From positions 1 to 64,000 of the forward strand of contig JAJYJH010000007.1 in NCBI GenBank assembly GCA_021789695.1: a DNA stretch of 64,000 bases, in the 5' to 3' direction. Both the position numbers and the translations under genes were made by a program. This document shows, one piece after another, positions 1-64,000 of this stretch; position 1 is the first letter of the stretch; the number at the start of each line of letters is the position of its first letter. Under the pieces are notes generated by a model that made no database searches, was not told the origin of the DNA, and saw only the letters and a program-made list of their open reading frames with translations. The stretch is from a bacterium (GTDB lineage: Bacteria > Elusimicrobiota > Elusimicrobia > Elusimicrobiales > UBA9959).

Positions 1-811
1 ACACGCTGGACATGACGGACATCCATACCGCCTGGGTGGAGCGCCGCTGTGTGCAGGGCAAAGGGCAGGAAGCGGTGCAGCAGGCCATAGACGATATCAG
101 GTGCCGGATGCCGTTCGATTTGTTGGGGATAGATTCCGACAACGGGTCCGAGTTCATAAACACCCACCTGCTGGGATACTGCCAGGCCGAACCGAAACTT
201 CAGTTTACGCGGGGACGTCCCTACAAGAAAGATGATAACGCCCATATCGAGCAGAAGAACTGGACGTATGTCAGGAAACTGCTTGGCTACGGGCGGTTTG
301 AAAGCGCTGCCGCGGTGGCGGCTATCAACGATCTGTACCGCACCGAGCTGCGCTGGTTCCAAAATCTATTCCAGCCGTCAGTCAGGTTGATCAAGAAGGT
401 GCGAGTGGGATCGGAATACAAGCGCGAATACGACGAGCCGCAAACGCCTTTGGACAGGGTAATCGCGTCTGGCGCCGGCAAGCCGGAATCGGTAGCGAAA
501 CCAAAAACCTTGCGCGAGAAGCTGAACCCTTTCAGCCTGTCCGATATTATAGAGCGGAAGTTGGAGCGGATATGGGGGATGCGTTCCAAGGCGCCTAAGC
601 CGAAATGGCTGAGGCGCTGGAAGATGGAATACTACAAGGAAAAGCTTCCCGCGGAGCTGACGTTAAGGCCGGTGATCCCGCACGGAATGGACGTGTATGA
701 AAAAATGGTTAGCCGCGAGAGAGCGCTACAGACTTGGTAGCAGCAAAATCAACCGAAAGGAGGCCTGGCTAGAGGGCTATCCCTTGGGTAACATTCTTAA
801 TTGATTTGACA
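1..811 (+). mobile_element. Right part of an insertion sequence, cut by the window edge
   Basis: The first 740 bases code for a DDE transposase. The following non-coding stretch ends in TTGATTTGACA at 801-811. Ends of the form TGT...ACA are common for rve-type transposases, so I place the right terminus near 811. This is an inference, because the left end is outside the window and the inverted repeat cannot be compared. The last six bases, TTGACA, also form a perfect outward-facing -35 box, but I see no good -10 at the right distance from it. Confidence 0.5.
3..740 (+). CDS. DDE (rve-type) transposase, 5' partial
   Basis: C-terminal part of a transposase with an integrase-type catalytic core. 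The reading frame is open from the first bases of the window, so the true start lies upstream; the first ATG at 12 is internal. The three acidic residues are visible in order: Asp in TLDMTD at the left edge, Asp in GIDSDNGSEF, and Glu in DNAHIEQKNW. The spacing and the basic C-terminal tail fit the IS481/ISNCY-like group with an rve domain, but I cannot assign the exact family. It ends with TAG at 738-740 and is followed by the presumed right end of the element. No frameshift is visible in this part, so it may be functional. Confidence 0.8.
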   Translation, partial: TLDMTDIHTAWVERRCVQGKGQEAVQQAIDDIRCRMPFDLLGIDSDNGSEFINTHLLGYCQAEPKLQFTRGRPYKKDDNAHIEQKNWTYVRKLLGYGRFESAAAVAAINDLYRTELRWFQNLFQPSVRLIKKVRVGSEYKREYDEPQTPLDRVIASGAGKPESVAKPKTLREKLNPFSLSDIIERKLERIWGMRSKAPKPKWLRRWKMEYYKEKLPAELTLRPVIPHGMDVYEKMVSRERALQTW

Positions 812-895
812 GGCGCCGCCGCCCCCGATTCCCCACCTGCGGGCGCGGCAATATTTTGTATCATAAGGCATGGTCCAGTACCCGGAGCCCCGGCC
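741..895. other. Gap between transposase and radical-SAM gene
   Basis: This stretch holds the presumed IS right end (to about 811) and about 85 bases of leader for the next gene. An open frame extends upstream from GTG 896 to a TTG at 806, but those codons lie partly in the IS end and give an alanine/proline-rich segment unlike the family. I therefore regard them as non-coding. A TATCAT at 859-864 could be a -10 box; no matching -35 is clear. Confidence 0.4.
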
Positions 896-2632
896 GTGAA
901 AATAACACTGATCTACCCGCCTTCAGACTGCCTGAACTGCGAGTGCTTCAACCTGCCCAACTTGTCGCTACCGGTCCTGGCCGGCCACCTGCGCGGCCTC
1001 GGCCACGAGGTGCGCATGGCCGACCTGGACGACCCGTTCCACCGCGCGGTGCGCCCGGCCAACCCCGGAGTGGATTTCTCCATACTCGCGCACCCGGACA
1101 AGACCTCCGCTTTCCTCAAAGGCCGCCTCAAGGGGCCGGAGGCGGCCCTGCTGAAGCGCATAGCCGGGCTCCTCGCCGACACGCCGGCGCTTAAAGAGAA
1201 GACCGACCTTTACGGCCTGACCCTCGCCGGCTTCAAGATGAACGCCTTCCTGCTGAACGCCGTCGGGCTCCTGGCCTGGCGGCTCAAGCAGCTGAACCCG
1301 GCGGCGCCGGCGGTGGTCGGCTACAGCGGCGTCTCCCGCGAGGTGTACCACGGCCTCCTCGAGAAATACCACTCGCTCGATTTCGCCGTCTACTCCGGAG
1401 GCGGGCCGCATTTGGCGCGCCTGGCCGACTACGTGCGCAAAGGCCCGGGTTCCGGCGGGCTTCTCTCCACGCTGGAGCGGCGCGGCCGGAAGATAATAGA
1501 CCACGCCGCGCACATACCCGACGAGCTGTCCCGGCCGGATTACGCGGGTTACCCGCTGGAAGGCTATAAAGTGAGCGCCGAACAGCTGCTCGCCCGCTAT
1601 TCCCCGGACGTCCCGTTCAAGGCGGACCTCCTCAAGCGCGCCGGCCCGGGCAAACAGCTGGTGCTGATGTACCGCTTCGAGACCACCTGCCGCGGCCGCT
1701 GCGCCTTCTGCGGCAACGACGGGCGCAGCCCGGCGGCGCCGCCGGACGCGGCGCAGGTCGTGGAGGACCTCGAGCGCATGAAGGCCCTCGGCGCCACCGG
1801 CGTCTACTTCATCAACCCCAATTTCAACAACCGCTACGCTTTCGCCGACGAGCTCTGCGGCAAGATGATAAAGCGCGGCCTGGACCTGCTCTGGTGCGAC
1901 TGCGTAAATTTCCGGGAACTGGACAAGCCGCTGCTGCGCAAGATGCGCGCGGCCGGGGCCGTCAAACTGACCTTCGGCATGGAGACGGGGAGCCCCAGGA
2001 TGCTGCGCTACATCCGCAAGGGCGTGCTGCCGCCGAAGATAGAGGAATGCCTGAAGATCTCCCACGAGCTCGGCATCTGGAACCACATCGAGCTGATCGG
2101 CGGCCTGCCCACCGAAACGGAAGCCGACATCGGCGAGACCGTCTCGTTCCTAAGGCGCAACGCCGCGCACATAGACGCCTACTCCATAAACCCGTTCTTT
2201 CTCTACTCGACCTCGCCGTTCGGACGCGAGCCGAAGAAATTCGGGCTGCGTCTGCGCCGCGCGGCCCCCGGAACCGAGATGGACCTCTTCTCGGCGGTGG
2301 AGACCCCCAACAACTTCTCCGAGAAGTTCGACGAGATAAGCGGCCTGACGTTCGAGCAGAAGGACGCCCAGATACGGCGTTCCACCCGGATACTCGCGGA
2401 AACGGTCAAGGAAGTGGCCTCCGAGAGAGCGATAGATTTCGAGCATATCCATCTGTTGATGTACCTCTACTCCATTTTCGGCCACGGCAGGAAGGACCTG
2501 ATCCGCCGTATCTTCGGCCTGCTGACGCGCAGGTTCAAGCCGTACAACCTCGACGAGTTCCTTTCCTCGGTGCACTTCCGCAAGCACGACTACGACAGGG
2601 TGCTGAAGGCAAAGAAGGAGGGCCGGGGCTAG
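896..2632 (+). CDS. B12-binding-type radical SAM protein
   Basis: 578-residue radical-SAM enzyme with an N-terminal segment of the cobalamin-binding (Rossmann-like) type: KITLIYPP followed by LPVLAGHLRGLGHEV, residues about 1-150. The [4Fe-4S] motif is Cys265-x3-Cys269-x2-Cys272 (TTCRGRCAFC). Later come the typical elongator-like segments FGMETGSPRMLRYIRKG and ELIGGLPTETE. I chose GTG 896 because GGAG sits 8 bases upstream and MKITLIYPP is the usual family start. The gene is followed 14 bases later by a second radical-SAM gene and points towards the Hxs-like operon on the other strand. The substrate is unknown; a methylation or other peptide modification linked to that operon is possible but unproven. 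Confidence 0.8.
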   Translation: MKITLIYPPSDCLNCECFNLPNLSLPVLAGHLRGLGHEVRMADLDDPFHRAVRPANPGVDFSILAHPDKTSAFLKGRLKGPEAALLKRIAGLLADTPALKEKTDLYGLTLAGFKMNAFLLNAVGLLAWRLKQLNPAAPAVVGYSGVSREVYHGLLEKYHSLDFAVYSGGGPHLARLADYVRKGPGSGGLLSTLERRGRKIIDHAAHIPDELSRPDYAGYPLEGYKVSAEQLLARYSPDVPFKADLLKRAGPGKQLVLMYRFETTCRGRCAFCGNDGRSPAAPPDAAQVVEDLERMKALGATGVYFINPNFNNRYAFADELCGKMIKRGLDLLWCDCVNFRELDKPLLRKMRAAGAVKLTFGMETGSPRMLRYIRKGVLPPKIEECLKISHELGIWNHIELIGGLPTETEADIGETVSFLRRNAAHIDAYSINPFFLYSTSPFGREPKKFGLRLRRAAPGTEMDLFSAVETPNNFSEKFDEISGLTFEQKDAQIRRSTRILAETVKEVASERAIDFEHIHLLMYLYSIFGHGRKDLIRRIFGLLTRRFKPYNLDEFLSSVHFRKHDYDRVLKAKKEGRG

Positions 2633-2646
2633 CGCCCGGCGCCGTC

Positions 2647-3600
2647 ATGAAAGAACCGGTGTCCCGCCGCAGGCTGTACGGGGAAGCCAAGATAGGCGGC
2701 ATGGCCGACGTGCCGGTCATCCGCATCACCAGCGCCTGCAACCACAAGTGCGTGTTCTGCTCCGCGCCACATACGCCGGTCTACCCCCGGGCGGTCTCCA
2801 GGAAGATCATAGACCGGCACCGCGACACGATCTCAATAGAGGGCGGTGAGCCGACGCTCTCCAAGGACCTGGCGGACTGGGTGAGGTACGCCAAAAAAAA
2901 GAACTGCCGGGACATCATTGTCTGCACCAACGCAGCGCGCATGGGGGACGGCGCCTACGTGCGGGAGCTGCTGGACGCCGGCGTAACTTTGTTCAACGTC
3001 AACTTCCCGGCCCACACCGCGGCGCTCTACGACCGCTTCACCGGCACGCGCGGCCAGTTCCGGAGCAGGGTGGAGGCGTTGCGCAACCTGCTGCGTCTGG
3101 CCGGCCCCCGCGGCGTCCGCATAACGCTGGTGGTGCACTCCGGCATAGTCGGGCAACTGCCGGCCTACGCCGGCTTCGTGGCCAGTACCTTCCCCGGCCT
3201 CTTCTACCTGGAGCTGAACCTGGCGAAGGTGCTCGGCAACGTGGTGGACAGGACGGCGCTTGTCCCGCGCCTGGGCGCGCTGGAGCCCTACCTGGCCGGG
3301 GCGCTGAGGGTACTCTCCTTCGCGAAGGTGGGGTTCATAACGGACGGGTTCCCGCTGTGCCGCCTGCCGGGCTACGAGACCTCCTCCATAGACGTGTACA
3401 AGAAACTCAACGGCATAGAAGAGTTCCTGTCGGAGAAGCGGCACAGCCCGCGCTGCGAGAACTGCTCGCTGCTGAGCCTCTGCGCCGGGCCACGGGCGGA
3501 CTACCTGGAATTGTACGGGGATTCCGAGCTGAAGCCCTCCAAGGCCGATCCGGCCGCCATACTGGCCACCGGCCGCAAGGCAGGGTTCCTGCGGTTCTAG
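2647..3600 (+). CDS. Radical SAM protein with C-terminal SPASM/twitch-like cysteines
   Basis: 317-residue radical-SAM protein. The cluster motif is Cys31-x3-Cys35-x2-Cys38 (ACNHKCVFC), and IEGGEPTLSKD is the GGEP motif. The C-terminus has PLCRLPGYE and RCENCSLLSLCAGPRADY, cysteines that could bind an auxiliary cluster. The tail CxxC...CAG-x-RADYxxxYGxxExKP closely resembles that of the protein at 7482-8492, so the two are probably paralogues. It begins 14 bases after the B12-type radical-SAM gene and ends 7 bases before the convergent protease-like gene, so both arms of the cluster meet here. Target unknown; peptide maturation is inferred from context. Confidence 0.75.
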   Translation: MKEPVSRRRLYGEAKIGGMADVPVIRITSACNHKCVFCSAPHTPVYPRAVSRKIIDRHRDTISIEGGEPTLSKDLADWVRYAKKKNCRDIIVCTNAARMGDGAYVRELLDAGVTLFNVNFPAHTAALYDRFTGTRGQFRSRVEALRNLLRLAGPRGVRITLVVHSGIVGQLPAYAGFVASTFPGLFYLELNLAKVLGNVVDRTALVPRLGALEPYLAGALRVLSFAKVGFITDGFPLCRLPGYETSSIDVYKKLNGIEEFLSEKRHSPRCENCSLLSLCAGPRADYLELYGDSELKPSKADPAAILATGRKAGFLRF

Positions 3601-3607
3601 GCCGGCG

Positions 3608-4819
3608 TCACCACAGCCCCAGCCTTCTGAGCACGGTGAAGAGATTGCCGTCGAAGGCCAGCTGGAAAAGGCAGCCGGCGAAGATCCAGACGGCGAAGGC
3701 CTCGCCCTTCATTATCTCTATCTTCGGGTTCTCGCGCGGAATGCGCGTCACCCATTCCCGAAGCAGCTCGGTCTCTTCCGGGCTTATGCCGTCCCTGAAC
3801 GAGTCCTCGAAGGCGTCCTTGAAGTACGCGTCCCTTCTGACTATCTGCGCGTACCTGGAAGAAAGTATCATGCCGGGCTCCAGCTCGGCGGCGGAAACCT
3901 CCACCATGCTGAACCTCTCCATCAGGTAGACCAGCGCGAACCGCCCCACCCCCAGTATCACGCCGAACCGCAGCACGTCAAGGGCCGCGTACCTGACGTT
4001 CTGGAGCAACTGCCCCTTGAAATAGAACAGGCCGGCCAGCAGGTACGCGGGGTAGAAGAAAGTCAGGAAGCGCCTGAACCCCGGCCTGGAAAAATACCGG
4101 GAGAGCTTGTCCCAGCCTATGAACATCGCGAAGTAGAGCAGCTCGGGGTCCGGGACCAGCCGCTGCAGCCGCCCGGCGAAGCCGTAATTGGCAAGCTGGC
4201 GCACGAAAAAGACGGCCAGGACGGCCAGGACGTTCAGCGCCAGCTTCCAGGCGCTGCCGCCGCCGACGCCGCGCAGCCTGCCGGCGGCGTCCTTCTTTAT
4301 CTCGGCCCAGCGCGTCAGCGTACGGCCGTCCCTTTCCCTCCAGGCGCGGTAGAGACCGGCGAGGAACCTGAAACTGTAGTAAAGACCGGCGATCAGGAAG
4401 GAATTTATCAGCACCGAAAGCCAGAGCATCCCCGGAAAGCCCCTGATCCGGTAGTTCATCAGCGGCAGCAACGCCAGGCTGGTCATAAAAAACTTGGCGT
4501 CTCCGGCCGGCCAGATCTCCGCGTACCAGAGGAAGATCCCGACCGCGAAGGAGAGCGCCAGGTTCGTCGCGAAAGCGTAATAGAACCTGCTGCCGACGTA
4601 GTCCGACGAAGCGCCGGCCGCGCCAAGCGCGGTCTCCGCCGCGTACAGCGCCAGGAACAGCAGCAGCGCCTTCAGCCCGGCCACAATCATCTTGTTGGGG
4701 ATCTTCTTAAACCTGAGATCGTTGACCACGATTTTCCAACCCCACCAGAGGAAGAAGAGCAGCAGGGCGGCCCGGTAGGCCGTCAACCTGTGAAACAGCA
4801 GCGCGAGGTCGCGGGTCAT
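3608..4819 (-). CDS. Prepilin peptidase-like (A24) intramembrane aspartyl protease
   Basis: 403-residue polytopic membrane protein. The first helix runs into VVNDLRFKKIPN (Asp34) and a later helix into EIWPAGDAKFF (Asp107). These match the two catalytic aspartates of A24 prepilin peptidases (D after TM1, and the GxGD-K region), although the first glycine of GxGD is Pro-Ala here. No N-methyltransferase domain with zinc cysteines is seen. After residue about 125 there are more hydrophobic segments and a cytoplasmic-looking tail that is not typical of PilD. It is the last gene of the 12-gene minus-strand operon, 25 bases after its neighbour. I infer a role in cutting a leader or signal anchor of a product of the operon. 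A pilin-specific enzyme is the alternative, but no pilins are nearby. Confidence 0.65.
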   Translation of the reverse strand: MTRDLALLFHRLTAYRAALLLFFLWWGWKIVVNDLRFKKIPNKMIVAGLKALLLFLALYAAETALGAAGASSDYVGSRFYYAFATNLALSFAVGIFLWYAEIWPAGDAKFFMTSLALLPLMNYRIRGFPGMLWLSVLINSFLIAGLYYSFRFLAGLYRAWRERDGRTLTRWAEIKKDAAGRLRGVGGGSAWKLALNVLAVLAVFFVRQLANYGFAGRLQRLVPDPELLYFAMFIGWDKLSRYFSRPGFRRFLTFFYPAYLLAGLFYFKGQLLQNVRYAALDVLRFGVILGVGRFALVYLMERFSMVEVSAAELEPGMILSSRYAQIVRRDAYFKDAFEDSFRDGISPEETELLREWVTRIPRENPKIEIMKGEAFAVWIFAGCLFQLAFDGNLFTVLRRLGLW

Positions 4820-4844
4820 GATAGCGTGGACGGGACAGGGCGCG

Positions 4845-5702
4845 TCACAGGAAATAGACCTCCGAGAAACGCCCGTCCCTGCGCATCGATACTACGTTCT
4901 TCCTGCCGCCGACGGCGCCTATCCTTTTCAGCAGGGCGGCCCGCGGACCCGGAGGCGGCAGGAAGGAGCCGGAGGACTTCTTCGGCAGGAAATGAGTCTT
5001 TTCGTCCTCGCACGTCTTGCCTCCGGGATAAAGCCTGGTGACCCTGACGTAGTGGGCCGCGCCTTCCACGCGGTGGCGCCTTACAAACTTCCTCTCCTCC
5101 GGGCGAAGGCCGGCCCCGCCGTCGAAGGGTAACTTGGCGTATATCTTGAACGAGCGCGGGCCGTTCCGGAAGAAATCCGCGCCGAGGAACATCATGTTCT
5201 CGGCGGCGCGGTGTATGTAGTCCCAGTCCCCGCGACCGATCGTCCCGGCTATCAGCTTGGCCGTTCTGACGCTCACCTTCCTGAAGCAGAAATAGACGGT
5301 TATCTTCTCCACCGACGGGAGCGAGAAGCCCCATTCGGCGCTGACTATGGTGTGGGGGAAGACCATCCCGGTCCCCTCCACTCTCCGGACGAAATCCCGG
5401 AGGAAACCCGCGGAGGCGGGACCGAAGCCGGACAGTTCCATCAGCTCCAGCGCCCTGCCGGCGTAGAGCAGCCCGAGCTTCCTGCTGCGGCGCAACTCAG
5501 GGCGGTAATAGATATAGTGCACGAACCTCGCTCTGACCGGCGAATCGAACGGGATGGAACTTTCGTACTCCGAGATGCTGAGGTAACGGGAGTTCCTCTC
5601 GCAAACGGCCACCAGGTCCGAAGCGAGCCGCCGGCAGGCCTGCCCGGCCCCAAAAGCCTCCCCGAGGCGGCCGAGGCTGGTCAGCAGCTCCGGTCCGTTC
5701 AT
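4845..5702 (-). CDS. Unrecognised protein, possible ABBA-type prenyltransferase
   Basis: 285 residues, no signal peptide and no membrane helix. I chose ATG 5702, four codons inside the longest frame, because it forms an ATGA overlap with the stop of the PP-loop gene. I do not recognise the family with confidence. The alternation of hydrophobic strands with charged helices, and the pair ITVYFCFRKVS and FLGADFFRNGPRSFKIYAKLPF, recall the strand pattern of ABBA aromatic/cyanobactin prenyltransferases, which would fit a RiPP cluster. That is a weak resemblance by eye only. The C-terminal 60 residues are basic and proline-rich. It lies between the PP-loop ATPase and the protease gene in one operon. 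Confidence 0.45.
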   Translation of the reverse strand: MNGPELLTSLGRLGEAFGAGQACRRLASDLVAVCERNSRYLSISEYESSIPFDSPVRARFVHYIYYRPELRRSRKLGLLYAGRALELMELSGFGPASAGFLRDFVRRVEGTGMVFPHTIVSAEWGFSLPSVEKITVYFCFRKVSVRTAKLIAGTIGRGDWDYIHRAAENMMFLGADFFRNGPRSFKIYAKLPFDGGAGLRPEERKFVRRHRVEGAAHYVRVTRLYPGGKTCEDEKTHFLPKKSSGSFLPPPGPRAALLKRIGAVGGRKNVVSMRRDGRFSEVYFL

Positions 5703-6364
5703 CCCAGCTTCCACTCCAGCACTTCCAGGTGCCGTTCGCCGCCGGGCGTTTCCACCGGTCTGCTCTTCAGCACCTTCAATCTTCGCTTGAGGAGGGGCCC
5801 CTTCAGCACCAGCGTCTGGAAATCGAAATTATCGGGGTCCATCCCCTTCTTCTCCTGTTCTTCGAGATAGTTCATGAAGGCGCCGCCCGCGCGTTTGCCC
5901 AGAAAGCCCCTAGCCTCCATGCCCACAACTCTGGTTATCAGCATCTCGAGGCCATTCCGCAGAGCCTCCCTGAATGCGTCGGCGGGGCTGTCGCCAAGCA
6001 GCGGGTAGACGCAGGGCGTGCCGCGCACCTTTTTCGGGAACGCGCCGCTTCCGCCGGAGGGCCCGGAGAGGCCGATATAAAAGGCGCCAGGTTTTCCCGC
6101 TTTCACCGAAGCCGCGCGCAGCGCGCGGCCTATAAGGGAGGCTTCGTCCCTGAATTTGGAGACCTTCTGGACGTAAGGCTTGAGGCCCATTCCCGCCGCC
6201 AGTTCCCTGATCAGGCGCGGATTGCGGAAATCGTTGAAGAATCCGAAGTGCTTCTTCCCCCCGTCAAGGTACAGCAGTCCGGAGACTTCAGTCTTGTCCC
6301 CCAGGGCCCGCATCAGGGTCAGATGGCTGTCTTTCCCGCCGCTGAAAGCGACTATCGTTCTCAT
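5699..6364 (-). CDS. PP-loop ATPase, diphthine-ammonia ligase (Dph6/DUF71) family
   Basis: 221-residue adenine-nucleotide alpha-hydrolase type protein. The P-loop SGGKDS is at residues 8-13, right at the N-terminus as in Dph6-like enzymes, followed by the family-like sequence SGLLYLDGGKKHFGFF and the C-terminal half with PLLGDSPADAF and ITRVVGMEARGFLGK. Members activate a carboxylate with ATP to form an amide. In bacteria, which lack diphthamide, the substrate is generally unknown. AAGGAG lies 8 bases before the start. In this operon of peptide-modifying enzymes it is a candidate for amidating or ligating a group onto the precursor or a cofactor; this is inference. Confidence 0.75.
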   Translation of the reverse strand: MRTIVAFSGGKDSHLTLMRALGDKTEVSGLLYLDGGKKHFGFFNDFRNPRLIRELAAGMGLKPYVQKVSKFRDEASLIGRALRAASVKAGKPGAFYIGLSGPSGGSGAFPKKVRGTPCVYPLLGDSPADAFREALRNGLEMLITRVVGMEARGFLGKRAGGAFMNYLEEQEKKGMDPDNFDFQTLVLKGPLLKRRLKVLKSRPVETPGGERHLEVLEWKLG

Positions 6365-6400
6365 AGGAGCGTCTCCTTGCGCTGGCCCGGGCCGCGCGGC

Positions 6401-7489
6401 TCAGCCGCCATACGCGGCCTCCACCATGCCGTACACTGCCTTCACGTAGGCGAAATATCTTCCGTCCGAAGAGGACTTTTTAAGGAGCTCCTTGAAAAAG
6501 GCCTCCACCCTGCGCGTACGGTAGGCGTACGGGGCGTGGCCGTCGCTCAGGCCGCCGATGACGTAGTAGCCGGCCACGCACGAACCGCAGGCCTTCGACG
6601 GGAACGAGCAGTCCCGAAACCTCTTACGGAGGCCGCGGCGCGCGGCGCCTATCCTTATACGGCCTATATAGCGCCTGTAGTCCACGAAGCCGAAGGGATA
6701 GAGAGAATAGCTGCCGTCGGGGTAAAGTTCCAGGTCGCGGTAGAGCGGGCACGAGAACTTTTCTCGCGAGCCGGAACAGACCAGCATATCTAGGAAAGTC
6801 TCCAGGAAGACGAAATCCCCGGCCCGTATGCCACGCTCTATGTGGCGCAGCACCTTCTCTAAGCCATCGCGGAACAAGGCGAAGCTCTCCTCCGTCCAGC
6901 CATGCCCATGGACGCATTCCACGTCCACCACCCTGAAACCGGCCTTTACGACCTTCTTAAAGTCCCCGAGGACGGTGCCGGCCTTCTGCGGATGGACGCA
7001 GTAGAGCGCCACCAGGCTCTTCCCGGCCAAGGCTTCCGCGGCCAGGGCGCTCTTCCGCCTGACCGCGCCGTACGAACCGGCTCCGCCGGGGAAGACGCGC
7101 GTGTGGTCGTGCGCCTCTCGGCCGCCGGAGAAACTTATGGCGAGGCCGACGCCGTTCTCCCTCAGCCAGGCCAGTTTTTCCCCGTCGAGCGGCACGGCGC
7201 TGGTGGCCACGGTAATGAAAAGCTTTTTCCGGGCTTTCCCGTTGGCCTTCCTGGCGTAGGCGACTATCTCTTTGAGCAGCTGGTACCTAAGGAACGGCTC
7301 CCCCCCGTAGAGTTCCAGCCTCTTGCGCTCCCCCGGACTGGACAAGAAGAGGTCCACCGCGCGGGCCGCGTCCCCGAAACTCATGGTGAGCCCCAGGCCC
7401 TTGTCTATGAAACAATGCCTGCAGCGAAGCGCGCAGTCCGACGTGAGCGCCAGTTTGAGCTTTTGTATCTCCTTATTGAACTCAGGCAT
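6401..7489 (-). CDS. Radical SAM/SPASM-type protein
   Basis: 362 residues. Radical-SAM motif Cys19-x3-Cys23-x2-Cys26 (DCALRCRHC), followed by RLELYGGEPFLRY. The C-terminal part carries cysteines in FSCPLYRDLELYPDG and CSFPSKACGSCVAGYY, which fit a SPASM or twitch domain holding an auxiliary cluster. The start overlaps the stop of the preceding radical-SAM gene by 8 bases, so the two are translationally coupled. It is the fourth radical-SAM gene of the minus-strand operon. Substrate unknown; maturation of the HXS-repeat peptide or of another operon product is inferred. Confidence 0.75.
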   Translation of the reverse strand: MPEFNKEIQKLKLALTSDCALRCRHCFIDKGLGLTMSFGDAARAVDLFLSSPGERKRLELYGGEPFLRYQLLKEIVAYARKANGKARKKLFITVATSAVPLDGEKLAWLRENGVGLAISFSGGREAHDHTRVFPGGAGSYGAVRRKSALAAEALAGKSLVALYCVHPQKAGTVLGDFKKVVKAGFRVVDVECVHGHGWTEESFALFRDGLEKVLRHIERGIRAGDFVFLETFLDMLVCSGSREKFSCPLYRDLELYPDGSYSLYPFGFVDYRRYIGRIRIGAARRGLRKRFRDCSFPSKACGSCVAGYYVIGGLSDGHAPYAYRTRRVEAFFKELLKKSSSDGRYFAYVKAVYGMVEAAYGG

Positions 7490-8492
7490 AGTAGGGCTTC
7501 AGCGCGAAAGAGGAAGGCTTGACGCGCACCGGCTTGAACTCCTCCTCCCCGTAGCGCTGGGCGTAGGCCCGCTCGAAGCCGGCGCAGACCCTGCAATAGG
7601 CGCAACTCCGGCATTTGACGGACTTCATCCTCAGGCGCTCGGTAACCATGGTGTACATGCGCCCCACGTGCGTCTCCTCGGGCAGGAACAGGTCGTCGTC
7701 GTTCTCCGGCAGTTCCCAGTCCTTCATCAGGTTGGCGTGCCCTGGCATCAGGCAGGGCAGGTAATTGCTCAAAAACCGGAACGCAGGCCTCACGCCGCTG
7801 GCGGCGAAGACCTCCACAGCTTCGCGCACGTAGGGGACCTGCTCCGAGTACCGGGCCACCAGCCGCCCGAGCTGGTGCTCAGCCGCCCCCATGCAGTGCG
7901 TGGCAATCAGGTGTATGGAATCGGTCGGAAAGCTTTCCAGCACGAACCCCACGAAGGCTGGCAGGTCCTTGTAGTTCAGCGCTGTAACCGCGCTGTTGAC
8001 GTTAAGGTAGACGCCGAGGCCTGAAAGATTGTCGCAGGCCCGGCAGGCCTTAGCGAAAGAGCCCTTAACCCCGGTGACGGCGTCGTGCGCGGCGGCGGTG
8101 CGTCCCTGCAGCGAGATGCTGGCGGTGTTCAGACCGCTCTCCACGAGCTCGCGCGCGTAGGCGTGGTCCGCCAGTTTTATGCCGTTGGAGATCACCTGCA
8201 CGGCGGGATAGCCTATCTTCCTGGCCAGCCGTACGAGCCGCGGCAGCTCCTCGTAGACGGTGGGCTCGCCGCCGATGAACTGCACCATCCGGGAGCCGTT
8301 CTTGTAGGAGAGCAGCAGGCGGTCGGCGGCCTGTTTCAGGCGCAGGTCCGGGTGGCGGCGCCACTCCTCCATGTCCGGAGAACTGTAGCAGAAGACGCAC
8401 CTGGCGTTGCAGGAATAGTTCAAGGTCAGCTCGCAGACCTTCATGCGCGCCCGCGGCCAGCCGAACTTTTTTTCAGCTTCGCTCACTAACAT
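7482..8492 (-). CDS. Radical SAM protein with SPASM-like tail
   Basis: 336 residues starting at ATG 8492, which overlaps the stop of the upstream HxsB-like gene (TGATG). The frame continues upstream but only through the coding region of that gene. Motif Cys28-x3-Cys32-x2-Cys35 (SCNARCVFC), VQFIGGEPTVYEE, and a C-terminal CRSCAYCRVCAG followed by ERAYAQRYGEEEFKP. The tail and LPCLMPGH resemble the plus-strand protein at 2647-3600. In canonical Hxs systems the second maturase is HxsC, which I remember as having CNNxCxxCSQPP. That signature is not seen here, so I do not call this HxsC, though it could fill the same role. Confidence 0.75.
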   Translation of the reverse strand: MLVSEAEKKFGWPRARMKVCELTLNYSCNARCVFCYSSPDMEEWRRHPDLRLKQAADRLLLSYKNGSRMVQFIGGEPTVYEELPRLVRLARKIGYPAVQVISNGIKLADHAYARELVESGLNTASISLQGRTAAAHDAVTGVKGSFAKACRACDNLSGLGVYLNVNSAVTALNYKDLPAFVGFVLESFPTDSIHLIATHCMGAAEHQLGRLVARYSEQVPYVREAVEVFAASGVRPAFRFLSNYLPCLMPGHANLMKDWELPENDDDLFLPEETHVGRMYTMVTERLRMKSVKCRSCAYCRVCAGFERAYAQRYGEEEFKPVRVKPSSFALKPYYA

Positions 8493-9889
8493 CAGTCCAC
8501 TCCTTCCCTGAGCCAGACGCGGAAGATGCGGCTCCACCTGCGGTCCGTCTTCAGTCTCAGCACCAGCCCGAACATCCACTTGAAGAACCGGCAGCGGTCG
8601 CTGGAGGGCAGATCGCCCCAGAACGACCCCTGGAAAATATAGTTGTAGACCGGCGAGATTCTGCAGTAGTAGGCGTAGGGGCAGCGCGCGCAATACGGCT
8701 GGGACAGCTCGCCGAAACAGGACGCGATGAGAGCCCGGGCCAGCGGCTTCTCCAACACCCCGGAGAACGTGTCGCGTCGGACGTTGCCCAGCCTGAAGAA
8801 GTCGTCCCCGGAACAGGCCAGCATCCTGGCCTCGTCGGAAGGATAGATGTCGCCATTGTGGTCGTAGGCCAGCCTTATCAGCACCTCCAGATTGCGGTGC
8901 GGGTTCCTCTCCGCGGTCTCCGTCATCTTAAGGATGTTGAAAGCGCCCTTCTCGTATACGGCCCGGCCTTCGCGCAGCGTCAGCTCTCCCATACGCTCCA
9001 GCGCCCTGCGGTAGAAGGCGAAGTATTCCTCCGGAGTATAACCAAGCCCGGAGTTGCCGGAGGCGCGCCCAAGCGGGTCCAGCGGCCCCAGCTGTATGCG
9101 GTAAAGGCCGTTCTTCACGTAGGACTCCACCGTCTCTTCGGGATAGGGCAGCAGGGCACGCGTGACGGTACAGATAGCGTTCGGCGCTTCCATGGAAGAG
9201 CCGCGCGCGCGGCGCCTGCCGATCTCGCGCAGCCAGCCGGCCACCCTGTCGTAGTTGGAGCCGGCGCTGGAAACGCGGTTGGCGTCGTGCACGCGCCTGA
9301 CCGCGTCGAAAGAGGCGCAGACGGCCACTCCGTTGCTTTCCAGAAAATCCAGTTTTCCCTGGTCCATGTTCTGCAGGTTGGTAACGACGGAAAAATGCAG
9401 CCGCTTCCTCGCCCCGCGGTTAAGGCGTTTCGCCTTCTCCACGATATACTTCAGGACTCCGAAGTTAAGCAGCGGCTCGCCGCCCTGGAACTCCAGCGTG
9501 AGCCCTCCACCCCTTATAGAAAAAACGAAGGCCAGCAGCTTGTCGGCGGTGGCCCGGGTCATGTCCCGGCCTGGCGCGGAATTGGCGCTAGCCGAGCAGT
9601 AGGAGCAGTTCAGGCTGCACCTGTTGGTCAGCGTGACGATGTGTATGTACGGGCCGGCGTAGTCAGCGAAATAGCGGCCGCGCAGCCTTGCGCCCACGCC
9701 GTCCAGGTTCAGCCTGTTGGAGAAAAAATCGCTCCTTTCCAGCAGGGCGGACGTCCTCGGGGAGAGGTCCGGCCCCTGAAGAGCGCGTGAAGAGACGCCG
9801 GGAAGGAAAAAGACGCGGCCGGAGGAATTTGCCAGGAACATTCCTCCGGCCGTATTTTCAAAGGCTATGTCGAAGAGTTCGTTCTTCAT
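8492..9889 (-). CDS. HxsB-like radical SAM maturase (first paralogue)
   Basis: 465 residues. An N-terminal domain of about 80 residues (FENTAGGMFLANSSGRVFFL) probably binds the leader peptide. The radical-SAM motif is Cys91-x3-Cys95-x2-Cys98 (NRCSLNCSYC), with LTLEFQGGEPLLNF. The C-terminal SPASM-like region has PYCARCPYAYYCRISPVYNY, FQGSFWGDLPSS and DRC. The CPVYNY...QGS...G-x-(ML)PS signature is what I associate with HxsB of His-Xaa-Ser systems. It lies directly downstream of the HXS-repeat peptide gene. A paralogue is at 11564-13015; this copy has ISPVYNY instead of VCPVYNY, thus one cysteine fewer there. Confidence 0.85.
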   Translation of the reverse strand: MKNELFDIAFENTAGGMFLANSSGRVFFLPGVSSRALQGPDLSPRTSALLERSDFFSNRLNLDGVGARLRGRYFADYAGPYIHIVTLTNRCSLNCSYCSASANSAPGRDMTRATADKLLAFVFSIRGGGLTLEFQGGEPLLNFGVLKYIVEKAKRLNRGARKRLHFSVVTNLQNMDQGKLDFLESNGVAVCASFDAVRRVHDANRVSSAGSNYDRVAGWLREIGRRRARGSSMEAPNAICTVTRALLPYPEETVESYVKNGLYRIQLGPLDPLGRASGNSGLGYTPEEYFAFYRRALERMGELTLREGRAVYEKGAFNILKMTETAERNPHRNLEVLIRLAYDHNGDIYPSDEARMLACSGDDFFRLGNVRRDTFSGVLEKPLARALIASCFGELSQPYCARCPYAYYCRISPVYNYIFQGSFWGDLPSSDRCRFFKWMFGLVLRLKTDRRWSRIFRVWLREGVD

Positions 9890-9956
9890 CCACGAGCGCG
9901 CCGCACCGGCGCCCTGAACTGCGGCAGGAGCGGGGAGGCGCGAGACGGGCGCGGCG

Positions 9957-10235
9957 TCAGCACCACCCTCCCCTGGAATGGGAGCCGTGCGAACCGTGCG
10001 AGCCGTGGGAGCCGTGCGAACCGTGGGACGCGTGCGAACCGTGCGAACCGTGGCTGTAATGGCCAGTCTGGGCCGTGTAATTGGTATGCAGGACGTTCTG
10101 AGCCGAGAGGTCCTCGGTCATGGCGGCCCCTATGATGCCCAGGGCGATGGCGGTCTTTAGCACGTCGGAGTCCACCATCTTTCCCTCTTCGCTGCTGAGG
10201 AACTTCTTTATTTTCCCGTTTTCTTTCTTTGCCAT
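9957..10235 (-). CDS. hxsA: HXS-repeat precursor peptide (HxsA-like RiPP precursor)
   Basis: 92 residues from ATG 10235, with GAGGGG 7 bases upstream. An N-terminal part rich in Lys/Glu (KIKKFLSSEEGKM) leads into a hydrophobic stretch TAIALGIIGAAM and a linker. Then come nine consecutive His-Xaa-Ser triplets (HYS, HGS, HGS, HAS, five HGS), one His-Ser, and the terminus RGGWC. There is no other cysteine. The repeat is what defines HxsA peptides; HxsB/HxsC radical-SAM enzymes are predicted to modify them. At DNA level the repeats (about 9978-10057) use mixed Gly and Ser codons, so the amino-acid pattern, not just the DNA, is conserved. The gene lies between the Cys-rich protein and the HxsB-like gene. 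Confidence 0.88.
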   Translation of the reverse strand: MAKKENGKIKKFLSSEEGKMVDSDVLKTAIALGIIGAAMTEDLSAQNVLHTNYTAQTGHYSHGSHGSHASHGSHGSHGSHGSHGSHSRGGWC

Positions 10236-10248
10236 AATTTTCCCCTCG

Positions 10249-11283
10249 TCACTCTTTTTTCCCTGTCTGGCCCTTCCTGGCCTTCCTGATAGCGGAATCC
10301 AAAGCGTTCTGTTGCTGCGCTGTCCGCTCCACGAGCATGGCCTGGTCAGCGATGGGCTTGACCATGCAGTAATCCTGCAGCACGGCGGAGGCCAGCGGCT
10401 GGCACGAGCCGGCCGCCTTGTTGAGCAGGACCGCGGCAAACGGACTCAGGTCCTGCCCGGCGGAGGCGGGGTCTTTGGACCTGACCGCGCCGTAAAGGGT
10501 CCACATCCTGGAGCAGGAATCGTTCTTGCAGCCGTCCGCGCTCCTGGGGAAGGTCTCCAGGCACTTCGCGCGCACTTCGGCCGGCGCCTTGCCGCAGAAG
10601 TTATCGGAGATGGCCCTCAAGCCGCCTTTGGCTATTCCGCAGAAATAACTGTCGGACACAAACTTGTCCGCGCCTTTCAAGTTATAGTGGAAATAAGCGG
10701 CGCACAACGACATTCCGGACTTGCCCTGCGCGTATCCGACCAGTCCGGCCGGGTACAGGGTCTCTATGCAGGAGAGGCGCAGCGCCTGGCCGGCCATGTC
10801 GCGTTCTTTTGCCGATTTCGGGCAGAGATCCTTCCCCTGTACAAGAGACAGGCAGGCCTCATACTTCCCGGCCTTCTCGTAGAGCGCGTTTATGCGGGGC
10901 TCGCCTATGGCCTTTATGACGGCGTAGTTATTCATCTGCTCCATCACCTTGTCGCTCAGCACGTCCTGGGCTTTTGTGCCCTGCGGACATCCCTCCAGGT
11001 CCGCCGGCATCTTGGGAACCAAAGACTGGTCTATGTGCGCCGGCGGGACGGAGGGCGCGGCCGGCTGCGGGTAGGGGGCGCCGGCAGTGCCCGAGAGCGG
11101 CGCGGACATATCCCTGGCCGCCTCTGGGAGAGGCACTCCGACCTGCTGCGGCGGTTGCGGCACGGCCGCCTCCGTCTTCACGGCCTCGGCCGCCTCCCTG
11201 CTGGCCCGGACGGAAGTCCGGTACCGCACATAAAGGAGCCCGGCGAGCAACGCCACCGCCACCAATATCAGCGCTTTTTTCAT
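10249..11283 (-). CDS. Membrane-anchored protein with 12 cysteines, function unknown
   Basis: 344 residues from ATG 11283, which overlaps the stop of the hxsD gene. An N-terminal helix (ALILVAVALLAGLLYVRY) is followed by an Ala/Pro/Gln-rich linker to about residue 95 and then a 250-residue domain with twelve cysteines, an even number that suggests disulfides outside the cytoplasm. Segments such as DLCPK, LSCIETL and YFCGIAKG recur at intervals, so helical repeats are possible. I do not recognise the family. Located 13 bases upstream of the precursor gene and between Hxs components, it is likely to handle, anchor or receive the mature peptide; this is inference. Confidence 0.6.
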   Translation of the reverse strand: MKKALILVAVALLAGLLYVRYRTSVRASREAAEAVKTEAAVPQPPQQVGVPLPEAARDMSAPLSGTAGAPYPQPAAPSVPPAHIDQSLVPKMPADLEGCPQGTKAQDVLSDKVMEQMNNYAVIKAIGEPRINALYEKAGKYEACLSLVQGKDLCPKSAKERDMAGQALRLSCIETLYPAGLVGYAQGKSGMSLCAAYFHYNLKGADKFVSDSYFCGIAKGGLRAISDNFCGKAPAEVRAKCLETFPRSADGCKNDSCSRMWTLYGAVRSKDPASAGQDLSPFAAVLLNKAAGSCQPLASAVLQDYCMVKPIADQAMLVERTAQQQNALDSAIRKARKGQTGKKE

Positions 11284-11567
11284 CACGCCCCCTGTTTTTT
11301 CTGCCCCAGGGCCGAGACCAGCGCGTTGGCCAGTATCAGCTGAGAGGTTTTAAAGTTCTTCTTTACCAGATCTATCCGGCACTGCTGGTTCAAAGCTTCG
11401 TTCATGAACTCCCTGAACGCCGCCTCTGGGTTCCCGCCGGAGACCTCGACGCGCAGCCCGGATGATCCGTCCTTTACCTCTATGCGCGCGGCGCTCGAGA
11501 CGTTGGCCGCCAGGCGCAGGGCTTCGGCGGAATAAACGACACGGTCTACCATGAACTCTTTTTTCAT
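11283..11567 (-). CDS. hxsD: HxsD-like small protein (second copy in the operon)
   Basis: 94 residues. It starts at ATG 11567, overlapping the stop of the HxsB gene by four bases (ATGA), and its stop overlaps the start of the Cys-rich protein. The sequence pattern R-V-V-YSAEALRLAANV, a short beta pair (ARIEVKDGSSGLRVEV), then FREFMNEALNQQCRIDLVKKN and LILANALVSAL matches what I know of HxsD: an Ala-rich first helix and a C-terminal N-E-x-L-x-x-x-(R) ... LILAxA helix. HxsD function is unknown; its fold resembles a leader-binding accessory. A longer homologue is at 12993-13427. Confidence 0.78.
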   Translation of the reverse strand: MKKEFMVDRVVYSAEALRLAANVSSAARIEVKDGSSGLRVEVSGGNPEAAFREFMNEALNQQCRIDLVKKNFKTSQLILANALVSALGQKKQGA

Positions 11568-13015
11568 CTGCTTTCTCCGATTCCGGCCCATTTCTCCAAC
11601 ACCGGCCGGCTCTTGGCGTCCTGCAGCAGTCCGAACAGCAGGTCCAGCACGCCCGTCATCAGACGGCAGCGGTAATTTGAGGGCATCCGTCCCCAGATGC
11701 TGCCCTGGGTCTCGTAGTTGTAGACCGGGCAGACCCCGCAGTAGGGCTTGTAGGCGCACCTGAAGCAGAGCGGCTGGGACTCCAGGTTGGAAGAGGCGCA
11801 GACAGTCCTGGTGGTGGCGTTCGAGACCACGGCCTCGTACTTGTCGCGGACAGTACCGACCTTGAAGATGTCGTCTCCCAGCCAGCCGACCATGCGGCCC
11901 TCGTCGCAGGTATAGACGTCGCCGTTGTAGTTGTAGGCCAGCTGCCCGATGGAAGCTCCGCAAGGGCACCGCATGTCGAGGTAACCGGAATCCTTGTGCC
12001 CCAGCGCCTTCGTCAGCAGCAACTGCGCGAACTTCTCCTTTATCGGCGCGCCCGCCGCGCTTTTCTTGATGATGTAGCGCAGCGCCTCTTCGTAGAACTT
12101 CAGAAAATCCTCGGGAGCGTAGCCGATGATATCCCAATGCTTCTTGGCGTAGCCTATCGGCGCCAGCGGCCTGATAAAGATTTCCTCCAGCCCCAGGCCC
12201 AGGTACTCGTCCACGATGGCCCTGGCGGAGTCGAGCGACCGTTTCGAGACCGTGAGCAGCGCGCTGGGTTTGAAAACCCTGTATTTAAGCCCGTTCTGGG
12301 AATCGTGCCTGGCCTTGAAATACTTTATCCATTTGACAGTTTTTTTATGGGAATTGCCGCCGCCATACGTCCTGTTCCCGTTATGGATGGACTCGGGGCC
12401 GTCCAGCGAGGTACAGATGGAAACCTCGTTCTCCAGCAGAAACCGCGCCTTTTCCTCATCCATCAGGCTGAAGTTGGAAACCAGGGCGAGGGTGAGCTTC
12501 TTGCCGGTCTTCTTCTCCTTGAGCTTAGCGTATCTTACCGCTTCGCGGAGAACGCTCCAGTTGACCAGCGGCTCGCCGCCCTGGAACTCTATCGTAAGCG
12601 CGCTTCGCGGCGTCTGGAAGGCCAGGTCCACCGATTTTTTCGCCACGGCCGGGGACATATCCACGTTCCCGGATTTCTCTCCGACCACGGAGGACTGACA
12701 GTACAGGCACCTGTGATTGCACCGCAGCGTCATCACAAAAATATGCAGTCCGGTGCCGTGGAAAACGGAACCGTTAGCGGATTTCCACCTGGAGAACAAG
12801 GTCTCGAACCCGAGCCGGTCCTTCACGAACCCGCCGGCGACTAGAGCCTCGTAGGACTTGCCGGAGGCCAGCTTCCCCGAGCGGTACCTGCCAAACTCGT
12901 TGCGAGAAAGAAAGACATGGCCGCCGAAATCGTTGGTAAGAAGGACCCCGCCGGCGAGTTCGCGGAACCGGAAATCCGGGGCCTCGACGCTCTTACTTCC
13001 CTGTTTTTTTGCCAT
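11564..13015 (-). CDS. hxsB: HxsB radical SAM maturase (second paralogue, more canonical)
   Basis: 483 residues. N-terminal recognition-like domain (FRFRELAGGVLLTNDFGG), radical-SAM motif Cys99-x3-Cys103-x2-Cys106 (LRCNHRCLYC) and LTIEFQGGEPLVNW. The SPASM-type end has MRCPCGASIG, TCDEGRM, PLCFRCAYKPYCGVCPVYNY, then TQGSIWGRMPSNYRC. This matches the HxsB signature closely. It overlaps the upstream HxsD-like gene by 23 bases and the downstream hxsD by 4. Having two HxsB-type enzymes, each close to an HxsD or the precursor, is unusual and suggests two successive or different modifications. Confidence 0.88.
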   Translation of the reverse strand: MAKKQGSKSVEAPDFRFRELAGGVLLTNDFGGHVFLSRNEFGRYRSGKLASGKSYEALVAGGFVKDRLGFETLFSRWKSANGSVFHGTGLHIFVMTLRCNHRCLYCQSSVVGEKSGNVDMSPAVAKKSVDLAFQTPRSALTIEFQGGEPLVNWSVLREAVRYAKLKEKKTGKKLTLALVSNFSLMDEEKARFLLENEVSICTSLDGPESIHNGNRTYGGGNSHKKTVKWIKYFKARHDSQNGLKYRVFKPSALLTVSKRSLDSARAIVDEYLGLGLEEIFIRPLAPIGYAKKHWDIIGYAPEDFLKFYEEALRYIIKKSAAGAPIKEKFAQLLLTKALGHKDSGYLDMRCPCGASIGQLAYNYNGDVYTCDEGRMVGWLGDDIFKVGTVRDKYEAVVSNATTRTVCASSNLESQPLCFRCAYKPYCGVCPVYNYETQGSIWGRMPSNYRCRLMTGVLDLLFGLLQDAKSRPVLEKWAGIGESR

Positions 13016-13427
13016 ATTTCTGTTCCCAGGTCTTGGTTATGCCCCTCGGGTCCTCTTTTTTTATCTCGCTCTCGACCTGGGCTATCAGCTGTTCAAGTTC
13101 CTTCTCCTGCTCGGGAGTGAGCCCCACGTCATCGGCGCCGCTGATCTGCTCCGGGACGTGGTTTATCGCGCGCTTTATCATCCAGAAGCGAAGGTCCTTG
13201 TTCCTGTCGAACAGCCCCTCTCTGAACTTCTCGTCCTCCAGCTCGCGAAGGAAACGGCCCTTCAGGTCCGCGGTTTTACCGCCGTTCTTGGGAAGGAAAG
13301 AAACTTTTACCGAAGTTTTGGCGGAGCTCAATGTCACGTAAGCCGCCCCGCTCATCGCGTAGGCTGCGTATCTTATGGTTTCCAAAGAGAATTTTTTTCT
13401 GCCTACCAGGATATCTATGTTTTTCAA
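12993..13427 (-). CDS. HxsD-like protein with C-terminal extension
   Basis: 144 residues from TTG 13427 with a strong GGGAGGG five bases upstream; no ATG fits better. Residues 9-100 (RKKFSLETIRYAAYAMSGAAYVTL, beta pair, ELEDEKFREGLFDRN, FWMIKRAINHV) have the HxsD layout seen in the gene at 11283-11567. The last 45 residues are charged (EQEKELEQLIAQVESEIKKE) and probably helical. The gene is 42 bases after the first gene of the operon and overlaps the HxsB gene. It is probably an accessory or partner of that HxsB enzyme. Confidence 0.7.
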   Translation of the reverse strand: MKNIDILVGRKKFSLETIRYAAYAMSGAAYVTLSSAKTSVKVSFLPKNGGKTADLKGRFLRELEDEKFREGLFDRNKDLRFWMIKRAINHVPEQISGADDVGLTPEQEKELEQLIAQVESEIKKEDPRGITKTWEQKYGKKTGK

Positions 13428-13469
13428 AATCCCTCCCTAGTCCTTGATCCTTTCCCGGGCCGGCCGCCG

Positions 13470-14153
13470 CTAGTATATCCTGCAGCACAGCATGGTTCCG
13501 GCGGCGGGCACCGATGTGTTGCCCGCCACGCAGTAGCCGTTGTAAGCGCCTACGCAGGCCAACGCGCTGATGGAACTGGTATAGTTCACGTTCATCAGAT
13601 TCTCTCCGGCCGGGCAATAGGACCAGCCACCACTGCCCATCCCCACTGTCTGGCACAGGCCGGAGATGGTCATATTGGAGCCGGTTATAGTGGAGCCGTT
13701 GTTGGCGAGGTAAAGGTTGCCATACAGCCCCATCCACTGGTTGGCGTAGTTGATGAGCCGAACGTTATAGTCTCCCCCGCCGCCGTAATGGAAGTCTATG
13801 AAGGGGGTACCGCCGCCGTTCTGTCCGAGCTCGATGGAGCCGTTCTGGTCCGTGTTCAGCTGGGAGCCGGACCACTCTATTGCGCCGTTCACGTCCAGCG
13901 CGTAAGCCGGGTTGGGATTGGCGTTCCTTATCCCCACGCTGCCGCTGTCCCTGGCAAGGATGGTCTGGCCGGTGGTGAGGATGCTGACATACCCGCCGTA
14001 GGGCGCGGGGTAATACGTGGTAAGGGTGAGCGTTTCGGAACCTATAAAGCCAGGATGCCAGCAGAGGAAGAAAAGCGTCAGGAGCAGAAGCAGGCCCCTG
14101 CGGCCTAGCCGGGGAACAGGGACATGTATGATTATCTCTTTGACGTTATCCAT
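13470..14153 (-). CDS. Secreted Elusimicrobia-type protein (TTYYPAPYGGY motif), tail-fibre-like body
   Basis: 227 residues from ATG 14153 (AGGGGGGA upstream). One membrane segment at residues about 20-38 is followed by TTYYPAPYGGY at 45-55, which I remember from many Elusimicrobiota surface proteins. The body has SVGIRNANPNPAYALDVNGAIEW, a phrase typical of phage tail-fibre and surface-adhesin proteins, and Gly/Asn-rich beta segments. The end has cysteines (SGLCQ, SYCPAGENLMNVNYT, ALACVGAYNGYCVAG, MLCCRIY). First gene of the operon, so it may be an export partner or a second substrate of the Hxs-like enzymes. Its function is unknown. Confidence 0.65.
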   Translation of the reverse strand: MDNVKEIIIHVPVPRLGRRGLLLLLTLFFLCWHPGFIGSETLTLTTYYPAPYGGYVSILTTGQTILARDSGSVGIRNANPNPAYALDVNGAIEWSGSQLNTDQNGSIELGQNGGGTPFIDFHYGGGGDYNVRLINYANQWMGLYGNLYLANNGSTITGSNMTISGLCQTVGMGSGGWSYCPAGENLMNVNYTSSISALACVGAYNGYCVAGNTSVPAAGTMLCCRIY

Positions 14154-14223
14154 ATAGTCCCCCCTGATAAGCGTAGGACGACCGCAGCGCGGCATTAAAA
14201 CCCGGGCTGCCTTTTACTATATA

Positions 14224-14252
14224 ATTATAGCAGAAAAAGCGCGCCTTTTCAA
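14224..14252 (-). promoter_or_regulatory. Sigma-70-type promoter of the Hxs-like operon
   Basis: On the minus strand TTGAAA (14252-14247), a 17-base spacer and a perfect TATAAT (14229-14224). Transcription should begin near 14217 and leave a leader of about 64 bases before ATG 14153. No other promoter this good is seen inside the 12-gene run, in which gaps are at most 67 bases. Confidence 0.75.
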
Positions 14253-14277
14253 TGAAGCCGGACTGGCGCAGCGCTGC

Positions 14278-14664
14278 TCAAAGCAGGGCGATAACGAAAG
14301 GGACCCGGCACTTCTCTTCCAGGAAGGCTCTCGCGTCCTCAGCCACTTCCTCGAAGTCGCGCCTGTCCCTGGCGGAGGCGGAGAGGAAAGAGGCGGAGTT
14401 CTCCACCGCGAGCACGTATCCGGCGGCCGGGACCTCGTCCGGAAGGGAGCGCAGGCAGTCAAGCAGCGCGTCCCAGTTCCGGCCGAAATAGGCCGGGAAG
14501 CGGAAAGCCGAGGCCAACGCCTCCATAAGCTCCGCTTTGCCTGCTATCTTCCCGCCGTCGACGCGGGCAATAAAGAAACGGGGCGGAGGAAATCTCTTTA
14601 AGAGTTCCTCCGCCCCGCCGGGGCGCCCGAAATCCAGGAAAAGTCCTTCTTTCCCGGGCCCCAT
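14278..14664 (-). CDS. Barstar-family ribonuclease inhibitor
   Basis: 128 residues, no signal peptide, so cytoplasmic. The core DGGKIAGKAELMEALASAFRFPAYFGRNWDALLDCL matches barstar. Asp65 and Asp69 in NWDALLDCL correspond to the two aspartates of barstar that plug the barnase active site. It starts 4 bases after the stop of the secreted ribonuclease gene, so it is the immunity partner of that enzyme and is translated from the same mRNA. Confidence 0.88.
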   Translation of the reverse strand: MGPGKEGLFLDFGRPGGAEELLKRFPPPRFFIARVDGGKIAGKAELMEALASAFRFPAYFGRNWDALLDCLRSLPDEVPAAGYVLAVENSASFLSASARDRRDFEEVAEDARAFLEEKCRVPFVIALL

Positions 14665-14668
14665 CTGC

Positions 14669-15256
14669 TCAGTAAACTATCTGCAGTTGTATGAAGTGCC
14701 TATAGTGATCGGGCGTGTAATAGATCAACTGGCCGCCGCCAATTATGATGCGCTCGGCGCCGCGCGCGCTGAGAGCCGGGGCCACCGGGTAGGTGGTGTC
14801 TCCTATCACCACGGAACTGGCGCCGTCGCCTATGACCAGAGTGTATTCGTGGTAGTATCCCTTTGAAGCCTGCGGCAGCACTCCTTCCTTATTGGTGAAG
14901 ACGATGCCGTCGTGGGAGTATGGCAGGGAATCGCCGTTGTGTATCTTGGCGATGAGCTCCATTATTTTCTCCGCCCTGTTCTGGTCCTGTATAACGGGGG
15001 TAAGGGACGTGCCGGGGGCCGGAGCGCCGGAAGAAGAGCGCTCCGCGGCCGGGATTTGCATGGGCACCGGTTGCGCCGCGGGAACACTGACGTCGGCGGG
15101 GGCCGGGAGGTCCGCCAGTGTGTCGAAAACGTAATTGCCGCTCAGGCCGCTGATAGCGGTCAACTGCGATTTGTCGGACTGAGCCGAAACGGCTCCGGCG
15201 GACAGCAACATCAGGGCCGCGGCGACGTTCAACCAGATCGTTCTTTTTTTGAGCAT
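14669..15256 (-). CDS. Secreted guanyl-specific ribonuclease (RNase Sa/barnase family)
   Basis: 195 residues. Signal peptide (residues 1-26, ending AVSAQ), Ala/Pro/Ser-rich linker to about residue 90, then a microbial ribonuclease domain: IHNGDSLPYSHDGIVFTNKEGVLPQ, GYYHEYTL, GAERIIIGGG and YYTPDHYRHF. By comparison with RNase Sa the catalytic residues are Glu137 (YYHEY), Arg169 and His184 (DHY). All are present, so it should cut RNA 3' of guanosine. Exported by Sec, it could feed on or attack RNA outside the cytoplasm; the linked barstar protects the producer. AGGACATA precedes the ATG. Confidence 0.87.
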   Translation of the reverse strand: MLKKRTIWLNVAAALMLLSAGAVSAQSDKSQLTAISGLSGNYVFDTLADLPAPADVSVPAAQPVPMQIPAAERSSSGAPAPGTSLTPVIQDQNRAEKIMELIAKIHNGDSLPYSHDGIVFTNKEGVLPQASKGYYHEYTLVIGDGASSVVIGDTTYPVAPALSARGAERIIIGGGQLIYYTPDHYRHFIQLQIVY

Positions 15257-15330
15257 TATGTCCTGCCTTTTCTGAAATATTTTCCGATAACCTTACTGCT
15301 ATAGTTTAATCCCTTTAAACTGTCTGCCGA

Positions 15331-15372
15331 GGGCCCTAGGGCCCAGGGCGGCATAGGCCCTAAGACCTATGC
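15331..15372. repeat. Two short palindromes between ribonuclease and phoH
   Basis: A perfect 14-base palindrome GGGCCCTAGGGCCC (15331-15344) is followed by an inverted repeat GCATAGG / CCTATGC (15351-15357 and 15366-15372). No gene is here. They could act as an extra hairpin before the terminator at 15389, or as protein-binding sites. Confidence 0.4.
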
Positions 15373-15388
15373 GGCCCCGCCGCCAAAG

Positions 15389-15420
15389 GAAAAAGCCGGG
15401 GGGATTCCCCGGCTTTTCCA
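15389..15420. terminator. Rho-independent terminator behind phoH
   Basis: Stem AAAAGCCGGGG (15391-15401) / CCCCGGCTTTT (15407-15417) with a short loop, A-rich before and T-rich after, so it could work in both directions. It ends transcription of phoH, which reads leftwards and stops at 15439. Confidence 0.75.
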
Positions 15421-15438
15421 GACTCGAGGCCCGCGGAT

Positions 15439-16740
15439 CTACAACAGTTCCGCCACCAGCGCGGCCAGCACGCTGCGCTCCGTCTTAGTGAACGTCAGGT
15501 GGCCGTAGAGCTTCTGGCCCTTCATCCTATCGACGATATAGGTCAGGCCGTTGGACGCAATGTCAAGGTAGGGATTGTCTATCTGGTACGGGTCGCCGGT
15601 GACGACAACCTTGGTGCCCTCTCCGGCGCGCGACAAAATGGTCTTGATTTCATGCGGCGTCAGGTTCTGCGCGTCGTCGACAATCATGTACTGCTTAGGC
15701 AGCGAGCGGCCGCGGATATGCGTGACCGAGGCTATCTCTATTTTTTCGTTCTGCAGCAGGTACTCAAACTTCTCTATGGCGCCCTCCGGGTGCCTCTTGT
15801 CCATGACAAACTCGAGGTTGTCGTAAATGGCGCCCATCCACGTCGAGAGCTTCTCCTCCTTGGTGCCGGGGATGAAGCCGATATCCTTGCCCACGGGCAC
15901 TATGGGGCGGCAGATGATGAGCTTGCGGTAGACGTTCTCCTCCACGGCCTTCTGCAGACCGCAGACCAGCGTGCACAGCGTTTTGCCGGTGCCGGCGGCG
16001 CCGAGCAGCGTGACCAGTTTCACGGAATCGTCCAGCAGCAGTTCCATAGCGCAGCGCTGCTCCTTGTTGAGCGGGCGTATGCCCCACGGCGAAGGCTCCG
16101 GGCCCAGCGCGCGCAGTTTCGTCGGGTCGGAGGGATCGGCGCGGCCTATGGCGGACTTCTTCGCGTCGTCTTTGGAGTGGATCACTACGAACTCGTTGGG
16201 AGACAGGTCTTTCTCGGGGCTGTCGATGACGTGGTCCTTGTAGAACCTGTCCACGGCGGCGCCGGGCACCTCCATCGAAACCAGGCCGGGATAGAGTTCC
16301 TCCACTTTCACCTTGCCGGATTCGTAATCCTCCGCAGTCAGCCCTACCGCCTCGGCCTTCAGGCGCAGGTTTATGTCTTTGGTCACCAGTATCGCGGCGT
16401 GCTTCTTCTCCTCGTACCAGTACGCGGTGTTCAGGATGCGGTTGTCCATCTCCGTCAGCTTGAACTCCTTCGGGAGGACCTGCACGTGATCAAGGTCGAC
16501 GATCAGCGTGCCGGCGTTCTCCATCTTCACCCCGATGTTCAACTTGCCATGCGCGCGGTACTCGTCGAGCCTGCGCGACACGATGCGCGCGCTTTTCCCA
16601 CGCTCGTCGCCGGCATGCTTGAAAGTGTCGAGCTCCTCGATGACCGAAATCGGAATGACCACCGTGTTGTCCTCGAACTTTGTGAAGGAAAGCGGATCAT
16701 GGATCAGCACGTTGGTGTCAAGGATGTAGACTTTTTTCAT
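15439..16740 (-). CDS. phoH: PIN-PhoH fusion ATPase (PhoH2-type)
   Basis: 433 residues. N-terminal PIN ribonuclease domain (residues 1-150, ILDTNVLIHDP, acidic residues in IEELD and TKDINLRLKA) joined to a PhoH P-loop ATPase domain with Walker A GAAGTGKT at 247-254 and Walker B-like YMIVDDAQNLTPHE. Such fusions act as RNA helicase/RNase in the cytoplasm and are usually single genes, as here. GGGAGAAAG precedes the ATG. Confidence 0.9.
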   Translation of the reverse strand: MKKVYILDTNVLIHDPLSFTKFEDNTVVIPISVIEELDTFKHAGDERGKSARIVSRRLDEYRAHGKLNIGVKMENAGTLIVDLDHVQVLPKEFKLTEMDNRILNTAYWYEEKKHAAILVTKDINLRLKAEAVGLTAEDYESGKVKVEELYPGLVSMEVPGAAVDRFYKDHVIDSPEKDLSPNEFVVIHSKDDAKKSAIGRADPSDPTKLRALGPEPSPWGIRPLNKEQRCAMELLLDDSVKLVTLLGAAGTGKTLCTLVCGLQKAVEENVYRKLIICRPIVPVGKDIGFIPGTKEEKLSTWMGAIYDNLEFVMDKRHPEGAIEKFEYLLQNEKIEIASVTHIRGRSLPKQYMIVDDAQNLTPHEIKTILSRAGEGTKVVVTGDPYQIDNPYLDIASNGLTYIVDRMKGQKLYGHLTFTKTERSVLAALVAELL

Positions 16741-16795
16741 TTCTTTCTCCCTAAAATAACAGCAGGCAGAGATGACGCGCAGGGCGCGCAGGGGT

Positions 16796-16823
16796 ATTCT
16801 AGCAAATAAACCGCCGCCGACAA
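16796..16823 (-). promoter_or_regulatory. Promoter of phoH
   Basis: Minus strand: TTGTCG (16823-16818), 16-base spacer, extended -10 TGC-TAGAAT (16804-16796). The leader is about 50 bases. The IS30 element begins 23 bases upstream of the -35 box, so the insertion left the promoter intact. Confidence 0.55.
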
Positions 16824-16845
16824 GCCCGCCGACCGGCGGGGCACA

Positions 16846-17867
16846 TTCAAGGTGCTAGTGCAACAAAACGGTTAAAGACTTCTGCCGGTGTCTTAAAGCC
16901 CAAACACTTTCTGGGCCGATTGTTAAGCCAAAGTTCAATCTCTGCGATGCGTTCTTCTGATATCTTAGCGAAATCGGTTTTCTTTGGCAAAAACCGCCTT
17001 ATCAGTCCGTTCGTATTCTCTACCGTCCCTTTCTCCCAGCTGTGATACGGCTCGCAAAAATATGACCGCGTGCCAATTGCTTCGTTAAGTTTGCCGTGTT
17101 CAATGTTTTCCAGACCGTTGTCGTAGGTTATACTGCGCCTCAACTGCTTTGGATAACCCTTGAGAATATTCTCCAGGGCCTCTCGCGACTGGACCGCTGT
17201 CTTGTTCTCCAGCTTTTTTATTCTGGTCAGCCTGGATGTCCGCTCCGCACATACCTGAAGGGCTTTCTTGCTTGCATTGGACACCACAAGGTCCGCTTCC
17301 CAGTCTCCAGGCTCCTTTCTTGTCTCAACCGATTCTGGCCGGTCTTTTATCGAAACTCTGTCGGGAATCCTCTGGCCTTTTCTCCGGCTGTGATGTTTCG
17401 GATACCGCTCTTTATGCGCTCTCGGCAGGTATCCGATTAGGTGCGGCATTGAGGAATACAGCCACTGATAAATAGCCTCATGGCTTATCACAGCTTTATC
17501 CTCGTTTTCCTCTTTTAGCCTGCCGGCTATGATCTCCGGCGACCAGCCTTCCATAATCAGCCGCTCAATATCGTGCTGCAAAGCGTAGGTCTTCAGACGT
17601 TTACACTTGTGCTCTTCGGTCTCGCGCTGTTTTGCCCGCTCTTGGGCTTTGTGCGGCAGATATATCCCGTGAGCTTTGTTTCGCTTCAACTCCCGGGAAA
17701 GGGTCCCGATATTTCGGCCAAGCTTATCGGCTATGTCCCGCAACTTCCAGCCTCTGCTGCGCAGTACTGCCAGCTTATCCCGCTCTTCCTTCGTCAGATG
17801 CGTGTAGTTCATACCTGCCCATTATTCTACAGCAGGTCTTGTTATTTTGTTGCACTAGCGATTTGAA
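16846..17867. mobile_element. IS30-family insertion sequence
   Basis: About 1.02 kb with terminal inverted repeats at 16846-16868 and 17845-17867: the inner 15 bases (GCTAGTGCAACAAAA) are perfect and the outer TTCAA also matches, 20 of 23 in all. It holds one full-length IS30 transposase. I see no clear target duplication next to the repeats. The element has visibly more A/T than its neighbours, which fits recent transfer. Confidence 0.85.
16847..17812 (-). CDS. IS30-family transposase
   Basis: 321 residues. N-terminal helix-turn-helix (THLTKEERDKLAVLRSRGWKLRDIADKLGRN), then the DDE core: Asp in DWEADLV, Asp in TYDNGLEN, Glu in EKGTVENTNG, all present. The C-terminal RPRKCLGFKTPAEVF is typical of IS30. 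The frame runs through the left inverted repeat and its TGA is made by the outermost repeat bases. Apparently intact and possibly active. Confidence 0.93.
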   Translation of the reverse strand: MNYTHLTKEERDKLAVLRSRGWKLRDIADKLGRNIGTLSRELKRNKAHGIYLPHKAQERAKQRETEEHKCKRLKTYALQHDIERLIMEGWSPEIIAGRLKEENEDKAVISHEAIYQWLYSSMPHLIGYLPRAHKERYPKHHSRRKGQRIPDRVSIKDRPESVETRKEPGDWEADLVVSNASKKALQVCAERTSRLTRIKKLENKTAVQSREALENILKGYPKQLRRSITYDNGLENIEHGKLNEAIGTRSYFCEPYHSWEKGTVENTNGLIRRFLPKKTDFAKISEERIAEIELWLNNRPRKCLGFKTPAEVFNRFVALAP

Positions 17868-17884
17868 CTCGTGCGGCGCGGAAC

Positions 17885-17913
17885 TAAACAAGGTCTCGGA
17901 AAATTAGTAAGAT
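17885..17913 (+). promoter_or_regulatory. Possible promoter of the bamA operon
   Basis: TAAACA (17885-17890), 17-base spacer, TAAGAT (17908-17913); each hexamer matches consensus at four of six positions. It lies just outside the IS30 element and about 57 bases before the bamA ATG. Weakly supported. Confidence 0.35.
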
Positions 17914-17969
17914 ATCTATATGTTCCCGGCAGGCCGCTGAGGCGTTCGGCCGTTTATCTAAGGACAACG

Positions 17970-20447
17970 ATGAAAAAAAACATTCCGTTCCCGCTTCTGC
18001 TCCTGCTTCTTGCTACGATTTTCGGCGCGGCTGCGGTGCAGGCCGCAGCGCAGCCGCAGGGAACGGCCCTTTCCTCCGGCACCGCGGCCGGCGGTGTCTC
18101 CTCTTTGCCGGGCCTCTCAGCCGACCGACAGGCCTCCGCCGGCCAGCCCCGGCCCCCCGATGCCGGCGCGGCGCCGGCGGCAGACCCGCTCAGCGACGGG
18201 CCGTGGCCGGTGGCCGAGGTGGTGGTGAAAGGCAGCGTTAACCTCAAACCCAAGGCCGTGATAAGGGCCGGCAAAGCCAGGAAAGGCCGCCTCTACCTGA
18301 AGCAATTCGTATCCGAGGACATAGAGTCCATAATGGGCCTGGACGGCGTGGACAAGGTCTCGGTGGACATAGACAGACTGCCTGGCACGCCGGTCCCCCC
18401 GAAGCTGGCCGAGGCGGCGGGCTCCACAGTACCGGTACGGGTCACCTACGTCATCAAAGAGAAGCCGATGATAAAGAAGATAACCGTCTACGGCGCCAAG
18501 GGGCTGTCAAAGACGCGCGTCAAGGACGAGATGGGCCTGAAGGAGCGTGACTTCTTCGACGACTTGAAGATGCGGGAGGACCTGATAAAGATAGACGACC
18601 TCTACCACGGAAAGGGCTACATCGACGCGAAGGCCGACTACAGCGTCCGCTATGACACCGCCGCCTCACTGTGCTACCTGGACGTCACAGTGAACGAGGG
18701 GCCGAAGGCCAAAGTGGACGCCGTGCTGATAAACGGCGCGAAGGGTTTCCCAGTCAAAAAGCTCATCAAGAAGATGAAAAACCGCCCTAAGAGGATCTAC
18801 TCCCCGCAGGACCTGGACAGCGACCTTAAAGCGCTGGGGACTTTCTACAAGGACAACGGTTACGCCGACTTCAAATTGCTGTCCTCCTCGGTGACGTTCA
18901 ACGCGGAGCGCTCCGGGGTGACGATAACGATAGCCGTGGACGAAGGCCAGCGCCAGAAGTTCGGCGGCACCTATTTCGCCGGCAACACGCTCTACCTATC
19001 CAGCCAGTTGATGCCGGCCGTGGAGTACCGCCGCGGTAAGCTCTTCAACAAGGAGCTCTTCGACGACACGATACGCAACATCCAGGAAAAATACGCGAAC
19101 AAGGGCTACCTGAAGGCCGTCGTAGAGCCGGACCTGGTCTTCGACAAGAAGACCGGACAGACCGACATCACGTTCAACATCACCGAAAACGACCAGATCT
19201 TCGTGGGCCACATAGACGTGGAGGGGAACAAGGCCACCAAGACCTACGTGCTGCGCCGCGAGATAGTGCAGAAGGAAGGCGCCTACTTTGACGCCGCCAA
19301 GATAAGGCGCAGCCAGGAAAGGATTTTCAACCTGGGCTTCATAGACGACGTGAACCCGGTAATCAACCCGACCTCCGACCCCGACAAGGTCGACCTGGTC
19401 TTCGACGTGACCGAGGGCAAGCCGGGTATGCTGACCGCGGGCGCAGGCGTTTCCTCGGTGGACGGTTTGGTGGGCACGCTGTCGCTCTCCCACATGAACC
19501 TGTTCGGGCGCGCGCAGAGGCTCTCGTTGTCATGGAACTTCGGCAAGCGGGTGCAGGACTACAACGTGGACTGGACTACGCCGTGGATCGGGGACCATCC
19601 GACCTCGCTGGGCGTGAACCTCTACCACACCCGTCACTATATGCCGTACCAGACCACGCTGTCGGCCTATTCGCAGCGGAGCACCGGCGGTAAGATCACG
19701 CTGGGGCCCCGCTTCGACAACGACAAGTACCACCTGACCACGGCCTACACCTACGAACAGGTGCGCATCGCCGAGGTGGACCCGCTCTACACCGGCGTGC
19801 TGCAGGAAGGCACCAGCGTCACCTCGTCCATCTATGTGGAGTTCGCGCGCGATACGCGCGACAACATCTGGGACCCGACGCGCGGCACGAAGACCTCGCT
19901 GGGCATAGAGTACGCCGGCGGCCCGCTGCTTGGCGACGTGGACTACTACAAGCCCACTTTCTCCTACAGCTACAACATGAAACTGTTCGACCTGGGGGAC
20001 TACCCGTTCGTGATGTCCTTCGCCAACCGGCTTGGCATGGTCGGGCATTACGGCCCCACCAAGAGCGTGCCGGTCTACGAGCGCTACTTCCTCGGCGGCG
20101 CGGACACGATACGCGGCTACGCCAACAACGGCCAGATAGGCCCGCTTAACGGCGGTAACGCCTACGACGTGGCCAACCTGGAGTTCAGACTGCCGTTGGC
20201 GCGCGAGAAAAGGCGCACGATAGTGGAATGGGCCTTCTTCCTGGACGCCGGCAACTCCTGGGAATCGTTCAACGACGTCTCCGGGCGCTTCGGCACCGGC
20301 GTCACGAACCTGAAGGCCGGAGCGGGCTTCGGCATACGTTTCACGACCCCGGCCTTCCCGATCAGGCTGGACTGGGGCTACGGCTTCAACCACAAGCCGG
20401 GAGAGCAGAAATCCGACATCTACTTCACGCTGGGCAACCTGTTCTGA
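17970..20447 (+). CDS. bamA: BamA, outer-membrane protein assembly factor
   Basis: 825 residues from ATG 17970 (AAGGA upstream). Signal peptide (1-26), an Ala/Pro/Gly-rich spacer (27-78), five POTRA domains (starting at about WPVAEVVVKG, MIKKITVYG, KVDAVLING, QKFGGTYFAG, IFVGHIDVEG), then a C-terminal beta-barrel of the Omp85 type. The barrel carries GADTIRGYANNG, the conserved (V/I)RG(F/Y) loop, and ends with phenylalanine (TLGNLF), the usual barrel signal. It inserts barrels in the outer membrane. The neighbouring ompH and lpx genes follow, the same order as in many diderms. Confidence 0.95.
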   Translation: MKKNIPFPLLLLLLATIFGAAAVQAAAQPQGTALSSGTAAGGVSSLPGLSADRQASAGQPRPPDAGAAPAADPLSDGPWPVAEVVVKGSVNLKPKAVIRAGKARKGRLYLKQFVSEDIESIMGLDGVDKVSVDIDRLPGTPVPPKLAEAAGSTVPVRVTYVIKEKPMIKKITVYGAKGLSKTRVKDEMGLKERDFFDDLKMREDLIKIDDLYHGKGYIDAKADYSVRYDTAASLCYLDVTVNEGPKAKVDAVLINGAKGFPVKKLIKKMKNRPKRIYSPQDLDSDLKALGTFYKDNGYADFKLLSSSVTFNAERSGVTITIAVDEGQRQKFGGTYFAGNTLYLSSQLMPAVEYRRGKLFNKELFDDTIRNIQEKYANKGYLKAVVEPDLVFDKKTGQTDITFNITENDQIFVGHIDVEGNKATKTYVLRREIVQKEGAYFDAAKIRRSQERIFNLGFIDDVNPVINPTSDPDKVDLVFDVTEGKPGMLTAGAGVSSVDGLVGTLSLSHMNLFGRAQRLSLSWNFGKRVQDYNVDWTTPWIGDHPTSLGVNLYHTRHYMPYQTTLSAYSQRSTGGKITLGPRFDNDKYHLTTAYTYEQVRIAEVDPLYTGVLQEGTSVTSSIYVEFARDTRDNIWDPTRGTKTSLGIEYAGGPLLGDVDYYKPTFSYSYNMKLFDLGDYPFVMSFANRLGMVGHYGPTKSVPVYERYFLGGADTIRGYANNGQIGPLNGGNAYDVANLEFRLPLAREKRRTIVEWAFFLDAGNSWESFNDVSGRFGTGVTNLKAGAGFGIRFTTPAFPIRLDWGYGFNHKPGEQKSDIYFTLGNLF

Positions 20448-20518
20448 GAAGGCTGAAAAAAGGGAACCCAGTGATCCCAAAAACAGGTATGGTAAGCTAC
20501 GGAAGGCATACAAGGCAT

Positions 20519-21460
20519 ATGAGGAAACCATTGTTCCTGCTCGCGCTGCTGCTGCCGCTGCTGGCGCCCTCCAGGGCCAGAGCGCTGGAGCTGCTGCTGG
20601 AGGAGAACCGCGGAGAATCCGGCACCATAGGCTACGTGGATATAGACCGCGTCTTCAAGGAATACTCCGGCACCACCGGAGCCCGCGAGGACTTCCTGAA
20701 CGAGATCAAGAAAAAAGAGGACGCGCTGGACAAGAAAAAGATCGACGTCTTCACGCTGAAAGCGGAGATATCGAAGCTGCGCCAGGAGAGAGCCTTCGCG
20801 CTGACGCTGCCTTCTCTGATGGCCACACAGCGCAGTCTGGAACAGGCGGCGAAGACCGAGGCCGCGGAGCGCGCGGCGCTGACGGCATCGACGCAGCCGG
20901 CCGCCGCGGCCACGGCGGCGTCAACCGTCCCGCTCTCCACCGGCGCCGTCAGTCCCTCCGTCGCTTCGCTGCCGGGCCTGTCGACAGCGCCCGTCGGCGC
21001 CTCTGCTGGGACCATCCCTTCGGCCGGGGCCGGGCGGGCGGGTCTCTCCGCTCCGGCCGCCGCGGCCCCGCCGCGCCCCTCGACCGGAACAGCGGCGCCC
21101 CCCCAGGCCGCGCAAGGCCTGGACCTGCCGGGCATTTCGAAGATCCCGCTATCCAGCTTCAAGTTCTCGGTCTCCACCTCGGTGCCGGTGATAGACGCCG
21201 CCATAGCGCAGAAGGAGACCGACCTCGCCTCCCGGGAGACGGAACTGCAAAACGACCAGAAACTGGCCGAGAAGGAGCTGCTTAACTACGAGAACCACCG
21301 GAGCGAACTGCTGCTCGGGCGCATCTACGTGGCGCTGAAGGAGCTGGCTATAAAGGAAGAGGTCAGCGTGGTGGTGGACAAGCGCAACATCCTCTACGGC
21401 CAGAAAGCTGTGGACCTGACCGACAAGCTCATCGAGAAGTTGGAGAAAGGCGGTATATGA
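20519..21460 (+). CDS. OmpH/Skp-type periplasmic chaperone with a large low-complexity insertion
   Basis: 313 residues. I chose ATG 20519 because the signal peptide [22 protein letters not shown] starts there; an in-frame ATG at 20489 would add ten residues. The OmpH core is visible at both ends: [16 protein letters not shown]...[21 protein letters not shown], then [25 protein letters not shown] and [14 protein letters not shown]. Between them, residues about 120-222 are rich in Ala, Pro, Ser, Thr and Gly, where normal Skp (about 160 residues) has only the tip of its coiled-coil arms. It should escort unfolded outer-membrane proteins to BamA. Confidence 0.8.
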
Positions 21461-22485
21461 ACCTCACCGCCGGCGATATAGCCAGGCTCGCCGAAGGCGA
21501 CCTGCGGGGAGACGCCTCCGTCCGCCTTTTCGCGGCAGCGCCGCTCGAGAAGGCCCGCGAGGCCGACCTCGCCTTCCTGGCCGATCCTGCCATGGCCGGC
21601 GCGGCCGCCTTCGCCCGCGCCGGCTGCCTGCTGGCGCCGCGCGGCACCGAAGAGGCCCTGAAGGATTTTAAGGGCGCGGTCGTGTTCACCAAGAACCCTC
21701 GCTACGCCTTCATGCTGGCGCTGCGCCTGCTCGAGAAGGAGCTGCGCCCCCAGCCGCCAGCCGGAACACATCCCTCGGCCGTCGTCTCCCCATCCGCAAA
21801 AGTGGAGCCATCCGCCCATGTGGGCCCCTGCGCCGTCATCGAGGACGGCGCGGTCATAGCCTACGGCGCCGTGGTCGGCGCACAGTGCTACGTGGGCCGC
21901 GGTTCCAAGGTGGGCCGCGCCTCCCGCCTGTACCCGGGAGTCAGGATAATGGACGGCTGCGAGATAGGCGCGGAATGCATTTTGCACGCCGGGGCCGTGA
22001 TAGGCTCGGACGGCTACGGCTACACTTCTGCGAGGGGAGTGCACGAAAAGATACCGCAGCTGGGGCAAGTGCTGGTGGAGGACGGGGTAGAGGTAGGCGC
22101 GAACTGCGCCATAGACCGCGCGGCGCTCGAGGTCACGCTCATAGGCGCCGGCACGAAGATAGACAATCTGGTGCATATCGCCCACAACGTGCGGATAGGC
22201 AAGAACTGCCTGATTATCGCCCAAGCCGGCATAGCCGGCTCCACCACGGTGGGCGACGGCGCGATAATAGCCGGCCAGGCCGGCATCTCGGACCACATAA
22301 AAATAGGGGACAACGCCGTAATTATGGCGAAGACCGGCGTGATAAGCGACGTGGAGCCTGGACAGGTCCTATTCGGCCACGTGGGCCGGCCACGCCTGCA
22401 GGCCATGAGGGTAGAGGCCCTGCTCTCCAGGCTCCCGGAGATGAACAAGACGCTCTCCAAGATTAAGAGGCGCCTCGGAATCTAA
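21457..22485 (+). CDS. lpxD: UDP-3-O-acylglucosamine N-acyltransferase LpxD
   Basis: 342 residues, ATGA overlap with the ompH stop. N-terminal uridine-binding domain ([26 protein letters not shown]), then a left-handed beta-helix of hexapeptide repeats, with [18 protein letters not shown] and the presumed catalytic His in [13 protein letters not shown], and a C-terminal helix. Third step of lipid A synthesis: adds the amide-linked acyl chain from acyl-ACP in the cytoplasm. Confidence 0.95.
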
Positions 22486-22570
22486 CGGCAGGCGCCTCCC
22501 TACCGTGGAGCAGGAGGAAGGCGCGCGGAGGCCGAACCCGGGCTCGCCGATGTCCCCGACGCAATTACGA

Positions 22571-23404
22571 ATGCGAACCACCATAAGATCGTCGGTTACG
22601 ATAGAAGGGATCGGACTGCACAAAGGGAAGCCTGCGAAGGCCGTTCTCCGGCCGGCGGAGGAAGCCACCGGCCTGCGCTTCCTCTCGCCGCTCTTCGAAA
22701 AGCCGCTGTCGGCCGTCCTCTCCAACGTGGCGGGGACCGTTCGCGGCACCAACCTTACCGACGGTAGAAGCACCATCTACACCGTGGAGCACCTGCTCTC
22801 GGCCGCGGCCGGCCTGGGCATAGACGACCTGGACATAGAACTGGCCGGAGAGGAGCCTCCGGCAGGGGACGGCTCGGCTCTGCCTTTCGCCTCGGCGCTC
22901 TACAAGGCTGGCTTCAGGGAAAAACCCGGCCAGCAGAGGAAAAGCCTGCCCATTGGCGGCAGGCTGGAGATGAAAAAGGGAGATGTTTCCTACCTCGCCC
23001 AACCGGCCGTGAAGGGCGTTTTCTTCAAACTGACCTACGACCACCCGCACCAGCTCGTAGGCAGGCAGACGTTGGAGTTCGCGCTTTCCCCGGAAGAATA
23101 CATCGCCCGCGTCGCGCCGGCCCGCACGTTCGGCTTCTCGCACGAGCTCGAGGCCCTGAAGAAGGCCGGCCTCGCCCTGGGCGGTTCGCTGGACAACGCG
23201 GTGGTGATAACTGGGACGGAGATTCTCGCCAAGGGCGGCCTGCGCTTCGCCGACGAGTTCGTCCGCCACAAGCTGCTGGACCTGATAGGGGACCTGGCGC
23301 TGACCGGCCTGGCGTTAAAGGATATCTATATAGAAGCCGAGCGCTCCGGCCACGCCGCCAACGTCAATTTTGCTAAACTGTTGCTGGAGAAGGCTTCCCT
23401 ATGA
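22571..23404 (+). CDS. lpxC: UDP-3-O-acyl-N-acetylglucosamine deacetylase LpxC
   Basis: 277 residues from ATG 22571; the longer frame upstream gives unrelated residues. Zinc ligands are His74 (TVEHLLSA), His233 and Asp237 (RHKLLDLIGD), catalytic residues Glu73 and His261 (SGHAANV). The deduced protein is slightly shorter at the C-terminus than E. coli LpxC. There is no convincing Shine-Dalgarno. Catalyses the committed step of lipid A synthesis. It ends by ATGA overlap with fabZ. Confidence 0.95.
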   Translation: MRTTIRSSVTIEGIGLHKGKPAKAVLRPAEEATGLRFLSPLFEKPLSAVLSNVAGTVRGTNLTDGRSTIYTVEHLLSAAAGLGIDDLDIELAGEEPPAGDGSALPFASALYKAGFREKPGQQRKSLPIGGRLEMKKGDVSYLAQPAVKGVFFKLTYDHPHQLVGRQTLEFALSPEEYIARVAPARTFGFSHELEALKKAGLALGGSLDNAVVITGTEILAKGGLRFADEFVRHKLLDLIGDLALTGLALKDIYIEAERSGHAANVNFAKLLLEKASL

Positions 23405-23862
23405 CAGAGAACAAAGCCCCCGACTACGAACCGCTGCGGATCATCCCCTGCGAAGAAATCTTGAAGGTCATCCCGCACCGCTATCCCTTCCTTATGGTGG
23501 ACCGCGTCGAGGTGGTGCAGGAAGGCAAGTACTGCGTAGGAGTCAAGTGCGTCAGCGCCAACGAGCTCTACTTCCACGGCCACTTCCCGGAGAAACCGAT
23601 CATGCCCGGGGTGCTGATGCTCGAGGGCATGGCGCAAACCGCGGCCGCGATGATGATGAATCTGCCCGAGACCAAAGGCCGCCTCGGCTTCTTCGCCGGC
23701 ATCAACAAGGCTAGGTTCCGCCGGCAAGTGGTGCCAGGTGACGTGCTGAAGATGTACGTGGAGATAGTGAAATTCAAGAGCAGCGTCGGCAAGGTAAAGG
23801 CGCAAGCCTGGGTGGGCGACGAGGCCGCCGCCGAGGCCGAGCTGACGTTCGCTATAGGCTGA
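23401..23862 (+). CDS. fabZ: 3-hydroxyacyl-ACP dehydratase FabZ
   Basis: 153 residues. HRYPFLMVDRV and HFPEKPIMPGVLMLEGMAQ hold the hot-dog fold active site, His61 and Glu75. FabZ draws 3-hydroxyacyl-ACP into fatty-acid elongation, competing with LpxA and LpxD for the same substrate; its place between lpxC and lpxA is classical. Overlaps lpxC by four bases. Confidence 0.95.
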   Translation: MTENKAPDYEPLRIIPCEEILKVIPHRYPFLMVDRVEVVQEGKYCVGVKCVSANELYFHGHFPEKPIMPGVLMLEGMAQTAAAMMMNLPETKGRLGFFAGINKARFRRQVVPGDVLKMYVEIVKFKSSVGKVKAQAWVGDEAAAEAELTFAIG

Positions 23863-23889
23863 TTTTTTCGCGACCGACCGGAGGACGAC

Positions 23890-24699
23890 ATGGCGACCAG
23901 GATACACACCACCGCAGTTATCGACAAGAAGGCGCAAATAGACGAGAACGTGGAGATAGGCCCGTACACCGTGATAGGCGAGGACGTACAGATAGGTTCC
24001 GGCACGAAGATTGGCCCGCATTGCATCTTAGAGTTCTGCACGATAGGCAGGGACAACTGGTTCACAGGCGCGGCCTACGTCGGCATGCCGCCGCAGGACT
24101 GGAGTTACAAGGGCGAGCACAAGCGCTTCGTCATGGGAGACAACAACGTCATACGCGAGAACGTCACGCTGCACCGCGGCGCGCATACCGACGTGACGAC
24201 GATGGGCTCCGGCTGTATGCTGATGGCCAACTCGCACATAGGCCACGACGGCCGCGTCGGCGACAACGTCGTAATGGTCAATTGCGCCTCGGCCGCCGGC
24301 CACGTGGAGATAGGAGACAGGGCGCTGATCAGCGGCCTGGCGGGCATACACCAGTTCACCCGCATAGGCAGGTTCGCGATGATCTCCGGAGGCGGCATGG
24401 CCAACCAGGACATCATCCCCTACGTCACCGCACAGGGAGACCGCGCCCGGCCCGTAGGTCTCAACCTCGTCGGCATGAAGCGCAACGGCTTCACCCGCGA
24501 GGAGATAAAGGCCGTCAAGCACGTCTTCAGGACGCTGTTCTTCCGCGGCCTTCTGCTCAAGGACGCCGTCGCCAGGCTCCGCGCGGAGAACCTGTCTCCC
24601 AAGGCCGCGCTGATACTGGACTTCATAGAGGCCTCCAAGCGCGGCATAGCCCGCCCGCGCCGCAACGCGCGCGACCTGGAGTCCGCCGTCAGCGACTGA
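23890..24699 (+). CDS. lpxA: UDP-N-acetylglucosamine acyltransferase LpxA
   Basis: 269 residues, hexapeptide-repeat beta-helix then a helical C-terminal part. The catalytic His is in NSHIGHDGRVGDN (His119). GGAGGACGAC lies before ATG 23890. It transfers a 3-hydroxyacyl chain to UDP-GlcNAc, or to the 3-amino sugar if the dehydrogenase-like gene at 28425 is part of the GnnA pathway. The stop overlaps the lpxI start (TGATG). Confidence 0.95.
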   Translation: MATRIHTTAVIDKKAQIDENVEIGPYTVIGEDVQIGSGTKIGPHCILEFCTIGRDNWFTGAAYVGMPPQDWSYKGEHKRFVMGDNNVIRENVTLHRGAHTDVTTMGSGCMLMANSHIGHDGRVGDNVVMVNCASAAGHVEIGDRALISGLAGIHQFTRIGRFAMISGGGMANQDIIPYVTAQGDRARPVGLNLVGMKRNGFTREEIKAVKHVFRTLFFRGLLLKDAVARLRAENLSPKAALILDFIEASKRGIARPRRNARDLESAVSD

Positions 24700-25535
24700 T
24701 GCCGGATAAGATAGGCATCATAGCCGGCGGCGGTAACTTCCCGCTCCTCTTCGCGGCCGAAGCCAGGAAAGCCGGCCGCGAGGTCTGCGCCGTGGCGCTG
24801 GACGGGATAACCTCCAGAGAGATAGAAAAGCACGCCGCCGAGACCCGCTGGTTCCGTCTCGGCAACGTGGGCGGCCCTATAGATTTCTTAAAGGAGCGCG
24901 GAGTCAGGAGAACGCTGATGGCGGGCTCCGTGCCGCACGTAAACATCTTCGGCGGCGTGCTCCCGGACCTGCGCGGCGCCAAGCTGCTCTTCAAGCTGCG
25001 CGACAAAAAGGCCAACGCCATCTTCGCCGCAATCGCAGAAGAACTGGCCGCCGACGGCATAGAGGTGGCGAGCTCCGCCACGCTGCTGGAACATCTGCTG
25101 GTGAAGCCCGGCGTACTCGCCGGCAGGCATTTAGGGCCCGATACGCTGAAGACCGCGGCTTATGGCTGGAAGGCCGCCAAAACGCTGGCCGCGCTGGACA
25201 TAGGGCTCACCGTAGTGCTGCGCGACCAGGTGGTCGTGGCCGCGGAGGGCATAGAAGGCACCGACGAGTGCATCAAGCGCGCAGGCGCCCTCACCCGCGA
25301 GAAAAACGGAGAGTTGACCGTGGTGAAGGTTGCGCGGCCCGACCAGGACATGCGCTTCGACCTGCCGGTGGCCGGAGCGCGCACGCTGGGCGTTATGAAG
25401 GCGGCCGGAGCGCGCACGCTGGTGCTAGAGGCCGGCAAAACGCTGATTCTCGGCATGGACGAGTTCCTCGCCGCCGCCAAAGACACCGGCATCGCCGTCC
25501 TCGGCGCCAACGACGCCACGTTCCCCGACCGATAG
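24699..25535 (+). CDS. lpxI: UDP-2,3-diacylglucosamine pyrophosphatase LpxI
   Basis: 278 residues, ATG 24699 within TGATG. N-terminal Rossmann-like IGIIAGGGNFPLLFAAEARKAG and C-terminal TVVLRDQVVVAAEGIEGTDECIKRAG...VKVARPDQDMRFDLP, the LpxI (DUF1009) signature. It makes lipid X by attacking the alpha phosphate, replacing LpxH. No lpxH is seen in this window. Confidence 0.93.
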   Translation: MPDKIGIIAGGGNFPLLFAAEARKAGREVCAVALDGITSREIEKHAAETRWFRLGNVGGPIDFLKERGVRRTLMAGSVPHVNIFGGVLPDLRGAKLLFKLRDKKANAIFAAIAEELAADGIEVASSATLLEHLLVKPGVLAGRHLGPDTLKTAAYGWKAAKTLAALDIGLTVVLRDQVVVAAEGIEGTDECIKRAGALTREKNGELTVVKVARPDQDMRFDLPVAGARTLGVMKAAGARTLVLEAGKTLILGMDEFLAAAKDTGIAVLGANDATFPDR

Positions 25536-25588
25536 CCAGCAGGCGCCATCGGCGCGCCCCAACCACGGTAATGACCGCAGAGTCTCTG

Positions 25589-25618
25589 TTTACCCCGGCG
25601 CCGGATTCTGTATATAAT
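25589..25618 (+). promoter_or_regulatory. Probable promoter for the 25687 operon
   Basis: TTTACC (25589-25594), 18-base spacer, perfect TATAAT (25613-25618) in the 151-base gap after lpxI. It would start a transcript near 25625, 60 bases before the acyltransferase gene. Confidence 0.55.
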
Positions 25619-25686
25619 TATTCCGCCGCTCTGATGTCCCCGGCGAAGCGATAGCCCGAATCGGCCGCGCGCCGCGGCGGCCGCCA

Positions 25687-26331
25687 ATGAACGAACTGCT
25701 TTATAAGAACTCTCCCGCGCACTGGCTGCTGCCGCTGCTGGCCAGGCTCTACATACGCTTTCTCGGCCTAACCTCCCGCATAACTATAACGGGAGCAAAG
25801 GACTACCCCGGCCCCGCCGTCTACGCGCTGTGGCACCGCCAGGAAGTGCTGATGATCTGGCTTCACCGGGGCAAGGGGATCTGCGGCCTCGTCAGTCAGA
25901 GCAAGGACGGCGAGCATATGGCGCGCATCCTGCTGGGCATGGGCTTCAACGTCGTGCGCGGCTCCACCACCACGGGCGGAATGATGGCGCTGCGCGGGCT
26001 GATCAAGGCCGCGCGCAAGGGTTATTCCATAGCCATCACGCCCGACGGCCCGAAGGGCCCAATCTTCAAGGTACAGCCGGGCCTCGTCTACGTGGCGCAG
26101 AAGGCCGGCGTGCCGATAATTCCCGTCGCCTGCGCCCTGTCGAGGAAAAAGGTCCTGCGCAGCTGGGACAGGTACCAGTTCCCGCTGCCTTTCGGCCGCA
26201 TAGAGGCCGTCTACGGCGAGCCAATCGCGGTCTCGGAGACAGACGCCGTGCAGGCCAAGGCCGAGGAGCTGGAGGGCAGGCTGAACGCCCTTACCGAAGA
26301 GGCCGAGCGGCTCCTCGCCGCCGGGAACTGA
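25687..26331 (+). CDS. DUF374 / LPLAT-like acyltransferase
   Basis: 214 residues. Motifs ALWHRQEVLMIW (catalytic-type His), VVRGSTTTGGMMALRGL, AITPDGPKGP and VPIIPVACA are those of the DUF374 branch of the lysophospholipid acyltransferase family. Its N-terminus is hydrophobic, so it is membrane-associated. Some members near lipid A genes are late acyltransferases (I recall the Campylobacterota LpxJ as related); with lpx genes on both sides that is the likeliest role. Overlaps the next gene by one base. Confidence 0.75.
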   Translation: MNELLYKNSPAHWLLPLLARLYIRFLGLTSRITITGAKDYPGPAVYALWHRQEVLMIWLHRGKGICGLVSQSKDGEHMARILLGMGFNVVRGSTTTGGMMALRGLIKAARKGYSIAITPDGPKGPIFKVQPGLVYVAQKAGVPIIPVACALSRKKVLRSWDRYQFPLPFGRIEAVYGEPIAVSETDAVQAKAEELEGRLNALTEEAERLLAAGN

Positions 26332-28322
26332 TGCCGGGGCGCTGGCATACCGCCTTTCCCCGCGTTCTCCTCAGCGCCGCCGCCTTCCTGGGTTCCTTCC
26401 TGCTTTTCCAGTTAGAGCTGATGACCGGTTCCGCCGTGCTGCCGCTCTTCGGCGGCGGCTATTACGTCTGGACCGTCTGCCTGCTCTTCTACCAGACGGT
26501 GCTAGTGGCTGGCTACGCCTACGCGCTGCTGCTCTCCGAGAGGCTCCCGGGACGCAGGCTGCTCTCGCTGCACCTGGGGCTGCTGCTGGCCGCCCTGCTG
26601 CTCACCGGCTGGCACTTTCCGGCCGCCCGTTTCGCCGTTCCGGTGCCGGACCTGCTGTGGCGGCTGACGCTCTACATTGGAGCGCCTTTCTTCCTGCTGT
26701 CCGCCTCCACCACCCTATGCCACCGCCTGCTCTCGGAGAGCGCCACCGCCCGCTCCTACACCGTCTTCGCCTGGTCCAACGCCGGCTCGCTGGCCGGCAT
26801 GCTCTCCTACGCGCTGCTGGTGGAACCGGCCTTCGCGCGGCCGCAGGCGGACGCGCTGTGGCTGGGCCTGTTCGCGGCGTACTTCCTGCTGCTGCTCGCC
26901 GCCAGAAGCGCGGTAAGTTTCGGGGAGGACCCGCCGCCCAGCCCCGCTGATTCGCAAGAAAAACCGCGCTGGGGAGTCTGGCTGGCCCTGCCCGCCGCCA
27001 CCTCCGCGCTGCTGGCCGCCGTCACCAGCTACCAGAGCGCGGCCACCGCATCGATGCCGCTTACGTGGATTATACCGCTGTCGGCCTATCTGTTCTCCTA
27101 CGCCCTTCTTTTCTCCGGGCACAAGTTCGGGACCGGCACACTGCGTTTCTTCCTTTTCGGCCTGCTGGGCGCGCTGCTCGTCCTGCTGTGGCGCCTGCAG
27201 GCGCCGGTCAGCACGGCCATGGCGGCGCTGCTCGACTGGGCGCTGCTCTTCGTCTGCGTGGCGGCGCACCGGGAACTCTACGAAGCCCGGCCGCTAGACC
27301 CGGCGCTGGCGCCGCGCTTCTACCTGGCCATGGGCCTGGGCGGCGCGCTGGGCACGGCGCTGGTCACCCCGGCGGGGGCGCTGCGCTTCGGCTACGGTTT
27401 CGCCGACCTCTACATAGCCGCGGCCCTGCTGATAGGCGCGATGTCCTACGCAGCCGGGGCGAGGAAGGGCCTGGGCGGGCGCGCCGCGCTGGCCTCGCTG
27501 CTGCTGTTGGCCGTCATAATCCTGGGCGGGGCCCGTATCTCCGGGGAGTCGGCGGTCTACGCGCTGCGCAACTTCTACGGCATGTACCGCGTGGAGGACG
27601 ACAAGACCCTCGGCCTGCGGCGCTTCGTGAACGGCGCCACCGTGCACGGAGTGCAGTACCTGGGTACGCGCAGGGACAGGACCACGGCTTACTACTCGAA
27701 TGGCTCGCCGATAAGCGAGGTGCTCGACGACTTCCCGGCGCGGCGCGTAGGCGCCGTCGGGCTGGGGGTAGGGGTCAGCTGCGCGGACGCGAAGCCCGGC
27801 ACGGACTGGACCTTTTACGAACTGGACCCCGACGTGGAGATGATAGCGCGCAAATACTTCACCTTCCTGGCGGACTGCAGGGCCCACGTGCGCGTGATCA
27901 CCGGGGACGCCCGCCTGAACCTGGCCAAAACCCCGCCGGGCTCATACGGCCTGCTCTACCTGGATGCCTTCACCGGGGGGGCCGTGCCGTTCCACCTGAT
28001 TACCAGGGAGGCACTGGAACTATACAAATCGCGGCTGAGGCCCGGCGGCCTGATGGTCTTCCACGTCTCGGCCAACTTCCTGGACATAACGCCGGTCATA
28101 GCCCTGTCCGCCTCCGCCGCGGGCCTTTCCAGCCTTTACAAGGAGGTCTCCTTCGATCCTTCCGACCCCTCTAGGCTCAGTTCCGAATGGCTGGCGGTGA
28201 GCTCCAACCCGGCCTACCTGAGCCGGCTGCGCGCCAAAGGCTGGACCCCTCCGGAACGGCGCCCCGGCCTCCGGGCCTGGAGCGACGATTACCGCGACGT
28301 GCTACAGGTCCTGAAGCTCTGA
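26331..28322 (+). CDS. Polytopic membrane protein fused to a spermidine synthase-like domain
   Basis: 663 residues. About the first 410 form a row of hydrophobic helices (start LLSAAAFLGSFLLFQLELM, a phrase common to this fusion family). The rest has a Rossmann methyltransferase-like fold: VGAVGLGVGVSCADAKPGTDWTFYELDPDVEMIARKYF, LLYLDAFTGGAVPFHLITREALE, RPGGLMVFHVSANFLD. Polyamine synthesis is not proven for this family. Start ATG 26331 overlaps the previous stop (TGATG). Its role in the envelope cluster is unknown. Confidence 0.75.
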   Translation: MPGRWHTAFPRVLLSAAAFLGSFLLFQLELMTGSAVLPLFGGGYYVWTVCLLFYQTVLVAGYAYALLLSERLPGRRLLSLHLGLLLAALLLTGWHFPAARFAVPVPDLLWRLTLYIGAPFFLLSASTTLCHRLLSESATARSYTVFAWSNAGSLAGMLSYALLVEPAFARPQADALWLGLFAAYFLLLLAARSAVSFGEDPPPSPADSQEKPRWGVWLALPAATSALLAAVTSYQSAATASMPLTWIIPLSAYLFSYALLFSGHKFGTGTLRFFLFGLLGALLVLLWRLQAPVSTAMAALLDWALLFVCVAAHRELYEARPLDPALAPRFYLAMGLGGALGTALVTPAGALRFGYGFADLYIAAALLIGAMSYAAGARKGLGGRAALASLLLLAVIILGGARISGESAVYALRNFYGMYRVEDDKTLGLRRFVNGATVHGVQYLGTRRDRTTAYYSNGSPISEVLDDFPARRVGAVGLGVGVSCADAKPGTDWTFYELDPDVEMIARKYFTFLADCRAHVRVITGDARLNLAKTPPGSYGLLYLDAFTGGAVPFHLITREALELYKSRLRPGGLMVFHVSANFLDITPVIALSASAAGLSSLYKEVSFDPSDPSRLSSEWLAVSSNPAYLSRLRAKGWTPPERRPGLRAWSDDYRDVLQVLKL

Positions 28323-28424
28323 CCGAGGGCCGCCGCGCCGGGCCCGTAATCCGCTATATTTAGTAGAATAATAAGATTAAGGTCGTTGGGCCGGTTTTAA
28401 AGGTTTCTTTCAGAGGATACTGCT

Positions 28425-29495
28425 ATGGCTGAAAAAGAAAAGAAACTCCGTTTTGGCGTGGTCGGCGCCGGCAAGCTCGGCGGGTTTCACACGCGCACCC
28501 TTTCCACGATGCCAGAGGTCGAGCTGATAGGCGTTTCCGACCCGAACCTGTTACGCGCCCAGGTGCTTGCCTGGCGCCACAACTGCGTGGCCTACAAGAC
28601 CATGGAGGAGCTGCTCAACCAGGTGGACGCGCTGGTGGTGGCCGCCCCAACCGAGTACCACGCCGAGATAGGAGCGAAGGCGCTCGAGGCCGGAGTGCAC
28701 GTACTGATGGAAAAGCCGATCACCAATTCGGAGGAGGGCGCCCGCAGGCTGCTGGACCTCTCCGAGAAGAAGAAGGTGGTGCTGCAGGTCGGCCACTCCG
28801 AGCGCTTCAACGCGGCCGTCGTCGAGACGCTGAGGCACGTCAAGAATCCCCGCTACGTCACGATAGAACGCCTCGGACCGTTCGACCCGCGCGTCGCCGC
28901 CACGGGTGTCACGCTGGACCTCATGATCCACGACCTCGACATCATCCTGACGATGATAGACTCCGAGATAGAGTCCTTTGAGGCCATCGGAGCCAGTATG
29001 CTTTCCAATCACGAGGACATCTCCAACGTGCGCCTTAAATTCAGGAACGGCTGCGTGACCGACATCACCGCCAGCCGCGCCAGCATGGAGGCCTCCCGCC
29101 GCATGCGCATCTACCAGCAGGACGCCTATATCTCGGTGGACTACGTCAGCTCGCGCGTGAAGATCTACACCAAGAAGGTCCCAGTCATCAACTCGCTTAA
29201 GGACATAGAGATCTCCTACCCGAAGTTCGCCCCGAAGCAGCCGATACGCGAGGAACTTTACCACTTCATCGACTGCATAAAGACCGCCAAGACCCCCACG
29301 CCCAGCGGCGAGAAGGGCCTGAAGGCGCTGCGCCTGGCGCTCGACATCACCGACAAGATGCGTCGCTTCGAGGTCTCCGGCCCCAAGAGCGAGCAGCCTC
29401 CGGAGTCGCTCTCCGGCACGCTCTCGGATATCGGCAAAGCCACCAAGGTGCTGGTAGAGGAAGGGCTCAAGAACGCCGGCATAGACAAACACTGA
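28425..29495 (+). CDS. Gfo/Idh/MocA-family oxidoreductase in the lipid A cluster (GnnA-like position)
   Basis: 356 residues, NAD(P)-binding FGVVGAGKLGGFHTRTL at the start, EKPITNSEEGA with the family Lys, and DLMIHDLDIILTM with the catalytic-type His. GAGGA precedes the ATG. Genes of this family between lpxI and lpxB are frequent. In Acidithiobacillus and Leptospira the relative GnnA oxidises UDP-GlcNAc at C3 so that GnnB can make UDP-GlcNAc3N. No gnnB-like aminotransferase is next to it here, so the actual substrate is open. Confidence 0.8.
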   Translation: MAEKEKKLRFGVVGAGKLGGFHTRTLSTMPEVELIGVSDPNLLRAQVLAWRHNCVAYKTMEELLNQVDALVVAAPTEYHAEIGAKALEAGVHVLMEKPITNSEEGARRLLDLSEKKKVVLQVGHSERFNAAVVETLRHVKNPRYVTIERLGPFDPRVAATGVTLDLMIHDLDIILTMIDSEIESFEAIGASMLSNHEDISNVRLKFRNGCVTDITASRASMEASRRMRIYQQDAYISVDYVSSRVKIYTKKVPVINSLKDIEISYPKFAPKQPIREELYHFIDCIKTAKTPTPSGEKGLKALRLALDITDKMRRFEVSGPKSEQPPESLSGTLSDIGKATKVLVEEGLKNAGIDKH

Positions 29496-29534
29496 CGACC
29501 AAGGCGCCGGGGCGGGGGACGCTGGCGGAGATTT

Positions 29535-30683
29535 ATGGCTAAGATCGCACCTGTGAACAAGAACATCCTCGTGGTGGCGGGAGACCCTTCCGGGGACCTT
29601 CACGCCGCCAACCTGATAAAGGCCCTCAAGGCCAGGGATCCGGAAATATCGGTGACCTCGATAGGCGGGGTGCGTATGCAGGAGGTCTCCACCCATTTCA
29701 TCTACAACCTGGTCTCGGTCGGGGCCGTCGGTTTCTCGGAGCCGTTCAAGCACTTCTTCCTGTGGCTCAAGCTGATAAAGCTGGTGCGCCGCTACCTGGA
29801 CGAGCGCCGACCCGCCTGCGTGATAGCGGTGGACTTCTACGGCTTCAACCACCAGGTGCTGGGACTGGCCGCGCACCGCAAGATCCCGGCGTTCTACTAC
29901 ATCAGCCCCCAGGTCTGGGCCAGCCGCCCCGGACGCGCCGCCAAGATCGCCAAGCTGACCAAGGAAATTTTCGTGATCTTCCCGTTCGAGACGGAACTCT
30001 ACAGGAAGGCCGGCGGCAACGCCTCGTTCGTGGGGCACCCGCTGCTGGACATGATGCCGGCGCCGGCGCCGAAGGATTTTCCCCCGCCCAACGGAGGCTG
30101 GAAGATAGGCATCCTGCCCGGCTCGCGCAAGACCGAGATTTACCGCCATCTGCCGCTGTTCGTGAAGGCCTTCTACCGCATCAAGGAACAACACCCGAAG
30201 TCCCGCGCCTACCTGTTCGCCGTGCCGGAATTCCCGGACGAAGCGCTGGTGCCGGCCCTGGAGGCCGTGGAGAAGTACTGGTCCAAGGACATAGAGATCG
30301 TGCGGGAGAAGGACTACGCCGAGCGCGCGAAACTAGATTTCGCGTTCACCTGCTCGGGTACCGCGACGCTTGAGAACGCGCTGCTGGGCGTGCCGATGGC
30401 CGTGGCCTACCGTATGCAGAATCTCACCTACGAAGTGGCCAAGCGCGTCGTCAAGACGCCCTACATCTCGCTGGTCAACATCCTGCTGAAGCGCCCCGCC
30501 GTCAAGGAGCTGATCCAGGAGAAAGCCACCGTGGACAACCTGGCCCAGGAGGCCTTCTCCTTCATCAACAACCCGCCGCGCGCGCAGGCCGCGCGCAAGG
30601 AGCTCGCCGGACTGCGCGCGCTGCTCGGGGAGCGCGGCGCGGCGGAACGCGCGGCCGGCAAGATCCTTTCCTACCTAAGCTGA
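29535..30683 (+). CDS. lpxB: Lipid A disaccharide synthase LpxB
   Basis: 382 residues. VVAGDPSGDLHAANLIKALK at the N-terminus, YISPQVWASRPGRAAKI, FVGHPLLDMM, ILPGSRKTEIYRHLPLF and FTCSGTATLENALLGVPM are all LpxB (GT19) signatures. It joins lipid X and UDP-diacylglucosamine at the inner membrane. GGAG upstream; msbA follows after one base. Confidence 0.95.
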   Translation: MAKIAPVNKNILVVAGDPSGDLHAANLIKALKARDPEISVTSIGGVRMQEVSTHFIYNLVSVGAVGFSEPFKHFFLWLKLIKLVRRYLDERRPACVIAVDFYGFNHQVLGLAAHRKIPAFYYISPQVWASRPGRAAKIAKLTKEIFVIFPFETELYRKAGGNASFVGHPLLDMMPAPAPKDFPPPNGGWKIGILPGSRKTEIYRHLPLFVKAFYRIKEQHPKSRAYLFAVPEFPDEALVPALEAVEKYWSKDIEIVREKDYAERAKLDFAFTCSGTATLENALLGVPMAVAYRMQNLTYEVAKRVVKTPYISLVNILLKRPAVKELIQEKATVDNLAQEAFSFINNPPRAQAARKELAGLRALLGERGAAERAAGKILSYLS

Positions 30684-30684
30684 C

Positions 30685-32448
30685 ATGACAGACCGGACCC
30701 GCGCCAACGCCCTCGACAAGGAAAGGTTCCGGGTGCTGACCCGCGCGCTGTTGGCTTATCTCAAGCCCCACAAGAGCCGTCTGTACCAGGCGGCGGTCTC
30801 GATGATAGTCCTGGCCGCGATAAAGAACCTTATCATCTACATCTCCGGGCCGGTGATAAAGGGCGTTTTCATCGACAGGAACTCCCATCTGCTTCAGCTT
30901 GTGATGATGGGCCTGCCGCTGTTGTTCGTCCTGCGGATGACGGTGGAGTACGTCAACGGCTACCTGATGAGCTGGATAGGGCAGCGGGCGGTGCAGGACA
31001 TCCGCTCCGACCTGTTCGACCACATCCACCGCTTGTCGCTGGAGTTCTACTGGCGCAGGCGTTCCTCCGACGTAATGAGCCGCGTCATCAACGACCTGAA
31101 CAACGTGCAGAGCACCGTGCAGTTCATCCCCCTCTACGGCATCCGAGACTCGCTGACGGTGCTGGGCTGCGTGGCCGTGCTTTTCTACATCAACTGGCGG
31201 CTGGCGCTGATCTCGATGATAGTGCTGCCCGCGGTGGCGGCCATCCTCAGTGTGCTGGGCCGCAAGATGCGCAAGGCCTCCGCCGAGAGCAACGTGATAG
31301 TGGGCGAGATCTCACACCGCTTCCAGGAGAGCCTGCAGGGCATCACAGTAGTCAAGGCCTTCAACTACGAGGATCAGGCGATAGCCCGCTTCCGCGTCGC
31401 CAACGACGCCTATTTTTCCAAGATGATGCGTTACCTGCGCGCCACCGCGCTGAGCGGTCCCGTAATGGAGTTCGTCAGCGGCATGGTGATGGTGGCCATC
31501 CTCTATATGAGCGGCAAGGCCATCTTCAGCGGCAATATGTCGACCGCCAACTTCTTCTCCTTCCTGATGGGCTACCTCACCGCCTACGGCCCCATTAAGA
31601 ACATCGGCAACATGAACTCCAAGCTGCAGCAGGGCATGGCGGCCTGGGAGCGCATCTACCAGATCCTGGAGGAAAAACCCGCCGTCGTAGTCAAGACGGA
31701 GACCAAGAACATCGACAGGCTAGAGGGCAGGATAGAATTCAAGGGGGTGAATTACAAGTACCCTTCCCGCGAGACCCAGGTGCTCAAGGACCTGTCGTTC
31801 GCGATAAATCCCGGAGAGGTGGCGGCCTTCGTGGGTCCCTCGGGCTCGGGCAAGACCACGATAGTGCACATGCTGCTGCGCTTCTTTGACCCGGTGTCCG
31901 GCTCCATACTGCTGGATGGCCACGACATGACCGACCTGGACACCACGGACCTGCGCGCACACATGGGTCTGGTGACGCAGGACACGATCCTCTTCGACGA
32001 CACGGTCTACAAGAACATCACGATAGGGCGCCCCGGCGCCTCGCTGGACGAGGTTATTGAAGCCGCGAAGGCGGCGGACGCGCACGCCTTCATTTCGGCC
32101 ATGCCGCAGGGATATGAGACCGTGCTGGGAGAACGCGGCGTGAAGCTCTCCGGCGGCCAGCGTCAGCGGCTGGCGATAGCGCGCGCGATAATCAAGCGGC
32201 CCAAGATCCTGTTGCTGGACGAGGCCACGTCCAACCTGGACACAAACAGCGAGCAGGCCGTGCAGGCCGCGATAGAGCGCATCCTCGGCGGGCGCACGGT
32301 GGTGATGGTGGCGCACAGGCTTTCCACGGTAAAGAACGCGGACAAGATCTTCGTCCTGAAGAAGGGCGAGCTGGCGGAAACCGGCACCCACCAGGAGCTG
32401 CTGAAGCTCGGAGGGGTCTACAAGGGCCTCTACGAGGCGCAGATTTAG
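30685..32448 (+). CDS. msbA: MsbA-type ABC transporter (lipid A flippase)
   Basis: 587 residues, one six-helix membrane domain (about 1-320) followed by an ATPase domain: Walker A GPSGSGKTT, signature LSGGQRQR, Walker B ILLLDEATSNLD, H-loop AHRLSTV. Following lpxB directly, it most likely flips the lipid A core across the inner membrane. A general lipid or drug exporter of the same family cannot be excluded by sequence alone. Confidence 0.88.
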   Translation: MTDRTRANALDKERFRVLTRALLAYLKPHKSRLYQAAVSMIVLAAIKNLIIYISGPVIKGVFIDRNSHLLQLVMMGLPLLFVLRMTVEYVNGYLMSWIGQRAVQDIRSDLFDHIHRLSLEFYWRRRSSDVMSRVINDLNNVQSTVQFIPLYGIRDSLTVLGCVAVLFYINWRLALISMIVLPAVAAILSVLGRKMRKASAESNVIVGEISHRFQESLQGITVVKAFNYEDQAIARFRVANDAYFSKMMRYLRATALSGPVMEFVSGMVMVAILYMSGKAIFSGNMSTANFFSFLMGYLTAYGPIKNIGNMNSKLQQGMAAWERIYQILEEKPAVVVKTETKNIDRLEGRIEFKGVNYKYPSRETQVLKDLSFAINPGEVAAFVGPSGSGKTTIVHMLLRFFDPVSGSILLDGHDMTDLDTTDLRAHMGLVTQDTILFDDTVYKNITIGRPGASLDEVIEAAKAADAHAFISAMPQGYETVLGERGVKLSGGQRQRLAIARAIIKRPKILLLDEATSNLDTNSEQAVQAAIERILGGRTVVMVAHRLSTVKNADKIFVLKKGELAETGTHQELLKLGGVYKGLYEAQI

Positions 32449-32478
32449 CGCGCGGCCGGGGAAAACTAACGGGGTTTT

Positions 32479-33201
32479 ATGGTCATAATCTTAAGCTTTA
32501 TCACTCTTATCTTCACGCTGGCTGGCAGCCTTCTGGTCATAAGGTACGGCGGCCTAAACCGCCGCTTCCTGGCCTGGTCGCTGGCCTTCTCGTCCGGCGT
32601 GCTGGTCTCGGTGGCCTTCATGGACATTCTGCCGGCCGGCGTGACCCTGGCCCCCGCCCAGGCCTACTACGGCTGTCTCGCCGCATTACTGGCAATCTTC
32701 CTGGTGGAAAGTAACACCGTCGTGCACTCCTGCAACGAGGCCATCGAGAACTGCGCGGTGCATTCGCTGGGCACAGTCGCCTTCATCGCGCTGTCGCTGC
32801 ACGCCCTCATGGACGGCGTCAGCCTTGCCGTGGCCGCCAAGACCGGAGGCGCGCTCGGCGCAAATATCGCCCTCGGCATCATCCTTCACAAGTTTTCGGG
32901 AGGCGTGGCCCTGGCCTCGCTGCTGCTCAAGAGCGGCCGCGATTACCGCCGCACATTCTGGCTCTCGCTGGTGAAGGCGCTGATGACGCCGCTCGGCGCG
33001 CTCATCACGGCCCCGCTGCTGGCCGGCGTCTCACAGCCCACGATGGCGCTGCTGCTCGGCCTCTCCGCCGGGTCCTTTATCTACATCGCCATGGCCGACA
33101 TCCTCCCGGAACTGCACAAGCACAAGGAGCCGCTCGCCCAACTGATCTATCCGTTCGGCTACGCCGTGGCATACCTCATCAAGAGGCTCGGAGCGGGATA
33201 G
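32479..33201 (+). CDS. ZIP-family metal transporter
   Basis: 240 residues, about eight hydrophobic segments. The metal-path helices are visible: SLHALMDGVSLAVA and LHKFSGGVALASLL, plus the N-terminal MDILPAG. Likely imports zinc or another divalent metal through the inner membrane. Located 30 bases after msbA and 3 bases before the rel gene. Confidence 0.85.
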   Translation: MVIILSFITLIFTLAGSLLVIRYGGLNRRFLAWSLAFSSGVLVSVAFMDILPAGVTLAPAQAYYGCLAALLAIFLVESNTVVHSCNEAIENCAVHSLGTVAFIALSLHALMDGVSLAVAAKTGGALGANIALGIILHKFSGGVALASLLLKSGRDYRRTFWLSLVKALMTPLGALITAPLLAGVSQPTMALLLGLSAGSFIYIAMADILPELHKHKEPLAQLIYPFGYAVAYLIKRLGAG

Positions 33202-33204
33202 GGC

Positions 33205-34647
33205 ATGGAACTCGACGAACTGCTTAAAAAATTCAAGGAATACTCTTCGCAGGACACCACGCTGCTGGAATACGCGTGGAACTACGCCGCCGAATCCCAC
33301 CAGGACCAGAAGCGCGCCTCCGGGGAGAAGTACTTCGTGCACTGCGCCGCTGTGGCGGAGATCCTGGTCGACTACAAGATGGACCTGGAGACCGTGGCCG
33401 CGGGCCTGCTACACGACGTGTTAGAGGACACCAAGGTCCCTCACGAGACCTTCCGCAAGGAGTTCGGAGACGAGATCTACCAGCTCGTGGCCGGAGTGAC
33501 CAAGATAGAGACGCTCAAGTTCTCGTCGCGCGACGAGGCGCAGGCGGAGAACTGGCGCAAGATGCTGCTGGCCACGGCCCGCGACATCCGAGTGATAGTC
33601 ATCAAACTGGCGGACCGCCTGCACAACATGCGGACGCTGAACTTCATGCCAAAGGAGAAGCAGATAGAGATAAGCCACGAGACGCTGTCGCTCTACGCGC
33701 CGCTGGCGCAGCGGCTGGGCATCTTTCACCTTAAAAGCGAGCTTGAGGACCTCTCGTTCAAGTACCTGTTTCCGGACGAGTACCAGAGCCTGCTGGCCAA
33801 GGTGCAGCTGCGCTTCGCCAAGCGCGAGAAACTGCTGGAGGATTTTAAGACCGAGTTGGAGAGGCACCTGGCCGGGGCGCAGATACCGCACCGCGTCCTC
33901 TCCCGCGCCAAGAACCTCTACTCGATCTACCGCAAGATGGTACGCCAGGCGAAGCCGTTCGAGGAGATCCAGGACGCTCTCGGCGTGCGCATCATCACCG
34001 ACACCGTCATCAACTGCTACGCCCTCCTCGGCACCGTGCACTCCGTCTTCAAGCCGGTGGCCGGCTCGTTCACCGACTACATCGCCGTGCCGAAGATGAA
34101 CCTCTACCAGAGCCTGCACACCAGCGTTATGGCGGCTTCGGGCGAGATCATAGAGATACAGATCCGCACCGAGGATATGCACCGCACCTCGGAGTACGGC
34201 ATCGCGGCGCACTGGCGCTACAAGCTGGGCGACAAGGGCGCCGACAAGCACTTGGACGAGAAACTGAACTGGCTCAGGCAGTGGATGGAATGGCTCCAGG
34301 ACCTCTCCAGCCCGCGCGAGTTCATAGAGAGCTTCAAAACCGACCTAGAGCTGGACCAGATCTTCGTCTTCACGCCGAAGGGCGACGTAAAGCCGCTCCC
34401 CGTGGACGCCACGCCTATCGATTTCGCCTACACGATACACACCGACGTCGGCAATACCTGCATAGGGGCCAAAGTCAACAACAAGATGGCCCGCATAGAC
34501 CACGCGCTGAAGAGCGGCGACATCTGCGAGATCATCACCCGCAGGAACTCGGCCCCGAAGAAAGACTGGCTGGCCGTGGTCAAGACCGCAGGCGCGCGCA
34601 GCCACATCCGAAAATACCTGCGCGAGCACGGACAGCAGGAAGAATGA
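33205..34647 (+). CDS. RelA/SpoT-type (p)ppGpp synthetase/hydrolase lacking the C-terminal ACT domain
   Basis: 480 residues. The HD hydrolase domain has His46, His70, Asp71 (GLLHDVLEDT) and ADRLHNMRTL; the synthetase domain has GVRIITDTVINCYALLG, GSFTDYIAVPKMNLYQSLHT and EIQIRTEDMHRTSEYGIAAHW; a TGS domain follows (DQIFVFTPKGDVKPLPVDATPIDFAY). The protein stops right after TGS and the beginning of the helical region (AGARSHIRKYLREHG), where long Rel proteins (700 or more) continue to zinc-finger and ACT domains. The reading frame is clean, so this is a natural short form. Controls the stringent response. Confidence 0.9.
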   Translation: MELDELLKKFKEYSSQDTTLLEYAWNYAAESHQDQKRASGEKYFVHCAAVAEILVDYKMDLETVAAGLLHDVLEDTKVPHETFRKEFGDEIYQLVAGVTKIETLKFSSRDEAQAENWRKMLLATARDIRVIVIKLADRLHNMRTLNFMPKEKQIEISHETLSLYAPLAQRLGIFHLKSELEDLSFKYLFPDEYQSLLAKVQLRFAKREKLLEDFKTELERHLAGAQIPHRVLSRAKNLYSIYRKMVRQAKPFEEIQDALGVRIITDTVINCYALLGTVHSVFKPVAGSFTDYIAVPKMNLYQSLHTSVMAASGEIIEIQIRTEDMHRTSEYGIAAHWRYKLGDKGADKHLDEKLNWLRQWMEWLQDLSSPREFIESFKTDLELDQIFVFTPKGDVKPLPVDATPIDFAYTIHTDVGNTCIGAKVNNKMARIDHALKSGDICEIITRRNSAPKKDWLAVVKTAGARSHIRKYLREHGQQEE

Positions 34648-34648
34648 C

Positions 34649-35029
34649 GTGAATTTCCCGGAGCTGTCCGACATAACGCCCCAGAAGGCGCAGGCCCTGA
34701 GGGATCGTATCGCGCGCCTGGGGGTGGACCTGAGGCTGGTGGAGGAAAAGTTCGTGAAAGGCGGCGGTAAGGGCGGGCAGAAGATAAACAAGACAGCGAA
34801 CGCCGTGCAACTGAAGTACCCGCCGCTGGACCTCGTAGTACGCTGCCAGCGTGAGCGCAAGCGCTCGGTCAACCGCTTCCTGGCGCTTCGGGAACTGGTG
34901 GACAGGATAGAACTGCACGTCTCGCCGGAAATCTCGGGGAGAACGGCGGAATGGGCCCGCCTGAGGAAGCGCAAGAAGCGCCGCCGGGGGCCGGGAGAAG
35001 GAGGAACGGATGCCGTCCGAAGCCAATAA
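34649..35029 (+). CDS. Release factor-like (GGQ) peptidyl-tRNA hydrolase
   Basis: 126 residues from GTG 34649 (AGGA upstream). The RF-1 domain motif GGGKGGQKINKTANAV holds Gly42-Gly43-Gln44, which hydrolyses peptidyl-tRNA, and the tail RLRKRKKRR is basic as in ArfB-type ribosome-rescue factors that enter the mRNA channel. No codon-recognition domain is present. Starts one base after rel and overlaps the next gene by 20 bases. Confidence 0.85.
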   Translation: MNFPELSDITPQKAQALRDRIARLGVDLRLVEEKFVKGGGKGGQKINKTANAVQLKYPPLDLVVRCQRERKRSVNRFLALRELVDRIELHVSPEISGRTAEWARLRKRKKRRRGPGEGGTDAVRSQ

Positions 35030-36017
35030 ACTCTCCAGCATACTGCTCATCCTCGTCGGCAGGTTCGGCGACTACATAGTGACCACGCCGTTCCTGCACG
35101 GCCTGCGCCGGCGCTATCCGGAAGCGGAGATTACGCTGATAACCTCGCAAAAAGCGGAGGACCTGGCCAAAGCCAACCCGGACCTGGACCGCGTCCTGGT
35201 GTTCCGCGGCTGGCACCGCCCGCTCTCACTGGCGCGGGTGTTCCTGACCGCGGCCGGCCGCTACGACGTGGCCGCGGACCTAAACCCCTCCTACAGCCGG
35301 ACCTCGTTGCGTCTGATTTCTCTGGCCAAGGCCCAGAGAAAACTGGCTTTCGCGAAGCGGGCGCCGGCGGGCACCTACACGCTCACATTGCCGCACGACC
35401 CGGCCACGGAGCATCATCTGGACAAGTATTCCCGCCTGGCCGCCGAGCTGGGCTTCGACCCGCCGGGGAACGTCCGCATCGCGCTGCCGGCCGCCGCCGA
35501 CGCGGCCGGCGGCAGACTCTACCGCGGGCTGGGCCTTCCCGAAGACTCGCTGACCGTGGCCATACACCCAGGCAACTTCAAGAAAAGGGAGAACCGCTGG
35601 CCCGAAGAAAAGTTTGTGAAGTTCACCAAGGAGATAATGGGTTGGAAAGGCGTCTCGGTGTTCTACATCGAAGGTCCCGGAGAGGAGAGGCAGACCGAGG
35701 AGGGAGTGCTGCGTTTTTTGCCCGGCGTCCGGCATATCCCGCCGCAGCCGGCCGAGGTCATGGCGGCAGTACTGGCCAGGGCCTCGATACTGGTCTGCAA
35801 CAACACGGGCACGCTGCACCTGGCAGACGCGGTAGGCACCCCCACTTTCTCGTTCAACCGGCCCTATACAGAAAAATGCTGGAAGCCGCGCGGGGCGAAC
35901 AGCTTCTACATAACCTCGGAGGACCCGGAGAGCGTACGCGGCATAGAGGTGGGGGACGCGCTCGGGGTCTTCGCGGCCGCCGTCGAGAAGCTCCGGGCCG
36001 CGCGCCAGGTCACCTAA
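35010..36017 (+). CDS. Glycosyltransferase family 9 (heptosyltransferase-like)
   Basis: 335 residues, AGGAGG before the ATG. LLILVGRFGDYIVTTPFLHGLRRRYPEAEITLIT is the N-terminal ADP-sugar transferase motif; VAIHPGNFKKRENRWPEEKFVKF and VCNNTGTLHLADAVGTPTF the C-terminal GT9 motifs. It probably adds heptose or a like sugar to the LPS core, in agreement with rfaE2 at 62387 and the lpx genes. It converges on, and overlaps by 8 bases, the sulfatase-fold gene. Confidence 0.85.
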   Translation: MPSEANKLSSILLILVGRFGDYIVTTPFLHGLRRRYPEAEITLITSQKAEDLAKANPDLDRVLVFRGWHRPLSLARVFLTAAGRYDVAADLNPSYSRTSLRLISLAKAQRKLAFAKRAPAGTYTLTLPHDPATEHHLDKYSRLAAELGFDPPGNVRIALPAAADAAGGRLYRGLGLPEDSLTVAIHPGNFKKRENRWPEEKFVKFTKEIMGWKGVSVFYIEGPGEERQTEEGVLRFLPGVRHIPPQPAEVMAAVLARASILVCNNTGTLHLADAVGTPTFSFNRPYTEKCWKPRGANSFYITSEDPESVRGIEVGDALGVFAAAVEKLRAARQVT

Positions 36018-37833
36018 GGAACCTGGACGCCTCTTTCTGAAAACCGCCCAGCAACGGCATGAAGGGGGCATCGGCCGCCTCCCCTTCTTCCTTCCACGTC
36101 GAATTATTCATTACCTTGAGCCCGCCCTTGTAGGCCTGAAGCGGCAGTATCATCGTGTCGTCCTTGCGCACGATGGCGGCCGTGTCCCAGGAGAAGACCG
36201 GCATGAACGGCCAGCGTTCCGGGGAGAACAGGCCGTGGCCGCTGGAATAGTCGGAGGCGGGATTTTTGACGCCCAGCAGCCCCAGCAGGGTGGGCGCCAG
36301 GTCAAAATGGCTGGTATCGTAGGTAATCACGGAAGGCTTCCGGCCAGGCTCGTAGAACACGAAAGGCACGCGCACCTCCTCGGCACTGTAGGACTGGTTG
36401 TGGCCGTAATAGCCTCTTTCAAAGAACGGCTCCCCGTGGTCGCCCGTCACCACTATGACCGTGTCTTTCATACCTCCGGAGGCGCGCACCGCGGCCAGTA
36501 TGCGGCCTATCTCGTGATCGTCGAAATGCACGGCGTTCTTGTACTTATTAAACAGCGGCAGGATGTTGCTCTTGTTCAGCAGCAGCAGATTGACGAAATG
36601 CGAAGGCTTGAACATCTCGTACTGCGGGGTGTAGTCGTAGCTGCCGTGGGAGGCGTCGAAGAAGACGAAACCGAAATAGGGCTTTCCGCTCTTCCTGTTC
36701 TTCAGGAAATCCACGGCCTTCTGTGTTATGTCGTCGTCGCGCACGGCCCCGTTGCCGGGCTGCGGCTTATCGTAGATATCGGCGCGCGGCACGTCCACGA
36801 AGCAGGTCTTGTTGAACTCCGGGAAGCTGAGCGCCGAGGCCGCGAAAAGGCGGAAGTCGTAGCCTTCCTTTATCAACACGTCCATCAGGGCAGGCTCGCG
36901 CCGCTCGCCCAGCATCGGGAACCAATAATTGCCGTATAGGCCGTAGATCAGGGAAAAGATGCCGAAGCGCGTGCAATCCCCGCCGCTGTAATGCGACATG
37001 AACACCGAGCTCTTCTTCCCCAGCGCCCAGGTGTTGACGAGAATATCGGGGCGGTACATATCGTAGCGCATCGAATCCACTACCAGGATAAGTATGTTGA
37101 GCGGCTTCTTCGGCGGCACTATGACCAGAGGCTTCTCCGGGTATCTCAGGTCGGAGGCCCCCTTGGGTAGGTCCACCCTCACCGGAGCGCTCAGTTTGAA
37201 GCCGAAGTACCTATTCGCGAAGGAACGCACCTTCAGCGGCTGGTAGAGAGGAAAAAGCTGGTCATTCCGGATGATGGGAGTGGTATCGTAAAGCGTGCCC
37301 CACGCGAACATCCCCTTGTCGGCCACCACGAAGAGCAGCAGGACCGCCAGCGCCAGGCGGGGGCGCCGCGGCCGCGCGAAGAGACGGCGGGCCGCGGAAG
37401 GGGCGAGCCTCCAGAAAAGCCATTGTGCCGCCAGCAGCAGGGCCGCCAGCGCCAGGAACAGGCCCTTCATCTCCCAGCCCTGGTCGAGCGAGGCTAGCCC
37501 GCCTGGAGTGGTCAGCAGGTTGAAAACCATGGAGTTCAGATGGAAATGGAAAATCTTGTAAACCCCGGCGTCGGTGACCAGCCCCAGCTGGAAGGCCCAG
37601 AGCAGGGCACCCAGGGTCCATCTCCGGCCAGGCGCCAGGTAGAACGGGAAGGCCAGCAGCGAGATGGCCGCGTACAGCATGGCCGTGTTGGAGACCAGCG
37701 CCACGCAGACGAAAAGGAATTCCAGAGAGGTATGCCCCCTGAAGAAAATATAGGCGGAGCCGACCGCCATGGAAAGCAGGAAGTTCTGAAAAAGGAAAGC
37801 CCAAAAGACCTTGAAGTCGCGCTTGGATGCCAT
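36010..37833 (-). CDS. YejM/PbgA-like inner-membrane sulfatase-fold protein
   Basis: 607 residues: about five helices at the N-terminus (DUF3413-like) and a periplasmic alkaline-phosphatase/sulfatase-fold domain. NILILVVDSMRYDMYRPDILVNT, SHYSGGDCTRFGIFSLIYGLYGNYW, VTGDHGEPFFERGYYGHN and SHFDLAPTLLGLLGV match YejM (PbgA/LapC) more than EptA. In E. coli YejM is not catalytic but senses LPS and controls LpxC breakdown. Its position against the lpx cluster supports a role in LPS balance, but a phosphoethanolamine-type transferase remains possible. Confidence 0.75.
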   Translation of the reverse strand: MASKRDFKVFWAFLFQNFLLSMAVGSAYIFFRGHTSLEFLFVCVALVSNTAMLYAAISLLAFPFYLAPGRRWTLGALLWAFQLGLVTDAGVYKIFHFHLNSMVFNLLTTPGGLASLDQGWEMKGLFLALAALLLAAQWLFWRLAPSAARRLFARPRRPRLALAVLLLFVVADKGMFAWGTLYDTTPIIRNDQLFPLYQPLKVRSFANRYFGFKLSAPVRVDLPKGASDLRYPEKPLVIVPPKKPLNILILVVDSMRYDMYRPDILVNTWALGKKSSVFMSHYSGGDCTRFGIFSLIYGLYGNYWFPMLGERREPALMDVLIKEGYDFRLFAASALSFPEFNKTCFVDVPRADIYDKPQPGNGAVRDDDITQKAVDFLKNRKSGKPYFGFVFFDASHGSYDYTPQYEMFKPSHFVNLLLLNKSNILPLFNKYKNAVHFDDHEIGRILAAVRASGGMKDTVIVVTGDHGEPFFERGYYGHNQSYSAEEVRVPFVFYEPGRKPSVITYDTSHFDLAPTLLGLLGVKNPASDYSSGHGLFSPERWPFMPVFSWDTAAIVRKDDTMILPLQAYKGGLKVMNNSTWKEEGEAADAPFMPLLGGFQKEASRFLR

Positions 37834-38018
37834 TTTGACCGCCTTATACCGAAGTTCAGATTAACGGGAAGGGAAATATCAGGTTTTGTTTGGAGGAATG
37901 GTTGTCTCTATATTATATAAAAAATCGCGCCCCCTGTTCCAACTCGCTTTACGCCGCCGACTCCGACTGCCGTGTGGCCGCCGGCGTTTGGAGAAAGCGG
38001 AGCCGGCCAGAGCGTGCC

Positions 38019-38048
38019 GACAGGACCCGCCCCCTGGCGGGTTTTGTC
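38019..38048 (+). terminator. Strong hairpin with T-tract upstream of rlmN
   Basis: Stem ACCCGCC (38025-38031) / GGCGGGT (38036-38042), loop CCCT, extended by outer GACA / TGTC pairs and followed by TTT. It looks like an intrinsic terminator, but its end overlaps the -35 box of the rlmN promoter. What it would terminate is unclear: 37946-38018 contains no gene that I can see. Confidence 0.5.
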
Positions 38049-38072
38049 ATTTAAGCCGGCATTTGCGATAAT
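38044..38072 (+). promoter_or_regulatory. Promoter of rlmN, leaderless arrangement
   Basis: TTGTCA (38044-38049), 17-base spacer, GATAAT (38067-38072), then only six bases to ATG 38079. A start point 6-7 bases after the -10 puts the first transcribed base at the ATG itself. No Shine-Dalgarno is present. Confidence 0.7.
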
Positions 38073-38078
38073 CTTCAT

Positions 38079-39101
38079 ATGGACCTCAAAAAGCTCTCCT
38101 CTTTCCTGGAAAAGGAAGGCGTCCCGGCCTTCCGGCTGAAACAGGTGCGCGACGCCCTCTACAAGAACTTCGCCGGCTCCTGGGACGAGGTGGCGGCCCT
38201 TCCGGCGCCGCTGAGGGAGAAGATCAAGGGGGAATTCCGTTTCCACGCCGTGGAGCCGGTCGAGACTCAGGTCTCGAAGAGGGGCGACGCTGTCAAGTTC
38301 GCCTTCGGGCTAAAGGACGGGCACCGGATAGAGACGGTGCTGCTGAACCTGCTGCCGGAGAAGTGGAGCCTGTGCGTCTCCACCCAGGTGGGCTGCCCGG
38401 TGCGCTGCCCCCTCTGCGCCACAGGCCGCAAAGGCCTTAAGCGCAATCTCTCCCAGGACGAGATTACCGACCAGTTCCTGGCCGCGGGCGCCTACCTGCG
38501 GAAGTCGCGCGGCCAGAAGATAAGCAGCGTAATCTTCATGGGCATGGGCGAGCCATTTTACAACTACGACTCGGTGGCGGAGGCGATCCGCGCGATGTCG
38601 GACCCTGACCGTATCGGCCTGGGACAGCGACATATTTCCGTTTCCACCGCGGGCCATGTGCCGGGCATCAGGCGCTTCGCGAAGGATTTTCCGCAGTGCA
38701 ACCTGGCCATCTCACTGCACGCCCCGGAGGACACACTGCGCAACGAACTGGTGCCGCTCAACCGCCAGTACCCCCTCCCCCAGCTGGCCAAGGCCGTCAA
38801 CGACTACATCTTCAGCACGCGCCGCCGGGTGTTCGTGGAGTACGTGCTTCTCGACGGGGTCAACAACAGCCGCTCGCAGGCCGCCAAGTTGAACTCCTGG
38901 CTGCGCTCCGTGGCCGCGCCGAAGTACTTCACGGTGAACCTGATTCCGTACAACCGCACCGGAGGCCCCTACAAGGCCCCGGCCAAGGACCGCATCAAGG
39001 TCTTCGCCGGGCTGATGGAGGAGTTCGGCTTCGAGGTGACGGTCAGGAAGAGCCTCGGCGACGACATAGCCGGCGCCTGCGGCCAGCTGGTCGGCAAATA
39101 G
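38079..39101 (+). CDS. rlmN: Dual-specificity RNA methyltransferase RlmN
   Basis: 340 residues. Radical-SAM Cys106-x3-Cys110-x2-Cys113 (GCPVRCPLC), Cys99 in LCVSTQ, and Cys334 in SLGDDIAGACGQL, which corresponds to the methyl-carrying Cys of RlmN. Further motifs GMGEPFYNYDSV, NLAISLHAP and VNLIPYN. Methylates C2 of A2503 in 23S rRNA (and some tRNAs). The start has no ribosome-binding site; see the promoter. RlmN rather than Cfr, by length and context. Confidence 0.95.
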   Translation: MDLKKLSSFLEKEGVPAFRLKQVRDALYKNFAGSWDEVAALPAPLREKIKGEFRFHAVEPVETQVSKRGDAVKFAFGLKDGHRIETVLLNLLPEKWSLCVSTQVGCPVRCPLCATGRKGLKRNLSQDEITDQFLAAGAYLRKSRGQKISSVIFMGMGEPFYNYDSVAEAIRAMSDPDRIGLGQRHISVSTAGHVPGIRRFAKDFPQCNLAISLHAPEDTLRNELVPLNRQYPLPQLAKAVNDYIFSTRRRVFVEYVLLDGVNNSRSQAAKLNSWLRSVAAPKYFTVNLIPYNRTGGPYKAPAKDRIKVFAGLMEEFGFEVTVRKSLGDDIAGACGQLVGK

Positions 39102-39104
39102 CCT

Positions 39105-39388
39105 CCCGCCGGCAGAGGAACACCCGGTTTTGAAAAGCAGCTGTTCGGCATGGCAACGTTCAGCGCCGAGGTCCGGCGCATAAGCGCTTCGACGTTTCCA
39201 TCACGCCCGGCGAAGCCGCCTCCGACCGGACGTACACATCCCCGTCCTCGGCGTACCGCACGAACGCGCGGCCACGCTTCTTTCAGCGTGTGCCTCGCGC
39301 CACACTGCCTTGCGCTTCGCCTGAGTTCCCTGCGACCTGTCTCTCCGGAGGACTTTCACCTCCAAGCTTGGTTTCATGCCGGGCGCAC
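39105..39388 (-). mobile_element. Degenerate, internally deleted group II intron
   Basis: On the minus strand the segment starts with GTGCGCCCGGCATG (39388 on), the 5' end typical of bacterial group II introns, then GGAGGTGAAAGTCCTCC. It then passes directly into a piece of the intron reverse transcriptase: FVRYAEDGDVYVRS (39264-39223), the YADD catalytic block with Glu for the first Asp. A TGA follows after about 20 codons, and the end of the RT (SALNVAMPNSCF...GVPLPAG) continues in another frame to about 39108. Most of the ribozyme and RT are lost. It sits 3 bases behind the thiolase terminator, the kind of site group IIC introns choose. Confidence 0.75.
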
Positions 39389-39422
39389 ATAAAAAGGCCC
39401 CGGGCTCCCGGGGCCTTTTCTT
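39389..39422 (-). terminator. Rho-independent terminator of the thiolase gene
   Basis: Long stem AAAAGGCCCCGGG / CCCGGGGCCTTTT (39393-39419) with a two-base loop; on the minus strand it is followed by TTTTTAT and then by the 5' end of the group II intron remnant. Confidence 0.85.
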
Positions 39423-39437
39423 AACGCGGCCGCAGGC

Positions 39438-40616
39438 TCAGCGCTCCACGCACATGGCTATACCCATGCCGCCGCCTATGCAGAGGGTCGCGAGGCCCTT
39501 CTTCAGGCCGCGCTTCCTCATCTCGTGCAGCAGAGTGACGACGATGCGCGCCCCGGACGCGCCGACCGGGTGACCGAGCGCTATCGCGCCGCCGTTCACG
39601 TTGACTATGTCCTTGTTGAAGCCGAGCTCCTTGGCGACGGCCAGGCTCTGCGCCGCGAAGGCCTCGTTGGCCTCTATCAGTTCCACGTCCTTGAGCTGCC
39701 AGCCGGCTTTTCCGAGGGCCTTGCGCACCGCTTCCACCGGGCCTATGCCCATAATCGACGGGTCCACTCCGGCCCAGCTGTAGGAGACGAGCCTCGCCAT
39801 CGGCTTGAGGCCACGCGTCCTGACGGCCTCGCCGGAGGCTATCAGCAGCGCGGCAGCGCCGTCGTTGATGCCGGAGGCGTTGCCGGCGGTCACGGTACCC
39901 TCCTTCTTGAAAGCGGGGCGCAGTCTTGCCAGGCTTTCTACGGTCACTCCGGACTTGGGATACTCGTCCTTCGCGAAAGCCACCGGGTCGCCCTTGCGCT
40001 GCGGGACCATCACCGGCACTACCTCGGCGGCGAAACGGTTTTCTCTGAGCGCCTTCTCAGCCTTGTTCTGCGACCCGGCCGCGAACTTGTCCTGCTCCTC
40101 GCGGGTGAGGCCGAACCTGGCGGCGAGATTCTCGGCGGTCATGCCCATATGGTAGTTGTTGAAGACGTCCCACAGGCCGTCGCCTATCATCGAATCGATA
40201 AGCTCGCCGTGGCCCATCTTGTAGCCGTAGCGCCCTTTCTTGAGCAGGTACGGGGCGTTGGTCATGCTTTCCGTGCCGCCGGCTATTATCATCTCGGCGT
40301 CGCCGCACAGGATGTTCTGCGCCGCGGTCGCCACGGCGCGCATGCCGGACCCGCACAGCATATTGAGCGTCACGGCGGTCTTCTCCACCGGGATGCCGGC
40401 GCCTATGGCCACCTGGCGCGCCACGCCCTGGCCGAGGCCGGCCTGGTAGATGCAGCCCATCAGCACCTCGTCTATATCGGCGGGGTTGACGCCGCCCCGC
40501 TCCATAACGGCCTTGGTTACCACCTTGCCGAGTTCCACGGAGCTGAAATCCGCCAGGCTCCCTCCAAAACTCCCTATCGGCGTCCTCACTCCGTCAACGA
40601 TGAACACTTCTTTCAT
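39438..40616 (-). CDS. Acetyl-CoA acetyltransferase (thiolase)
   Basis: 392 residues from ATG 40616 with AGGAGG nine bases upstream. Active-site Cys88 (NMLCGSGMRAV), His349 (GGAIALGHPVGASG) and Cys379 (LCIGGGMG). Condenses two acetyl-CoA or cleaves acetoacetyl-CoA. It stands alone, with its own terminator, so the pathway (ketone, butyrate or isoprenoid) is not shown by neighbours. Confidence 0.93.
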   Translation of the reverse strand: MKEVFIVDGVRTPIGSFGGSLADFSSVELGKVVTKAVMERGGVNPADIDEVLMGCIYQAGLGQGVARQVAIGAGIPVEKTAVTLNMLCGSGMRAVATAAQNILCGDAEMIIAGGTESMTNAPYLLKKGRYGYKMGHGELIDSMIGDGLWDVFNNYHMGMTAENLAARFGLTREEQDKFAAGSQNKAEKALRENRFAAEVVPVMVPQRKGDPVAFAKDEYPKSGVTVESLARLRPAFKKEGTVTAGNASGINDGAAALLIASGEAVRTRGLKPMARLVSYSWAGVDPSIMGIGPVEAVRKALGKAGWQLKDVELIEANEAFAAQSLAVAKELGFNKDIVNVNGGAIALGHPVGASGARIVVTLLHEMRKRGLKKGLATLCIGGGMGIAMCVER

Positions 40617-40690
40617 TTGCGGCCTCCTGGAATTCGCCGGGCTGTGCGCCGGCCAAGGATATCCTAACACACGCCCGCCGGGCCGGTCAA

Positions 40691-40719
40691 CAAAAAGAGC
40701 CCCCGCTGCGCGGGGGCTC
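40691..40719 (-). terminator. Terminator of the 174-residue protein gene
   Basis: Ten-base stem GAGCCCCCGC / GCGGGGGCTC (40697-40706, 40710-40719) with a three-base loop; on the minus strand five T residues follow. Confidence 0.85.
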
Positions 40720-40743
40720 CCGGCTGCCGGCAGGCGCGGCGCC

Positions 40744-41268
40744 CTACTCCGCCGCCGCCCTCTCGGGTGAGGGCGCCTTCGTCCCCTGTCCCGTCCCCCG
40801 GCCGATCTTCCGGAGCACGTAGTATTCCGGCTTGCGGTGCTTGAAGACGTAGTCGCCGCTCTTCCACTCGAAGAACATGTAAGTCTGGCCGCCGACTTCC
40901 TTTATGAAGTAACGCGAGGCCGTTTTGTCGCCGCTATGGGTGACCACCCCCCTTGTCCACCTGAACCAGGGCGCGCTGGCGGGAGAGAACGGCACCACGC
41001 CCATGGCCCCGTTCCTGTAGAAGTTGAAGCCGCCCAGATACAGGTCACCCTGGAAGCGCTTCGTCCCAGGCGTGAAGTCTTCGGGCTCCTTCACTAAGTC
41101 CACACTGCGCCATTCGCCTATCACCGCAGGGTCGTCGACGAAAGGCAGGTTTATGTCGTCAATTAGCCTTCCGTTAACCTCCGTAGTGCGTATCGTCACC
41201 CCCTGGGCCGCCAACAGGACAGCCGGCACCGCCATCACCGCCGCCAGCAATATCACACTTAATTTCAT
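40744..41268 (-). CDS. Secreted single-domain protein, ECF-regulated
   Basis: 174 residues, signal peptide (1-21, ending LLAAQG). One copy of a domain of about 110 residues: DINLPFVDDPAVIGEWRSVDLVKEPEDFTPG, GDLYLGGFNFYRNG, WTRGVVTHSGDKTASRY, YMFFEWKSGDYVFKHRKPEYYVLRK. The same domain occurs twice in the neighbour at 41421-42203. I remember it from the C-terminus of some M56/BlaR1-like proteins in Firmicutes; function unknown, perhaps ligand binding. AAAGGAGG is upstream. An ECF-type promoter precedes it. Confidence 0.7.
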   Translation of the reverse strand: MKLSVILLAAVMAVPAVLLAAQGVTIRTTEVNGRLIDDINLPFVDDPAVIGEWRSVDLVKEPEDFTPGTKRFQGDLYLGGFNFYRNGAMGVVPFSPASAPWFRWTRGVVTHSGDKTASRYFIKEVGGQTYMFFEWKSGDYVFKHRKPEYYVLRKIGRGTGQGTKAPSPERAAAE

Positions 41269-41336
41269 AATCCCTCCTTTCCTTGCCCGTCCGCCTTCGC
41301 CCTAGAACGTTCCTCTCCTTCTTCAGGTTCCTGCCT

Positions 41337-41367
41337 GTTAATACGCGCTGCCCCCGGGACTATTACA
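41337..41367 (-). promoter_or_regulatory. ECF-sigma promoter, copy 2 (before 40744-41268)
   Basis: Minus strand TGTAAT, 16 bases, CGTATTAAC. It matches the element before the ECF sigma gene (43051-43082) at 25 of 32 positions with equal spacing. The -35 half touches the terminator of the upstream gene. The leader would be about 60 bases. Confidence 0.7.
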
Positions 41368-41402
41368 AAGAAAGAAGCCCCGTGGCCGGGGCTTCTTTCT
41401 TC
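41368..41402 (-). terminator. Terminator of the sigma operon
   Basis: Stem AAGAAAGAAGCCCCG / CGGGGCTTCTTTCTT around a short loop, with T-rich arm on the minus strand, 19 bases after the stop of the two-domain protein. Confidence 0.8.
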
Positions 41403-41420
41403 CTCTCCTGGGCACTCCGC

Positions 41421-42203
41421 TCATTTCCTCTTTAGCACGTAATAGAAGGGCGTGGCGCCGCGGAAGACATAGTCCCCGCTCTTCCACTGGAAGAACATAT
41501 ACTCCGTTCCATCTACCTTCTTTATGTTGTAGCGGCTGGCGGTATGGTCGCCGTGGTGCAGCACGTAGCCCTTCGTCCAGGTCCACCAGGGGTTGCCGCC
41601 CTTGCCGCCGGGCAGGAAGACCAGTTTCTGCAGGTAGAGCGGCCCTGTCCAGGCCCTGGAGGAAGGGCTGAACTCCCCCGGCGTCCGTACGAAATCCACG
41701 CTCTCCCAGGTCCCGATCACCGCAGGGTCGTCGACGAAAGGCAGGTCGATATTGTCCCGCCGGATGCCGGCTATCTTCTCCAGCACGTAGTACTCCGGCC
41801 TGCGGTGCCTGATGGCATAGTCCCCGCTCTTCCACTCCAGGAACATGTATTCATGGCCGTCCACCCTCTTCAGCTCGTAGCGGCTGGCGGTACGGTCGCC
41901 GTGATGGAGCAGCGCCCCCTTAGTCCAGGTGAGCCAGCCGTTGGGGCATTTGCCGCCGGGCAGGAAAACCAGCTCCCTCAAATATAAGTCTCCCTGCCAG
42001 GAACGCCGCCCCGGCGCGAAATCCCCCGGTTCCTTAACGAAATCCACGCTGCGCCACGTCCCGATAACGGCCGGATCGTTCACGAAGGGCAGGTCGATGC
42101 CGTCCTCGAGACGGCCGCCGGGCCCGACCGGGCTTTTTATCTCCAGGGCCCCGGCCTGCCAGGCCATCGGCAGCATACACAGCGTCAGCAGCAGCTTCTT
42201 CAT
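41421..42203 (-). CDS. Secreted protein with two copies of the WRSVD...WKSGDY domain
   Basis: 260 residues from ATG 42203 (GGGGAGG upstream), signal peptide to about residue 20. Two tandem domains: first DLPFVNDPAVIGTWRSVDFVKEPGDF...EYMFLEWKSGDYAIRHRRPEYYVLEK, second DLPFVDDPAVIGTWESVDFVRTPGEF...EYMFFQWKSGDYVFRGATPFYYVLKR. Each ends in the same way as the single domain of 40744-41268. Third gene of the ECF operon, one base after the anti-sigma gene. An extracytoplasmic sensor or effector of the sigma system is inferred. Confidence 0.7.
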   Translation of the reverse strand: MKKLLLTLCMLPMAWQAGALEIKSPVGPGGRLEDGIDLPFVNDPAVIGTWRSVDFVKEPGDFAPGRRSWQGDLYLRELVFLPGGKCPNGWLTWTKGALLHHGDRTASRYELKRVDGHEYMFLEWKSGDYAIRHRRPEYYVLEKIAGIRRDNIDLPFVDDPAVIGTWESVDFVRTPGEFSPSSRAWTGPLYLQKLVFLPGGKGGNPWWTWTKGYVLHHGDHTASRYNIKKVDGTEYMFFQWKSGDYVFRGATPFYYVLKRK

Positions 42204-42204
42204 A

Positions 42205-42537
42205 TCAGTACCTCCCCGCGGCCAGGTAATCAGGCAGCCCCTGGCGTCCGCATTCGCCATAGCTGTCTGAAAGCAGATTGTAGCCTGAAGCGCCGGAGTC
42301 GGCTGGGGGCGCCGGCCTATGGCGCACTTCGAGCATCAGCAAGGCCGCGGCCGCCGCGGCCGCCGCCGGAAGCAACCAGGCCAGCCTCCAGCGCCGCGCC
42401 GGTCTTTCGGCTTTCGCCAGCAGCCGCCGCCGCAGTTCCTCTCTGACGCCGCTCTCCACGCTCAAGTCGGCCGAGCGCAGGCGGCGCGCCAGGCCCTCCA
42501 GTTCGTCCCCGAACTCCTCTTTATCGCTCCGGTTCAT
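42205..42537 (-). CDS. Probable anti-sigma factor (single-pass membrane protein)
   Basis: 110 residues, ATGA overlap with the sigma gene. Charged N-terminal part (about 1-48, GDELEGLARRLRSADLSVESGVREELRRRLLA), one Ala-rich helix (52-70), and a short external tail with one Cys. It lacks the zinc-binding HxxxCxxC of ZAS anti-sigmas. The call rests on size, topology and position. Confidence 0.6.
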   Translation of the reverse strand: MNRSDKEEFGDELEGLARRLRSADLSVESGVREELRRRLLAKAERPARRWRLAWLLPAAAAAAAALLMLEVRHRPAPPADSGASGYNLLSDSYGECGRQGLPDYLAAGRY

Positions 42538-43031
42538 AACCCCTCCGGCCCCAGCGAGGTTTTCAGCTTGCGCATGGCCCTGAAGAGCGTCACCCCGACG
42601 TTGCTCTCCCCCAGGCCGGTCTGCGCGGCTATCTCGCGGTTGGTCAGGTCCAGCGAGAACTTCATGGCTATCAGCTCCCTTTCCTGTTCGGAAAGTCCCC
42701 GCATGGCCGCCAACAGCAGCGCGTTCTCCTCCCCACGCTCCGCCGAACGCTCCACAGATTCCGCGGAGGCCAGCCTCTCCTCGTGGCCCTCGATGGAGAG
42801 CCAGCCCCTCACCTTCCTGCGCCTGAAATGGTCGGTCAGCGTGTTGCGCGTTATGGCGAAGAGCCAGGCCTCCACCGGGGCAATGGCGGGGTCGAAGGAG
42901 GCGTACTTATCCAAAGCCTTCTCGAAGACCGCCGACACCAGGTCGTCGGCCGCGCCACGCTCAAGCACGCGGTAGCGGATATAATTGTATATCCGCTGGA
43001 AATACCTGTCGTAGATTTCTTCGAACCCCAT
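42534..43031 (-). CDS. ECF-family RNA polymerase sigma factor
   Basis: 165 residues. Region 2: YFQRIYNYIRYRVLERGAADDLVSAVFEKALDKYASF...VEAWLFAITRNTLTDHFRR; region 4: LSEQERELIAMKFSLDLTNREIAAQTGLGESNVGVTLFRAMRKLK. Typical size, no extra domains. It heads an operon with an anti-sigma gene and a secreted two-domain protein, and its own promoter resembles the one before the second secreted protein, so it is probably autoregulated. Confidence 0.93.
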   Translation of the reverse strand: MGFEEIYDRYFQRIYNYIRYRVLERGAADDLVSAVFEKALDKYASFDPAIAPVEAWLFAITRNTLTDHFRRRKVRGWLSIEGHEERLASAESVERSAERGEENALLLAAMRGLSEQERELIAMKFSLDLTNREIAAQTGLGESNVGVTLFRAMRKLKTSLGPEGL

Positions 43032-43050
43032 GTTCAGGCGCCTTCCGCAC

Positions 43051-43082
43051 GTTAGTACGCGCGCCGCCCGGAAGTATTACAT
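43051..43082 (-). promoter_or_regulatory. ECF-sigma promoter, copy 1 (autoregulatory)
   Basis: Minus strand TGTAAT, 16 bases, CGTACTAAC, 20 bases before the sigma gene start. Same layout as copy 2 at 41337-41367. The pattern TGTAA...CGTCTAA is known for some ECF groups; here the -10 part is CGTAYTAA. It lies at the very end of the dedA coding region (43077). Confidence 0.7.
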
Positions 43083-43763
43083 CCGGCCAGGCGCCCCGGC
43101 GCGGCTTCCGCCCCGTTTGTGGCGCAGGTACCCTATTACACCGGGCAGCATCGAGACGATAATTATCGCCATTATCACGGCCGTAAAGTTGTGCCTCACG
43201 GCAGGGATGTTGCCGAAGAAGTAACCGGCAAGCATCACCACGCTCACCCAGGTGACCCCGGCTATCACATTGAACAGCAGAAAGCGCGGGTAGGTCATAG
43301 CGCCGACCCCCGCCACGAACGGCGCGAACGTGCGCACTATCGGCACGTACTTACAGAGGATGATGGCCTTGCCGCCGTACTTTTCGTAAAAAGCGTGAGT
43401 CTTCAGCAGGTATTCTTTTTTGAAGACGCGGGAGTTCTCGTAGTGGAACACCTTAGGGCCTATGTAGTCCCCGACGGCATAGTTGACGTTGTCGCCCAGT
43501 ATCGCCGCGAAGACAAGCAGCGGCCAGACCTTGTGCAGGTCAAGGTAGCCAAGCGCCGCGAAAGCCCCCACAGTGAAAAGCAGCGAGTCGCCAGGCAGTA
43601 TCGGCGTCACCACGAGGCCGGTCTCGCAGAAGATTATCAGGAAGAGGATCAGGTAGGTCCAGGCGCCGTAGGCCCGTATTACCGAGCCGAGCGCGCTGTC
43701 CAGGTGAATGAACAGGTTGAAGACGTGGAGCACGAACGAGAGCGCTTTATCGAGGATTTCCAT
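43077..43763 (-). CDS. DedA-family membrane protein
   Basis: 228 residues from ATG 43763 (a TTG nine bases earlier is possible). ETGLVVTPILPGDSLLFTVGAFAALG, GDNVNYAVGDYIGPKVF, FYEKYGGKAIILCKYVPIVRTFAPFVAGVG and FNVIAGVTWV are DedA signatures, with the conserved Arg in PIVRTFAPF. The family includes undecaprenyl-phosphate and phospholipid flippases. It begins 8 bases after the tRNA terminator. Confidence 0.9.
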   Translation of the reverse strand: MEILDKALSFVLHVFNLFIHLDSALGSVIRAYGAWTYLILFLIIFCETGLVVTPILPGDSLLFTVGAFAALGYLDLHKVWPLLVFAAILGDNVNYAVGDYIGPKVFHYENSRVFKKEYLLKTHAFYEKYGGKAIILCKYVPIVRTFAPFVAGVGAMTYPRFLLFNVIAGVTWVSVVMLAGYFFGNIPAVRHNFTAVIMAIIIVSMLPGVIGYLRHKRGGSRAGAPGRM

Positions 43764-43770
43764 ACCGCCC

Positions 43771-43795
43771 AAAAAAAGTGCCGCTTTTCAGCGGC
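43771..43795 (-). terminator. Terminator of tRNA-Val
   Basis: Minus strand stem GCCGCT-GAAA-AGCGGC followed by AC and seven T residues. It separates the tRNA from dedA. Confidence 0.85.
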
Positions 43796-43806
43796 GACCG
43801 TAAATC

Positions 43807-43881
43807 TGGTGGGTGGTACAGGATTTGAACCTGTGACCCCTGTCGTGTGAGGACAGTGCTCTACCGCTGAGCTAACCACCC
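43807..43881 (-). tRNA. tRNA-Val (anticodon CAC)
   Basis: 75 bases including an encoded CCA. Acceptor GGGTGGT / ACCACCC, D arm GCTC-AGCGGTA-GAGC, anticodon arm CTGTC-CTCACAC-GACAG, T arm ACAGG-TTCAAAT-CCTGT. Loop positions 34-36 read CAC, for the valine codon GTG. All stems pair fully. Confidence 0.95.
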
Positions 43882-43896
43882 GAGGACCGGGAATTA

Positions 43897-43927
43897 ATTC
43901 TACCACATTTGCGGGCATCCGCGTAAA
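43897..43927 (-). promoter_or_regulatory. Possible promoter of tRNA-Val
   Basis: Minus strand TAGAAT (43902-43897) about 16 bases before the tRNA, with TTTACG (43927-43922) 19 bases further upstream. The -35 spacing is longer than ideal. Confidence 0.4.
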
Positions 43928-43960
43928 TAGTATAGTCCGGCGGCGCCGCGTCTCCGGGAA

Positions 43961-44004
43961 AAGAAGAGGCGGCGCCAGGTACCATCCGGTTCCGGCGCCG
44001 CCTT
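43961..44004 (-). terminator. Terminator of the lysine-rich peptide gene
   Basis: Nine-base stem GGCGGCGCC / GGCGCCGCC (43968-43976, 43994-44002) with a 17-base loop, followed on the minus strand by a T-rich run (CTCTTCTTTT). Confidence 0.6.
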
Positions 44005-44025
44005 TTATTCATCGAAGTAAGCGAG

Positions 44026-44100
44026 TTACTTCTTCTTCGCCTTCTTCACGGTCTTTTTCTTGGCGGTTTTCTTGGCAACCTTCTTTTTAGCTTTAGGCAT
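44026..44100 (-). CDS. 24-residue lysine/alanine-rich peptide, histone H1-like
   Basis: Only 24 codons (MPKAKKKVAKKTAKKK and a like tail, 15 Lys). It is supported by a strong AAGGAG seven bases before ATG 44100, a consensus promoter and a terminator. The K-K-x-A/V/T pattern resembles the tails of bacterial histone H1-like proteins, so DNA or RNA binding is likely. The N-terminus of the cytidine deaminase (MAKKTAKKAAPAW) has a like stretch. Confidence 0.7.
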   Translation of the reverse strand: MPKAKKKVAKKTAKKKTVKKAKKK

Positions 44101-44133
44101 TTTATCTCCTTGCGCGTTCACCGCGCGAGATTG

Positions 44134-44162
44134 ATTCTATATATTGTCATTGGTAAATGCAA
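44134..44162 (-). promoter_or_regulatory. Promoter of the lysine-rich peptide gene
   Basis: Minus strand TTGCAT (44162-44157), 17-base spacer, TAGAAT (44139-44134); leader about 27 bases with a strong Shine-Dalgarno. Confidence 0.65.
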
Positions 44163-44240
44163 TACTTTTTTCGCGTTTTGGGAATTTTTCGGGATTTTTG
44201 GTAAGGTGGAGCGGCAGGCAAGGTTTTATATAATCTTGGT

Positions 44241-44549
44241 ATGGACACCGTACTGGAAGTCGCGGACCTTGCCGCCCTTCCCGAAGGGAAACTCCGCGCC
44301 GTGTACCCCCAAGGCCTGCCGGTGCTGCTGGTGCGCAGCGGAGCGAAGGTCTTCGCGCTGGAGAACCGCTGCTCGCACATGGGCTGCCCGCTCTCCGACG
44401 GCAGCCTCGACGGACACGTGCTGAAATGCCCCTGCCACGACTGGCGCTTCGACGTGCGCGACGGGAAGTTCTTGGACGCGCCGGAGATACGTTTGAAGAC
44501 CTATCCCGCCGAGATAAGCAACGGCAGGGTGTATGTGAGGCTGATATGA
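44241..44549 (+). CDS. Rieske [2Fe-2S] ferredoxin
   Basis: 102 residues. Cluster ligands Cys44-x-His46 (RCSHMGC) and Cys63-x2-His66 (CPCHDWRFD), as in the small ferredoxins of non-haem oxygenase/nitrite reductase type. A TATAAT at 44229-44234 lies only six bases before the ATG and there is no Shine-Dalgarno, so the mRNA may be leaderless. First of four redox genes. Confidence 0.9.
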   Translation: MDTVLEVADLAALPEGKLRAVYPQGLPVLLVRSGAKVFALENRCSHMGCPLSDGSLDGHVLKCPCHDWRFDVRDGKFLDAPEIRLKTYPAEISNGRVYVRLI

Positions 44550-44797
44550 AAAAAGTCACCATATACGCGCTGAGCACCTGTCTCTGGTGCAGGAAGACCA
44601 AGAAGTTCTTCGAGGACAAAAAGGTGCCGTTCGAGACCGTCGACTACGACAAGCAGGACGAGAGCCGCCAGACCGAGATGCTGGCGGAAATGAAAGAATC
44701 CGGCTATTCCGGCGCTTTCCCGTTCACCAGGATCGGGAACGCCTGCGTGCAGGGCTACGACCCCGTGGAGTTCGAAAGGCTGCTGGAGAAAAGATGA
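44546..44797 (+). CDS. Glutaredoxin-like protein
   Basis: 83 residues, ATGA overlap with the Rieske gene. Active site STCLWCRKTKKFF (Cys-Leu-Trp-Cys), FPFTRIGNACVQGYDP with the cis-Pro position, as in NrdH/glutaredoxin. An extra Cys lies in GNACVQG. Probably works with the FTR-like subunit that follows. Confidence 0.87.
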   Translation: MKKVTIYALSTCLWCRKTKKFFEDKKVPFETVDYDKQDESRQTEMLAEMKESGYSGAFPFTRIGNACVQGYDPVEFERLLEKR

Positions 44798-45159
44798 GCT
44801 TCGAGACGCGCAAGAAAGCGCTGCGCTTCCTTTTCGGGCCCACGGTCGACAAGCTCGGCTACAAGTTCACCCCAAACGAGGAGGACGCCGACTTTCTGCT
44901 GGAGCAGGAGGCGGCCATAGAGGCGGAGACAGGAATCCCGTACTGCCCCTGCCAGGCGCGTTCTAAGGACCGGGCTGCCAATATGCGCATGGTCTGCCCC
45001 TGTATCCCGTTCCACCGCGGCCATTACGACGCGATGCGCCGCTGCTGGTGCGGTCTTTTCGTCCACAAAGACGTAACGGACCCGGACGGGTTGAGGCAGC
45101 TACCGGAACCCGGATGGAGAAAGCTGGAAGTCGGCGGCGCGGGCCGCCATCCGCGCTGA
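44794..45159 (+). CDS. Ferredoxin-thioredoxin reductase catalytic subunit-like protein
   Basis: 121 residues, ATGA overlap with the glutaredoxin gene. The three pairs of the FTR catalytic chain are present: Cys51-Pro-Cys53, Cys68-Pro-Cys70 and Cys84-Trp-Cys86, ending in CGLFV. The [4Fe-4S] cluster and redox disulfide pass electrons from a ferredoxin to a thioredoxin or glutaredoxin. No variable (FTRv) subunit is nearby, as usual for non-photosynthetic bacteria. Confidence 0.87.
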   Translation: MSFETRKKALRFLFGPTVDKLGYKFTPNEEDADFLLEQEAAIEAETGIPYCPCQARSKDRAANMRMVCPCIPFHRGHYDAMRRCWCGLFVHKDVTDPDGLRQLPEPGWRKLEVGGAGRHPR

Positions 45160-45171
45160 GCGCGCCGCCCT

Positions 45172-45528
45172 ATGCTCATAAAAGCCCTCAGCGAGTCGGA
45201 GATAGCCCCGGGCGGGATGAAGGCCGTGGAGCTCGACGGCCGCGAGATAGTGCTATGCGAATATTCAGGGGCTTATTACGCGGTAACCCGCTCCTGCGGC
45301 CACGCCGGGGCGCGCCTGGAGCGGGGAGCGCTTACGGGCTGGATACTGACCTGCCCGCTGCACTTCGCGCAATTCGACATCCGCAGCGGAGAGGCGCTGA
45401 GCGGTCCGGCCCCGAAAGCCCCGGCCAGCGCCCATCCCGCCCCCCAGGACCCGGCCCTGAAAACCTCCGCCCTCAGGACCTGGCCAGCGAGGGCCCTCTC
45501 CGGCTGGATTTACGTCGACATGAACTGA
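45172..45528 (+). CDS. Second Rieske [2Fe-2S] protein
   Basis: 118 residues, 12 bases after the FTR gene. Ligands Cys42-x-His44 (SCGHAGARLE) and Cys61-x2-His64 (CPLHFAQFD). A Pro/Ala-rich insert (about 80-100) separates the core from the last strand. With the first Rieske protein it makes a small electron-transfer operon. Confidence 0.87.
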   Translation: MLIKALSESEIAPGGMKAVELDGREIVLCEYSGAYYAVTRSCGHAGARLERGALTGWILTCPLHFAQFDIRSGEALSGPAPKAPASAHPAPQDPALKTSALRTWPARALSGWIYVDMN

Positions 45529-45539
45529 CACGGGGCGGC

Positions 45540-46253
45540 TCAGGGCCGCAGCGCGCGCTCCGGCGTAAACTCGGAGAGAGCCACGTCTATTTTTTTGGAA
45601 ACGAAGAGCAGAGAGGAGTCCTCTATCCTCAGGCCGTAGAGTACGCCGTTGACTGCCAGCAGCCAGCGCGGAGCCGCCGCTATCTGCTTGTCCGGGGTAA
45701 GCGAATAGTAATAGAGCCCGTCGTCGCCCACGCGTAGAGCCACGGTGCCCTCTTCTTCGGTCAGAGGTTCCAGGTTGCGGAAGACGGCATAGGTCACGGC
45801 CCCGCCGAAGGTCTCTTTCATGGAGTTCCTGTAAAGCAGATCAAAAAGCTCCGAAACCTTTATCCCCTTCGTTTTCCCGGCCGACGTCAGAAAGACCGTG
45901 TCGTCAGTTTCTTTTATGGCAACGGAGAGCCCGTGATACTCGTAGACGGCCCCCGCGGCGAGCTCGTCCTCCTTCCAGGCTCCGGCGCCGAGCCCGGCCG
46001 CCGGCTTCAGCGTGAACCAGACGTCCCACTCCGCATCGAACGCTATCGAGGCCAGGAACAGCCGGCCGTCCAGCGCGACCGGCAGGGAAGCCGCGTCGCG
46101 CGCGGCCAGCAGGCCCAGCAGCGGCGCTCCGCCTATCACCGAGATTTCGGAGCGGGAGTTGACCAGGGAAGAGGCGGCGGCGCCCTCGGCCGCCCCCCAT
46201 TCCGACGCCGCCAGCGGAGCGGCGGCCAGCATAAGAGCGAGGAATATCTTCAT
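45540..46253 (-). CDS. Secreted protein of unknown function
   Basis: 237 residues, signal peptide to about residue 17 (PLAAS). Mixed beta-type sequence without cysteines, e.g. VYEYHGLSVAIKETDDTVFLTSAGKTKGIKVSELFD and GDDGLYYYSLTPDKQ. I recognise no family. Transcribed against the redox operon and ending 11 bases from it. No Shine-Dalgarno; a TAAAAT at 46263-46268 nine bases before the ATG suggests a very short leader. Confidence 0.6.
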   Translation of the reverse strand: MKIFLALMLAAAPLAASEWGAAEGAAASSLVNSRSEISVIGGAPLLGLLAARDAASLPVALDGRLFLASIAFDAEWDVWFTLKPAAGLGAGAWKEDELAAGAVYEYHGLSVAIKETDDTVFLTSAGKTKGIKVSELFDLLYRNSMKETFGGAVTYAVFRNLEPLTEEEGTVALRVGDDGLYYYSLTPDKQIAAAPRWLLAVNGVLYGLRIEDSSLLFVSKKIDVALSEFTPERALRP

Positions 46254-46272
46254 ATTAGCGATATTTTACATA

Positions 46273-46306
46273 AAAAAATCCCCCCGCCGTGAGACGGGAG
46301 GATTCG
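46273..46306 (-). terminator. Terminator of the GYLYFIDKKG repeat protein gene
   Basis: Minus strand imperfect hairpin AATCCTCCCG...CGGGGGGATT followed by seven T residues, 17 bases after the stop. Confidence 0.65.
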
Positions 46307-46322
46307 TCAGCGAAAAAAAAGG

Positions 46323-46562
46323 TTACTTCTTCTTTTTCTTGCCGGAATTCTTCATGATGGCGCGGGAGATATTCCCCTTCTTATCGATGAAGTACAGGTA
46401 ACCCGGCTCCTTCTTCAGGCCGACCTTCACGGCCACCTTGGCCTTGCCGCCCTTCTTCTTGCCGCGGGCCATCAGCGCACAGGAGATGTCGCCCTTCTTG
46501 TCGATGAAGTACAGGTAACCCTTCTCGCGCTTCAGACCCACTTTCTGTATCATTTCTGCCAT
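46323..46562 (-). CDS. Small basic protein with two tandem KVGLKxExGYLYFIDKKG repeats
   Basis: 79 residues, GGAGGA before the ATG. Two copies of about 28 residues (KVGLKREKGYLYFIDKKGDISCALM and KVGLKKEPGYLYFIDKKGNISRAIM) joined by a Lys/Gly linker, with a KKKKK end. Proteins of this type occur widely in Deltaproteobacteria and relatives, as I recall; function unknown, nucleic-acid binding likely. Monocistronic with its own terminator. Confidence 0.75.
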   Translation of the reverse strand: MAEMIQKVGLKREKGYLYFIDKKGDISCALMARGKKKGGKAKVAVKVGLKKEPGYLYFIDKKGNISRAIMKNSGKKKKK

Positions 46563-46614
46563 TTTAAACTTCCTCCGTTATCACTTCCCCCCTGCTGTCG
46601 CCGGGGCAGAATTT

Positions 46615-46631
46615 CGTTCCCGACGGGAACG
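46615..46631. promoter_or_regulatory. Perfect palindrome upstream of the repeat protein, possible operator
   Basis: CGTTCCC-GAC-GGGAACG, seven-base arms around a three-base centre, 53 bases before ATG 46562 and beside a TACTAT (46637-46632, minus) that could be a -10. It suits a dimeric repressor. Confidence 0.4.
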
Positions 46632-46669
46632 ATAGTAAAATGTTACATTATGCCGATATAAAACGCAAG

Positions 46670-46698
46670 GTTTTTCTCGGCGGAGTCGCCGTCGGAAA
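46670..46698 (-). terminator. Possible terminator after the hydrolase gene
   Basis: Inverted repeat TTTTTCTCGGCGG / CGCCGTCGGAAAAAA, about 12 bases after the stop of the alpha/beta-hydrolase. The hairpin has mismatches and lacks a clean T-tract beyond the stem. Confidence 0.4.
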
Positions 46699-46710
46699 AA
46701 AGCATGGAGC

Positions 46711-47649
46711 TCATCTCCGGGCCGGCGTAACGGCGGGGTCCGCGGCCGGCTCGGGCATGAACTCGGCGAAAAACTCCGACACGCGCGCGCGGTAGACCTC
46801 TCCCCCGACCTCCGCGCACTTGGCGTGGGAAGCCCCGGCGATCATCCACATCCGCTTCTTCTCCGAAGCGCACAGCGAAAAAAGCTTCTCCGCGTCGGGG
46901 ACGGGGACCAGGTCGTCGTTGTCTCCGTTTATAAAAAGGGCCGGCATCCTGACCTTGCCCGCGTTGTAAAGCGGGCTATACGGCTCCGGGTCGGCCTTGA
47001 GCTTGCGGCGCACGAAGAACAAGGTCAGCGCCACCAGCGGATAGTAGGGGGTCTTCAGGCGGTGCCAGCTCCAGTTCCCCACCACTTTATTGTACGAGAG
47101 GAAGGTGTTCTCCGCCAGCAGGCAGGTCAACTCCGGGTACTTGGCGGCCGCGTAGATGGCGACCGAGCCGCCCATCGATGTGCCAAACACGCTCACCGAC
47201 TCCGTGACGTGCGGGCGCTGAGTCCTGAGGAACTCGTAAGCCGCGTCGAAATCGCGCGTCTCCAGATAGCCGACGCTGGAGACGGCCCCCTTGCTCTCGC
47301 CGGAGGCCCGGAAGTCGAAATATAAAAGGTTGAAACCTTTTTCGGCCAGGAACCAGGTGTCGCGCAGCATCTCCCCGCGGTTAGAGCCCCAGCCGTGACA
47401 AAAAATTATCGTGCGGGAGCTGTCGCCGCCTGGGGCCGGGATAAACCAGCCCTTCAGGCGCACTCCGTCGGCAGTGGCGAACTCCAGCGTCTCGTAAGCG
47501 AGCCGGTACTGGTCGGGGTTCACTGACAGCGCGCCCTTGCGGACAGGCCTGAGTATCTCCGAGCTCTTGCGATAGGCCAGGTAGACGGCGAAGGAGGAGA
47601 GGACGGCCAGCGCGAACAGAAACCAGTTGAGGAGCTCAGCCTTATTCAT
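46711..47649 (-). CDS. Alpha/beta-hydrolase with N-terminal membrane anchor
   Basis: 312 residues. Helix at 5-25, then FCHGWGSNRGEML (oxyanion region), FGTSMGGSVA (Gly-x-Ser-x-Gly nucleophile), INGDNDDLVPVPDA (Asp) and GASHAKC (His). The family (BAAT/dienelactone-type) includes many esterases with unknown substrates. Coupled to dapB by ATGA overlap, which need not mean a shared pathway. Confidence 0.83.
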   Translation of the reverse strand: MNKAELLNWFLFALAVLSSFAVYLAYRKSSEILRPVRKGALSVNPDQYRLAYETLEFATADGVRLKGWFIPAPGGDSSRTIIFCHGWGSNRGEMLRDTWFLAEKGFNLLYFDFRASGESKGAVSSVGYLETRDFDAAYEFLRTQRPHVTESVSVFGTSMGGSVAIYAAAKYPELTCLLAENTFLSYNKVVGNWSWHRLKTPYYPLVALTLFFVRRKLKADPEPYSPLYNAGKVRMPALFINGDNDDLVPVPDAEKLFSLCASEKKRMWMIAGASHAKCAEVGGEVYRARVSEFFAEFMPEPAADPAVTPARR

Positions 47650-48377
47650 AAATTTTCCGCGGTGGGGACTTTGAGTCCGAGAAGGTCGAAGTAGCAGTAG
47701 AAACCCGGCCCCCGACCGGCGGTCCAGGCAGCCGCTTTGAGCGCCCCGGCCGCGAAGACGGCGCGGGAATGGGCTCTATGCGTAAGCTCTATTCTTTCGT
47801 GCGGACCGGCGAAGAGCACGGTATGGTCCCCGACTATGTCTCCGGCGCGGACGCTCGTGATAGGCGGCCGCGCGCCGGCGCGAGCGGCGGCCATATGTTC
47901 GGCGTAGCGCAGCGCCGTGCCGGACGGGGCGTCGCGCTTGGCGCTGTGATGAGCTTCGCTTATATGGATGTCAAAGTCGCGCAGCCGCCCGGCAGCCTCC
48001 GCCGCGAGAGCGAAGGTCAGGTTGACCGCCGGGCTCATGTTAGGGGAGACGAAGACCGGGGCCAGGCGCGACGCCCGTTCGAGGGCCGCAGCCTGCTCAG
48101 CGGTAAAGCCGGTAGTCCCGGTTATGAACGGCTTCCCGGCTCGGGCGCAGGCCGCGGCATAGCCGCAGGCCGCCTTAGGGGAGGAGAAGTCCACGACGGC
48201 GTCGGCCCGGCCCAGCAGGCGGCCGAAAGCCCGGGCAGGCTCAACCCCCGCGCAGGGCGCGGAGTCCACGCCGCCGGCATAGGAGAAGCCTTCTCCCGCC
48301 TCGATCTCGGCACGGACGGCCCGGCCCATGCGGCCAGCGGCGCCAGTCACCAGAACCCGCAGCGACCTGTTCCTCAT
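47646..48377 (-). CDS. dapB: 4-hydroxy-tetrahydrodipicolinate reductase DapB
   Basis: 243 residues from ATG 48377. VLVTGAAGRMGRAVRAEI binds NAD(P)H, EAHHSAKRDAPSGTAL is the DapB signature with catalytic His and Lys. It makes tetrahydrodipicolinate for lysine and meso-diaminopimelate. Promoter and ATG are so close that translation is probably leaderless; frames upstream of the ATG lie in the promoter. Confidence 0.95.
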   Translation of the reverse strand: MRNRSLRVLVTGAAGRMGRAVRAEIEAGEGFSYAGGVDSAPCAGVEPARAFGRLLGRADAVVDFSSPKAACGYAAACARAGKPFITGTTGFTAEQAAALERASRLAPVFVSPNMSPAVNLTFALAAEAAGRLRDFDIHISEAHHSAKRDAPSGTALRYAEHMAAARAGARPPITSVRAGDIVGDHTVLFAGPHERIELTHRAHSRAVFAAGALKAAAWTAGRGPGFYCYFDLLGLKVPTAENL

Positions 48378-48384
48378 TGGAACA

Positions 48385-48413
48385 ATTATAGACTTTATAT
48401 AGCGAAGGCACAA
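48385..48413 (-). promoter_or_regulatory. Promoter of dapB, leaderless arrangement
   Basis: Minus strand TTGTGC (48413-48408), 17-base spacer, perfect TATAAT (48390-48385), then seven bases to ATG 48377. The expected start point falls on or one base before the ATG. Confidence 0.75.
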
Positions 48414-48470
48414 CAACAACACCCCCCCGGGCGGAGGCCGGTCCTGTTATGGCGTTTCGTGGCTTTCTTT

Positions 48471-48479
48471 TGCTATTCT
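48471..48479 (+). promoter_or_regulatory. Extended -10 promoter of the HD-GYP gene, leaderless arrangement
   Basis: TGC-TATTCT (48471-48479) with seven bases to ATG 48487; no usable Shine-Dalgarno (GGG touches the ATG). No clear -35, as allowed with an extended -10. Confidence 0.5.
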
Positions 48480-48486
48480 TTTTGGG

Positions 48487-49716
48487 ATGATATACCTGCT
48501 TTCGCTGGCGATAGTCGTATTGCTTTTCATCATAGGCGCGCTATTAAGACGCCTCTACGACCTGCGCCTGGAAAAGCCCTCGGCGGAAGCCGGCGGCGCC
48601 GAGGGCTCGTTGAAGACCACGTGGGCCAAGTTCGACGAGCTCCTGACCAGCCTGCTGACGATACACGAGATAGGGATCGTTAACGCCGGCATGATAAAAA
48701 AAGAGGAATTCTACCAGACGGTCCTGGAATCGGCCTGCGAGCTGATCAACTCCCCGCGGGGCTCGTTGATGATATACGACGCGCAGAACGACGAGCTCAC
48801 GATAGCCGCGGCCAGGAACATCTCAAGGGACGTCATAGAGAGCACCCGCATAAAGCCGGGGCTTGGCATCGCCGGGCGCGCGTTCCAGACCGGGGAGACC
48901 ATCTTCGTCACCGACCCCGCCCAGAGCAACCAGTACAAGGATTTTATCGGCAAGGAAGAGCAAAAAGACCCCTTTATAGCGATCCCGCTCAAGCTCAAGG
49001 ACAAACCTTTCGGCGTGCTGAACCTGCACCTGTCCCGCGAAAAGGAATCCTTCACCGACTACGACCTAAAATTCCTGACGCTGCTGGCCGGCGAGACCGC
49101 CATCACCCTGGAGAACATCAAGCTCTACGAGAGCCTTGAGAACTTCTACCTGGAGATGGTGCAGACGCTCGCGCGCGTGATAGACGCCAAGGACTCCTAC
49201 ACCGGCGACCACGCCGGGCGCGCGCGGCAGAAGGCACGCCGCCTCGCCGAGGAGCTGCGCATGCCGGAGAAGATGCTGCGCTACGTAGAGTACGCGGCGC
49301 TCCTGCACGACATCGGCAAGATAGGCATAGACGGAGCGATCCTCTCCAAGCCGGGCAAACTGACGCAGGAGGAGTACGAGGAGATCAAGAAGCACCCGGC
49401 CATCGGCTACCAGATCCTCTCCCCCATCCACTTCCTCGGCCCGGTCGCCCAGATGGTACTCTACCATCAGGAGTGGTACAACGGCATGGGTTATCCGGAG
49501 GGCCTCAAGGGCGAGGAGATCCCGCTCGGCGCGCGCATAGTAGCCACGATAGACGCATGGGACGCCATGCGCAGCGACCGCCCGTACCGCAAGGCTCTTT
49601 CCGTGGAGATAGCGGAAGACCAGTTGATCAAAGGCTCCGGCCGCCAGTTCGACCCCGAGGTCGTTAAAGCCTTTCTGAAACTCGAGAAATCCGCCTGGCC
49701 CGAGTTCAAGAAATAG
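48487..49716 (+). CDS. GAF-HD-GYP domain protein, probable cyclic-di-GMP phosphodiesterase
   Basis: 409 residues: one N-terminal membrane helix (1-22), a GAF sensor domain (about 60-215) and an HD-GYP domain with HDIGKIGIDGAILSKPGKL, HPAIGYQIL, YHQEWYNGMGYPEGLKGEEIPLGARI and DAWDAMRSDRPYR. In HD-GYP proteins HHE is common before xxNGxGYP; here it is HQE. Likely membrane-tethered, responding to a small ligand and breaking down cyclic-di-GMP. Confidence 0.88.
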   Translation: MIYLLSLAIVVLLFIIGALLRRLYDLRLEKPSAEAGGAEGSLKTTWAKFDELLTSLLTIHEIGIVNAGMIKKEEFYQTVLESACELINSPRGSLMIYDAQNDELTIAAARNISRDVIESTRIKPGLGIAGRAFQTGETIFVTDPAQSNQYKDFIGKEEQKDPFIAIPLKLKDKPFGVLNLHLSREKESFTDYDLKFLTLLAGETAITLENIKLYESLENFYLEMVQTLARVIDAKDSYTGDHAGRARQKARRLAEELRMPEKMLRYVEYAALLHDIGKIGIDGAILSKPGKLTQEEYEEIKKHPAIGYQILSPIHFLGPVAQMVLYHQEWYNGMGYPEGLKGEEIPLGARIVATIDAWDAMRSDRPYRKALSVEIAEDQLIKGSGRQFDPEVVKAFLKLEKSAWPEFKK

Positions 49717-49726
49717 CCCGGGCCGC

Positions 49727-50449
49727 ATGCTCTACATCGTTCCCACCCCGATAGGCAACCTTAAAGACATAACGCTGCGCGCGCTCGAGGCGCTCAAAGC
49801 GGTCGACGCCGTGTTCTGCGAGGACACCCGCCGCACCGTACAGCTCCTCAACCACTTCGGCCTGCAGAAAAAGCTCTTCCGCTACCACGAACACGACGAG
49901 CGCTCTGTGGCCGCGGCCATGGCCTGGCTGCGCTCGGGCAAGAGCGCCGCGCTCGTCACCGACGGCGGCTCGCCATGCATCTCAGACCCGGGCAGGAAGC
50001 TGGTGGCGCTGGCGCGGCGGACCGGCATAAAGGTCACAGCGCTGCCAGGGCCTTCGGCCGTGATCGCGGCGGCGGCGGGCTCCGGCCTGCCCTGCGATTC
50101 CTTCGTCTTCCTCGGCTTTCTGCCGCGCTCGCGCGGCAGGATAATCAAAGCCCTCGGCGCGGCCTTCGGGCTCAACAAGACCGTGATCCTCTTCGAATCG
50201 CCTTTCCGCCTGAAAAAGTTCCTGGCGCTGGCCCGCGAGGAGTTCGGCCCCGGCCTGACCGCGGTGGTGGCCAGGGAGATCAGCAAGATCTATGAGGAAT
50301 GGACCGGCGGGGCGATAGACGAGACGATAGCGAAGATGGAAGCCGCGGGAGATGTAAAGGGCGAGGTGGTGGTGCTGCTGCGCCCGCCAGCGGTCCTAGA
50401 AGAGCCCGAAGAGTCGCCGGACCCAGACCCGGCGGGGGGCCTGCCGTGA
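49727..50449 (+). CDS. rsmI: 16S rRNA (cytidine1402-2'-O)-methyltransferase RsmI
   Basis: 240 residues. LYIVPTPIGNLKDITLRALEALKAVDAVFCEDTRRTVQLLNHF, ALVTDGGSPCISDPGRKL, ALPGPSAVIAAAAGSGLP and FLGFLPRS are RsmI motifs. Uses SAM to methylate C1402 of 16S rRNA. Its TGA overlaps the GTG start of the phosphatase gene. Confidence 0.95.
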   Translation: MLYIVPTPIGNLKDITLRALEALKAVDAVFCEDTRRTVQLLNHFGLQKKLFRYHEHDERSVAAAMAWLRSGKSAALVTDGGSPCISDPGRKLVALARRTGIKVTALPGPSAVIAAAAGSGLPCDSFVFLGFLPRSRGRIIKALGAAFGLNKTVILFESPFRLKKFLALAREEFGPGLTAVVAREISKIYEEWTGGAIDETIAKMEAAGDVKGEVVVLLRPPAVLEEPEESPDPDPAGGLP

Positions 50450-50904
50450 ACAAGGTCCTGTTCGTCTGCACCGGGAACACCTGCCGTTCCGTACTGGCTC
50501 ACCGCTACGCCGCACTGCTGGCCGGGCAACAGGGGCTTCCGCTCGAATTCTCTTCCGCCGGCCTGGCCGCGGATAAGGACATCCCGCAGCCGGCCATAAT
50601 CTCCGAGCTGCTCCGGAAGGAGGGTGTAAAGAACTTCCGCCACGTACCCGCTCCCCTGACGGCCGGGGAAGTACGCGGGGCCGACCTTATCCTCGCCATG
50701 ACCGCCGCGCAAAAAGACTCCATAATCTCCGGCTATCCGGATGCGGCCGCCAAGACCAGAACCCTGGCCGAGTACGCCGGCTTCGGCTCCGAAGATATAG
50801 CCGACCCCTTCGGCCGCGACGACCTGTTCTATTTCAGCGTATTCAAGTTCATAAAAGCGGCCGTATCGGCCTCGCTAGAACGGCTGAAAAAAGAAGTAAA
50901 ATGA
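50446..50904 (+). CDS. Low-molecular-weight protein tyrosine phosphatase family
   Basis: 152 residues from GTG 50446 (GTGA overlap with rsmI). P-loop VCTGNTCRS (Cys-x5-Arg-Ser) at residues 8-15 and DPFGRDD with the general-acid Asp. Could be a protein phosphatase or, by neighbours, an arginine phosphatase (YwlE-like); the sequence does not decide. Confidence 0.87.
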   Translation: MNKVLFVCTGNTCRSVLAHRYAALLAGQQGLPLEFSSAGLAADKDIPQPAIISELLRKEGVKNFRHVPAPLTAGEVRGADLILAMTAAQKDSIISGYPDAAAKTRTLAEYAGFGSEDIADPFGRDDLFYFSVFKFIKAAVSASLERLKKEVK

Positions 50905-50956
50905 TTCTTGCGGCAAAGGGCGCCCGTAACCGGCAGTCAATTTCAAGGAGACCACA

Positions 50957-52207
50957 ATGTACGACGAGATAAAAAAGAACGACCCGCAGCTTTACCAAGC
51001 CATCCGCGGCGAGGTGCTGCGCCAGCAGAACAACCTAGAGCTCATCGCCTCCGAGAACTACACTTCCCGGCCCGTCCTCGAAGCCCTTGGCTCGGTACTG
51101 ACCAACAAGTACGCCGAAGGCTACCCCGGCAAGCGCTACTACGGCGGCTGCGAGCACGTTGATGTGGTCGAGCAGCTGGCCATAGACCGCGCGAAGAAGC
51201 TCTTCCACGCCGAGCACGCCAACGTGCAGCCGCACTCCGGCACGCAGGCCAACATCGCCGCCTACCTGTCGTTGATAAACCCGGGCGATACCGTAATGGG
51301 CCTCAACCTCTCCCACGGCGGCCACCTCTCCCACGGCCACCCGCTCAACTTCTCCGGCATGTATTTCAAGATCGTCACAATGGACGTCAGCCAGGAGACC
51401 GAGTTGATAGACTACGAGAAGATGGAGAAGGACATAGAGAGGTTCCGTCCGAAACTCATCATGGCGGGCGCCTCCAACTACTCCCGCAGGTGGGACTGGG
51501 CCCGCATCAAGCGCGCCGCTGACGCGTGGAAGTGCTTTCTCGTGACCGACATAGCCCACTACGCCGGCCTCATCGCCGCCGGCATCTACCCGTCTCCGGT
51601 AGAGTACGCGGACATCGTCACGACCACCACGCACAAGACGCTGCGCGGCCCGCGCGGCGGTCTGATCCTCTCCAAGAAGACCTACGCCAAGAACGTCGAC
51701 CGCACCAACTTCCCCGGCAACCAGGGCGGCCCGCTGATGCATGCCATAGCCGGCAAGGCCGTCTGCTTCAAGGAGGCCCTCTCCCCGAAATTCAAGGAGT
51801 ACCAGGCCCAGGTCCTGAAGAACGCCCGCAAGCTCGCCCGCGAGCTGCAGGGCCGCGGTTACCGCATAGTCTCGGGCGGCACGGATTGCCACCTGATGAG
51901 CGTAGACCTGCGCGCCAAGAACATCACCGGCCTCGACGCCGAGCGCGCGCTCGACAAGGCCGGGATAACGGTGAACAAGAACACCATACCTTACGACCCG
52001 CAGAAGCCCATGATCACGAGCGGCGTGCGCATCGGCACGCCGGCCGTGACGACGCGCGGCATGAAGGAGAAGCAGATGACCCTCATCGCCGGCCTGCTGG
52101 ACGAGGCTATAGCCCACGCGGGTGACGACAAGGCGCTCAAGGGCATCAAGGAGCAGGTGAAGCAGCTCTGCGCCGGCTTCCCGATGTATCCCGGCTTCGA
52201 GAACTAA
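50957..52207 (+). CDS. glyA: Serine hydroxymethyltransferase GlyA
   Basis: 416 residues, AAGGAG upstream. ELIASENYTSRPVLEALGSVLTNKYAEGYPGKRYYGGCE, the PLP-lysine in VTTTTHKTLRGPRGG, NKNTIPYDPQKP and GVRIGTPAVTTRGM are canonical. Links serine, glycine and one-carbon metabolism. Ends with its own terminator. Confidence 0.97.
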   Translation: MYDEIKKNDPQLYQAIRGEVLRQQNNLELIASENYTSRPVLEALGSVLTNKYAEGYPGKRYYGGCEHVDVVEQLAIDRAKKLFHAEHANVQPHSGTQANIAAYLSLINPGDTVMGLNLSHGGHLSHGHPLNFSGMYFKIVTMDVSQETELIDYEKMEKDIERFRPKLIMAGASNYSRRWDWARIKRAADAWKCFLVTDIAHYAGLIAAGIYPSPVEYADIVTTTTHKTLRGPRGGLILSKKTYAKNVDRTNFPGNQGGPLMHAIAGKAVCFKEALSPKFKEYQAQVLKNARKLARELQGRGYRIVSGGTDCHLMSVDLRAKNITGLDAERALDKAGITVNKNTIPYDPQKPMITSGVRIGTPAVTTRGMKEKQMTLIAGLLDEAIAHAGDDKALKGIKEQVKQLCAGFPMYPGFEN

Positions 52208-52229
52208 GCCGGCGCCGGTCCGACGGCGG

Positions 52230-52260
52230 GAGCCGCGCCCCCTGGCGCGGCTCTTCTGTT
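52230..52260 (+). terminator. Terminator of glyA
   Basis: Ten-base stem GAGCCGCGCC-CCCT-GGCGCGGCTC followed by TTCTGTT, 22 bases after the stop. Confidence 0.8.
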
Positions 52261-52323
52261 CCCTCCTGAGGACGGCCCCCCCGCTTTATGCCTTTTTTTG
52301 TAATATGGTCCAAGGAGAATGAA

Positions 52324-53097
52324 GTGAAAAAGACCCTGTTCATGGCGGCCGCGATGCTGGCGGCCGCGCCGCCGGCCCCGGCCGGCGCGGTGGCCGCTCC
52401 GGCCAGGCCGGAGGTCAGGCAGATCCTTACCAAGGTGGACCGGCTCTACCGCAGTTCCCGTTCCTGGTCAGAGATAGAGATGAAAGTTGTCACCCCCGAC
52501 TGGCAGCGCACTCTCTCGATGGATTTTTGGACCGAGGGTCTGAAAAAGACCTTTATCCGCATCGGCTCCCCCGCCCGCGACGCGGGCTCGGCAACGCTGC
52601 GCCTCGGCAACGAAATGTGGAACTACTTCCCAAAGATAGACAAGGTCATGAAGGTGCCGCCGTCGATGATGCTGGGCTCGTGGATGGGCTCCGACTTCAC
52701 CAACGACGACCTGGTCAAGGAGAGCACGCTGATAGACGACTACACCGGCGAGTACTTCGAGCCCGCCAGGCCCGCCCCGGCCTTTTACTACATCCGCCTC
52801 AAGCCAAAGAAGGACACCGTCTCCCTTTGGGCGGCCATCGAGCTCACGATACGAAAGGACGACCTGCTGCCAGTAAGCGAGGATTACTACGACGACAAGG
52901 GCCGCCTGCAGCGCACTATGGAGTTCACCGACACAGGCGAACTCGGCGGGCGGCGCATGCCGAGGGCGATGAAGATGGTGCCGGTCTCCAAGCCTGGCCA
53001 CTCCACCACGATCCGCTACCTCAAGGCCGAGTTCAACGGCGATCTGCCGGCGGACACGTTCACACTGCGCAACCTGCAGCGCAACACGGCGAAATAA
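52324..53097 (+). CDS. Outer-membrane lipoprotein-sorting (LolA-like) periplasmic protein
   Basis: 257 residues from GTG 52324 with AAGGAG seven bases upstream. Signal peptide to about residue 24. MDFWTEGLKKTFIRIGSPARDAGSATLRLGNEMWNYFPKIDKVMKVPPSMMLGSWMGSDFTNDDLV is the signature of the LolA-like family linked to ABC permeases; no lipobox Cys. Likely carries a lipid or lipoprotein between the membranes. First of a five-gene operon. Confidence 0.85.
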   Translation: MKKTLFMAAAMLAAAPPAPAGAVAAPARPEVRQILTKVDRLYRSSRSWSEIEMKVVTPDWQRTLSMDFWTEGLKKTFIRIGSPARDAGSATLRLGNEMWNYFPKIDKVMKVPPSMMLGSWMGSDFTNDDLVKESTLIDDYTGEYFEPARPAPAFYYIRLKPKKDTVSLWAAIELTIRKDDLLPVSEDYYDDKGRLQRTMEFTDTGELGGRRMPRAMKMVPVSKPGHSTTIRYLKAEFNGDLPADTFTLRNLQRNTAK

Positions 53098-54314
53098 TGC
53101 TGATAATGCGCATGGCCTTGCGCAACCTGCTGCGCAACCGGCGCAGGACGCTGCTGACCGGGCTGATGATCGCCGGCGGCTTTACGTTCTTCTCTGCCAC
53201 GCTGGGGCTTTCCGACGGGACCTACGGCTCGATTATTGATATGTTCACGCGCAGCCGCACCGGGCACGCGCAGATCCACGCGGCCGGCTACCTGGACCGC
53301 CCATCCCTCTATAACGCCATAAAGGACCTGGCCGGCGTAGGACGGACGCTGGACGGCCTGAAGATAGTGAAGGCGTGGGCCCCGCGCGTCTATTCCCCCG
53401 CGCTGGCCTTCTCCGGCAGCAAGACCGTAGGCGCGCAGATCATGGGCATAGACCCGGTCCGCGAACGCAGGGCAATGCGGCTGGAGTCCCAGTTGGCGGA
53501 AGGCTCGTTTATACCGGACAAACCGTCCGACGGTGTCGTCATCAGCGCGCGCCTGGCCTCCGCGCTGGCGTTGAAGCCCGGCGACGAGTTCTCGATGATC
53601 GGGCAGGCCGCCGACGGTTCCATCGCCAACGACAATTTCCGCGTGGCCGGCGTGCTGTCAGCCACAGAATCCTCCTTTGAGGGGCCATGGTGCCTGATGC
53701 ACATAGACAAGGCCCGCGAGTTCCTCGCGCTCGGGCGCAAGGCCCACGAGATAGCGCTGGTCTTCACGGACTACCGCAGGGCCAAGGAGGACGCCAAGCT
53801 GGTGGCCGCCGCGCTGGACGATCCCAAACTCGACGTGGAGCCGTGGCAGGTGACACAGAAGGAGTTCTACCAGGCCATGCGGCTCGACAAGAAGGGCGGC
53901 GACATCAGCGACCTCATCATCATGGGTATCGTGGCGGTCGGCGTGCTGAACACGATATTAATGGCCGTGCTGGAACGCACGCGCGAGTACGGCGTACTGA
54001 AGGCGCTGGGCACCCGCCCGGCCTTCATCTTTGGGCTGATTATGACCGAGGTGGCGCTGCTGGCGCTGATCTCCGCGGCGGCCGGGGCGCTGGCCTCGCT
54101 GGGACTCAACCACTATCTCTCCGTCACCGGCATCCCGATCCCCAAGCCGGTCAGCTACGGCGGGGTCAGGTTCACACACATGCTCTCCTCCGTTACGCCG
54201 CTCGTCTTCCTGAGGCCCGCCTATACCGTGCTGGCCACCACGCTGCTCGTAGGGATCCTCCCCGCGCTGAAGGCCGCGCGCGTAACCCCCGTAAAGGCCC
54301 TGGGGAGCCGCTGA
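53097..54314 (+). CDS. ABC transporter permease (LolC/E / MacB-type), first
   Basis: 405 residues, start overlaps the previous stop by one base (TAATG). N-terminal helix (LLTGLMIAGGFTFFSATLGL), large periplasmic domain (about 45-270), then three helices in a FtsX-type domain (IIMGIVAVGVLNTILMAVLERTREYGVLKALGTRP). Such permeases extract lipoproteins or other ligands without moving them through a pore. Pairs with the next permease. Confidence 0.88.
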   Translation: MLIMRMALRNLLRNRRRTLLTGLMIAGGFTFFSATLGLSDGTYGSIIDMFTRSRTGHAQIHAAGYLDRPSLYNAIKDLAGVGRTLDGLKIVKAWAPRVYSPALAFSGSKTVGAQIMGIDPVRERRAMRLESQLAEGSFIPDKPSDGVVISARLASALALKPGDEFSMIGQAADGSIANDNFRVAGVLSATESSFEGPWCLMHIDKAREFLALGRKAHEIALVFTDYRRAKEDAKLVAAALDDPKLDVEPWQVTQKEFYQAMRLDKKGGDISDLIIMGIVAVGVLNTILMAVLERTREYGVLKALGTRPAFIFGLIMTEVALLALISAAAGALASLGLNHYLSVTGIPIPKPVSYGGVRFTHMLSSVTPLVFLRPAYTVLATTLLVGILPALKAARVTPVKALGSR

Positions 54315-55537
54315 TGGGCTTCTACCTGCGGCTCGCCTGGCGCAACAACCTGCGCAACAAGCGCCGCACCTTTCTGGCGGCCCTCGCCGTGGGGCTTGGC
54401 CTGGCGGCGCTGATCTTCACCGACGCCATATCCGGCGGTATGCTGAAAGGCCTGATAGACACGGCTACCGGCACCTTCATGGGGCAGGCGCAAATCCACC
54501 GCCGCGGCTTCCTGAACACCATGGACGCCGACCTGAGCGTCAAGGACGGGCCGCTCCTCCTCGGCGAGCTGCGCGCCGACCCGCTGGTCGCCCGCGCGGC
54601 GCCGCGAGCGCTTTCCTTCGCCATGATAGCCTCCCCGTCCAATTCCGGCTCGGTCATGCTCTACGGCCTGGACCCGGAGGCCGAGCGCGGCGTGTCGCGG
54701 CTGGCCAAGGCGGTGACGCGGGGGGATTTTCTGAAGGAGGGCGGCGACTCCGTGGTGATAGGCCGCAAACTGGCGGAGACGCTTGGCGTGGAGCTTGGCG
54801 ACAGGGTGGTGATAACCGCCGCCGCGGCCGGCGGCGGGGACCTGGCCCAGGCGCTGTTCCGCGTGAGCGGCATAATGGACTCCGGCTCGCGCGCGATGGA
54901 CTCCGACATGGCCTTCATCAGGCTCTCCCGCGCCCAGAAACTGCTGGGCCTAGGGGACAACTTTCACGAGATTGCCGTGGACTTCAAAAACATAAAGACG
55001 GCCGAGGACAAGGCCTCCCCGTTTTGGAAGAAGTACGGCGGCGGGGACAACGAGGCAAAAGGCTGGCCCGAGCTGGTGCCGGAACTCGCGGCGGCCAAGG
55101 ACCTGAACGCCTTCGGCATTTTCCTGACGGCGGCGATCCTGTCGGGGATAGTGGCCCTCGGCATCATGAACACGCTGTTCATGTCGCTCTACGAGCGCAT
55201 GTTCGAGTTCGGCGTGCTGCGGGCTATCGGGACCAGCTCCTGGCGCATGGGGCTGATGGTAGTGAGCGAGGCGGCGGTGCTGTCGGTGCTGAGCTCGCTT
55301 CTGGGCATGCTGACAGGCTACGCGGCCTGCCGTATCATCGGCATACACGGTCTGGATTATTCCGGCGTGGACTACGCCGGGATCACGATGTTGCAGCCAA
55401 TCCGCCCTGTCTACAGGGCGCTGCAATACTGGTTCTACCCGTCGGCCCTGTTCGTCTTCACGCTGCTCGTCAGCCTCTACCCCGCCGTCTACGCCGCCCG
55501 CATGAACCCCGTCAAAGCCATGCGTAGGAGCCTGTAA
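54314..55537 (+). CDS. ABC transporter permease (LolC/E / MacB-type), second
   Basis: 407 residues, TGATG overlap with the first permease and the same layout: TFLAALAVGLGLAALIFTDAISG, periplasmic domain, then ILSGIVALGIMNTLFMSLYERMFEFGVLRAIGTS and LVSLYPAVYAARMNPVKAMR. The two are diverged copies of one gene and should form a heterodimer. Confidence 0.88.
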   Translation: MGFYLRLAWRNNLRNKRRTFLAALAVGLGLAALIFTDAISGGMLKGLIDTATGTFMGQAQIHRRGFLNTMDADLSVKDGPLLLGELRADPLVARAAPRALSFAMIASPSNSGSVMLYGLDPEAERGVSRLAKAVTRGDFLKEGGDSVVIGRKLAETLGVELGDRVVITAAAAGGGDLAQALFRVSGIMDSGSRAMDSDMAFIRLSRAQKLLGLGDNFHEIAVDFKNIKTAEDKASPFWKKYGGGDNEAKGWPELVPELAAAKDLNAFGIFLTAAILSGIVALGIMNTLFMSLYERMFEFGVLRAIGTSSWRMGLMVVSEAAVLSVLSSLLGMLTGYAACRIIGIHGLDYSGVDYAGITMLQPIRPVYRALQYWFYPSALFVFTLLVSLYPAVYAARMNPVKAMRRSL

Positions 55538-55546
55538 AGGATATTT

Positions 55547-56239
55547 ATGGACAAAGAGAACGTGATAGAGACCAAAGGGGTGACGAAGACGTACCAGAGC
55601 GGGGAGGTGAAAGTGCACGCGCTGCACCCGGTGGACCTCGCCGTGGCCCGCGGCGAGTTCACCGCCATAGCCGGCCCCAGCGGCTCCGGTAAGACCACGC
55701 TGCTCAACCTGATCAGCGGCCTGGACACGCCCAGTTCCGGCAAGGTGCGCCTCGCGGGCCGCGAGATCTGCGCCATGAGCCAGTCCGAGCTCTCCGACTT
55801 CCGCCGCGACCATATCGGCTTCATCTTCCAGGCCTACAACCTGATACCGGTCCTTACCGTCGAGGAGAACGTGGAGTACGTCCTGCTGCTGCGCGGCGTC
55901 CCCACCGGCGAGCGCGACGAACGCGTAAAGCGCATACTGGAGGAGGTCGGCCTCTCCGGCAAGCACGGCCGCTTCCCCTCCCAGCTCTCCGGCGGCCAGC
56001 AGCAGCGAGTCGCCATAGCCCGCGCCATGGTCTCCGGGCCCGACATCATCCTCGCCGACGAGCCCACCGCCAACCTGGACTCCGCCACCGGCGCGGCCCT
56101 GATGGACATGATGCGCGAGCTTAACGAGGAACGCGGCATGACCTTCCTCTTCTCCACGCACGACCGGATGATTATGGACAAGTCCGCGCGCCTGGTCACG
56201 CTAAAGGACGGACGGGTGGACTCCGACACGCGCCGATGA
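55547..56239 (+). CDS. ABC transporter ATPase (LolD/MacB-type)
   Basis: 230 residues. Walker A AGPSGSGKTT, Q-loop IFQAYNLIPVLTVEENVEY, signature LSGGQQQRVAIARA, Walker B IILADEPTANLDS, STHDRMI. Length and motifs are those of LolD-like ATPases. Drives the two permeases; ATGA overlap with the next gene. Confidence 0.93.
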   Translation: MDKENVIETKGVTKTYQSGEVKVHALHPVDLAVARGEFTAIAGPSGSGKTTLLNLISGLDTPSSGKVRLAGREICAMSQSELSDFRRDHIGFIFQAYNLIPVLTVEENVEYVLLLRGVPTGERDERVKRILEEVGLSGKHGRFPSQLSGGQQQRVAIARAMVSGPDIILADEPTANLDSATGAALMDMMRELNEERGMTFLFSTHDRMIMDKSARLVTLKDGRVDSDTRR

Positions 56240-57468
56240 AAGTCCCACTGGCCGCCATGGCCCTGCTGCTGGCCTCAGCCCTCCCGGCCCCGGCCGGGGA
56301 CCTGGCGTTCAAGGGCTACCTTAAGACCTATCTCTATTCCCAGGAGCCGGCCGCGGTGCGTGGCCTGCCCGGCCGGGCCGACGGGCCCTACGTCACCAAC
56401 GAGGACAGGCTGCGTCTAAAGGCCTACTGGGACGGAGGCGGCCAGTTGAAGGCTGAGGCCGCCTACGAACTCGTCTATACCGCCCGGCCAGGCCCGCTGG
56501 CCGCGGCAAGGCCGTTCCCGGAGAACTACACCTACAGGATCTCCGACCCGGGACGCTACCTGCTCCCGGCCTCGGGAGGGAACGCCGCCTCCGGCGCGCT
56601 GGCGCAGAACCTGGACCGCGCCTTCCTGACCTGGTCTCCGCGCGCATTTGACCTTTACGCCGGCCGCCAGCCGCTGGCCTTCGGCAATTCCAGGGCCGTG
56701 AACCCTATGGACGTGATATCCCCGTTTCGGTACGGCACCATAGACACCGAGGAACGCCAGGGTGTGGACGCGCTGAGGGTAAAAGCCCCCTGGGGCAGCC
56801 TCGGGGAACTGGACGCCGGGTGGCTGCCGGGCCGGGACTGGGCCGCAGCCCGCGGGGCAGGGTTCATGCGGGCCAGGAAAACCGTCGGCGGCACCGACCT
56901 GACCGCCATGGCGGCCGCCTTCCGCGGGAACCTGATGGGCGGCGGGGACCTGGCGCGCGATATCGGGGGCGCGACCTTCAGAGCCGAGGCCGCGCAGGTC
57001 TGGGCCGGCAGTTTCTCCGCCCGCCGGCCTGGCGACGACTTTTTCAGGCTCACGACCGGGGTCGAATACAATTTCAGCCCGCTTGGCGGTCTGGATACCT
57101 GGTTGGAATACCATTACAACGGCGCCGGCGCGGCTTCGCCAGCAGGTTACGCGGCCCTGGCCTCGCGCACGGCCTACCGGGAGGCCGACGTTTACCTGTT
57201 GGGCAGGCATTATGCTTCCGGCGGCACCTCGGCGCAGCTCTCGGCTCTGCTGTCGGCCTCCCTTTCGGCCATGGCCAACCTGGACGACGGTTCCTTCTAC
57301 CTGTTTCCTGCCGCTGAATGGAACGCGGCGGAGAACCTCTATGTCTCGGCCGGAGCCCTTCTTCCTTCCGGACCCCGCGCGCGACTGGAAGGCCTTTCAG
57401 CGCGGCCGGCCTCGGAATTCGGCCTGTACGACAAGGTCTTCTACGCTTCCCTGAGGAAATATTTCTGA
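56236..57468 (+). CDS. Predicted outer-membrane beta-barrel protein
   Basis: 410 residues, signal peptide to about residue 20 (PAPAG). Alternating hydrophobic/polar strands with many Tyr/Trp/Gly residues (LAFKGYLKTYLYSQEP, LKAEAAYELVY, FDLYAGRQPLAFGNSRAVNPMDVISPF, LDTWLEYHYNG), C-terminal KVFYASLRKYF ending in Phe. Resembles alginate/carbohydrate-porin or DUF1302-like barrels. Last gene of the LolA-ABC operon, so it may be the cargo receiver in the outer membrane. Confidence 0.7.
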   Translation: MKVPLAAMALLLASALPAPAGDLAFKGYLKTYLYSQEPAAVRGLPGRADGPYVTNEDRLRLKAYWDGGGQLKAEAAYELVYTARPGPLAAARPFPENYTYRISDPGRYLLPASGGNAASGALAQNLDRAFLTWSPRAFDLYAGRQPLAFGNSRAVNPMDVISPFRYGTIDTEERQGVDALRVKAPWGSLGELDAGWLPGRDWAAARGAGFMRARKTVGGTDLTAMAAAFRGNLMGGGDLARDIGGATFRAEAAQVWAGSFSARRPGDDFFRLTTGVEYNFSPLGGLDTWLEYHYNGAGAASPAGYAALASRTAYREADVYLLGRHYASGGTSAQLSALLSASLSAMANLDDGSFYLFPAAEWNAAENLYVSAGALLPSGPRARLEGLSARPASEFGLYDKVFYASLRKYF

Positions 57469-57507
57469 CAAATTAACACTCGCTTTTGATTTATTTTTAT
57501 ATAGAAT
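57465..57507 (+). promoter_or_regulatory. A/T-rich promoter-like island before mtnP
   Basis: CTGACA (57465-57470) matches a -35 box at five of six positions, and TATAGAAT (57500-57507) resembles a -10, but the distance is too long for these two to pair and intermediate hexamers are poor. A promoter is likely here; its exact elements are not assigned. Confidence 0.35.
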
Positions 57508-57580
57508 GTATAGATATGCCGGCCGACCAGTTCAGGACCGGACGCGCGGACGATTTAACATTCGGGGCCAGGAGCGATTA

Positions 57581-58441
57581 ATGTCTAGAAAAATTTTGGC
57601 GAAAATCGGAGTTATAGGTGGAACCGGCCTATACGCCATGGAGGAGCTGAAGATACGCAGGGAGCTGAAGGTCAAAACACCGTTCGGGGACCCCTCCGAC
57701 AAGCTCATTCTCGGCACCCTCTCCGGAATCGACGTGGTTTTCCTCCCCCGGCACGGCCGCAAGCACGCCATACTCCCTTCGGAGATAAATCAGCGCGCCA
57801 ATATGTGGGCCCTCAAGTCCGTGGGCGTAAAGACAATTATCTCCGCCAGCGCCGTGGGCTCGCTGCGCCAGGAGCTACCCCCCACCCATTTCGTCTTCCC
57901 GGATCAATTCGTGGACCAGACCAAGAGCCGCAAGTCCACTTTTTTCGGAGAGGGCATAGTTGGCCACGTCCCTATGGCCGAGCCGTTCTGCCTGGCCGTC
58001 TCCGACATGATGTACAAAGAGGCCGTAAAACTGGGCATCAAGGCCCATAAGGGCGGCACCTACTGCTGCATGGAGGGCCCCGGCTTCTCAACCAAGGCGG
58101 AGTCCGACTTCCACCGCAAGATGGGCTACTCCATTATAGGCATGACGATGGCCACCGAGGCCAAGCTGGCCCGCGAGGCCGGCTTCCACTACGCGCCCGT
58201 TTCCCTCGTCACCGATTACGACTGCTGGAAGGAGGGCGAGGAAGTGGACCAGCACAAGGTCTCCGAGACCATGGCCAAGAATATACACAATATCCGCCGC
58301 CTGCTGGTGAAGGCGGTGCCGCTCGTGGCCGCGGCCGGCTGCCGCAACGGCTGCCCAGACATGACCAGGAACTCCCTGCTGACGCACAAGGAGGATTTCC
58401 CGCCTGCGATCCACAGGAAGCTCAAGCTGATATTGGAGTAA
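57581..58441 (+). CDS. mtnP: S-methyl-5'-thioadenosine phosphorylase
   Basis: 286 residues from ATG 57581 (AGGAG six bases upstream). IGVIGGTGLYAMEEL, FLPRHGRKHAILPSEINQRANMWALKSVGVKTII, CMEGPGFSTKAES and GMTMATEAKLAREAGFHYAPVSLVTDYDCWK fit MTA phosphorylase; the TDYDCW segment favours MTA over inosine/guanosine. Splits methylthioadenosine to adenine and the ribose phosphate used for methionine salvage. cdd follows after two bases. Confidence 0.92.
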   Translation: MSRKILAKIGVIGGTGLYAMEELKIRRELKVKTPFGDPSDKLILGTLSGIDVVFLPRHGRKHAILPSEINQRANMWALKSVGVKTIISASAVGSLRQELPPTHFVFPDQFVDQTKSRKSTFFGEGIVGHVPMAEPFCLAVSDMMYKEAVKLGIKAHKGGTYCCMEGPGFSTKAESDFHRKMGYSIIGMTMATEAKLAREAGFHYAPVSLVTDYDCWKEGEEVDQHKVSETMAKNIHNIRRLLVKAVPLVAAAGCRNGCPDMTRNSLLTHKEDFPPAIHRKLKLILE

Positions 58442-58443
58442 AA

Positions 58444-58881
58444 ATGGCAAAAAAGACAGCCAAGAAGGCCGCTCCCGCCTGGAGAGGCAAGTTGATAGAG
58501 GCCGCCAAGAGGGCGCAGAAAAACGCATATTGTCCCTATTCCCGCTACCCGGTAGGCGCAGCGGTGATGATGGATTCCGGCCGCGTCTTCACCGGCTGCA
58601 ACGTGGAGAACGCCTCTTTCGGCCTTTCCATCTGCGCCGAGCGCGTAGCCATCTTCAAGGCCGTCAGCCAGGGCGAGAAGAAGGTGAAGGCGCTCTGCGT
58701 GGCCGCAAAGAGCGCCAAGCCCTGCGGCGCCTGCCGGCAGGTCATCATAGAGTTCGCCCATAAGGACGCGGAGATGATCTACGTTGACTGGTTCCCGATG
58801 GCCAAGAAGCAGAAGGTCACATTGACTAAAGCCGGCAAGCTGCTGCCGCAGGCTTTCGACCCTTCGGAAGCGGGACTTTAG
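58444..58881 (+). CDS. cdd: Cytidine deaminase
   Basis: 145 residues. Lys-rich N-terminus (MAKKTAKKAAPAW) then YSRYPVGAAV, GCNVENASFGLSICAERVAIFKA (zinc Cys and catalytic Glu) and PCGACRQVIIEF (two zinc Cys). A short homotetrameric form. Salvages cytidine to uridine; in operon with mtnP and accB. Confidence 0.94.
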   Translation: MAKKTAKKAAPAWRGKLIEAAKRAQKNAYCPYSRYPVGAAVMMDSGRVFTGCNVENASFGLSICAERVAIFKAVSQGEKKVKALCVAAKSAKPCGACRQVIIEFAHKDAEMIYVDWFPMAKKQKVTLTKAGKLLPQAFDPSEAGL

Positions 58882-58898
58882 GATTTTACGGAGGTAAT

Positions 58899-59276
58899 AT
58901 GGACGTCAAGACCCTTACCAAACTGACCAAATGGATGGAAACCACCGACCTAGAGGAAATAACCTGGAGGAGCGGGGACGAGAAAATCAGCCTAAAACTC
59001 AACAACAGCCCGGAACACAGCCACACCATAGCCTCCACGATGGAGCCGGTGCTCTCGCCGTCCATAGGCATCTTCCGCTTCGCCCGGCCGGGCAAGACCA
59101 ACCTCCTCAAGGAAGGCTCCTCGATGAAGAGCGGCCAGGAGCTGGGCGTGGTGGAGGTAGGAAAGGATTTTAAGAGCGTGACCGCCCCCGCGAACGGCCT
59201 GCTGAAGATCATCTCCATAGAGGACGGCAAGCCGGTGGAGTATGGTCAGCCGCTTTTCTTCTTTGAGCCGAAATAA
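58899..59276 (+). CDS. accB: Biotin carboxyl carrier protein-like (AccB) with atypical biotin site
   Basis: 125 residues, GGAGG before the ATG. N-terminal ITWRSGDEKISLKLN as in AccB, then a biotinyl/lipoyl domain: APxxG-like SPSIGIFRF, VKEGS-like LKEGSSMKSGQELGVVEVGKDFKSVTAPANGLLKIIS. The lysine that would carry biotin is Lys89, but the usual Ala-Met-Lys-Met is Val-Gly-Lys-Asp. accC lies 1.7 kb downstream in the same direction, supporting the call. Whether it is biotinylated is open. Confidence 0.75.
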   Translation: MDVKTLTKLTKWMETTDLEEITWRSGDEKISLKLNNSPEHSHTIASTMEPVLSPSIGIFRFARPGKTNLLKEGSSMKSGQELGVVEVGKDFKSVTAPANGLLKIISIEDGKPVEYGQPLFFFEPK

Positions 59277-59317
59277 CCGGCCACTGCCGGCGCGGCCCGG
59301 GGAGAACGCGTTCAGAG

Positions 59318-60982
59318 ATGACAGTAAAGCCTTCTATAATAAATTGTCCCAAGTGCGGCTACCAGCCGAACATCATCAGCGACACGTGCCTTAAATGCGG
59401 CGCCCCGCTGCAGAAAATCTGCGGGGACTGCGGCTTCTCGAACCAGGTGGACAAGAACTACTGCGGCCAATGCGGCGCGCTGCTCTCCCTGCAGCCGCCG
59501 CCTAAACCGGAGGAGCCGCCGCGGGAAGTGAAGGCCGGCCACGAGGACTTCAAGCTGGAGATGGAGTCCATACAGGACACTGTCTCCGAAAGAGAGACGT
59601 CGTTCAGGCGCAAGCCGCCCGCGCCGCCGGCGGTCCCGGAACCAAAGCCGCAGACGGCGCCCCCCGCCCCCCCTCCGCCGGGGCGCGGCGGCGGCTCCAG
59701 TCCGCTCACTCCCGACTCAGCCAGGCTGATGAAGGAGTCCCCTCTCCCACGTCCGCCCAGGCCGGATATTATAAAAAAATTGCTCAGCCCGGCGGTCACA
59801 GTACTCCTGCTGGGCGTTCTGTTCGGCATCCTATATCTGATAATAGCCCCAGCCATGCCAAAGATGCGCCTTATAATGACCGCTAAGGCCTACCTGACAG
59901 ACATTTCGGAGGGCAAATACGCCAAGGCATATGAGATGCTGTCGAGCAACTCCAAGGCAGTCTGCTCGCTGCAGGATTACGTCAAGAACAGCAACGACTA
60001 CTATTCCAAGGCGCCACCCTGGCAATGGAAGGACGTCCAGGTCTTCGCGATGAGCAACGACGCGGCGATGATACGCTATAAACTCAAGGAAGGCGACGGG
60101 CCCTGGAAGGACGATTACATCTCCTTCGTGCGCGAGCATAGCCGCTGGATGCGCCCCTACATCTGGATTCTTTTCCAGCCGATAGACGACGCGCTGAAAC
60201 GCCACGACTTCCCGCAGGCCCTTTTCCTGGCCCAGAAGCTCTACCTGACCGACCCGGTGGACCCCCGCTCCTCCGCTTATCTATGCACGACGGAGTTCTT
60301 CATGGGGCTTTACGATAAGTCCGCGGTGTCCTGCAAACGCGCCGTGGACGAAGCCGGAACCTACCCGGTGGGATATTCCAGCGGCGAGATCTTCCAGCTC
60401 GACTCTCGCTACGCCGACAGCCTTCGCTACCTGCAGCGCGACCGCGAGGCGCTGGGGGAGTACGACAAACTGCTGAAATGGCCGAACCTGAGCAACGATC
60501 AGCTCTGCCCTTTGCGCCTGAACCGCGCCGACGACTACGTCTACCTGAAGGATTACGACAGGGCGTTGCAGGAGGTAATGGCCGCCTCAGAGGTCTGTAC
60601 CGCAGGGCCCTCAAAAGAGGACGCGCAGAAACGCCTGCGCTACCTGAGCGGCTCGGCAGGGCCGGACGCGATTGCTTTCGTCCAGAACTCACGGCTCAAT
60701 CCCGGCGGGGCAACTATAGCCGAAATGCGCGGGCAGCAGCTGGACGCCCTGCGGAAACGCCTCGGCCGGGCCGGCGCCAGATATTTGCCGCGTGACCAGT
60801 GGCTGGCCGTGCACGTGGCTGGCCCGAACTACCGAGTCTACCTGCGCTCTAAGGCGCTCGACCCGCGCACGCGCAGCTCACAGACCCTGGACATCTACGT
60901 TTTTCTGGTCAACCTCTGGACCGAGAAGGCCAAGGAGGAGAAGCTCCCGCCCGCGCCTCCCCGGGCCGCCGCCGGGAAGTGA
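59318..60982 (+). CDS. Zinc-ribbon membrane protein of unknown function
   Basis: 554 residues. Two N-terminal zinc ribbons (CPKCGYQ...TCLKCG, CGDCGFS...YCGQCG, residues about 10-50), a Pro-rich linker, one helix (about 150-175, VTVLLLGVLFGILYLIIAP) and a large second half with tetratricopeptide-like helices (YMLSSNSKAVC, LAQKLYLTDPVDPRSSAYL, YLQRDREALGEYDKLL). Topology suggests a cytoplasmic zinc-ribbon head and an external domain. No known function; it separates accB and accC. Confidence 0.65.
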   Translation: MTVKPSIINCPKCGYQPNIISDTCLKCGAPLQKICGDCGFSNQVDKNYCGQCGALLSLQPPPKPEEPPREVKAGHEDFKLEMESIQDTVSERETSFRRKPPAPPAVPEPKPQTAPPAPPPPGRGGGSSPLTPDSARLMKESPLPRPPRPDIIKKLLSPAVTVLLLGVLFGILYLIIAPAMPKMRLIMTAKAYLTDISEGKYAKAYEMLSSNSKAVCSLQDYVKNSNDYYSKAPPWQWKDVQVFAMSNDAAMIRYKLKEGDGPWKDDYISFVREHSRWMRPYIWILFQPIDDALKRHDFPQALFLAQKLYLTDPVDPRSSAYLCTTEFFMGLYDKSAVSCKRAVDEAGTYPVGYSSGEIFQLDSRYADSLRYLQRDREALGEYDKLLKWPNLSNDQLCPLRLNRADDYVYLKDYDRALQEVMAASEVCTAGPSKEDAQKRLRYLSGSAGPDAIAFVQNSRLNPGGATIAEMRGQQLDALRKRLGRAGARYLPRDQWLAVHVAGPNYRVYLRSKALDPRTRSSQTLDIYVFLVNLWTEKAKEEKLPPAPPRAAAGK

Positions 60983-61025
60983 CGCGGCGCACGGGAGGGG
61001 GACGGCAGGATCCATTGGAGGATAT

Positions 61026-62387
61026 ATGTTCAAAAAGGTTCTGATAGCCAATCGCGGAGAGATAGCCGTGCGCGTGATAAGGACGCTGCGCGAGATGGGG
61101 ATAAGCTCGGTGGCGGTCTATTCCGAGGCGGACCGCTCCTCACTGCACGTGCGGCTGGCCGACGAGGCGGTCTGCATAGGCCCGGCCATGGCTCGCGAAA
61201 GTTACCTCAACATTCCGGCAGTCATCTCCGCGGCCAAGCTGACCGGCGCGGACGCGATACACCCCGGCTACGGTTTCCTGTCCGAGAACGCCGATTTCTC
61301 GGCCGCCTGCCTGGACAACGGCATCGTCTTCATCGGCCCTTCTCCGAAGTCCATACAGCAGCTCGGCCACAAGGCCGAGGCCCGCAAGATGGCGATGGAA
61401 ACCGGCGTGCCGGTGACACCTGGCACGAAGGGTTGCGTCGGGAAGAATTTCAAGACCGAGGCCGAGAAGATCGGCTTCCCGCTGATGATCAAGGCTGCGG
61501 CCGGCGGCGGCGGCAAGGGGATCCGTATCGTACGAGAAATGGCGCGGCTGGAGCACGAGATAACCATGGCCAGGGCAGAGGCCAAGGCCGGGTTCGGGAA
61601 CGACGAGGTCTACTTCGAGAAATACATAGCGCTGCCGCGGCACATAGAAGTGCAGTTCGCCCGCGACACAAAGGGCCATACCCTGGCTTTTCCGGAGCGC
61701 GACTGCTCGATACAGCGCCGGCACCAGAAGCTGGTGGAGGAGACTCCTTCGCCAGTGGTGGGTAAAAAGCTGCGGGAAAAACTGGAGGAGGCCGCCGTCA
61801 AACTGGCCAACGCCGCCAACTACGTGGGGGTAGGCACGGTGGAATTCCTGCTGGACCAGCAGGGTAACTTCTACTTCATGGAGGTCAACACGCGCCTGCA
61901 GGTAGAGCACCCGGTGACCGAGTATATCACCGGCTTCGACCTGGTGCGCGAGCAACTGCTTGCCGCCGCCGGCGCCAGTCTTTCCTACACGGCCTCGCAC
62001 AGCGTGCCGTACCGGGGCCACGCCATAGAGCACCGGGTCAACGCCGAGGACTTCACCCGCAACTTCGCCCCGTCCGTGGGGCGCGTGGAAGAGTGGACGC
62101 TGCCCGGGGGCCACGGCGTGCGCGTGGACACGCACGTCTACGCCGGCTACAACCTGCCCATCTACTACGACAGTATGCTGGCCAAACTTATAGTTTGGGA
62201 CCAGACCAGGGAATTGGCCGTGGCCAAGAGCGCCAGGGCCCTGAAGGAATTCACGGTCAAGGGCATAAAGACCACGATAGACGCCCACCAATTGATAGTC
62301 GCGGACGAGAGCTTCAAGGCCGGCAAGACCGATACCGGTTTCATGGAGCGCCTGCTGAACCCGGCCGAGCCCGCCAAGGTCGCCTGA
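61026..62387 (+). CDS. accC: Biotin carboxylase AccC
   Basis: 453 residues from ATG 61026 (GGAGG upstream). MFKKVLIANRGEIAVRVIRTLREMGI, HPGYGFLSENADFS, the ATP-grasp loop AAAGGGGKGIRIV, FPERDCSIQRRHQKLVEE and MEVNTRLQVEHPVTE are canonical. First half-reaction of acetyl-CoA carboxylase: ATP-dependent carboxylation of biotin on AccB. Stop overlaps the next start (TGATG). Confidence 0.95.
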   Translation: MFKKVLIANRGEIAVRVIRTLREMGISSVAVYSEADRSSLHVRLADEAVCIGPAMARESYLNIPAVISAAKLTGADAIHPGYGFLSENADFSAACLDNGIVFIGPSPKSIQQLGHKAEARKMAMETGVPVTPGTKGCVGKNFKTEAEKIGFPLMIKAAAGGGGKGIRIVREMARLEHEITMARAEAKAGFGNDEVYFEKYIALPRHIEVQFARDTKGHTLAFPERDCSIQRRHQKLVEETPSPVVGKKLREKLEEAAVKLANAANYVGVGTVEFLLDQQGNFYFMEVNTRLQVEHPVTEYITGFDLVREQLLAAAGASLSYTASHSVPYRGHAIEHRVNAEDFTRNFAPSVGRVEEWTLPGGHGVRVDTHVYAGYNLPIYYDSMLAKLIVWDQTRELAVAKSARALKEFTVKGIKTTIDAHQLIVADESFKAGKTDTGFMERLLNPAEPAKVA

Positions 62388-62860
62388 TGCGCACCGCAGG
62401 CAAGATAATCCCGCTCAGCAAGGCGGTAGTTTTACGCGCGGGGCTAAAAAAGGCCGGCAAGAAAGCCGTTTTCACCAACGGCTGTTTTGACCTGCTGCAC
62501 GCTGGCCATATTTATTCGCTGGAGAAGGCCCGCTCAATGGGCGATTTTCTGTTCTTGGGCCTCAATTCCGACGCCTCTGTGCGCCGGCTAAAAGGCCCCT
62601 CACGCCCTCTCAATAAGGTCCGGGACCGGGCCTTGGTGCTGGCCGCCCTTCAGGCCGTGGACGCGGTAATCGTTTTCGGGGAGGACACCCCGCTCAAACT
62701 AATAAAAGCTTTGCGCCCGGACGTGCTGGTAAAGGGCGCTGATTACCGCAACGGCACCGTGGTAGGGGCCGAATTCTCCGGCCGGGTGGCTCTGGTACAA
62801 CTTCTGAAAGGCAGGTCCACCACCTCCCTCGCCTCCCGCCTAAAACAGCCCCGAAAATAG
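62387..62860 (+). CDS. rfaE2: D-glycero-beta-D-manno-heptose 1-phosphate adenylyltransferase
   Basis: 157 residues. Nucleotidyltransferase NGCFDLLHAGHIYSLEKA (HxGH at 38-41), GLNSDASVRRLKGPSRPLN, VLVKGADY and GRSTTSL fit the C-terminal half of HldE as a separate protein. Makes ADP-heptose for the LPS core, the donor for GT9 enzymes such as that at 35010. The last six codons and the stop lie within the inverted-repeat element at 62841, which may have replaced the original end. Confidence 0.88.
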   Translation: MRTAGKIIPLSKAVVLRAGLKKAGKKAVFTNGCFDLLHAGHIYSLEKARSMGDFLFLGLNSDASVRRLKGPSRPLNKVRDRALVLAALQAVDAVIVFGEDTPLKLIKALRPDVLVKGADYRNGTVVGAEFSGRVALVQLLKGRSTTSLASRLKQPRK

Positions 62861-62944
62861 GGACAGGCACCTGTTTTTAAGGCTTTTTGCGGCTGATATC
62901 CGGCCGCGAAATTGGTCTCTGTCCCTATTTTCGGGGCTGTTTTA
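62841..62944. repeat. 104-bp element with perfect 26-bp terminal inverted repeats
   Basis: Positions 62841-62866 and 62919-62944 are perfect inverted repeats (outer part TAAAACAGCCCCGAAAATAG). The 52 bases between contain GCACCTG and a T-run. The inner GGGACAGGCACCTG resembles repeats I have seen beside REP-associated tyrosine (RAYT) transposases. It could also fold into a strong hairpin and end rfaE2 transcription. No transposase is nearby. Confidence 0.65.
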
Positions 62945-62949
62945 AATGA

Positions 62950-62955
62950 TAAAAT
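62950..62955 (+). promoter_or_regulatory. Possible extended -10 before the PLP enzyme
   Basis: TGA-TAAAAT (62947-62955), 11 bases before ATG 62967, directly beyond the inverted-repeat element. No Shine-Dalgarno before the ATG and no clear -35. Confidence 0.35.
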
Positions 62956-62966
62956 ACTTGGATAAT

Positions 62967-64000
62967 ATGACAGACCTCTTTGAGAAGTGTAGAAATTTCA
63001 CAATCGCCCGCCAGCTGATGGACTCGGGCATCTACCCCTATTTCAAGGCAATGGAATCAGAACAGGCCCCTGAGGTAATGATCCAGGGGAAAAAATTCAT
63101 AATGTTTGGTTCCAACAACTACCTCGGCCTGGCCAACGACCCACGCATGAAAGCCGCAGCGATAGAGGCGGTCAGGAAATACGGCACCGGAGTGGCCGGC
63201 AGCCGTTTCCTCAACGGCAACACCGTCCTGCACACGGAACTTGAGAAGAAGCTGGCGGCTTTCAAAGGCCGCGAGGCCGCCTTAATCTACGCCACCGGCT
63301 ACCAGATGAACCTCGGCGTAGTCAGCGCGCTGGTCGGTAAAGGTGATTTCGCGATAATCGACAAGTTGGACCACGCCAGCATCCTGGACGGCTGCCGCCT
63401 CTCCCAAGGGGAGGTCCGCCGCTTCAGGCACAACAGCCCCGAGGACCTGGACCGCGTCCTCAAGGATATAGGCCCCAGGCATGGCAAGCTGGTCATAGTG
63501 GACGGAGTCTTCTCGATGGAGGGCGACATCGCCCCGATTCCGGAGCTCTCGAAAATCTGCAGGAAACACGGCGCGCGCCTGATGGTGGACGACGCGCACG
63601 CCACCGGAGTGCTGGGCAGGCGCGGACACGGCACGATGGAATATTTCGGCCTGACCAGGAAGGAGGTGGACCTGGTGGTGGGCACCTGCTCCAAGTCCTT
63701 CGCCGCCGTCGGCGGCTTCGTGGTGGGCGACGAGCAGATAATCCACTACGTCCAGCATGTCTCCCGCTCCATGATTTTCTCCGCGGCCCTGCCTCCCGCC
63801 TCCGTGGCCGCCATCTCCAAAGCCATAGACATCATCGAGGAGGAGCCACAGCGAATAAAGAAGCTCTGGGACAACTCGGCCTACTTGATGGAGCGGTTCA
63901 AGGCGATGGGGCTGAACACCGGAGAGACGCAGACCCCGATCATCCCGGTAATCATAGGCGACAACGAGAAGACCTTCATGCTCTGGCGCCTGCTCTACGA
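62967..64000 (+). CDS. PLP-dependent acyltransferase (KBL/AONS/SPT family), 3' partial
   Basis: 344 codons to the window edge, no stop. FGSNNYLGLANDPRM, GTGVAGSRFLNGNTVLHTELEKKLAAFKGREAALIYATGYQMN, DKLDHASILDG, VDDAHATGVLG and the PLP lysine in TCSKSFAAVGGFV are those of alpha-oxoamine synthases. The SKSFA-x-x-GG form is frequent in serine-palmitoyltransferase-like members. Others make 8-amino-7-oxononanoate (biotin) or 2-amino-3-oxobutyrate. A role in sphingolipid-like or biotin synthesis is open. Confidence 0.85.
   Translation, partial: MTDLFEKCRNFTIARQLMDSGIYPYFKAMESEQAPEVMIQGKKFIMFGSNNYLGLANDPRMKAAAIEAVRKYGTGVAGSRFLNGNTVLHTELEKKLAAFKGREAALIYATGYQMNLGVVSALVGKGDFAIIDKLDHASILDGCRLSQGEVRRFRHNSPEDLDRVLKDIGPRHGKLVIVDGVFSMEGDIAPIPELSKICRKHGARLMVDDAHATGVLGRRGHGTMEYFGLTRKEVDLVVGTCSKSFAAVGGFVVGDEQIIHYVQHVSRSMIFSAALPPASVAAISKAIDIIEEEPQRIKKLWDNSAYLMERFKAMGLNTGETQTPIIPVIIGDNEKTFMLWRLLY

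What the first reader, a model, noticed from the sequence alone, without database searches (positions are those of the whole stretch)
3608..14252. An enlarged His-Xaa-Ser (Hxs) RiPP system in a single 12-gene operon
The Hxs systems I know are small (hxsA precursor, hxsB and hxsC radical-SAM maturases, hxsD). Here one promoter drives a precursor with nine HXS triplets, two HxsB-like and two HxsD-like genes, two further radical-SAM/SPASM genes, a Dph6-like PP-loop ATPase, an unrecognised protein, a 12-Cys membrane-anchored protein, a secreted Elusimicrobia-type protein and an A24-like intramembrane protease. Overlaps of 1-23 bases and gaps of at most 67 bases tie them together. The added enzymes suggest several successive modifications and membrane-linked processing that are not described for Hxs as far as I know.
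Basis: partly seen in the sequence, partly recalled or inferred. Interest (0 to 1): 0.92.

Follow-up and report, generated by a model that had tools for sequence, protein, structure and literature searches.

The report
Giant His-Ser repeat peptide modification island
An uncultivated Elusimicrobiota bacterium carries a 12-gene operon, one arm of a roughly 45-kb conserved island with 17 radical-SAM enzymes, that appears to modify, process and export a small peptide made of His-Gly-Ser repeats; it is a much elaborated and partly uncharacterised version of a known peptide system that also exists, with the same protease, in DPANN archaea.

Summary
Confirmed and larger than reported. All 12 genes exist at the stated places; they follow a near-consensus promoter (TTGAAA-17-TATAAT, 11/12) and recur in identical order in a related genome with dN/dS 0.02-0.23, the precursor being most constrained. 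The precursor is HxsA4 (63 bits, cut-off 55) and g3 is HxsB (478, cut-off 370); HxsC- and HxsD-like genes fall below their cut-offs. The operon is one arm of an island: a related contig joins it to a second contig of this genome, giving 17 radical-SAM genes. The 'extra' genes are real partners. The A24-like protease keeps both catalytic Asp, occurs in 72 of the 90 Elusimicrobiota genomes with HxsB, usually nearby, and lies beside HxsB in 14 of 17 Diapherotrites loci chosen by HxsB. Every complete HxsA4-type leader has Gly (74) or Ala (6) before the hydrophobic stretch, as a prepilin-type protease needs; canonical HxsA2 lacks this. The 'unrecognised' g11 is predicted to be an ABBA prenyltransferase barrel (Foldseek 2.6e-6; CloQ, PagF, LimF). 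In relatives the locus carries divergent nitrogenase paralogs. Best reading: modified HxS-repeat RiPP, leader cut by the A24-like protease, exported. Product and every reaction are unproven. New variant of a known kind.

The parts
14224..14252 (-). promoter TTGAAA-17-TATAAT with extended -10
   Evidence: 11/12, best in 3300-16900; conserved in G315
13470..14153 (-). g1, exported fibre-like protein (SETLTLTTYYPAPYGGY ... VGI ... C-terminal CC); conserved first gene upstream of HxsD-HxsB
   Evidence: no Pfam/NCBIfam family
12993..13427 (-). g2, HxsD-like (TTG start)
   Evidence: TIGR03976 40 bits, profile 5-87/90, cut-off 50
11564..13015 (-). g3, HxsB radical-SAM/SPASM maturase
   Evidence: TIGR03978 478 bits > 370; CxxxCxxC at residue 99
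11283..11567 (-). g4, second HxsD-like protein
   Evidence: TIGR03976 19.9 bits, weak; family conserved in relatives
10249..11283 (-). g5, membrane-anchored Cys-rich protein (12 Cys, 7 invariant in 16 homologues), next to HxsA4
   Evidence: AF2 helical, pLDDT 79, no PDB fold match
9957..10235 (-). g6, precursor HxsA4: leader FLSSEEG|K, hydrophobic segment, LSA|Q, nine HxS, C-terminal SRGGWC
   Evidence: NF038313 63 bits > 55
8492..9889 (-). g7, HxsB-like radical-SAM
   Evidence: TIGR03978 307 bits < 370
7482..8492 (-). g8, HxsC/HxsC4-like radical-SAM
   Evidence: NF038332 107.8 bits, TIGR03977 86.7 bits, both below cut-off
6401..7489 (-). g9, PapB-like radical-SAM
   Evidence: NF047865 111 bits < 340
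5699..6364 (-). g10, Dph6-like PP-loop ligase
   Evidence: PF01902 52.5 bits > 23.2; second copy on C25
4845..5702 (-). g11, predicted ABBA-fold (peptide) prenyltransferase
   Evidence: AF2 pLDDT 83.6, pTM 0.84; all 47 PDB matches with E<1e-3 are ABBA prenyltransferases
3608..4819 (-). g12, A24-like intramembrane aspartyl protease
   Evidence: D34 and WPAGD107 invariant in 15 homologues; PF01478 matched by 9 of 15 members
2647..3600 (+). p2, HxsC-like radical-SAM, convergent with g12 (7-base gap)
   Evidence: conserved in G315
806..2632 (+). p1, radical-SAM enzyme related to B12-type families (rSAM part only)
   Evidence: PhpK family 69.7 bits, far below cut-off; conserved in relatives
14278..14664 (-). 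barstar-like inhibitor, conserved upstream neighbour
   Evidence: PF01337 81.6 bits; syntenic in relatives
14669..15256 (-). exported barnase-like ribonuclease, conserved upstream neighbour
   Evidence: PF00545 49.9 bits; syntenic

Best explanation
The operon makes and matures an HxsA4-type RiPP. Shown here: the genes, their order, conservation, purifying selection and family relations. Inferred: (1) HxsA4 (g6) is made with a cytosolic leader; (2) HxsB (g3), with HxsC-like g8, HxsB-like g7 and PapB-like g9 and the HxsD-like helpers g2/g4, modifies the His-x-Ser triplets, most likely by joining the His ring to the Ser beta-carbon two residues on, as known three-residue cyclophane enzymes do; (3) optional tailoring by the PP-loop ligase g10 and the prenyltransferase-fold g11 (His, or the C-terminal Trp, as acceptor); (4) the hydrophobic segment inserts in the membrane and the A24-like protease g12 removes the leader after the conserved Gly/Ala (SEEG|K), with a possible further signal-peptidase cut before the core; (5) the His-rich peptide ends up outside the cytoplasm next to the membrane-anchored Cys-rich g5 and fibre-like g1, where it probably binds metal or another ligand.
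For: HxsB and HxsA4 over their curated cut-offs. Identical operon in G315 with dN/dS 0.02-0.23. Genome-wide in 341 Elusimicrobiota genomes: HxsB 90, HxsA4 82 of those tabulated, both 80; strong A24-family hits in 77 genomes, 72 with HxsB; 53 of the 56 A24 genes sharing a contig with HxsB/HxsA4 lie within 20 kb. Independent test in archaea: 14 of 17 Diapherotrites HxsB loci, chosen by HxsB, carry the A24-like gene, mostly with HxsD-like genes and often HxS-repeat genes. Leader Gly/Ala: 74 G, 6 A; the only other HxS-repeat ORFs were the 3 canonical HxsA2 controls, one truncated ORF fetched twice and one antisense ORF fetched three times. Both A24 aspartates invariant. g5 lies beside HxsA4 with 7 invariant Cys. 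g11 fold. Precedent for His(C2)-Cbeta(i+2) and Phe-Cbeta(Ser i+2) links and for His geranylation by LimF: PMC11002830.
Against: No reaction, transcript or product has been seen. HxsC-like and HxsD-like proteins are below their curated cut-offs. The leader also fits signal peptidase I (AxA before the core), so A24 cleavage of HxsA4 is not the only reading. A strong A24-family hit is missing in 13 of 82 HxsA4 genomes (drafts). PF01478 is matched below its cut-off by g12. g11 has no detectable sequence similarity to prenyltransferases, TM-scores are about 0.5 and few homologues were found, so it is accessory. Fisher p-values ignore shared ancestry.
Confidence: 0.6

Rival explanations
1. The locus builds a peptide-borne or peptide-bound cofactor: the His-repeat peptide is a scaffold or carrier for a tetrapyrrole- or metal-type group made by the many radical-SAM enzymes and, in relatives, by nitrogenase-like reductases.
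For: Divergent NifH/NifDK paralogs occur in the Hxs-bearing genomes (47 of 49 listed genomes) and in 23 of 31 same-contig cases lie within 20 kb of HxsB/HxsA4. These paralogs (group VI) were assigned to a putative tetrapyrrole cofactor (PMC9391474, citing Meheust 2020). After HxsC, HxsC-like enzymes resemble heme-type AhbD/AhbC/NirJ.
Against: The window's genome has no PF00148 protein, so the reductase is not essential; no tetrapyrrole-biosynthesis gene in the operon; AhbD/NirJ similarity is far below cut-off and typical of SPASM enzymes.
Confidence: 0.15
2. The A24-like protease serves a pilin-like or other membrane protein (for example g1), and HxsA4 is released by ordinary signal peptidase I.
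For: AxA-like site before the core in the HxsA4 sequences seen; canonical HxsA2 has a plain Sec signal peptide.
Against: A24 follows HxsB/HxsA4 into archaea; the Gly/Ala position is constrained in HxsA4-type leaders and absent from canonical HxsA2.
Confidence: 0.2
3. Genes 8 to 12 are passengers: a minimal g1-HxsD-HxsB-HxsD-g5-HxsA4 unit works alone and the others were co-located without joint function.
For: g10 and g11 are missing from many relatives; gene order after HxsA4 varies.
Against: 1-8 base overlaps between g7/g8/g9 and g10/g11; purifying selection; HxsC-, PapB- and A24-type genes recur throughout the phylum.
Confidence: 0.1
4. Toxin-immunity locus: the barnase-like RNase, barstar and the modified peptide form one antibacterial weapon.
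For: RNase-barstar directly upstream and syntenic across the family; precursor and RNase both look exported.
Against: A strong promoter separates barstar from g1; the pair was not seen in the fetched f7/f8 loci or in archaea, where Hxs persists.
Confidence: 0.08

Closest known systems
Canonical Hxs system (hxsA2-hxsD-hxsB-hxsC, e.g. Nostoc p057_G L195; hxsA2-hxsB-hxsC in Acidiphilium pACRY02 L194)
   Same: HxS-repeat exported precursor, HxsB maturase, HxsC-type second radical-SAM enzyme, HxsD-like helper
   Different: Three to four genes and two rSAMs there; here 12 genes in the operon, 17 rSAMs in the island, a separate SEE[G/A]K leader with an A24-like protease, Cys-rich partner, PP-loop ligase and prenyltransferase fold
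NCBIfam HxsA4 (NF038313) and HxsC4 (NF038332)
   Same: Precursor g6 is over the HxsA4 cut-off; g8's best family is HxsC4
   Different: g8 scores 107.8 against a cut-off of 500, so it is not HxsC4 itself; the models describe single proteins, not the locus
Elusimicrobia nitrogenase-paralog / radical-SAM loci (group VI; Meheust et al. 2020, known here only through PMC9391474 and memory)
   Same: Same lineages; paralogs often on the same contigs as HxsB/HxsA4
   Different: Those loci were assigned to a tetrapyrrole cofactor; here the conserved gene product is an HxS-repeat peptide and this genome lacks the nitrogenase paralog
Triceptides, three-residue cyclophane RiPPs (HaaB, ScaB, MscB, YhhB)
   Same: SPASM-type rSAM enzymes acting on aromatic-x-X triplets, including His and Ser partners (PMC11002830)
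   Different: HxsB is a separate family; no crosslink has been shown on HxS
Cyanobactin ABBA prenyltransferases (PagF, PatF, LimF)
   Same: Predicted fold of g11
   Different: No sequence similarity detected; substrate and activity unknown

Membership tests
Hxs system | HxS-repeat precursor of an HxsA family | tested here: met
   NF038313 63 bits > 55; nine HxS
Hxs system | HxsB maturase | tested here: met
   TIGR03978 478 bits > 370 for g3; g7 307 bits, below
Hxs system | HxsC maturase | tested here: not met
   g8 86.7 and p2 67.1 bits against 267.9, though HxsC/HxsC4 are their best families: divergent HxsC-like enzymes
Hxs system | HxsD protein | tested here: inconclusive
   g2 40 bits over nearly the whole profile, cut-off 50; g4 19.9
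Hxs system | modification of HxS residues | not testable with these tools
   needs mass spectrometry
Peptidase A24 | two membrane aspartates, second in a GxGD-type motif | tested here: met
   D34 and WPAGD107 invariant in 15, kept in 3 DPANN proteins
Peptidase A24 | Pfam PF01478 over gathering score | tested here: not met
   19.1 < 26.5 for g12; 9 of 15 family members match, best 3.7e-6
Peptidase A24 | cleaves after Gly/Ala in front of a hydrophobic segment | not testable with these tools
   candidate site in HxsA4: 74 G, 6 A
ABBA prenyltransferase | alpha-beta-beta-alpha barrel | tested here: met
   AF2 model plus 47 of 47 Foldseek hits with E<1e-3, prediction only
ABBA prenyltransferase | sequence match or diphosphate-binding residues | tested here: inconclusive
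   no sequence hit; invariant Arg/Lys/Tyr on barrel strands not superposed on a known site
Dph6-like PP-loop ligase | PF01902 domain with SGGKDS loop | tested here: met
   52.5 bits > 23.2, AFSGGKDSH near the N-terminus
Triceptide / 3-CyFE | own family model or shown three-residue crosslink | tested here: not met
   YhhB, GrrM, FxsB, AmcB models hit only far below cut-off; crosslink not testable

The most novel reading that the evidence does not exclude
HxsA4 loci are a two-domain (Elusimicrobiota and DPANN archaea) RiPP class whose leader is removed by a dedicated prepilin-type intramembrane protease, and whose His-repeat peptide is the scaffold acted on by an unprecedented set of radical-SAM enzymes, a peptide prenyltransferase and, in relatives, nitrogenase-like reductases, so that the product of the orphan Elusimicrobia nitrogenase-paralog loci is a peptide-borne cofactor rather than a free tetrapyrrole.
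Probability: 0.25. Interest if true: 0.92.

Novelty: new variant of a known kind. Interest (0 to 1): 0.75.

Why it matters
The chemistry and purpose of Hxs peptides are, as far as I could find, unknown; the held literature names them only in passing. This locus gives a tractable, conserved gene set, a concrete leader-protease pair, a predicted prenyltransferase and a link to the unexplained nitrogenase-paralog loci of groundwater Elusimicrobiota, plus a compact archaeal version (A24-HxsD-HxsB-HxsA) that could be reconstituted. It suggests that a prepilin-type protease has been recruited as a RiPP leader peptidase, which I do not know to be described.

Tried and rejected
Meheust 2020 is not in the library, so what it says about these loci comes from memory and one citing paper. 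PDB sequence search with the g11 and A24 profiles gave no credible relative. The g5 fold search gave nothing. Searching DPANN by locus failed until a genome handle was obtained. Rejected: chance or frame artefact (dN/dS); that the extra genes are unique to this genome; that TTYYPAPYG in g1 is a general genome motif (one hit). The pairing of two HxsB hits 14-25 kb apart first looked like duplication of one small cluster; G225 and G315 show one large island.
Full report
Observation. The twelve minus-strand genes are present as described. Between them lie overlaps of 1-23 bases and gaps of 13-67 bases. A sigma-70-type promoter, TTGAAA-17-TATAAT with an extended -10 (11 of 12 matches), sits at 14252-14224, just upstream of g1; four promoter-like sites were found in 13.6 kb against 2.3 expected, and this is the only one above 9 of 12. 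The closest relative with the same operon (G315, contig of 56,092 bases, the length of JAJYNO010000006.1, isolate DBS2-4.bin76) has all 12 genes in the same order, plus p1, p2, barstar, RNase and PhoH around them. Identities are 87-99% and dN/dS 0.021 for the precursor to 0.228 for g11. The promoter is conserved there (TTGAAA/TATAAC), and the comparison fixes the g1 start at 14153 behind GGGGGGAC.

Families. g3 is HxsB (478 bits, cut-off 370) and g6 is HxsA4 (63, cut-off 55). g7 is an HxsB-like paralogue (307, below). g8 is closest to HxsC4/HxsC but far below both cut-offs. g9 is closest to PapB-type ranthipeptide maturases. g2 and g4 are HxsD-like below cut-off. g10 is PF01902, g12 PF01478 below its score; g1, g5 and g11 match nothing. 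All six radical-SAM proteins in the window have CxxxCxxC.

The operon is one arm of an island. A second contig of the same genome (C25) carries another HxsB, eleven radical-SAM genes with CxxxCxxC (HxsB included), second copies of g10 (PF01902) and g11 (59% identical), two PF01136 (U32) proteins and one more weak relative, and a flavodoxin-radical-SAM fusion. C25 aligns over most of its length (74-90% identity in the longer blocks) with G315 contig C33 at about 3.5-29 kb, directly next to the G315 copy of p1-p2 and the 12-gene operon. So the window and C25 most likely form one island of about 45 kb with 17 radical-SAM genes, interrupted in this assembly at an insertion-sequence-like ORF (12-740). 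Local order differs (one gene is inverted). In GWB2_63_16 (G225, contig length of MGTZ01000002.1) a comparable set is contiguous over about 30 kb. G315 also has a second HxsA4-g5-HxsB unit about 30 kb away; only one HxsA4 was found in the window's genome.

Do the extra genes belong? In 341 Elusimicrobiota genomes HxsB is over its cut-off in 90, and HxsA4 is found in 82 of the genomes tabulated; 80 have both. Strong hits to the g12 family occur in 77, and 72 of these have HxsB. Of 56 g12-family genes on a contig with HxsB or HxsA4, 53 lie within 20 kb and 41 within 5 kb. The p-values (down to 1e-49) ignore shared ancestry. A scan of 84,980 species genomes with the g12 family gave 76 loci: nearly all Elusimicrobiota, 54 with HxsB/HxsA4 in the flanks, and four DPANN archaea, three of which carry HxsB, HxsD-like and HxS-repeat genes near the protease. 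Because that set was selected by the protease, I repeated the test the other way round: in Diapherotrites, 14 of 17 loci chosen by HxsB carry the A24-like gene (two of the three without are contigs under 6 kb). The archaeal HxsB proteins from the first scan score 411-429 bits. g5 homologues lie next to HxsA4, with 7 invariant Cys in 16 sequences. g10 recurs in several relatives; g11 only in this genome (twice), G315 and G176, always in Hxs loci.

Leader and protease. HxsA4 has a charged N-terminus, F-L-x-S-E-E-[G/A]-K, a hydrophobic stretch, an AxA-like site, then the HxS core (mostly HGS) and a C-terminus such as SRGGWC, GQW or GSY. Archaeal versions read EEKGG, EENGR, EERGS or EETAK at the same place. 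Among 116 HxS-repeat ORFs in all fetched DNA the motif is absent only from three canonical HxsA2 controls, one truncated ORF fetched twice and one antisense ORF fetched three times; of 80 distinct motif stretches 74 have Gly and 6 Ala. The search expression admitted only G or A, but no complete HxsA4-type precursor escaped it. Gly or Ala before a hydrophobic helix is what type IV prepilin-type (A24) proteases need (established knowledge), and g12 keeps both aspartates (NDLRFKKIPN, WPAGD) in every homologue aligned. Canonical HxsA2 has a plain signal peptide, no such motif, and no annotated A24 gene within about 5 kb in the three loci checked. Hence the inference that g12 removes the HxsA4 leader. 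Signal peptidase I at the AxA site is the main alternative, and both could act.

g11. Sequence searches find nothing. The AlphaFold2 model from four sequences is good (pLDDT 83.6, pTM 0.84) and shows repeated alpha-beta-beta-alpha units. All 47 PDB matches below E 1e-3 are ABBA aromatic prenyltransferases: CloQ, FAMD1, EpzP, AmbP1/3, and the peptide prenyltransferases PagF, PatF, PirF, LimF. LimF geranylates C2 of histidine in a peptide (PMC11002830). A prenyl transfer onto His, Tyr or the C-terminal Trp of HxsA4 is therefore plausible but untested; TM-scores are about 0.5.

What HxsB does is unknown. By analogy with SPASM enzymes that join His C2 to C-beta of residue i+2 (HaaB, ScaB, YhhB) or Phe to C-beta of Ser i+2 (MscB; PMC11002830), a His-Ser link within each HxS is the simplest guess; it remains an inference.

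Link to nitrogenase paralogs. Divergent NifH/NifDK proteins (group VI nifH homologues are assigned to a putative tetrapyrrole cofactor in PMC9391474) are, apart from higher-scoring nitrogenase-type proteins, found almost only in lineages with Hxs: 47 of 49 listed genomes have Hxs, and 30 of 31 same-contig cases are within 40 kb. That these are the group VI paralogs is my inference. The primary paper (Meheust 2020) is not held; from memory it reported such paralogs with 'an extensive suite of radical SAM proteins'. The present finding suggests that an HxS peptide is part of those loci. The window's own genome (95.7% complete) has no PF00148 protein, so the reductase is accessory.

Verdict. Observation confirmed; interpretation partly supported and extended. 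A new variant of a known kind (Hxs), with HxsC/HxsD criteria not met at curated cut-offs. Chemistry, cleavage and purpose are all untested.

Noticed in passing
14278-15256: A barnase-like exported RNase (PF00545) and barstar gene pair, 4 bases apart, sits between PhoH and the operon and is syntenic with HxsD-HxsB across the family.
   Followed up: partly
L098 13138-16963, L062 4721-8507, L063 3388-5613: NifH (220 bits in L098) fused or next to NifDK-like proteins inside or beside Hxs clusters of relatives.
   Followed up: partly
L216-L231, L184, L192: Diapherotrites and other DPANN archaea carry compact A24-HxsD-HxsB-HxsA loci, some with U32 proteins and only 4 HxS triplets.
   Followed up: partly
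L014 4547-5389, 9602-10414, 10404-11177: U32-family proteins (two PF01136 hits and one weaker relative) recur among the radical-SAM genes of the island and its relatives; role unknown.
   Followed up: no
L183 2430-3203; L017 866-2467: ORFs in other HxsA4 loci with borderline similarity to g11 (E 0.38 and 0.002); possibly further prenyltransferase-fold proteins.
   Followed up: no
L048 13339-14586: An aminotransferase class V (SufS-like) protein closes many of the islands.
   Followed up: no
12-740 and 16847-17812: IS481/IS3-type transposase remnant at the contig edge and an IS30-like transposase between PhoH and the BamA-like gene.
   Followed up: no
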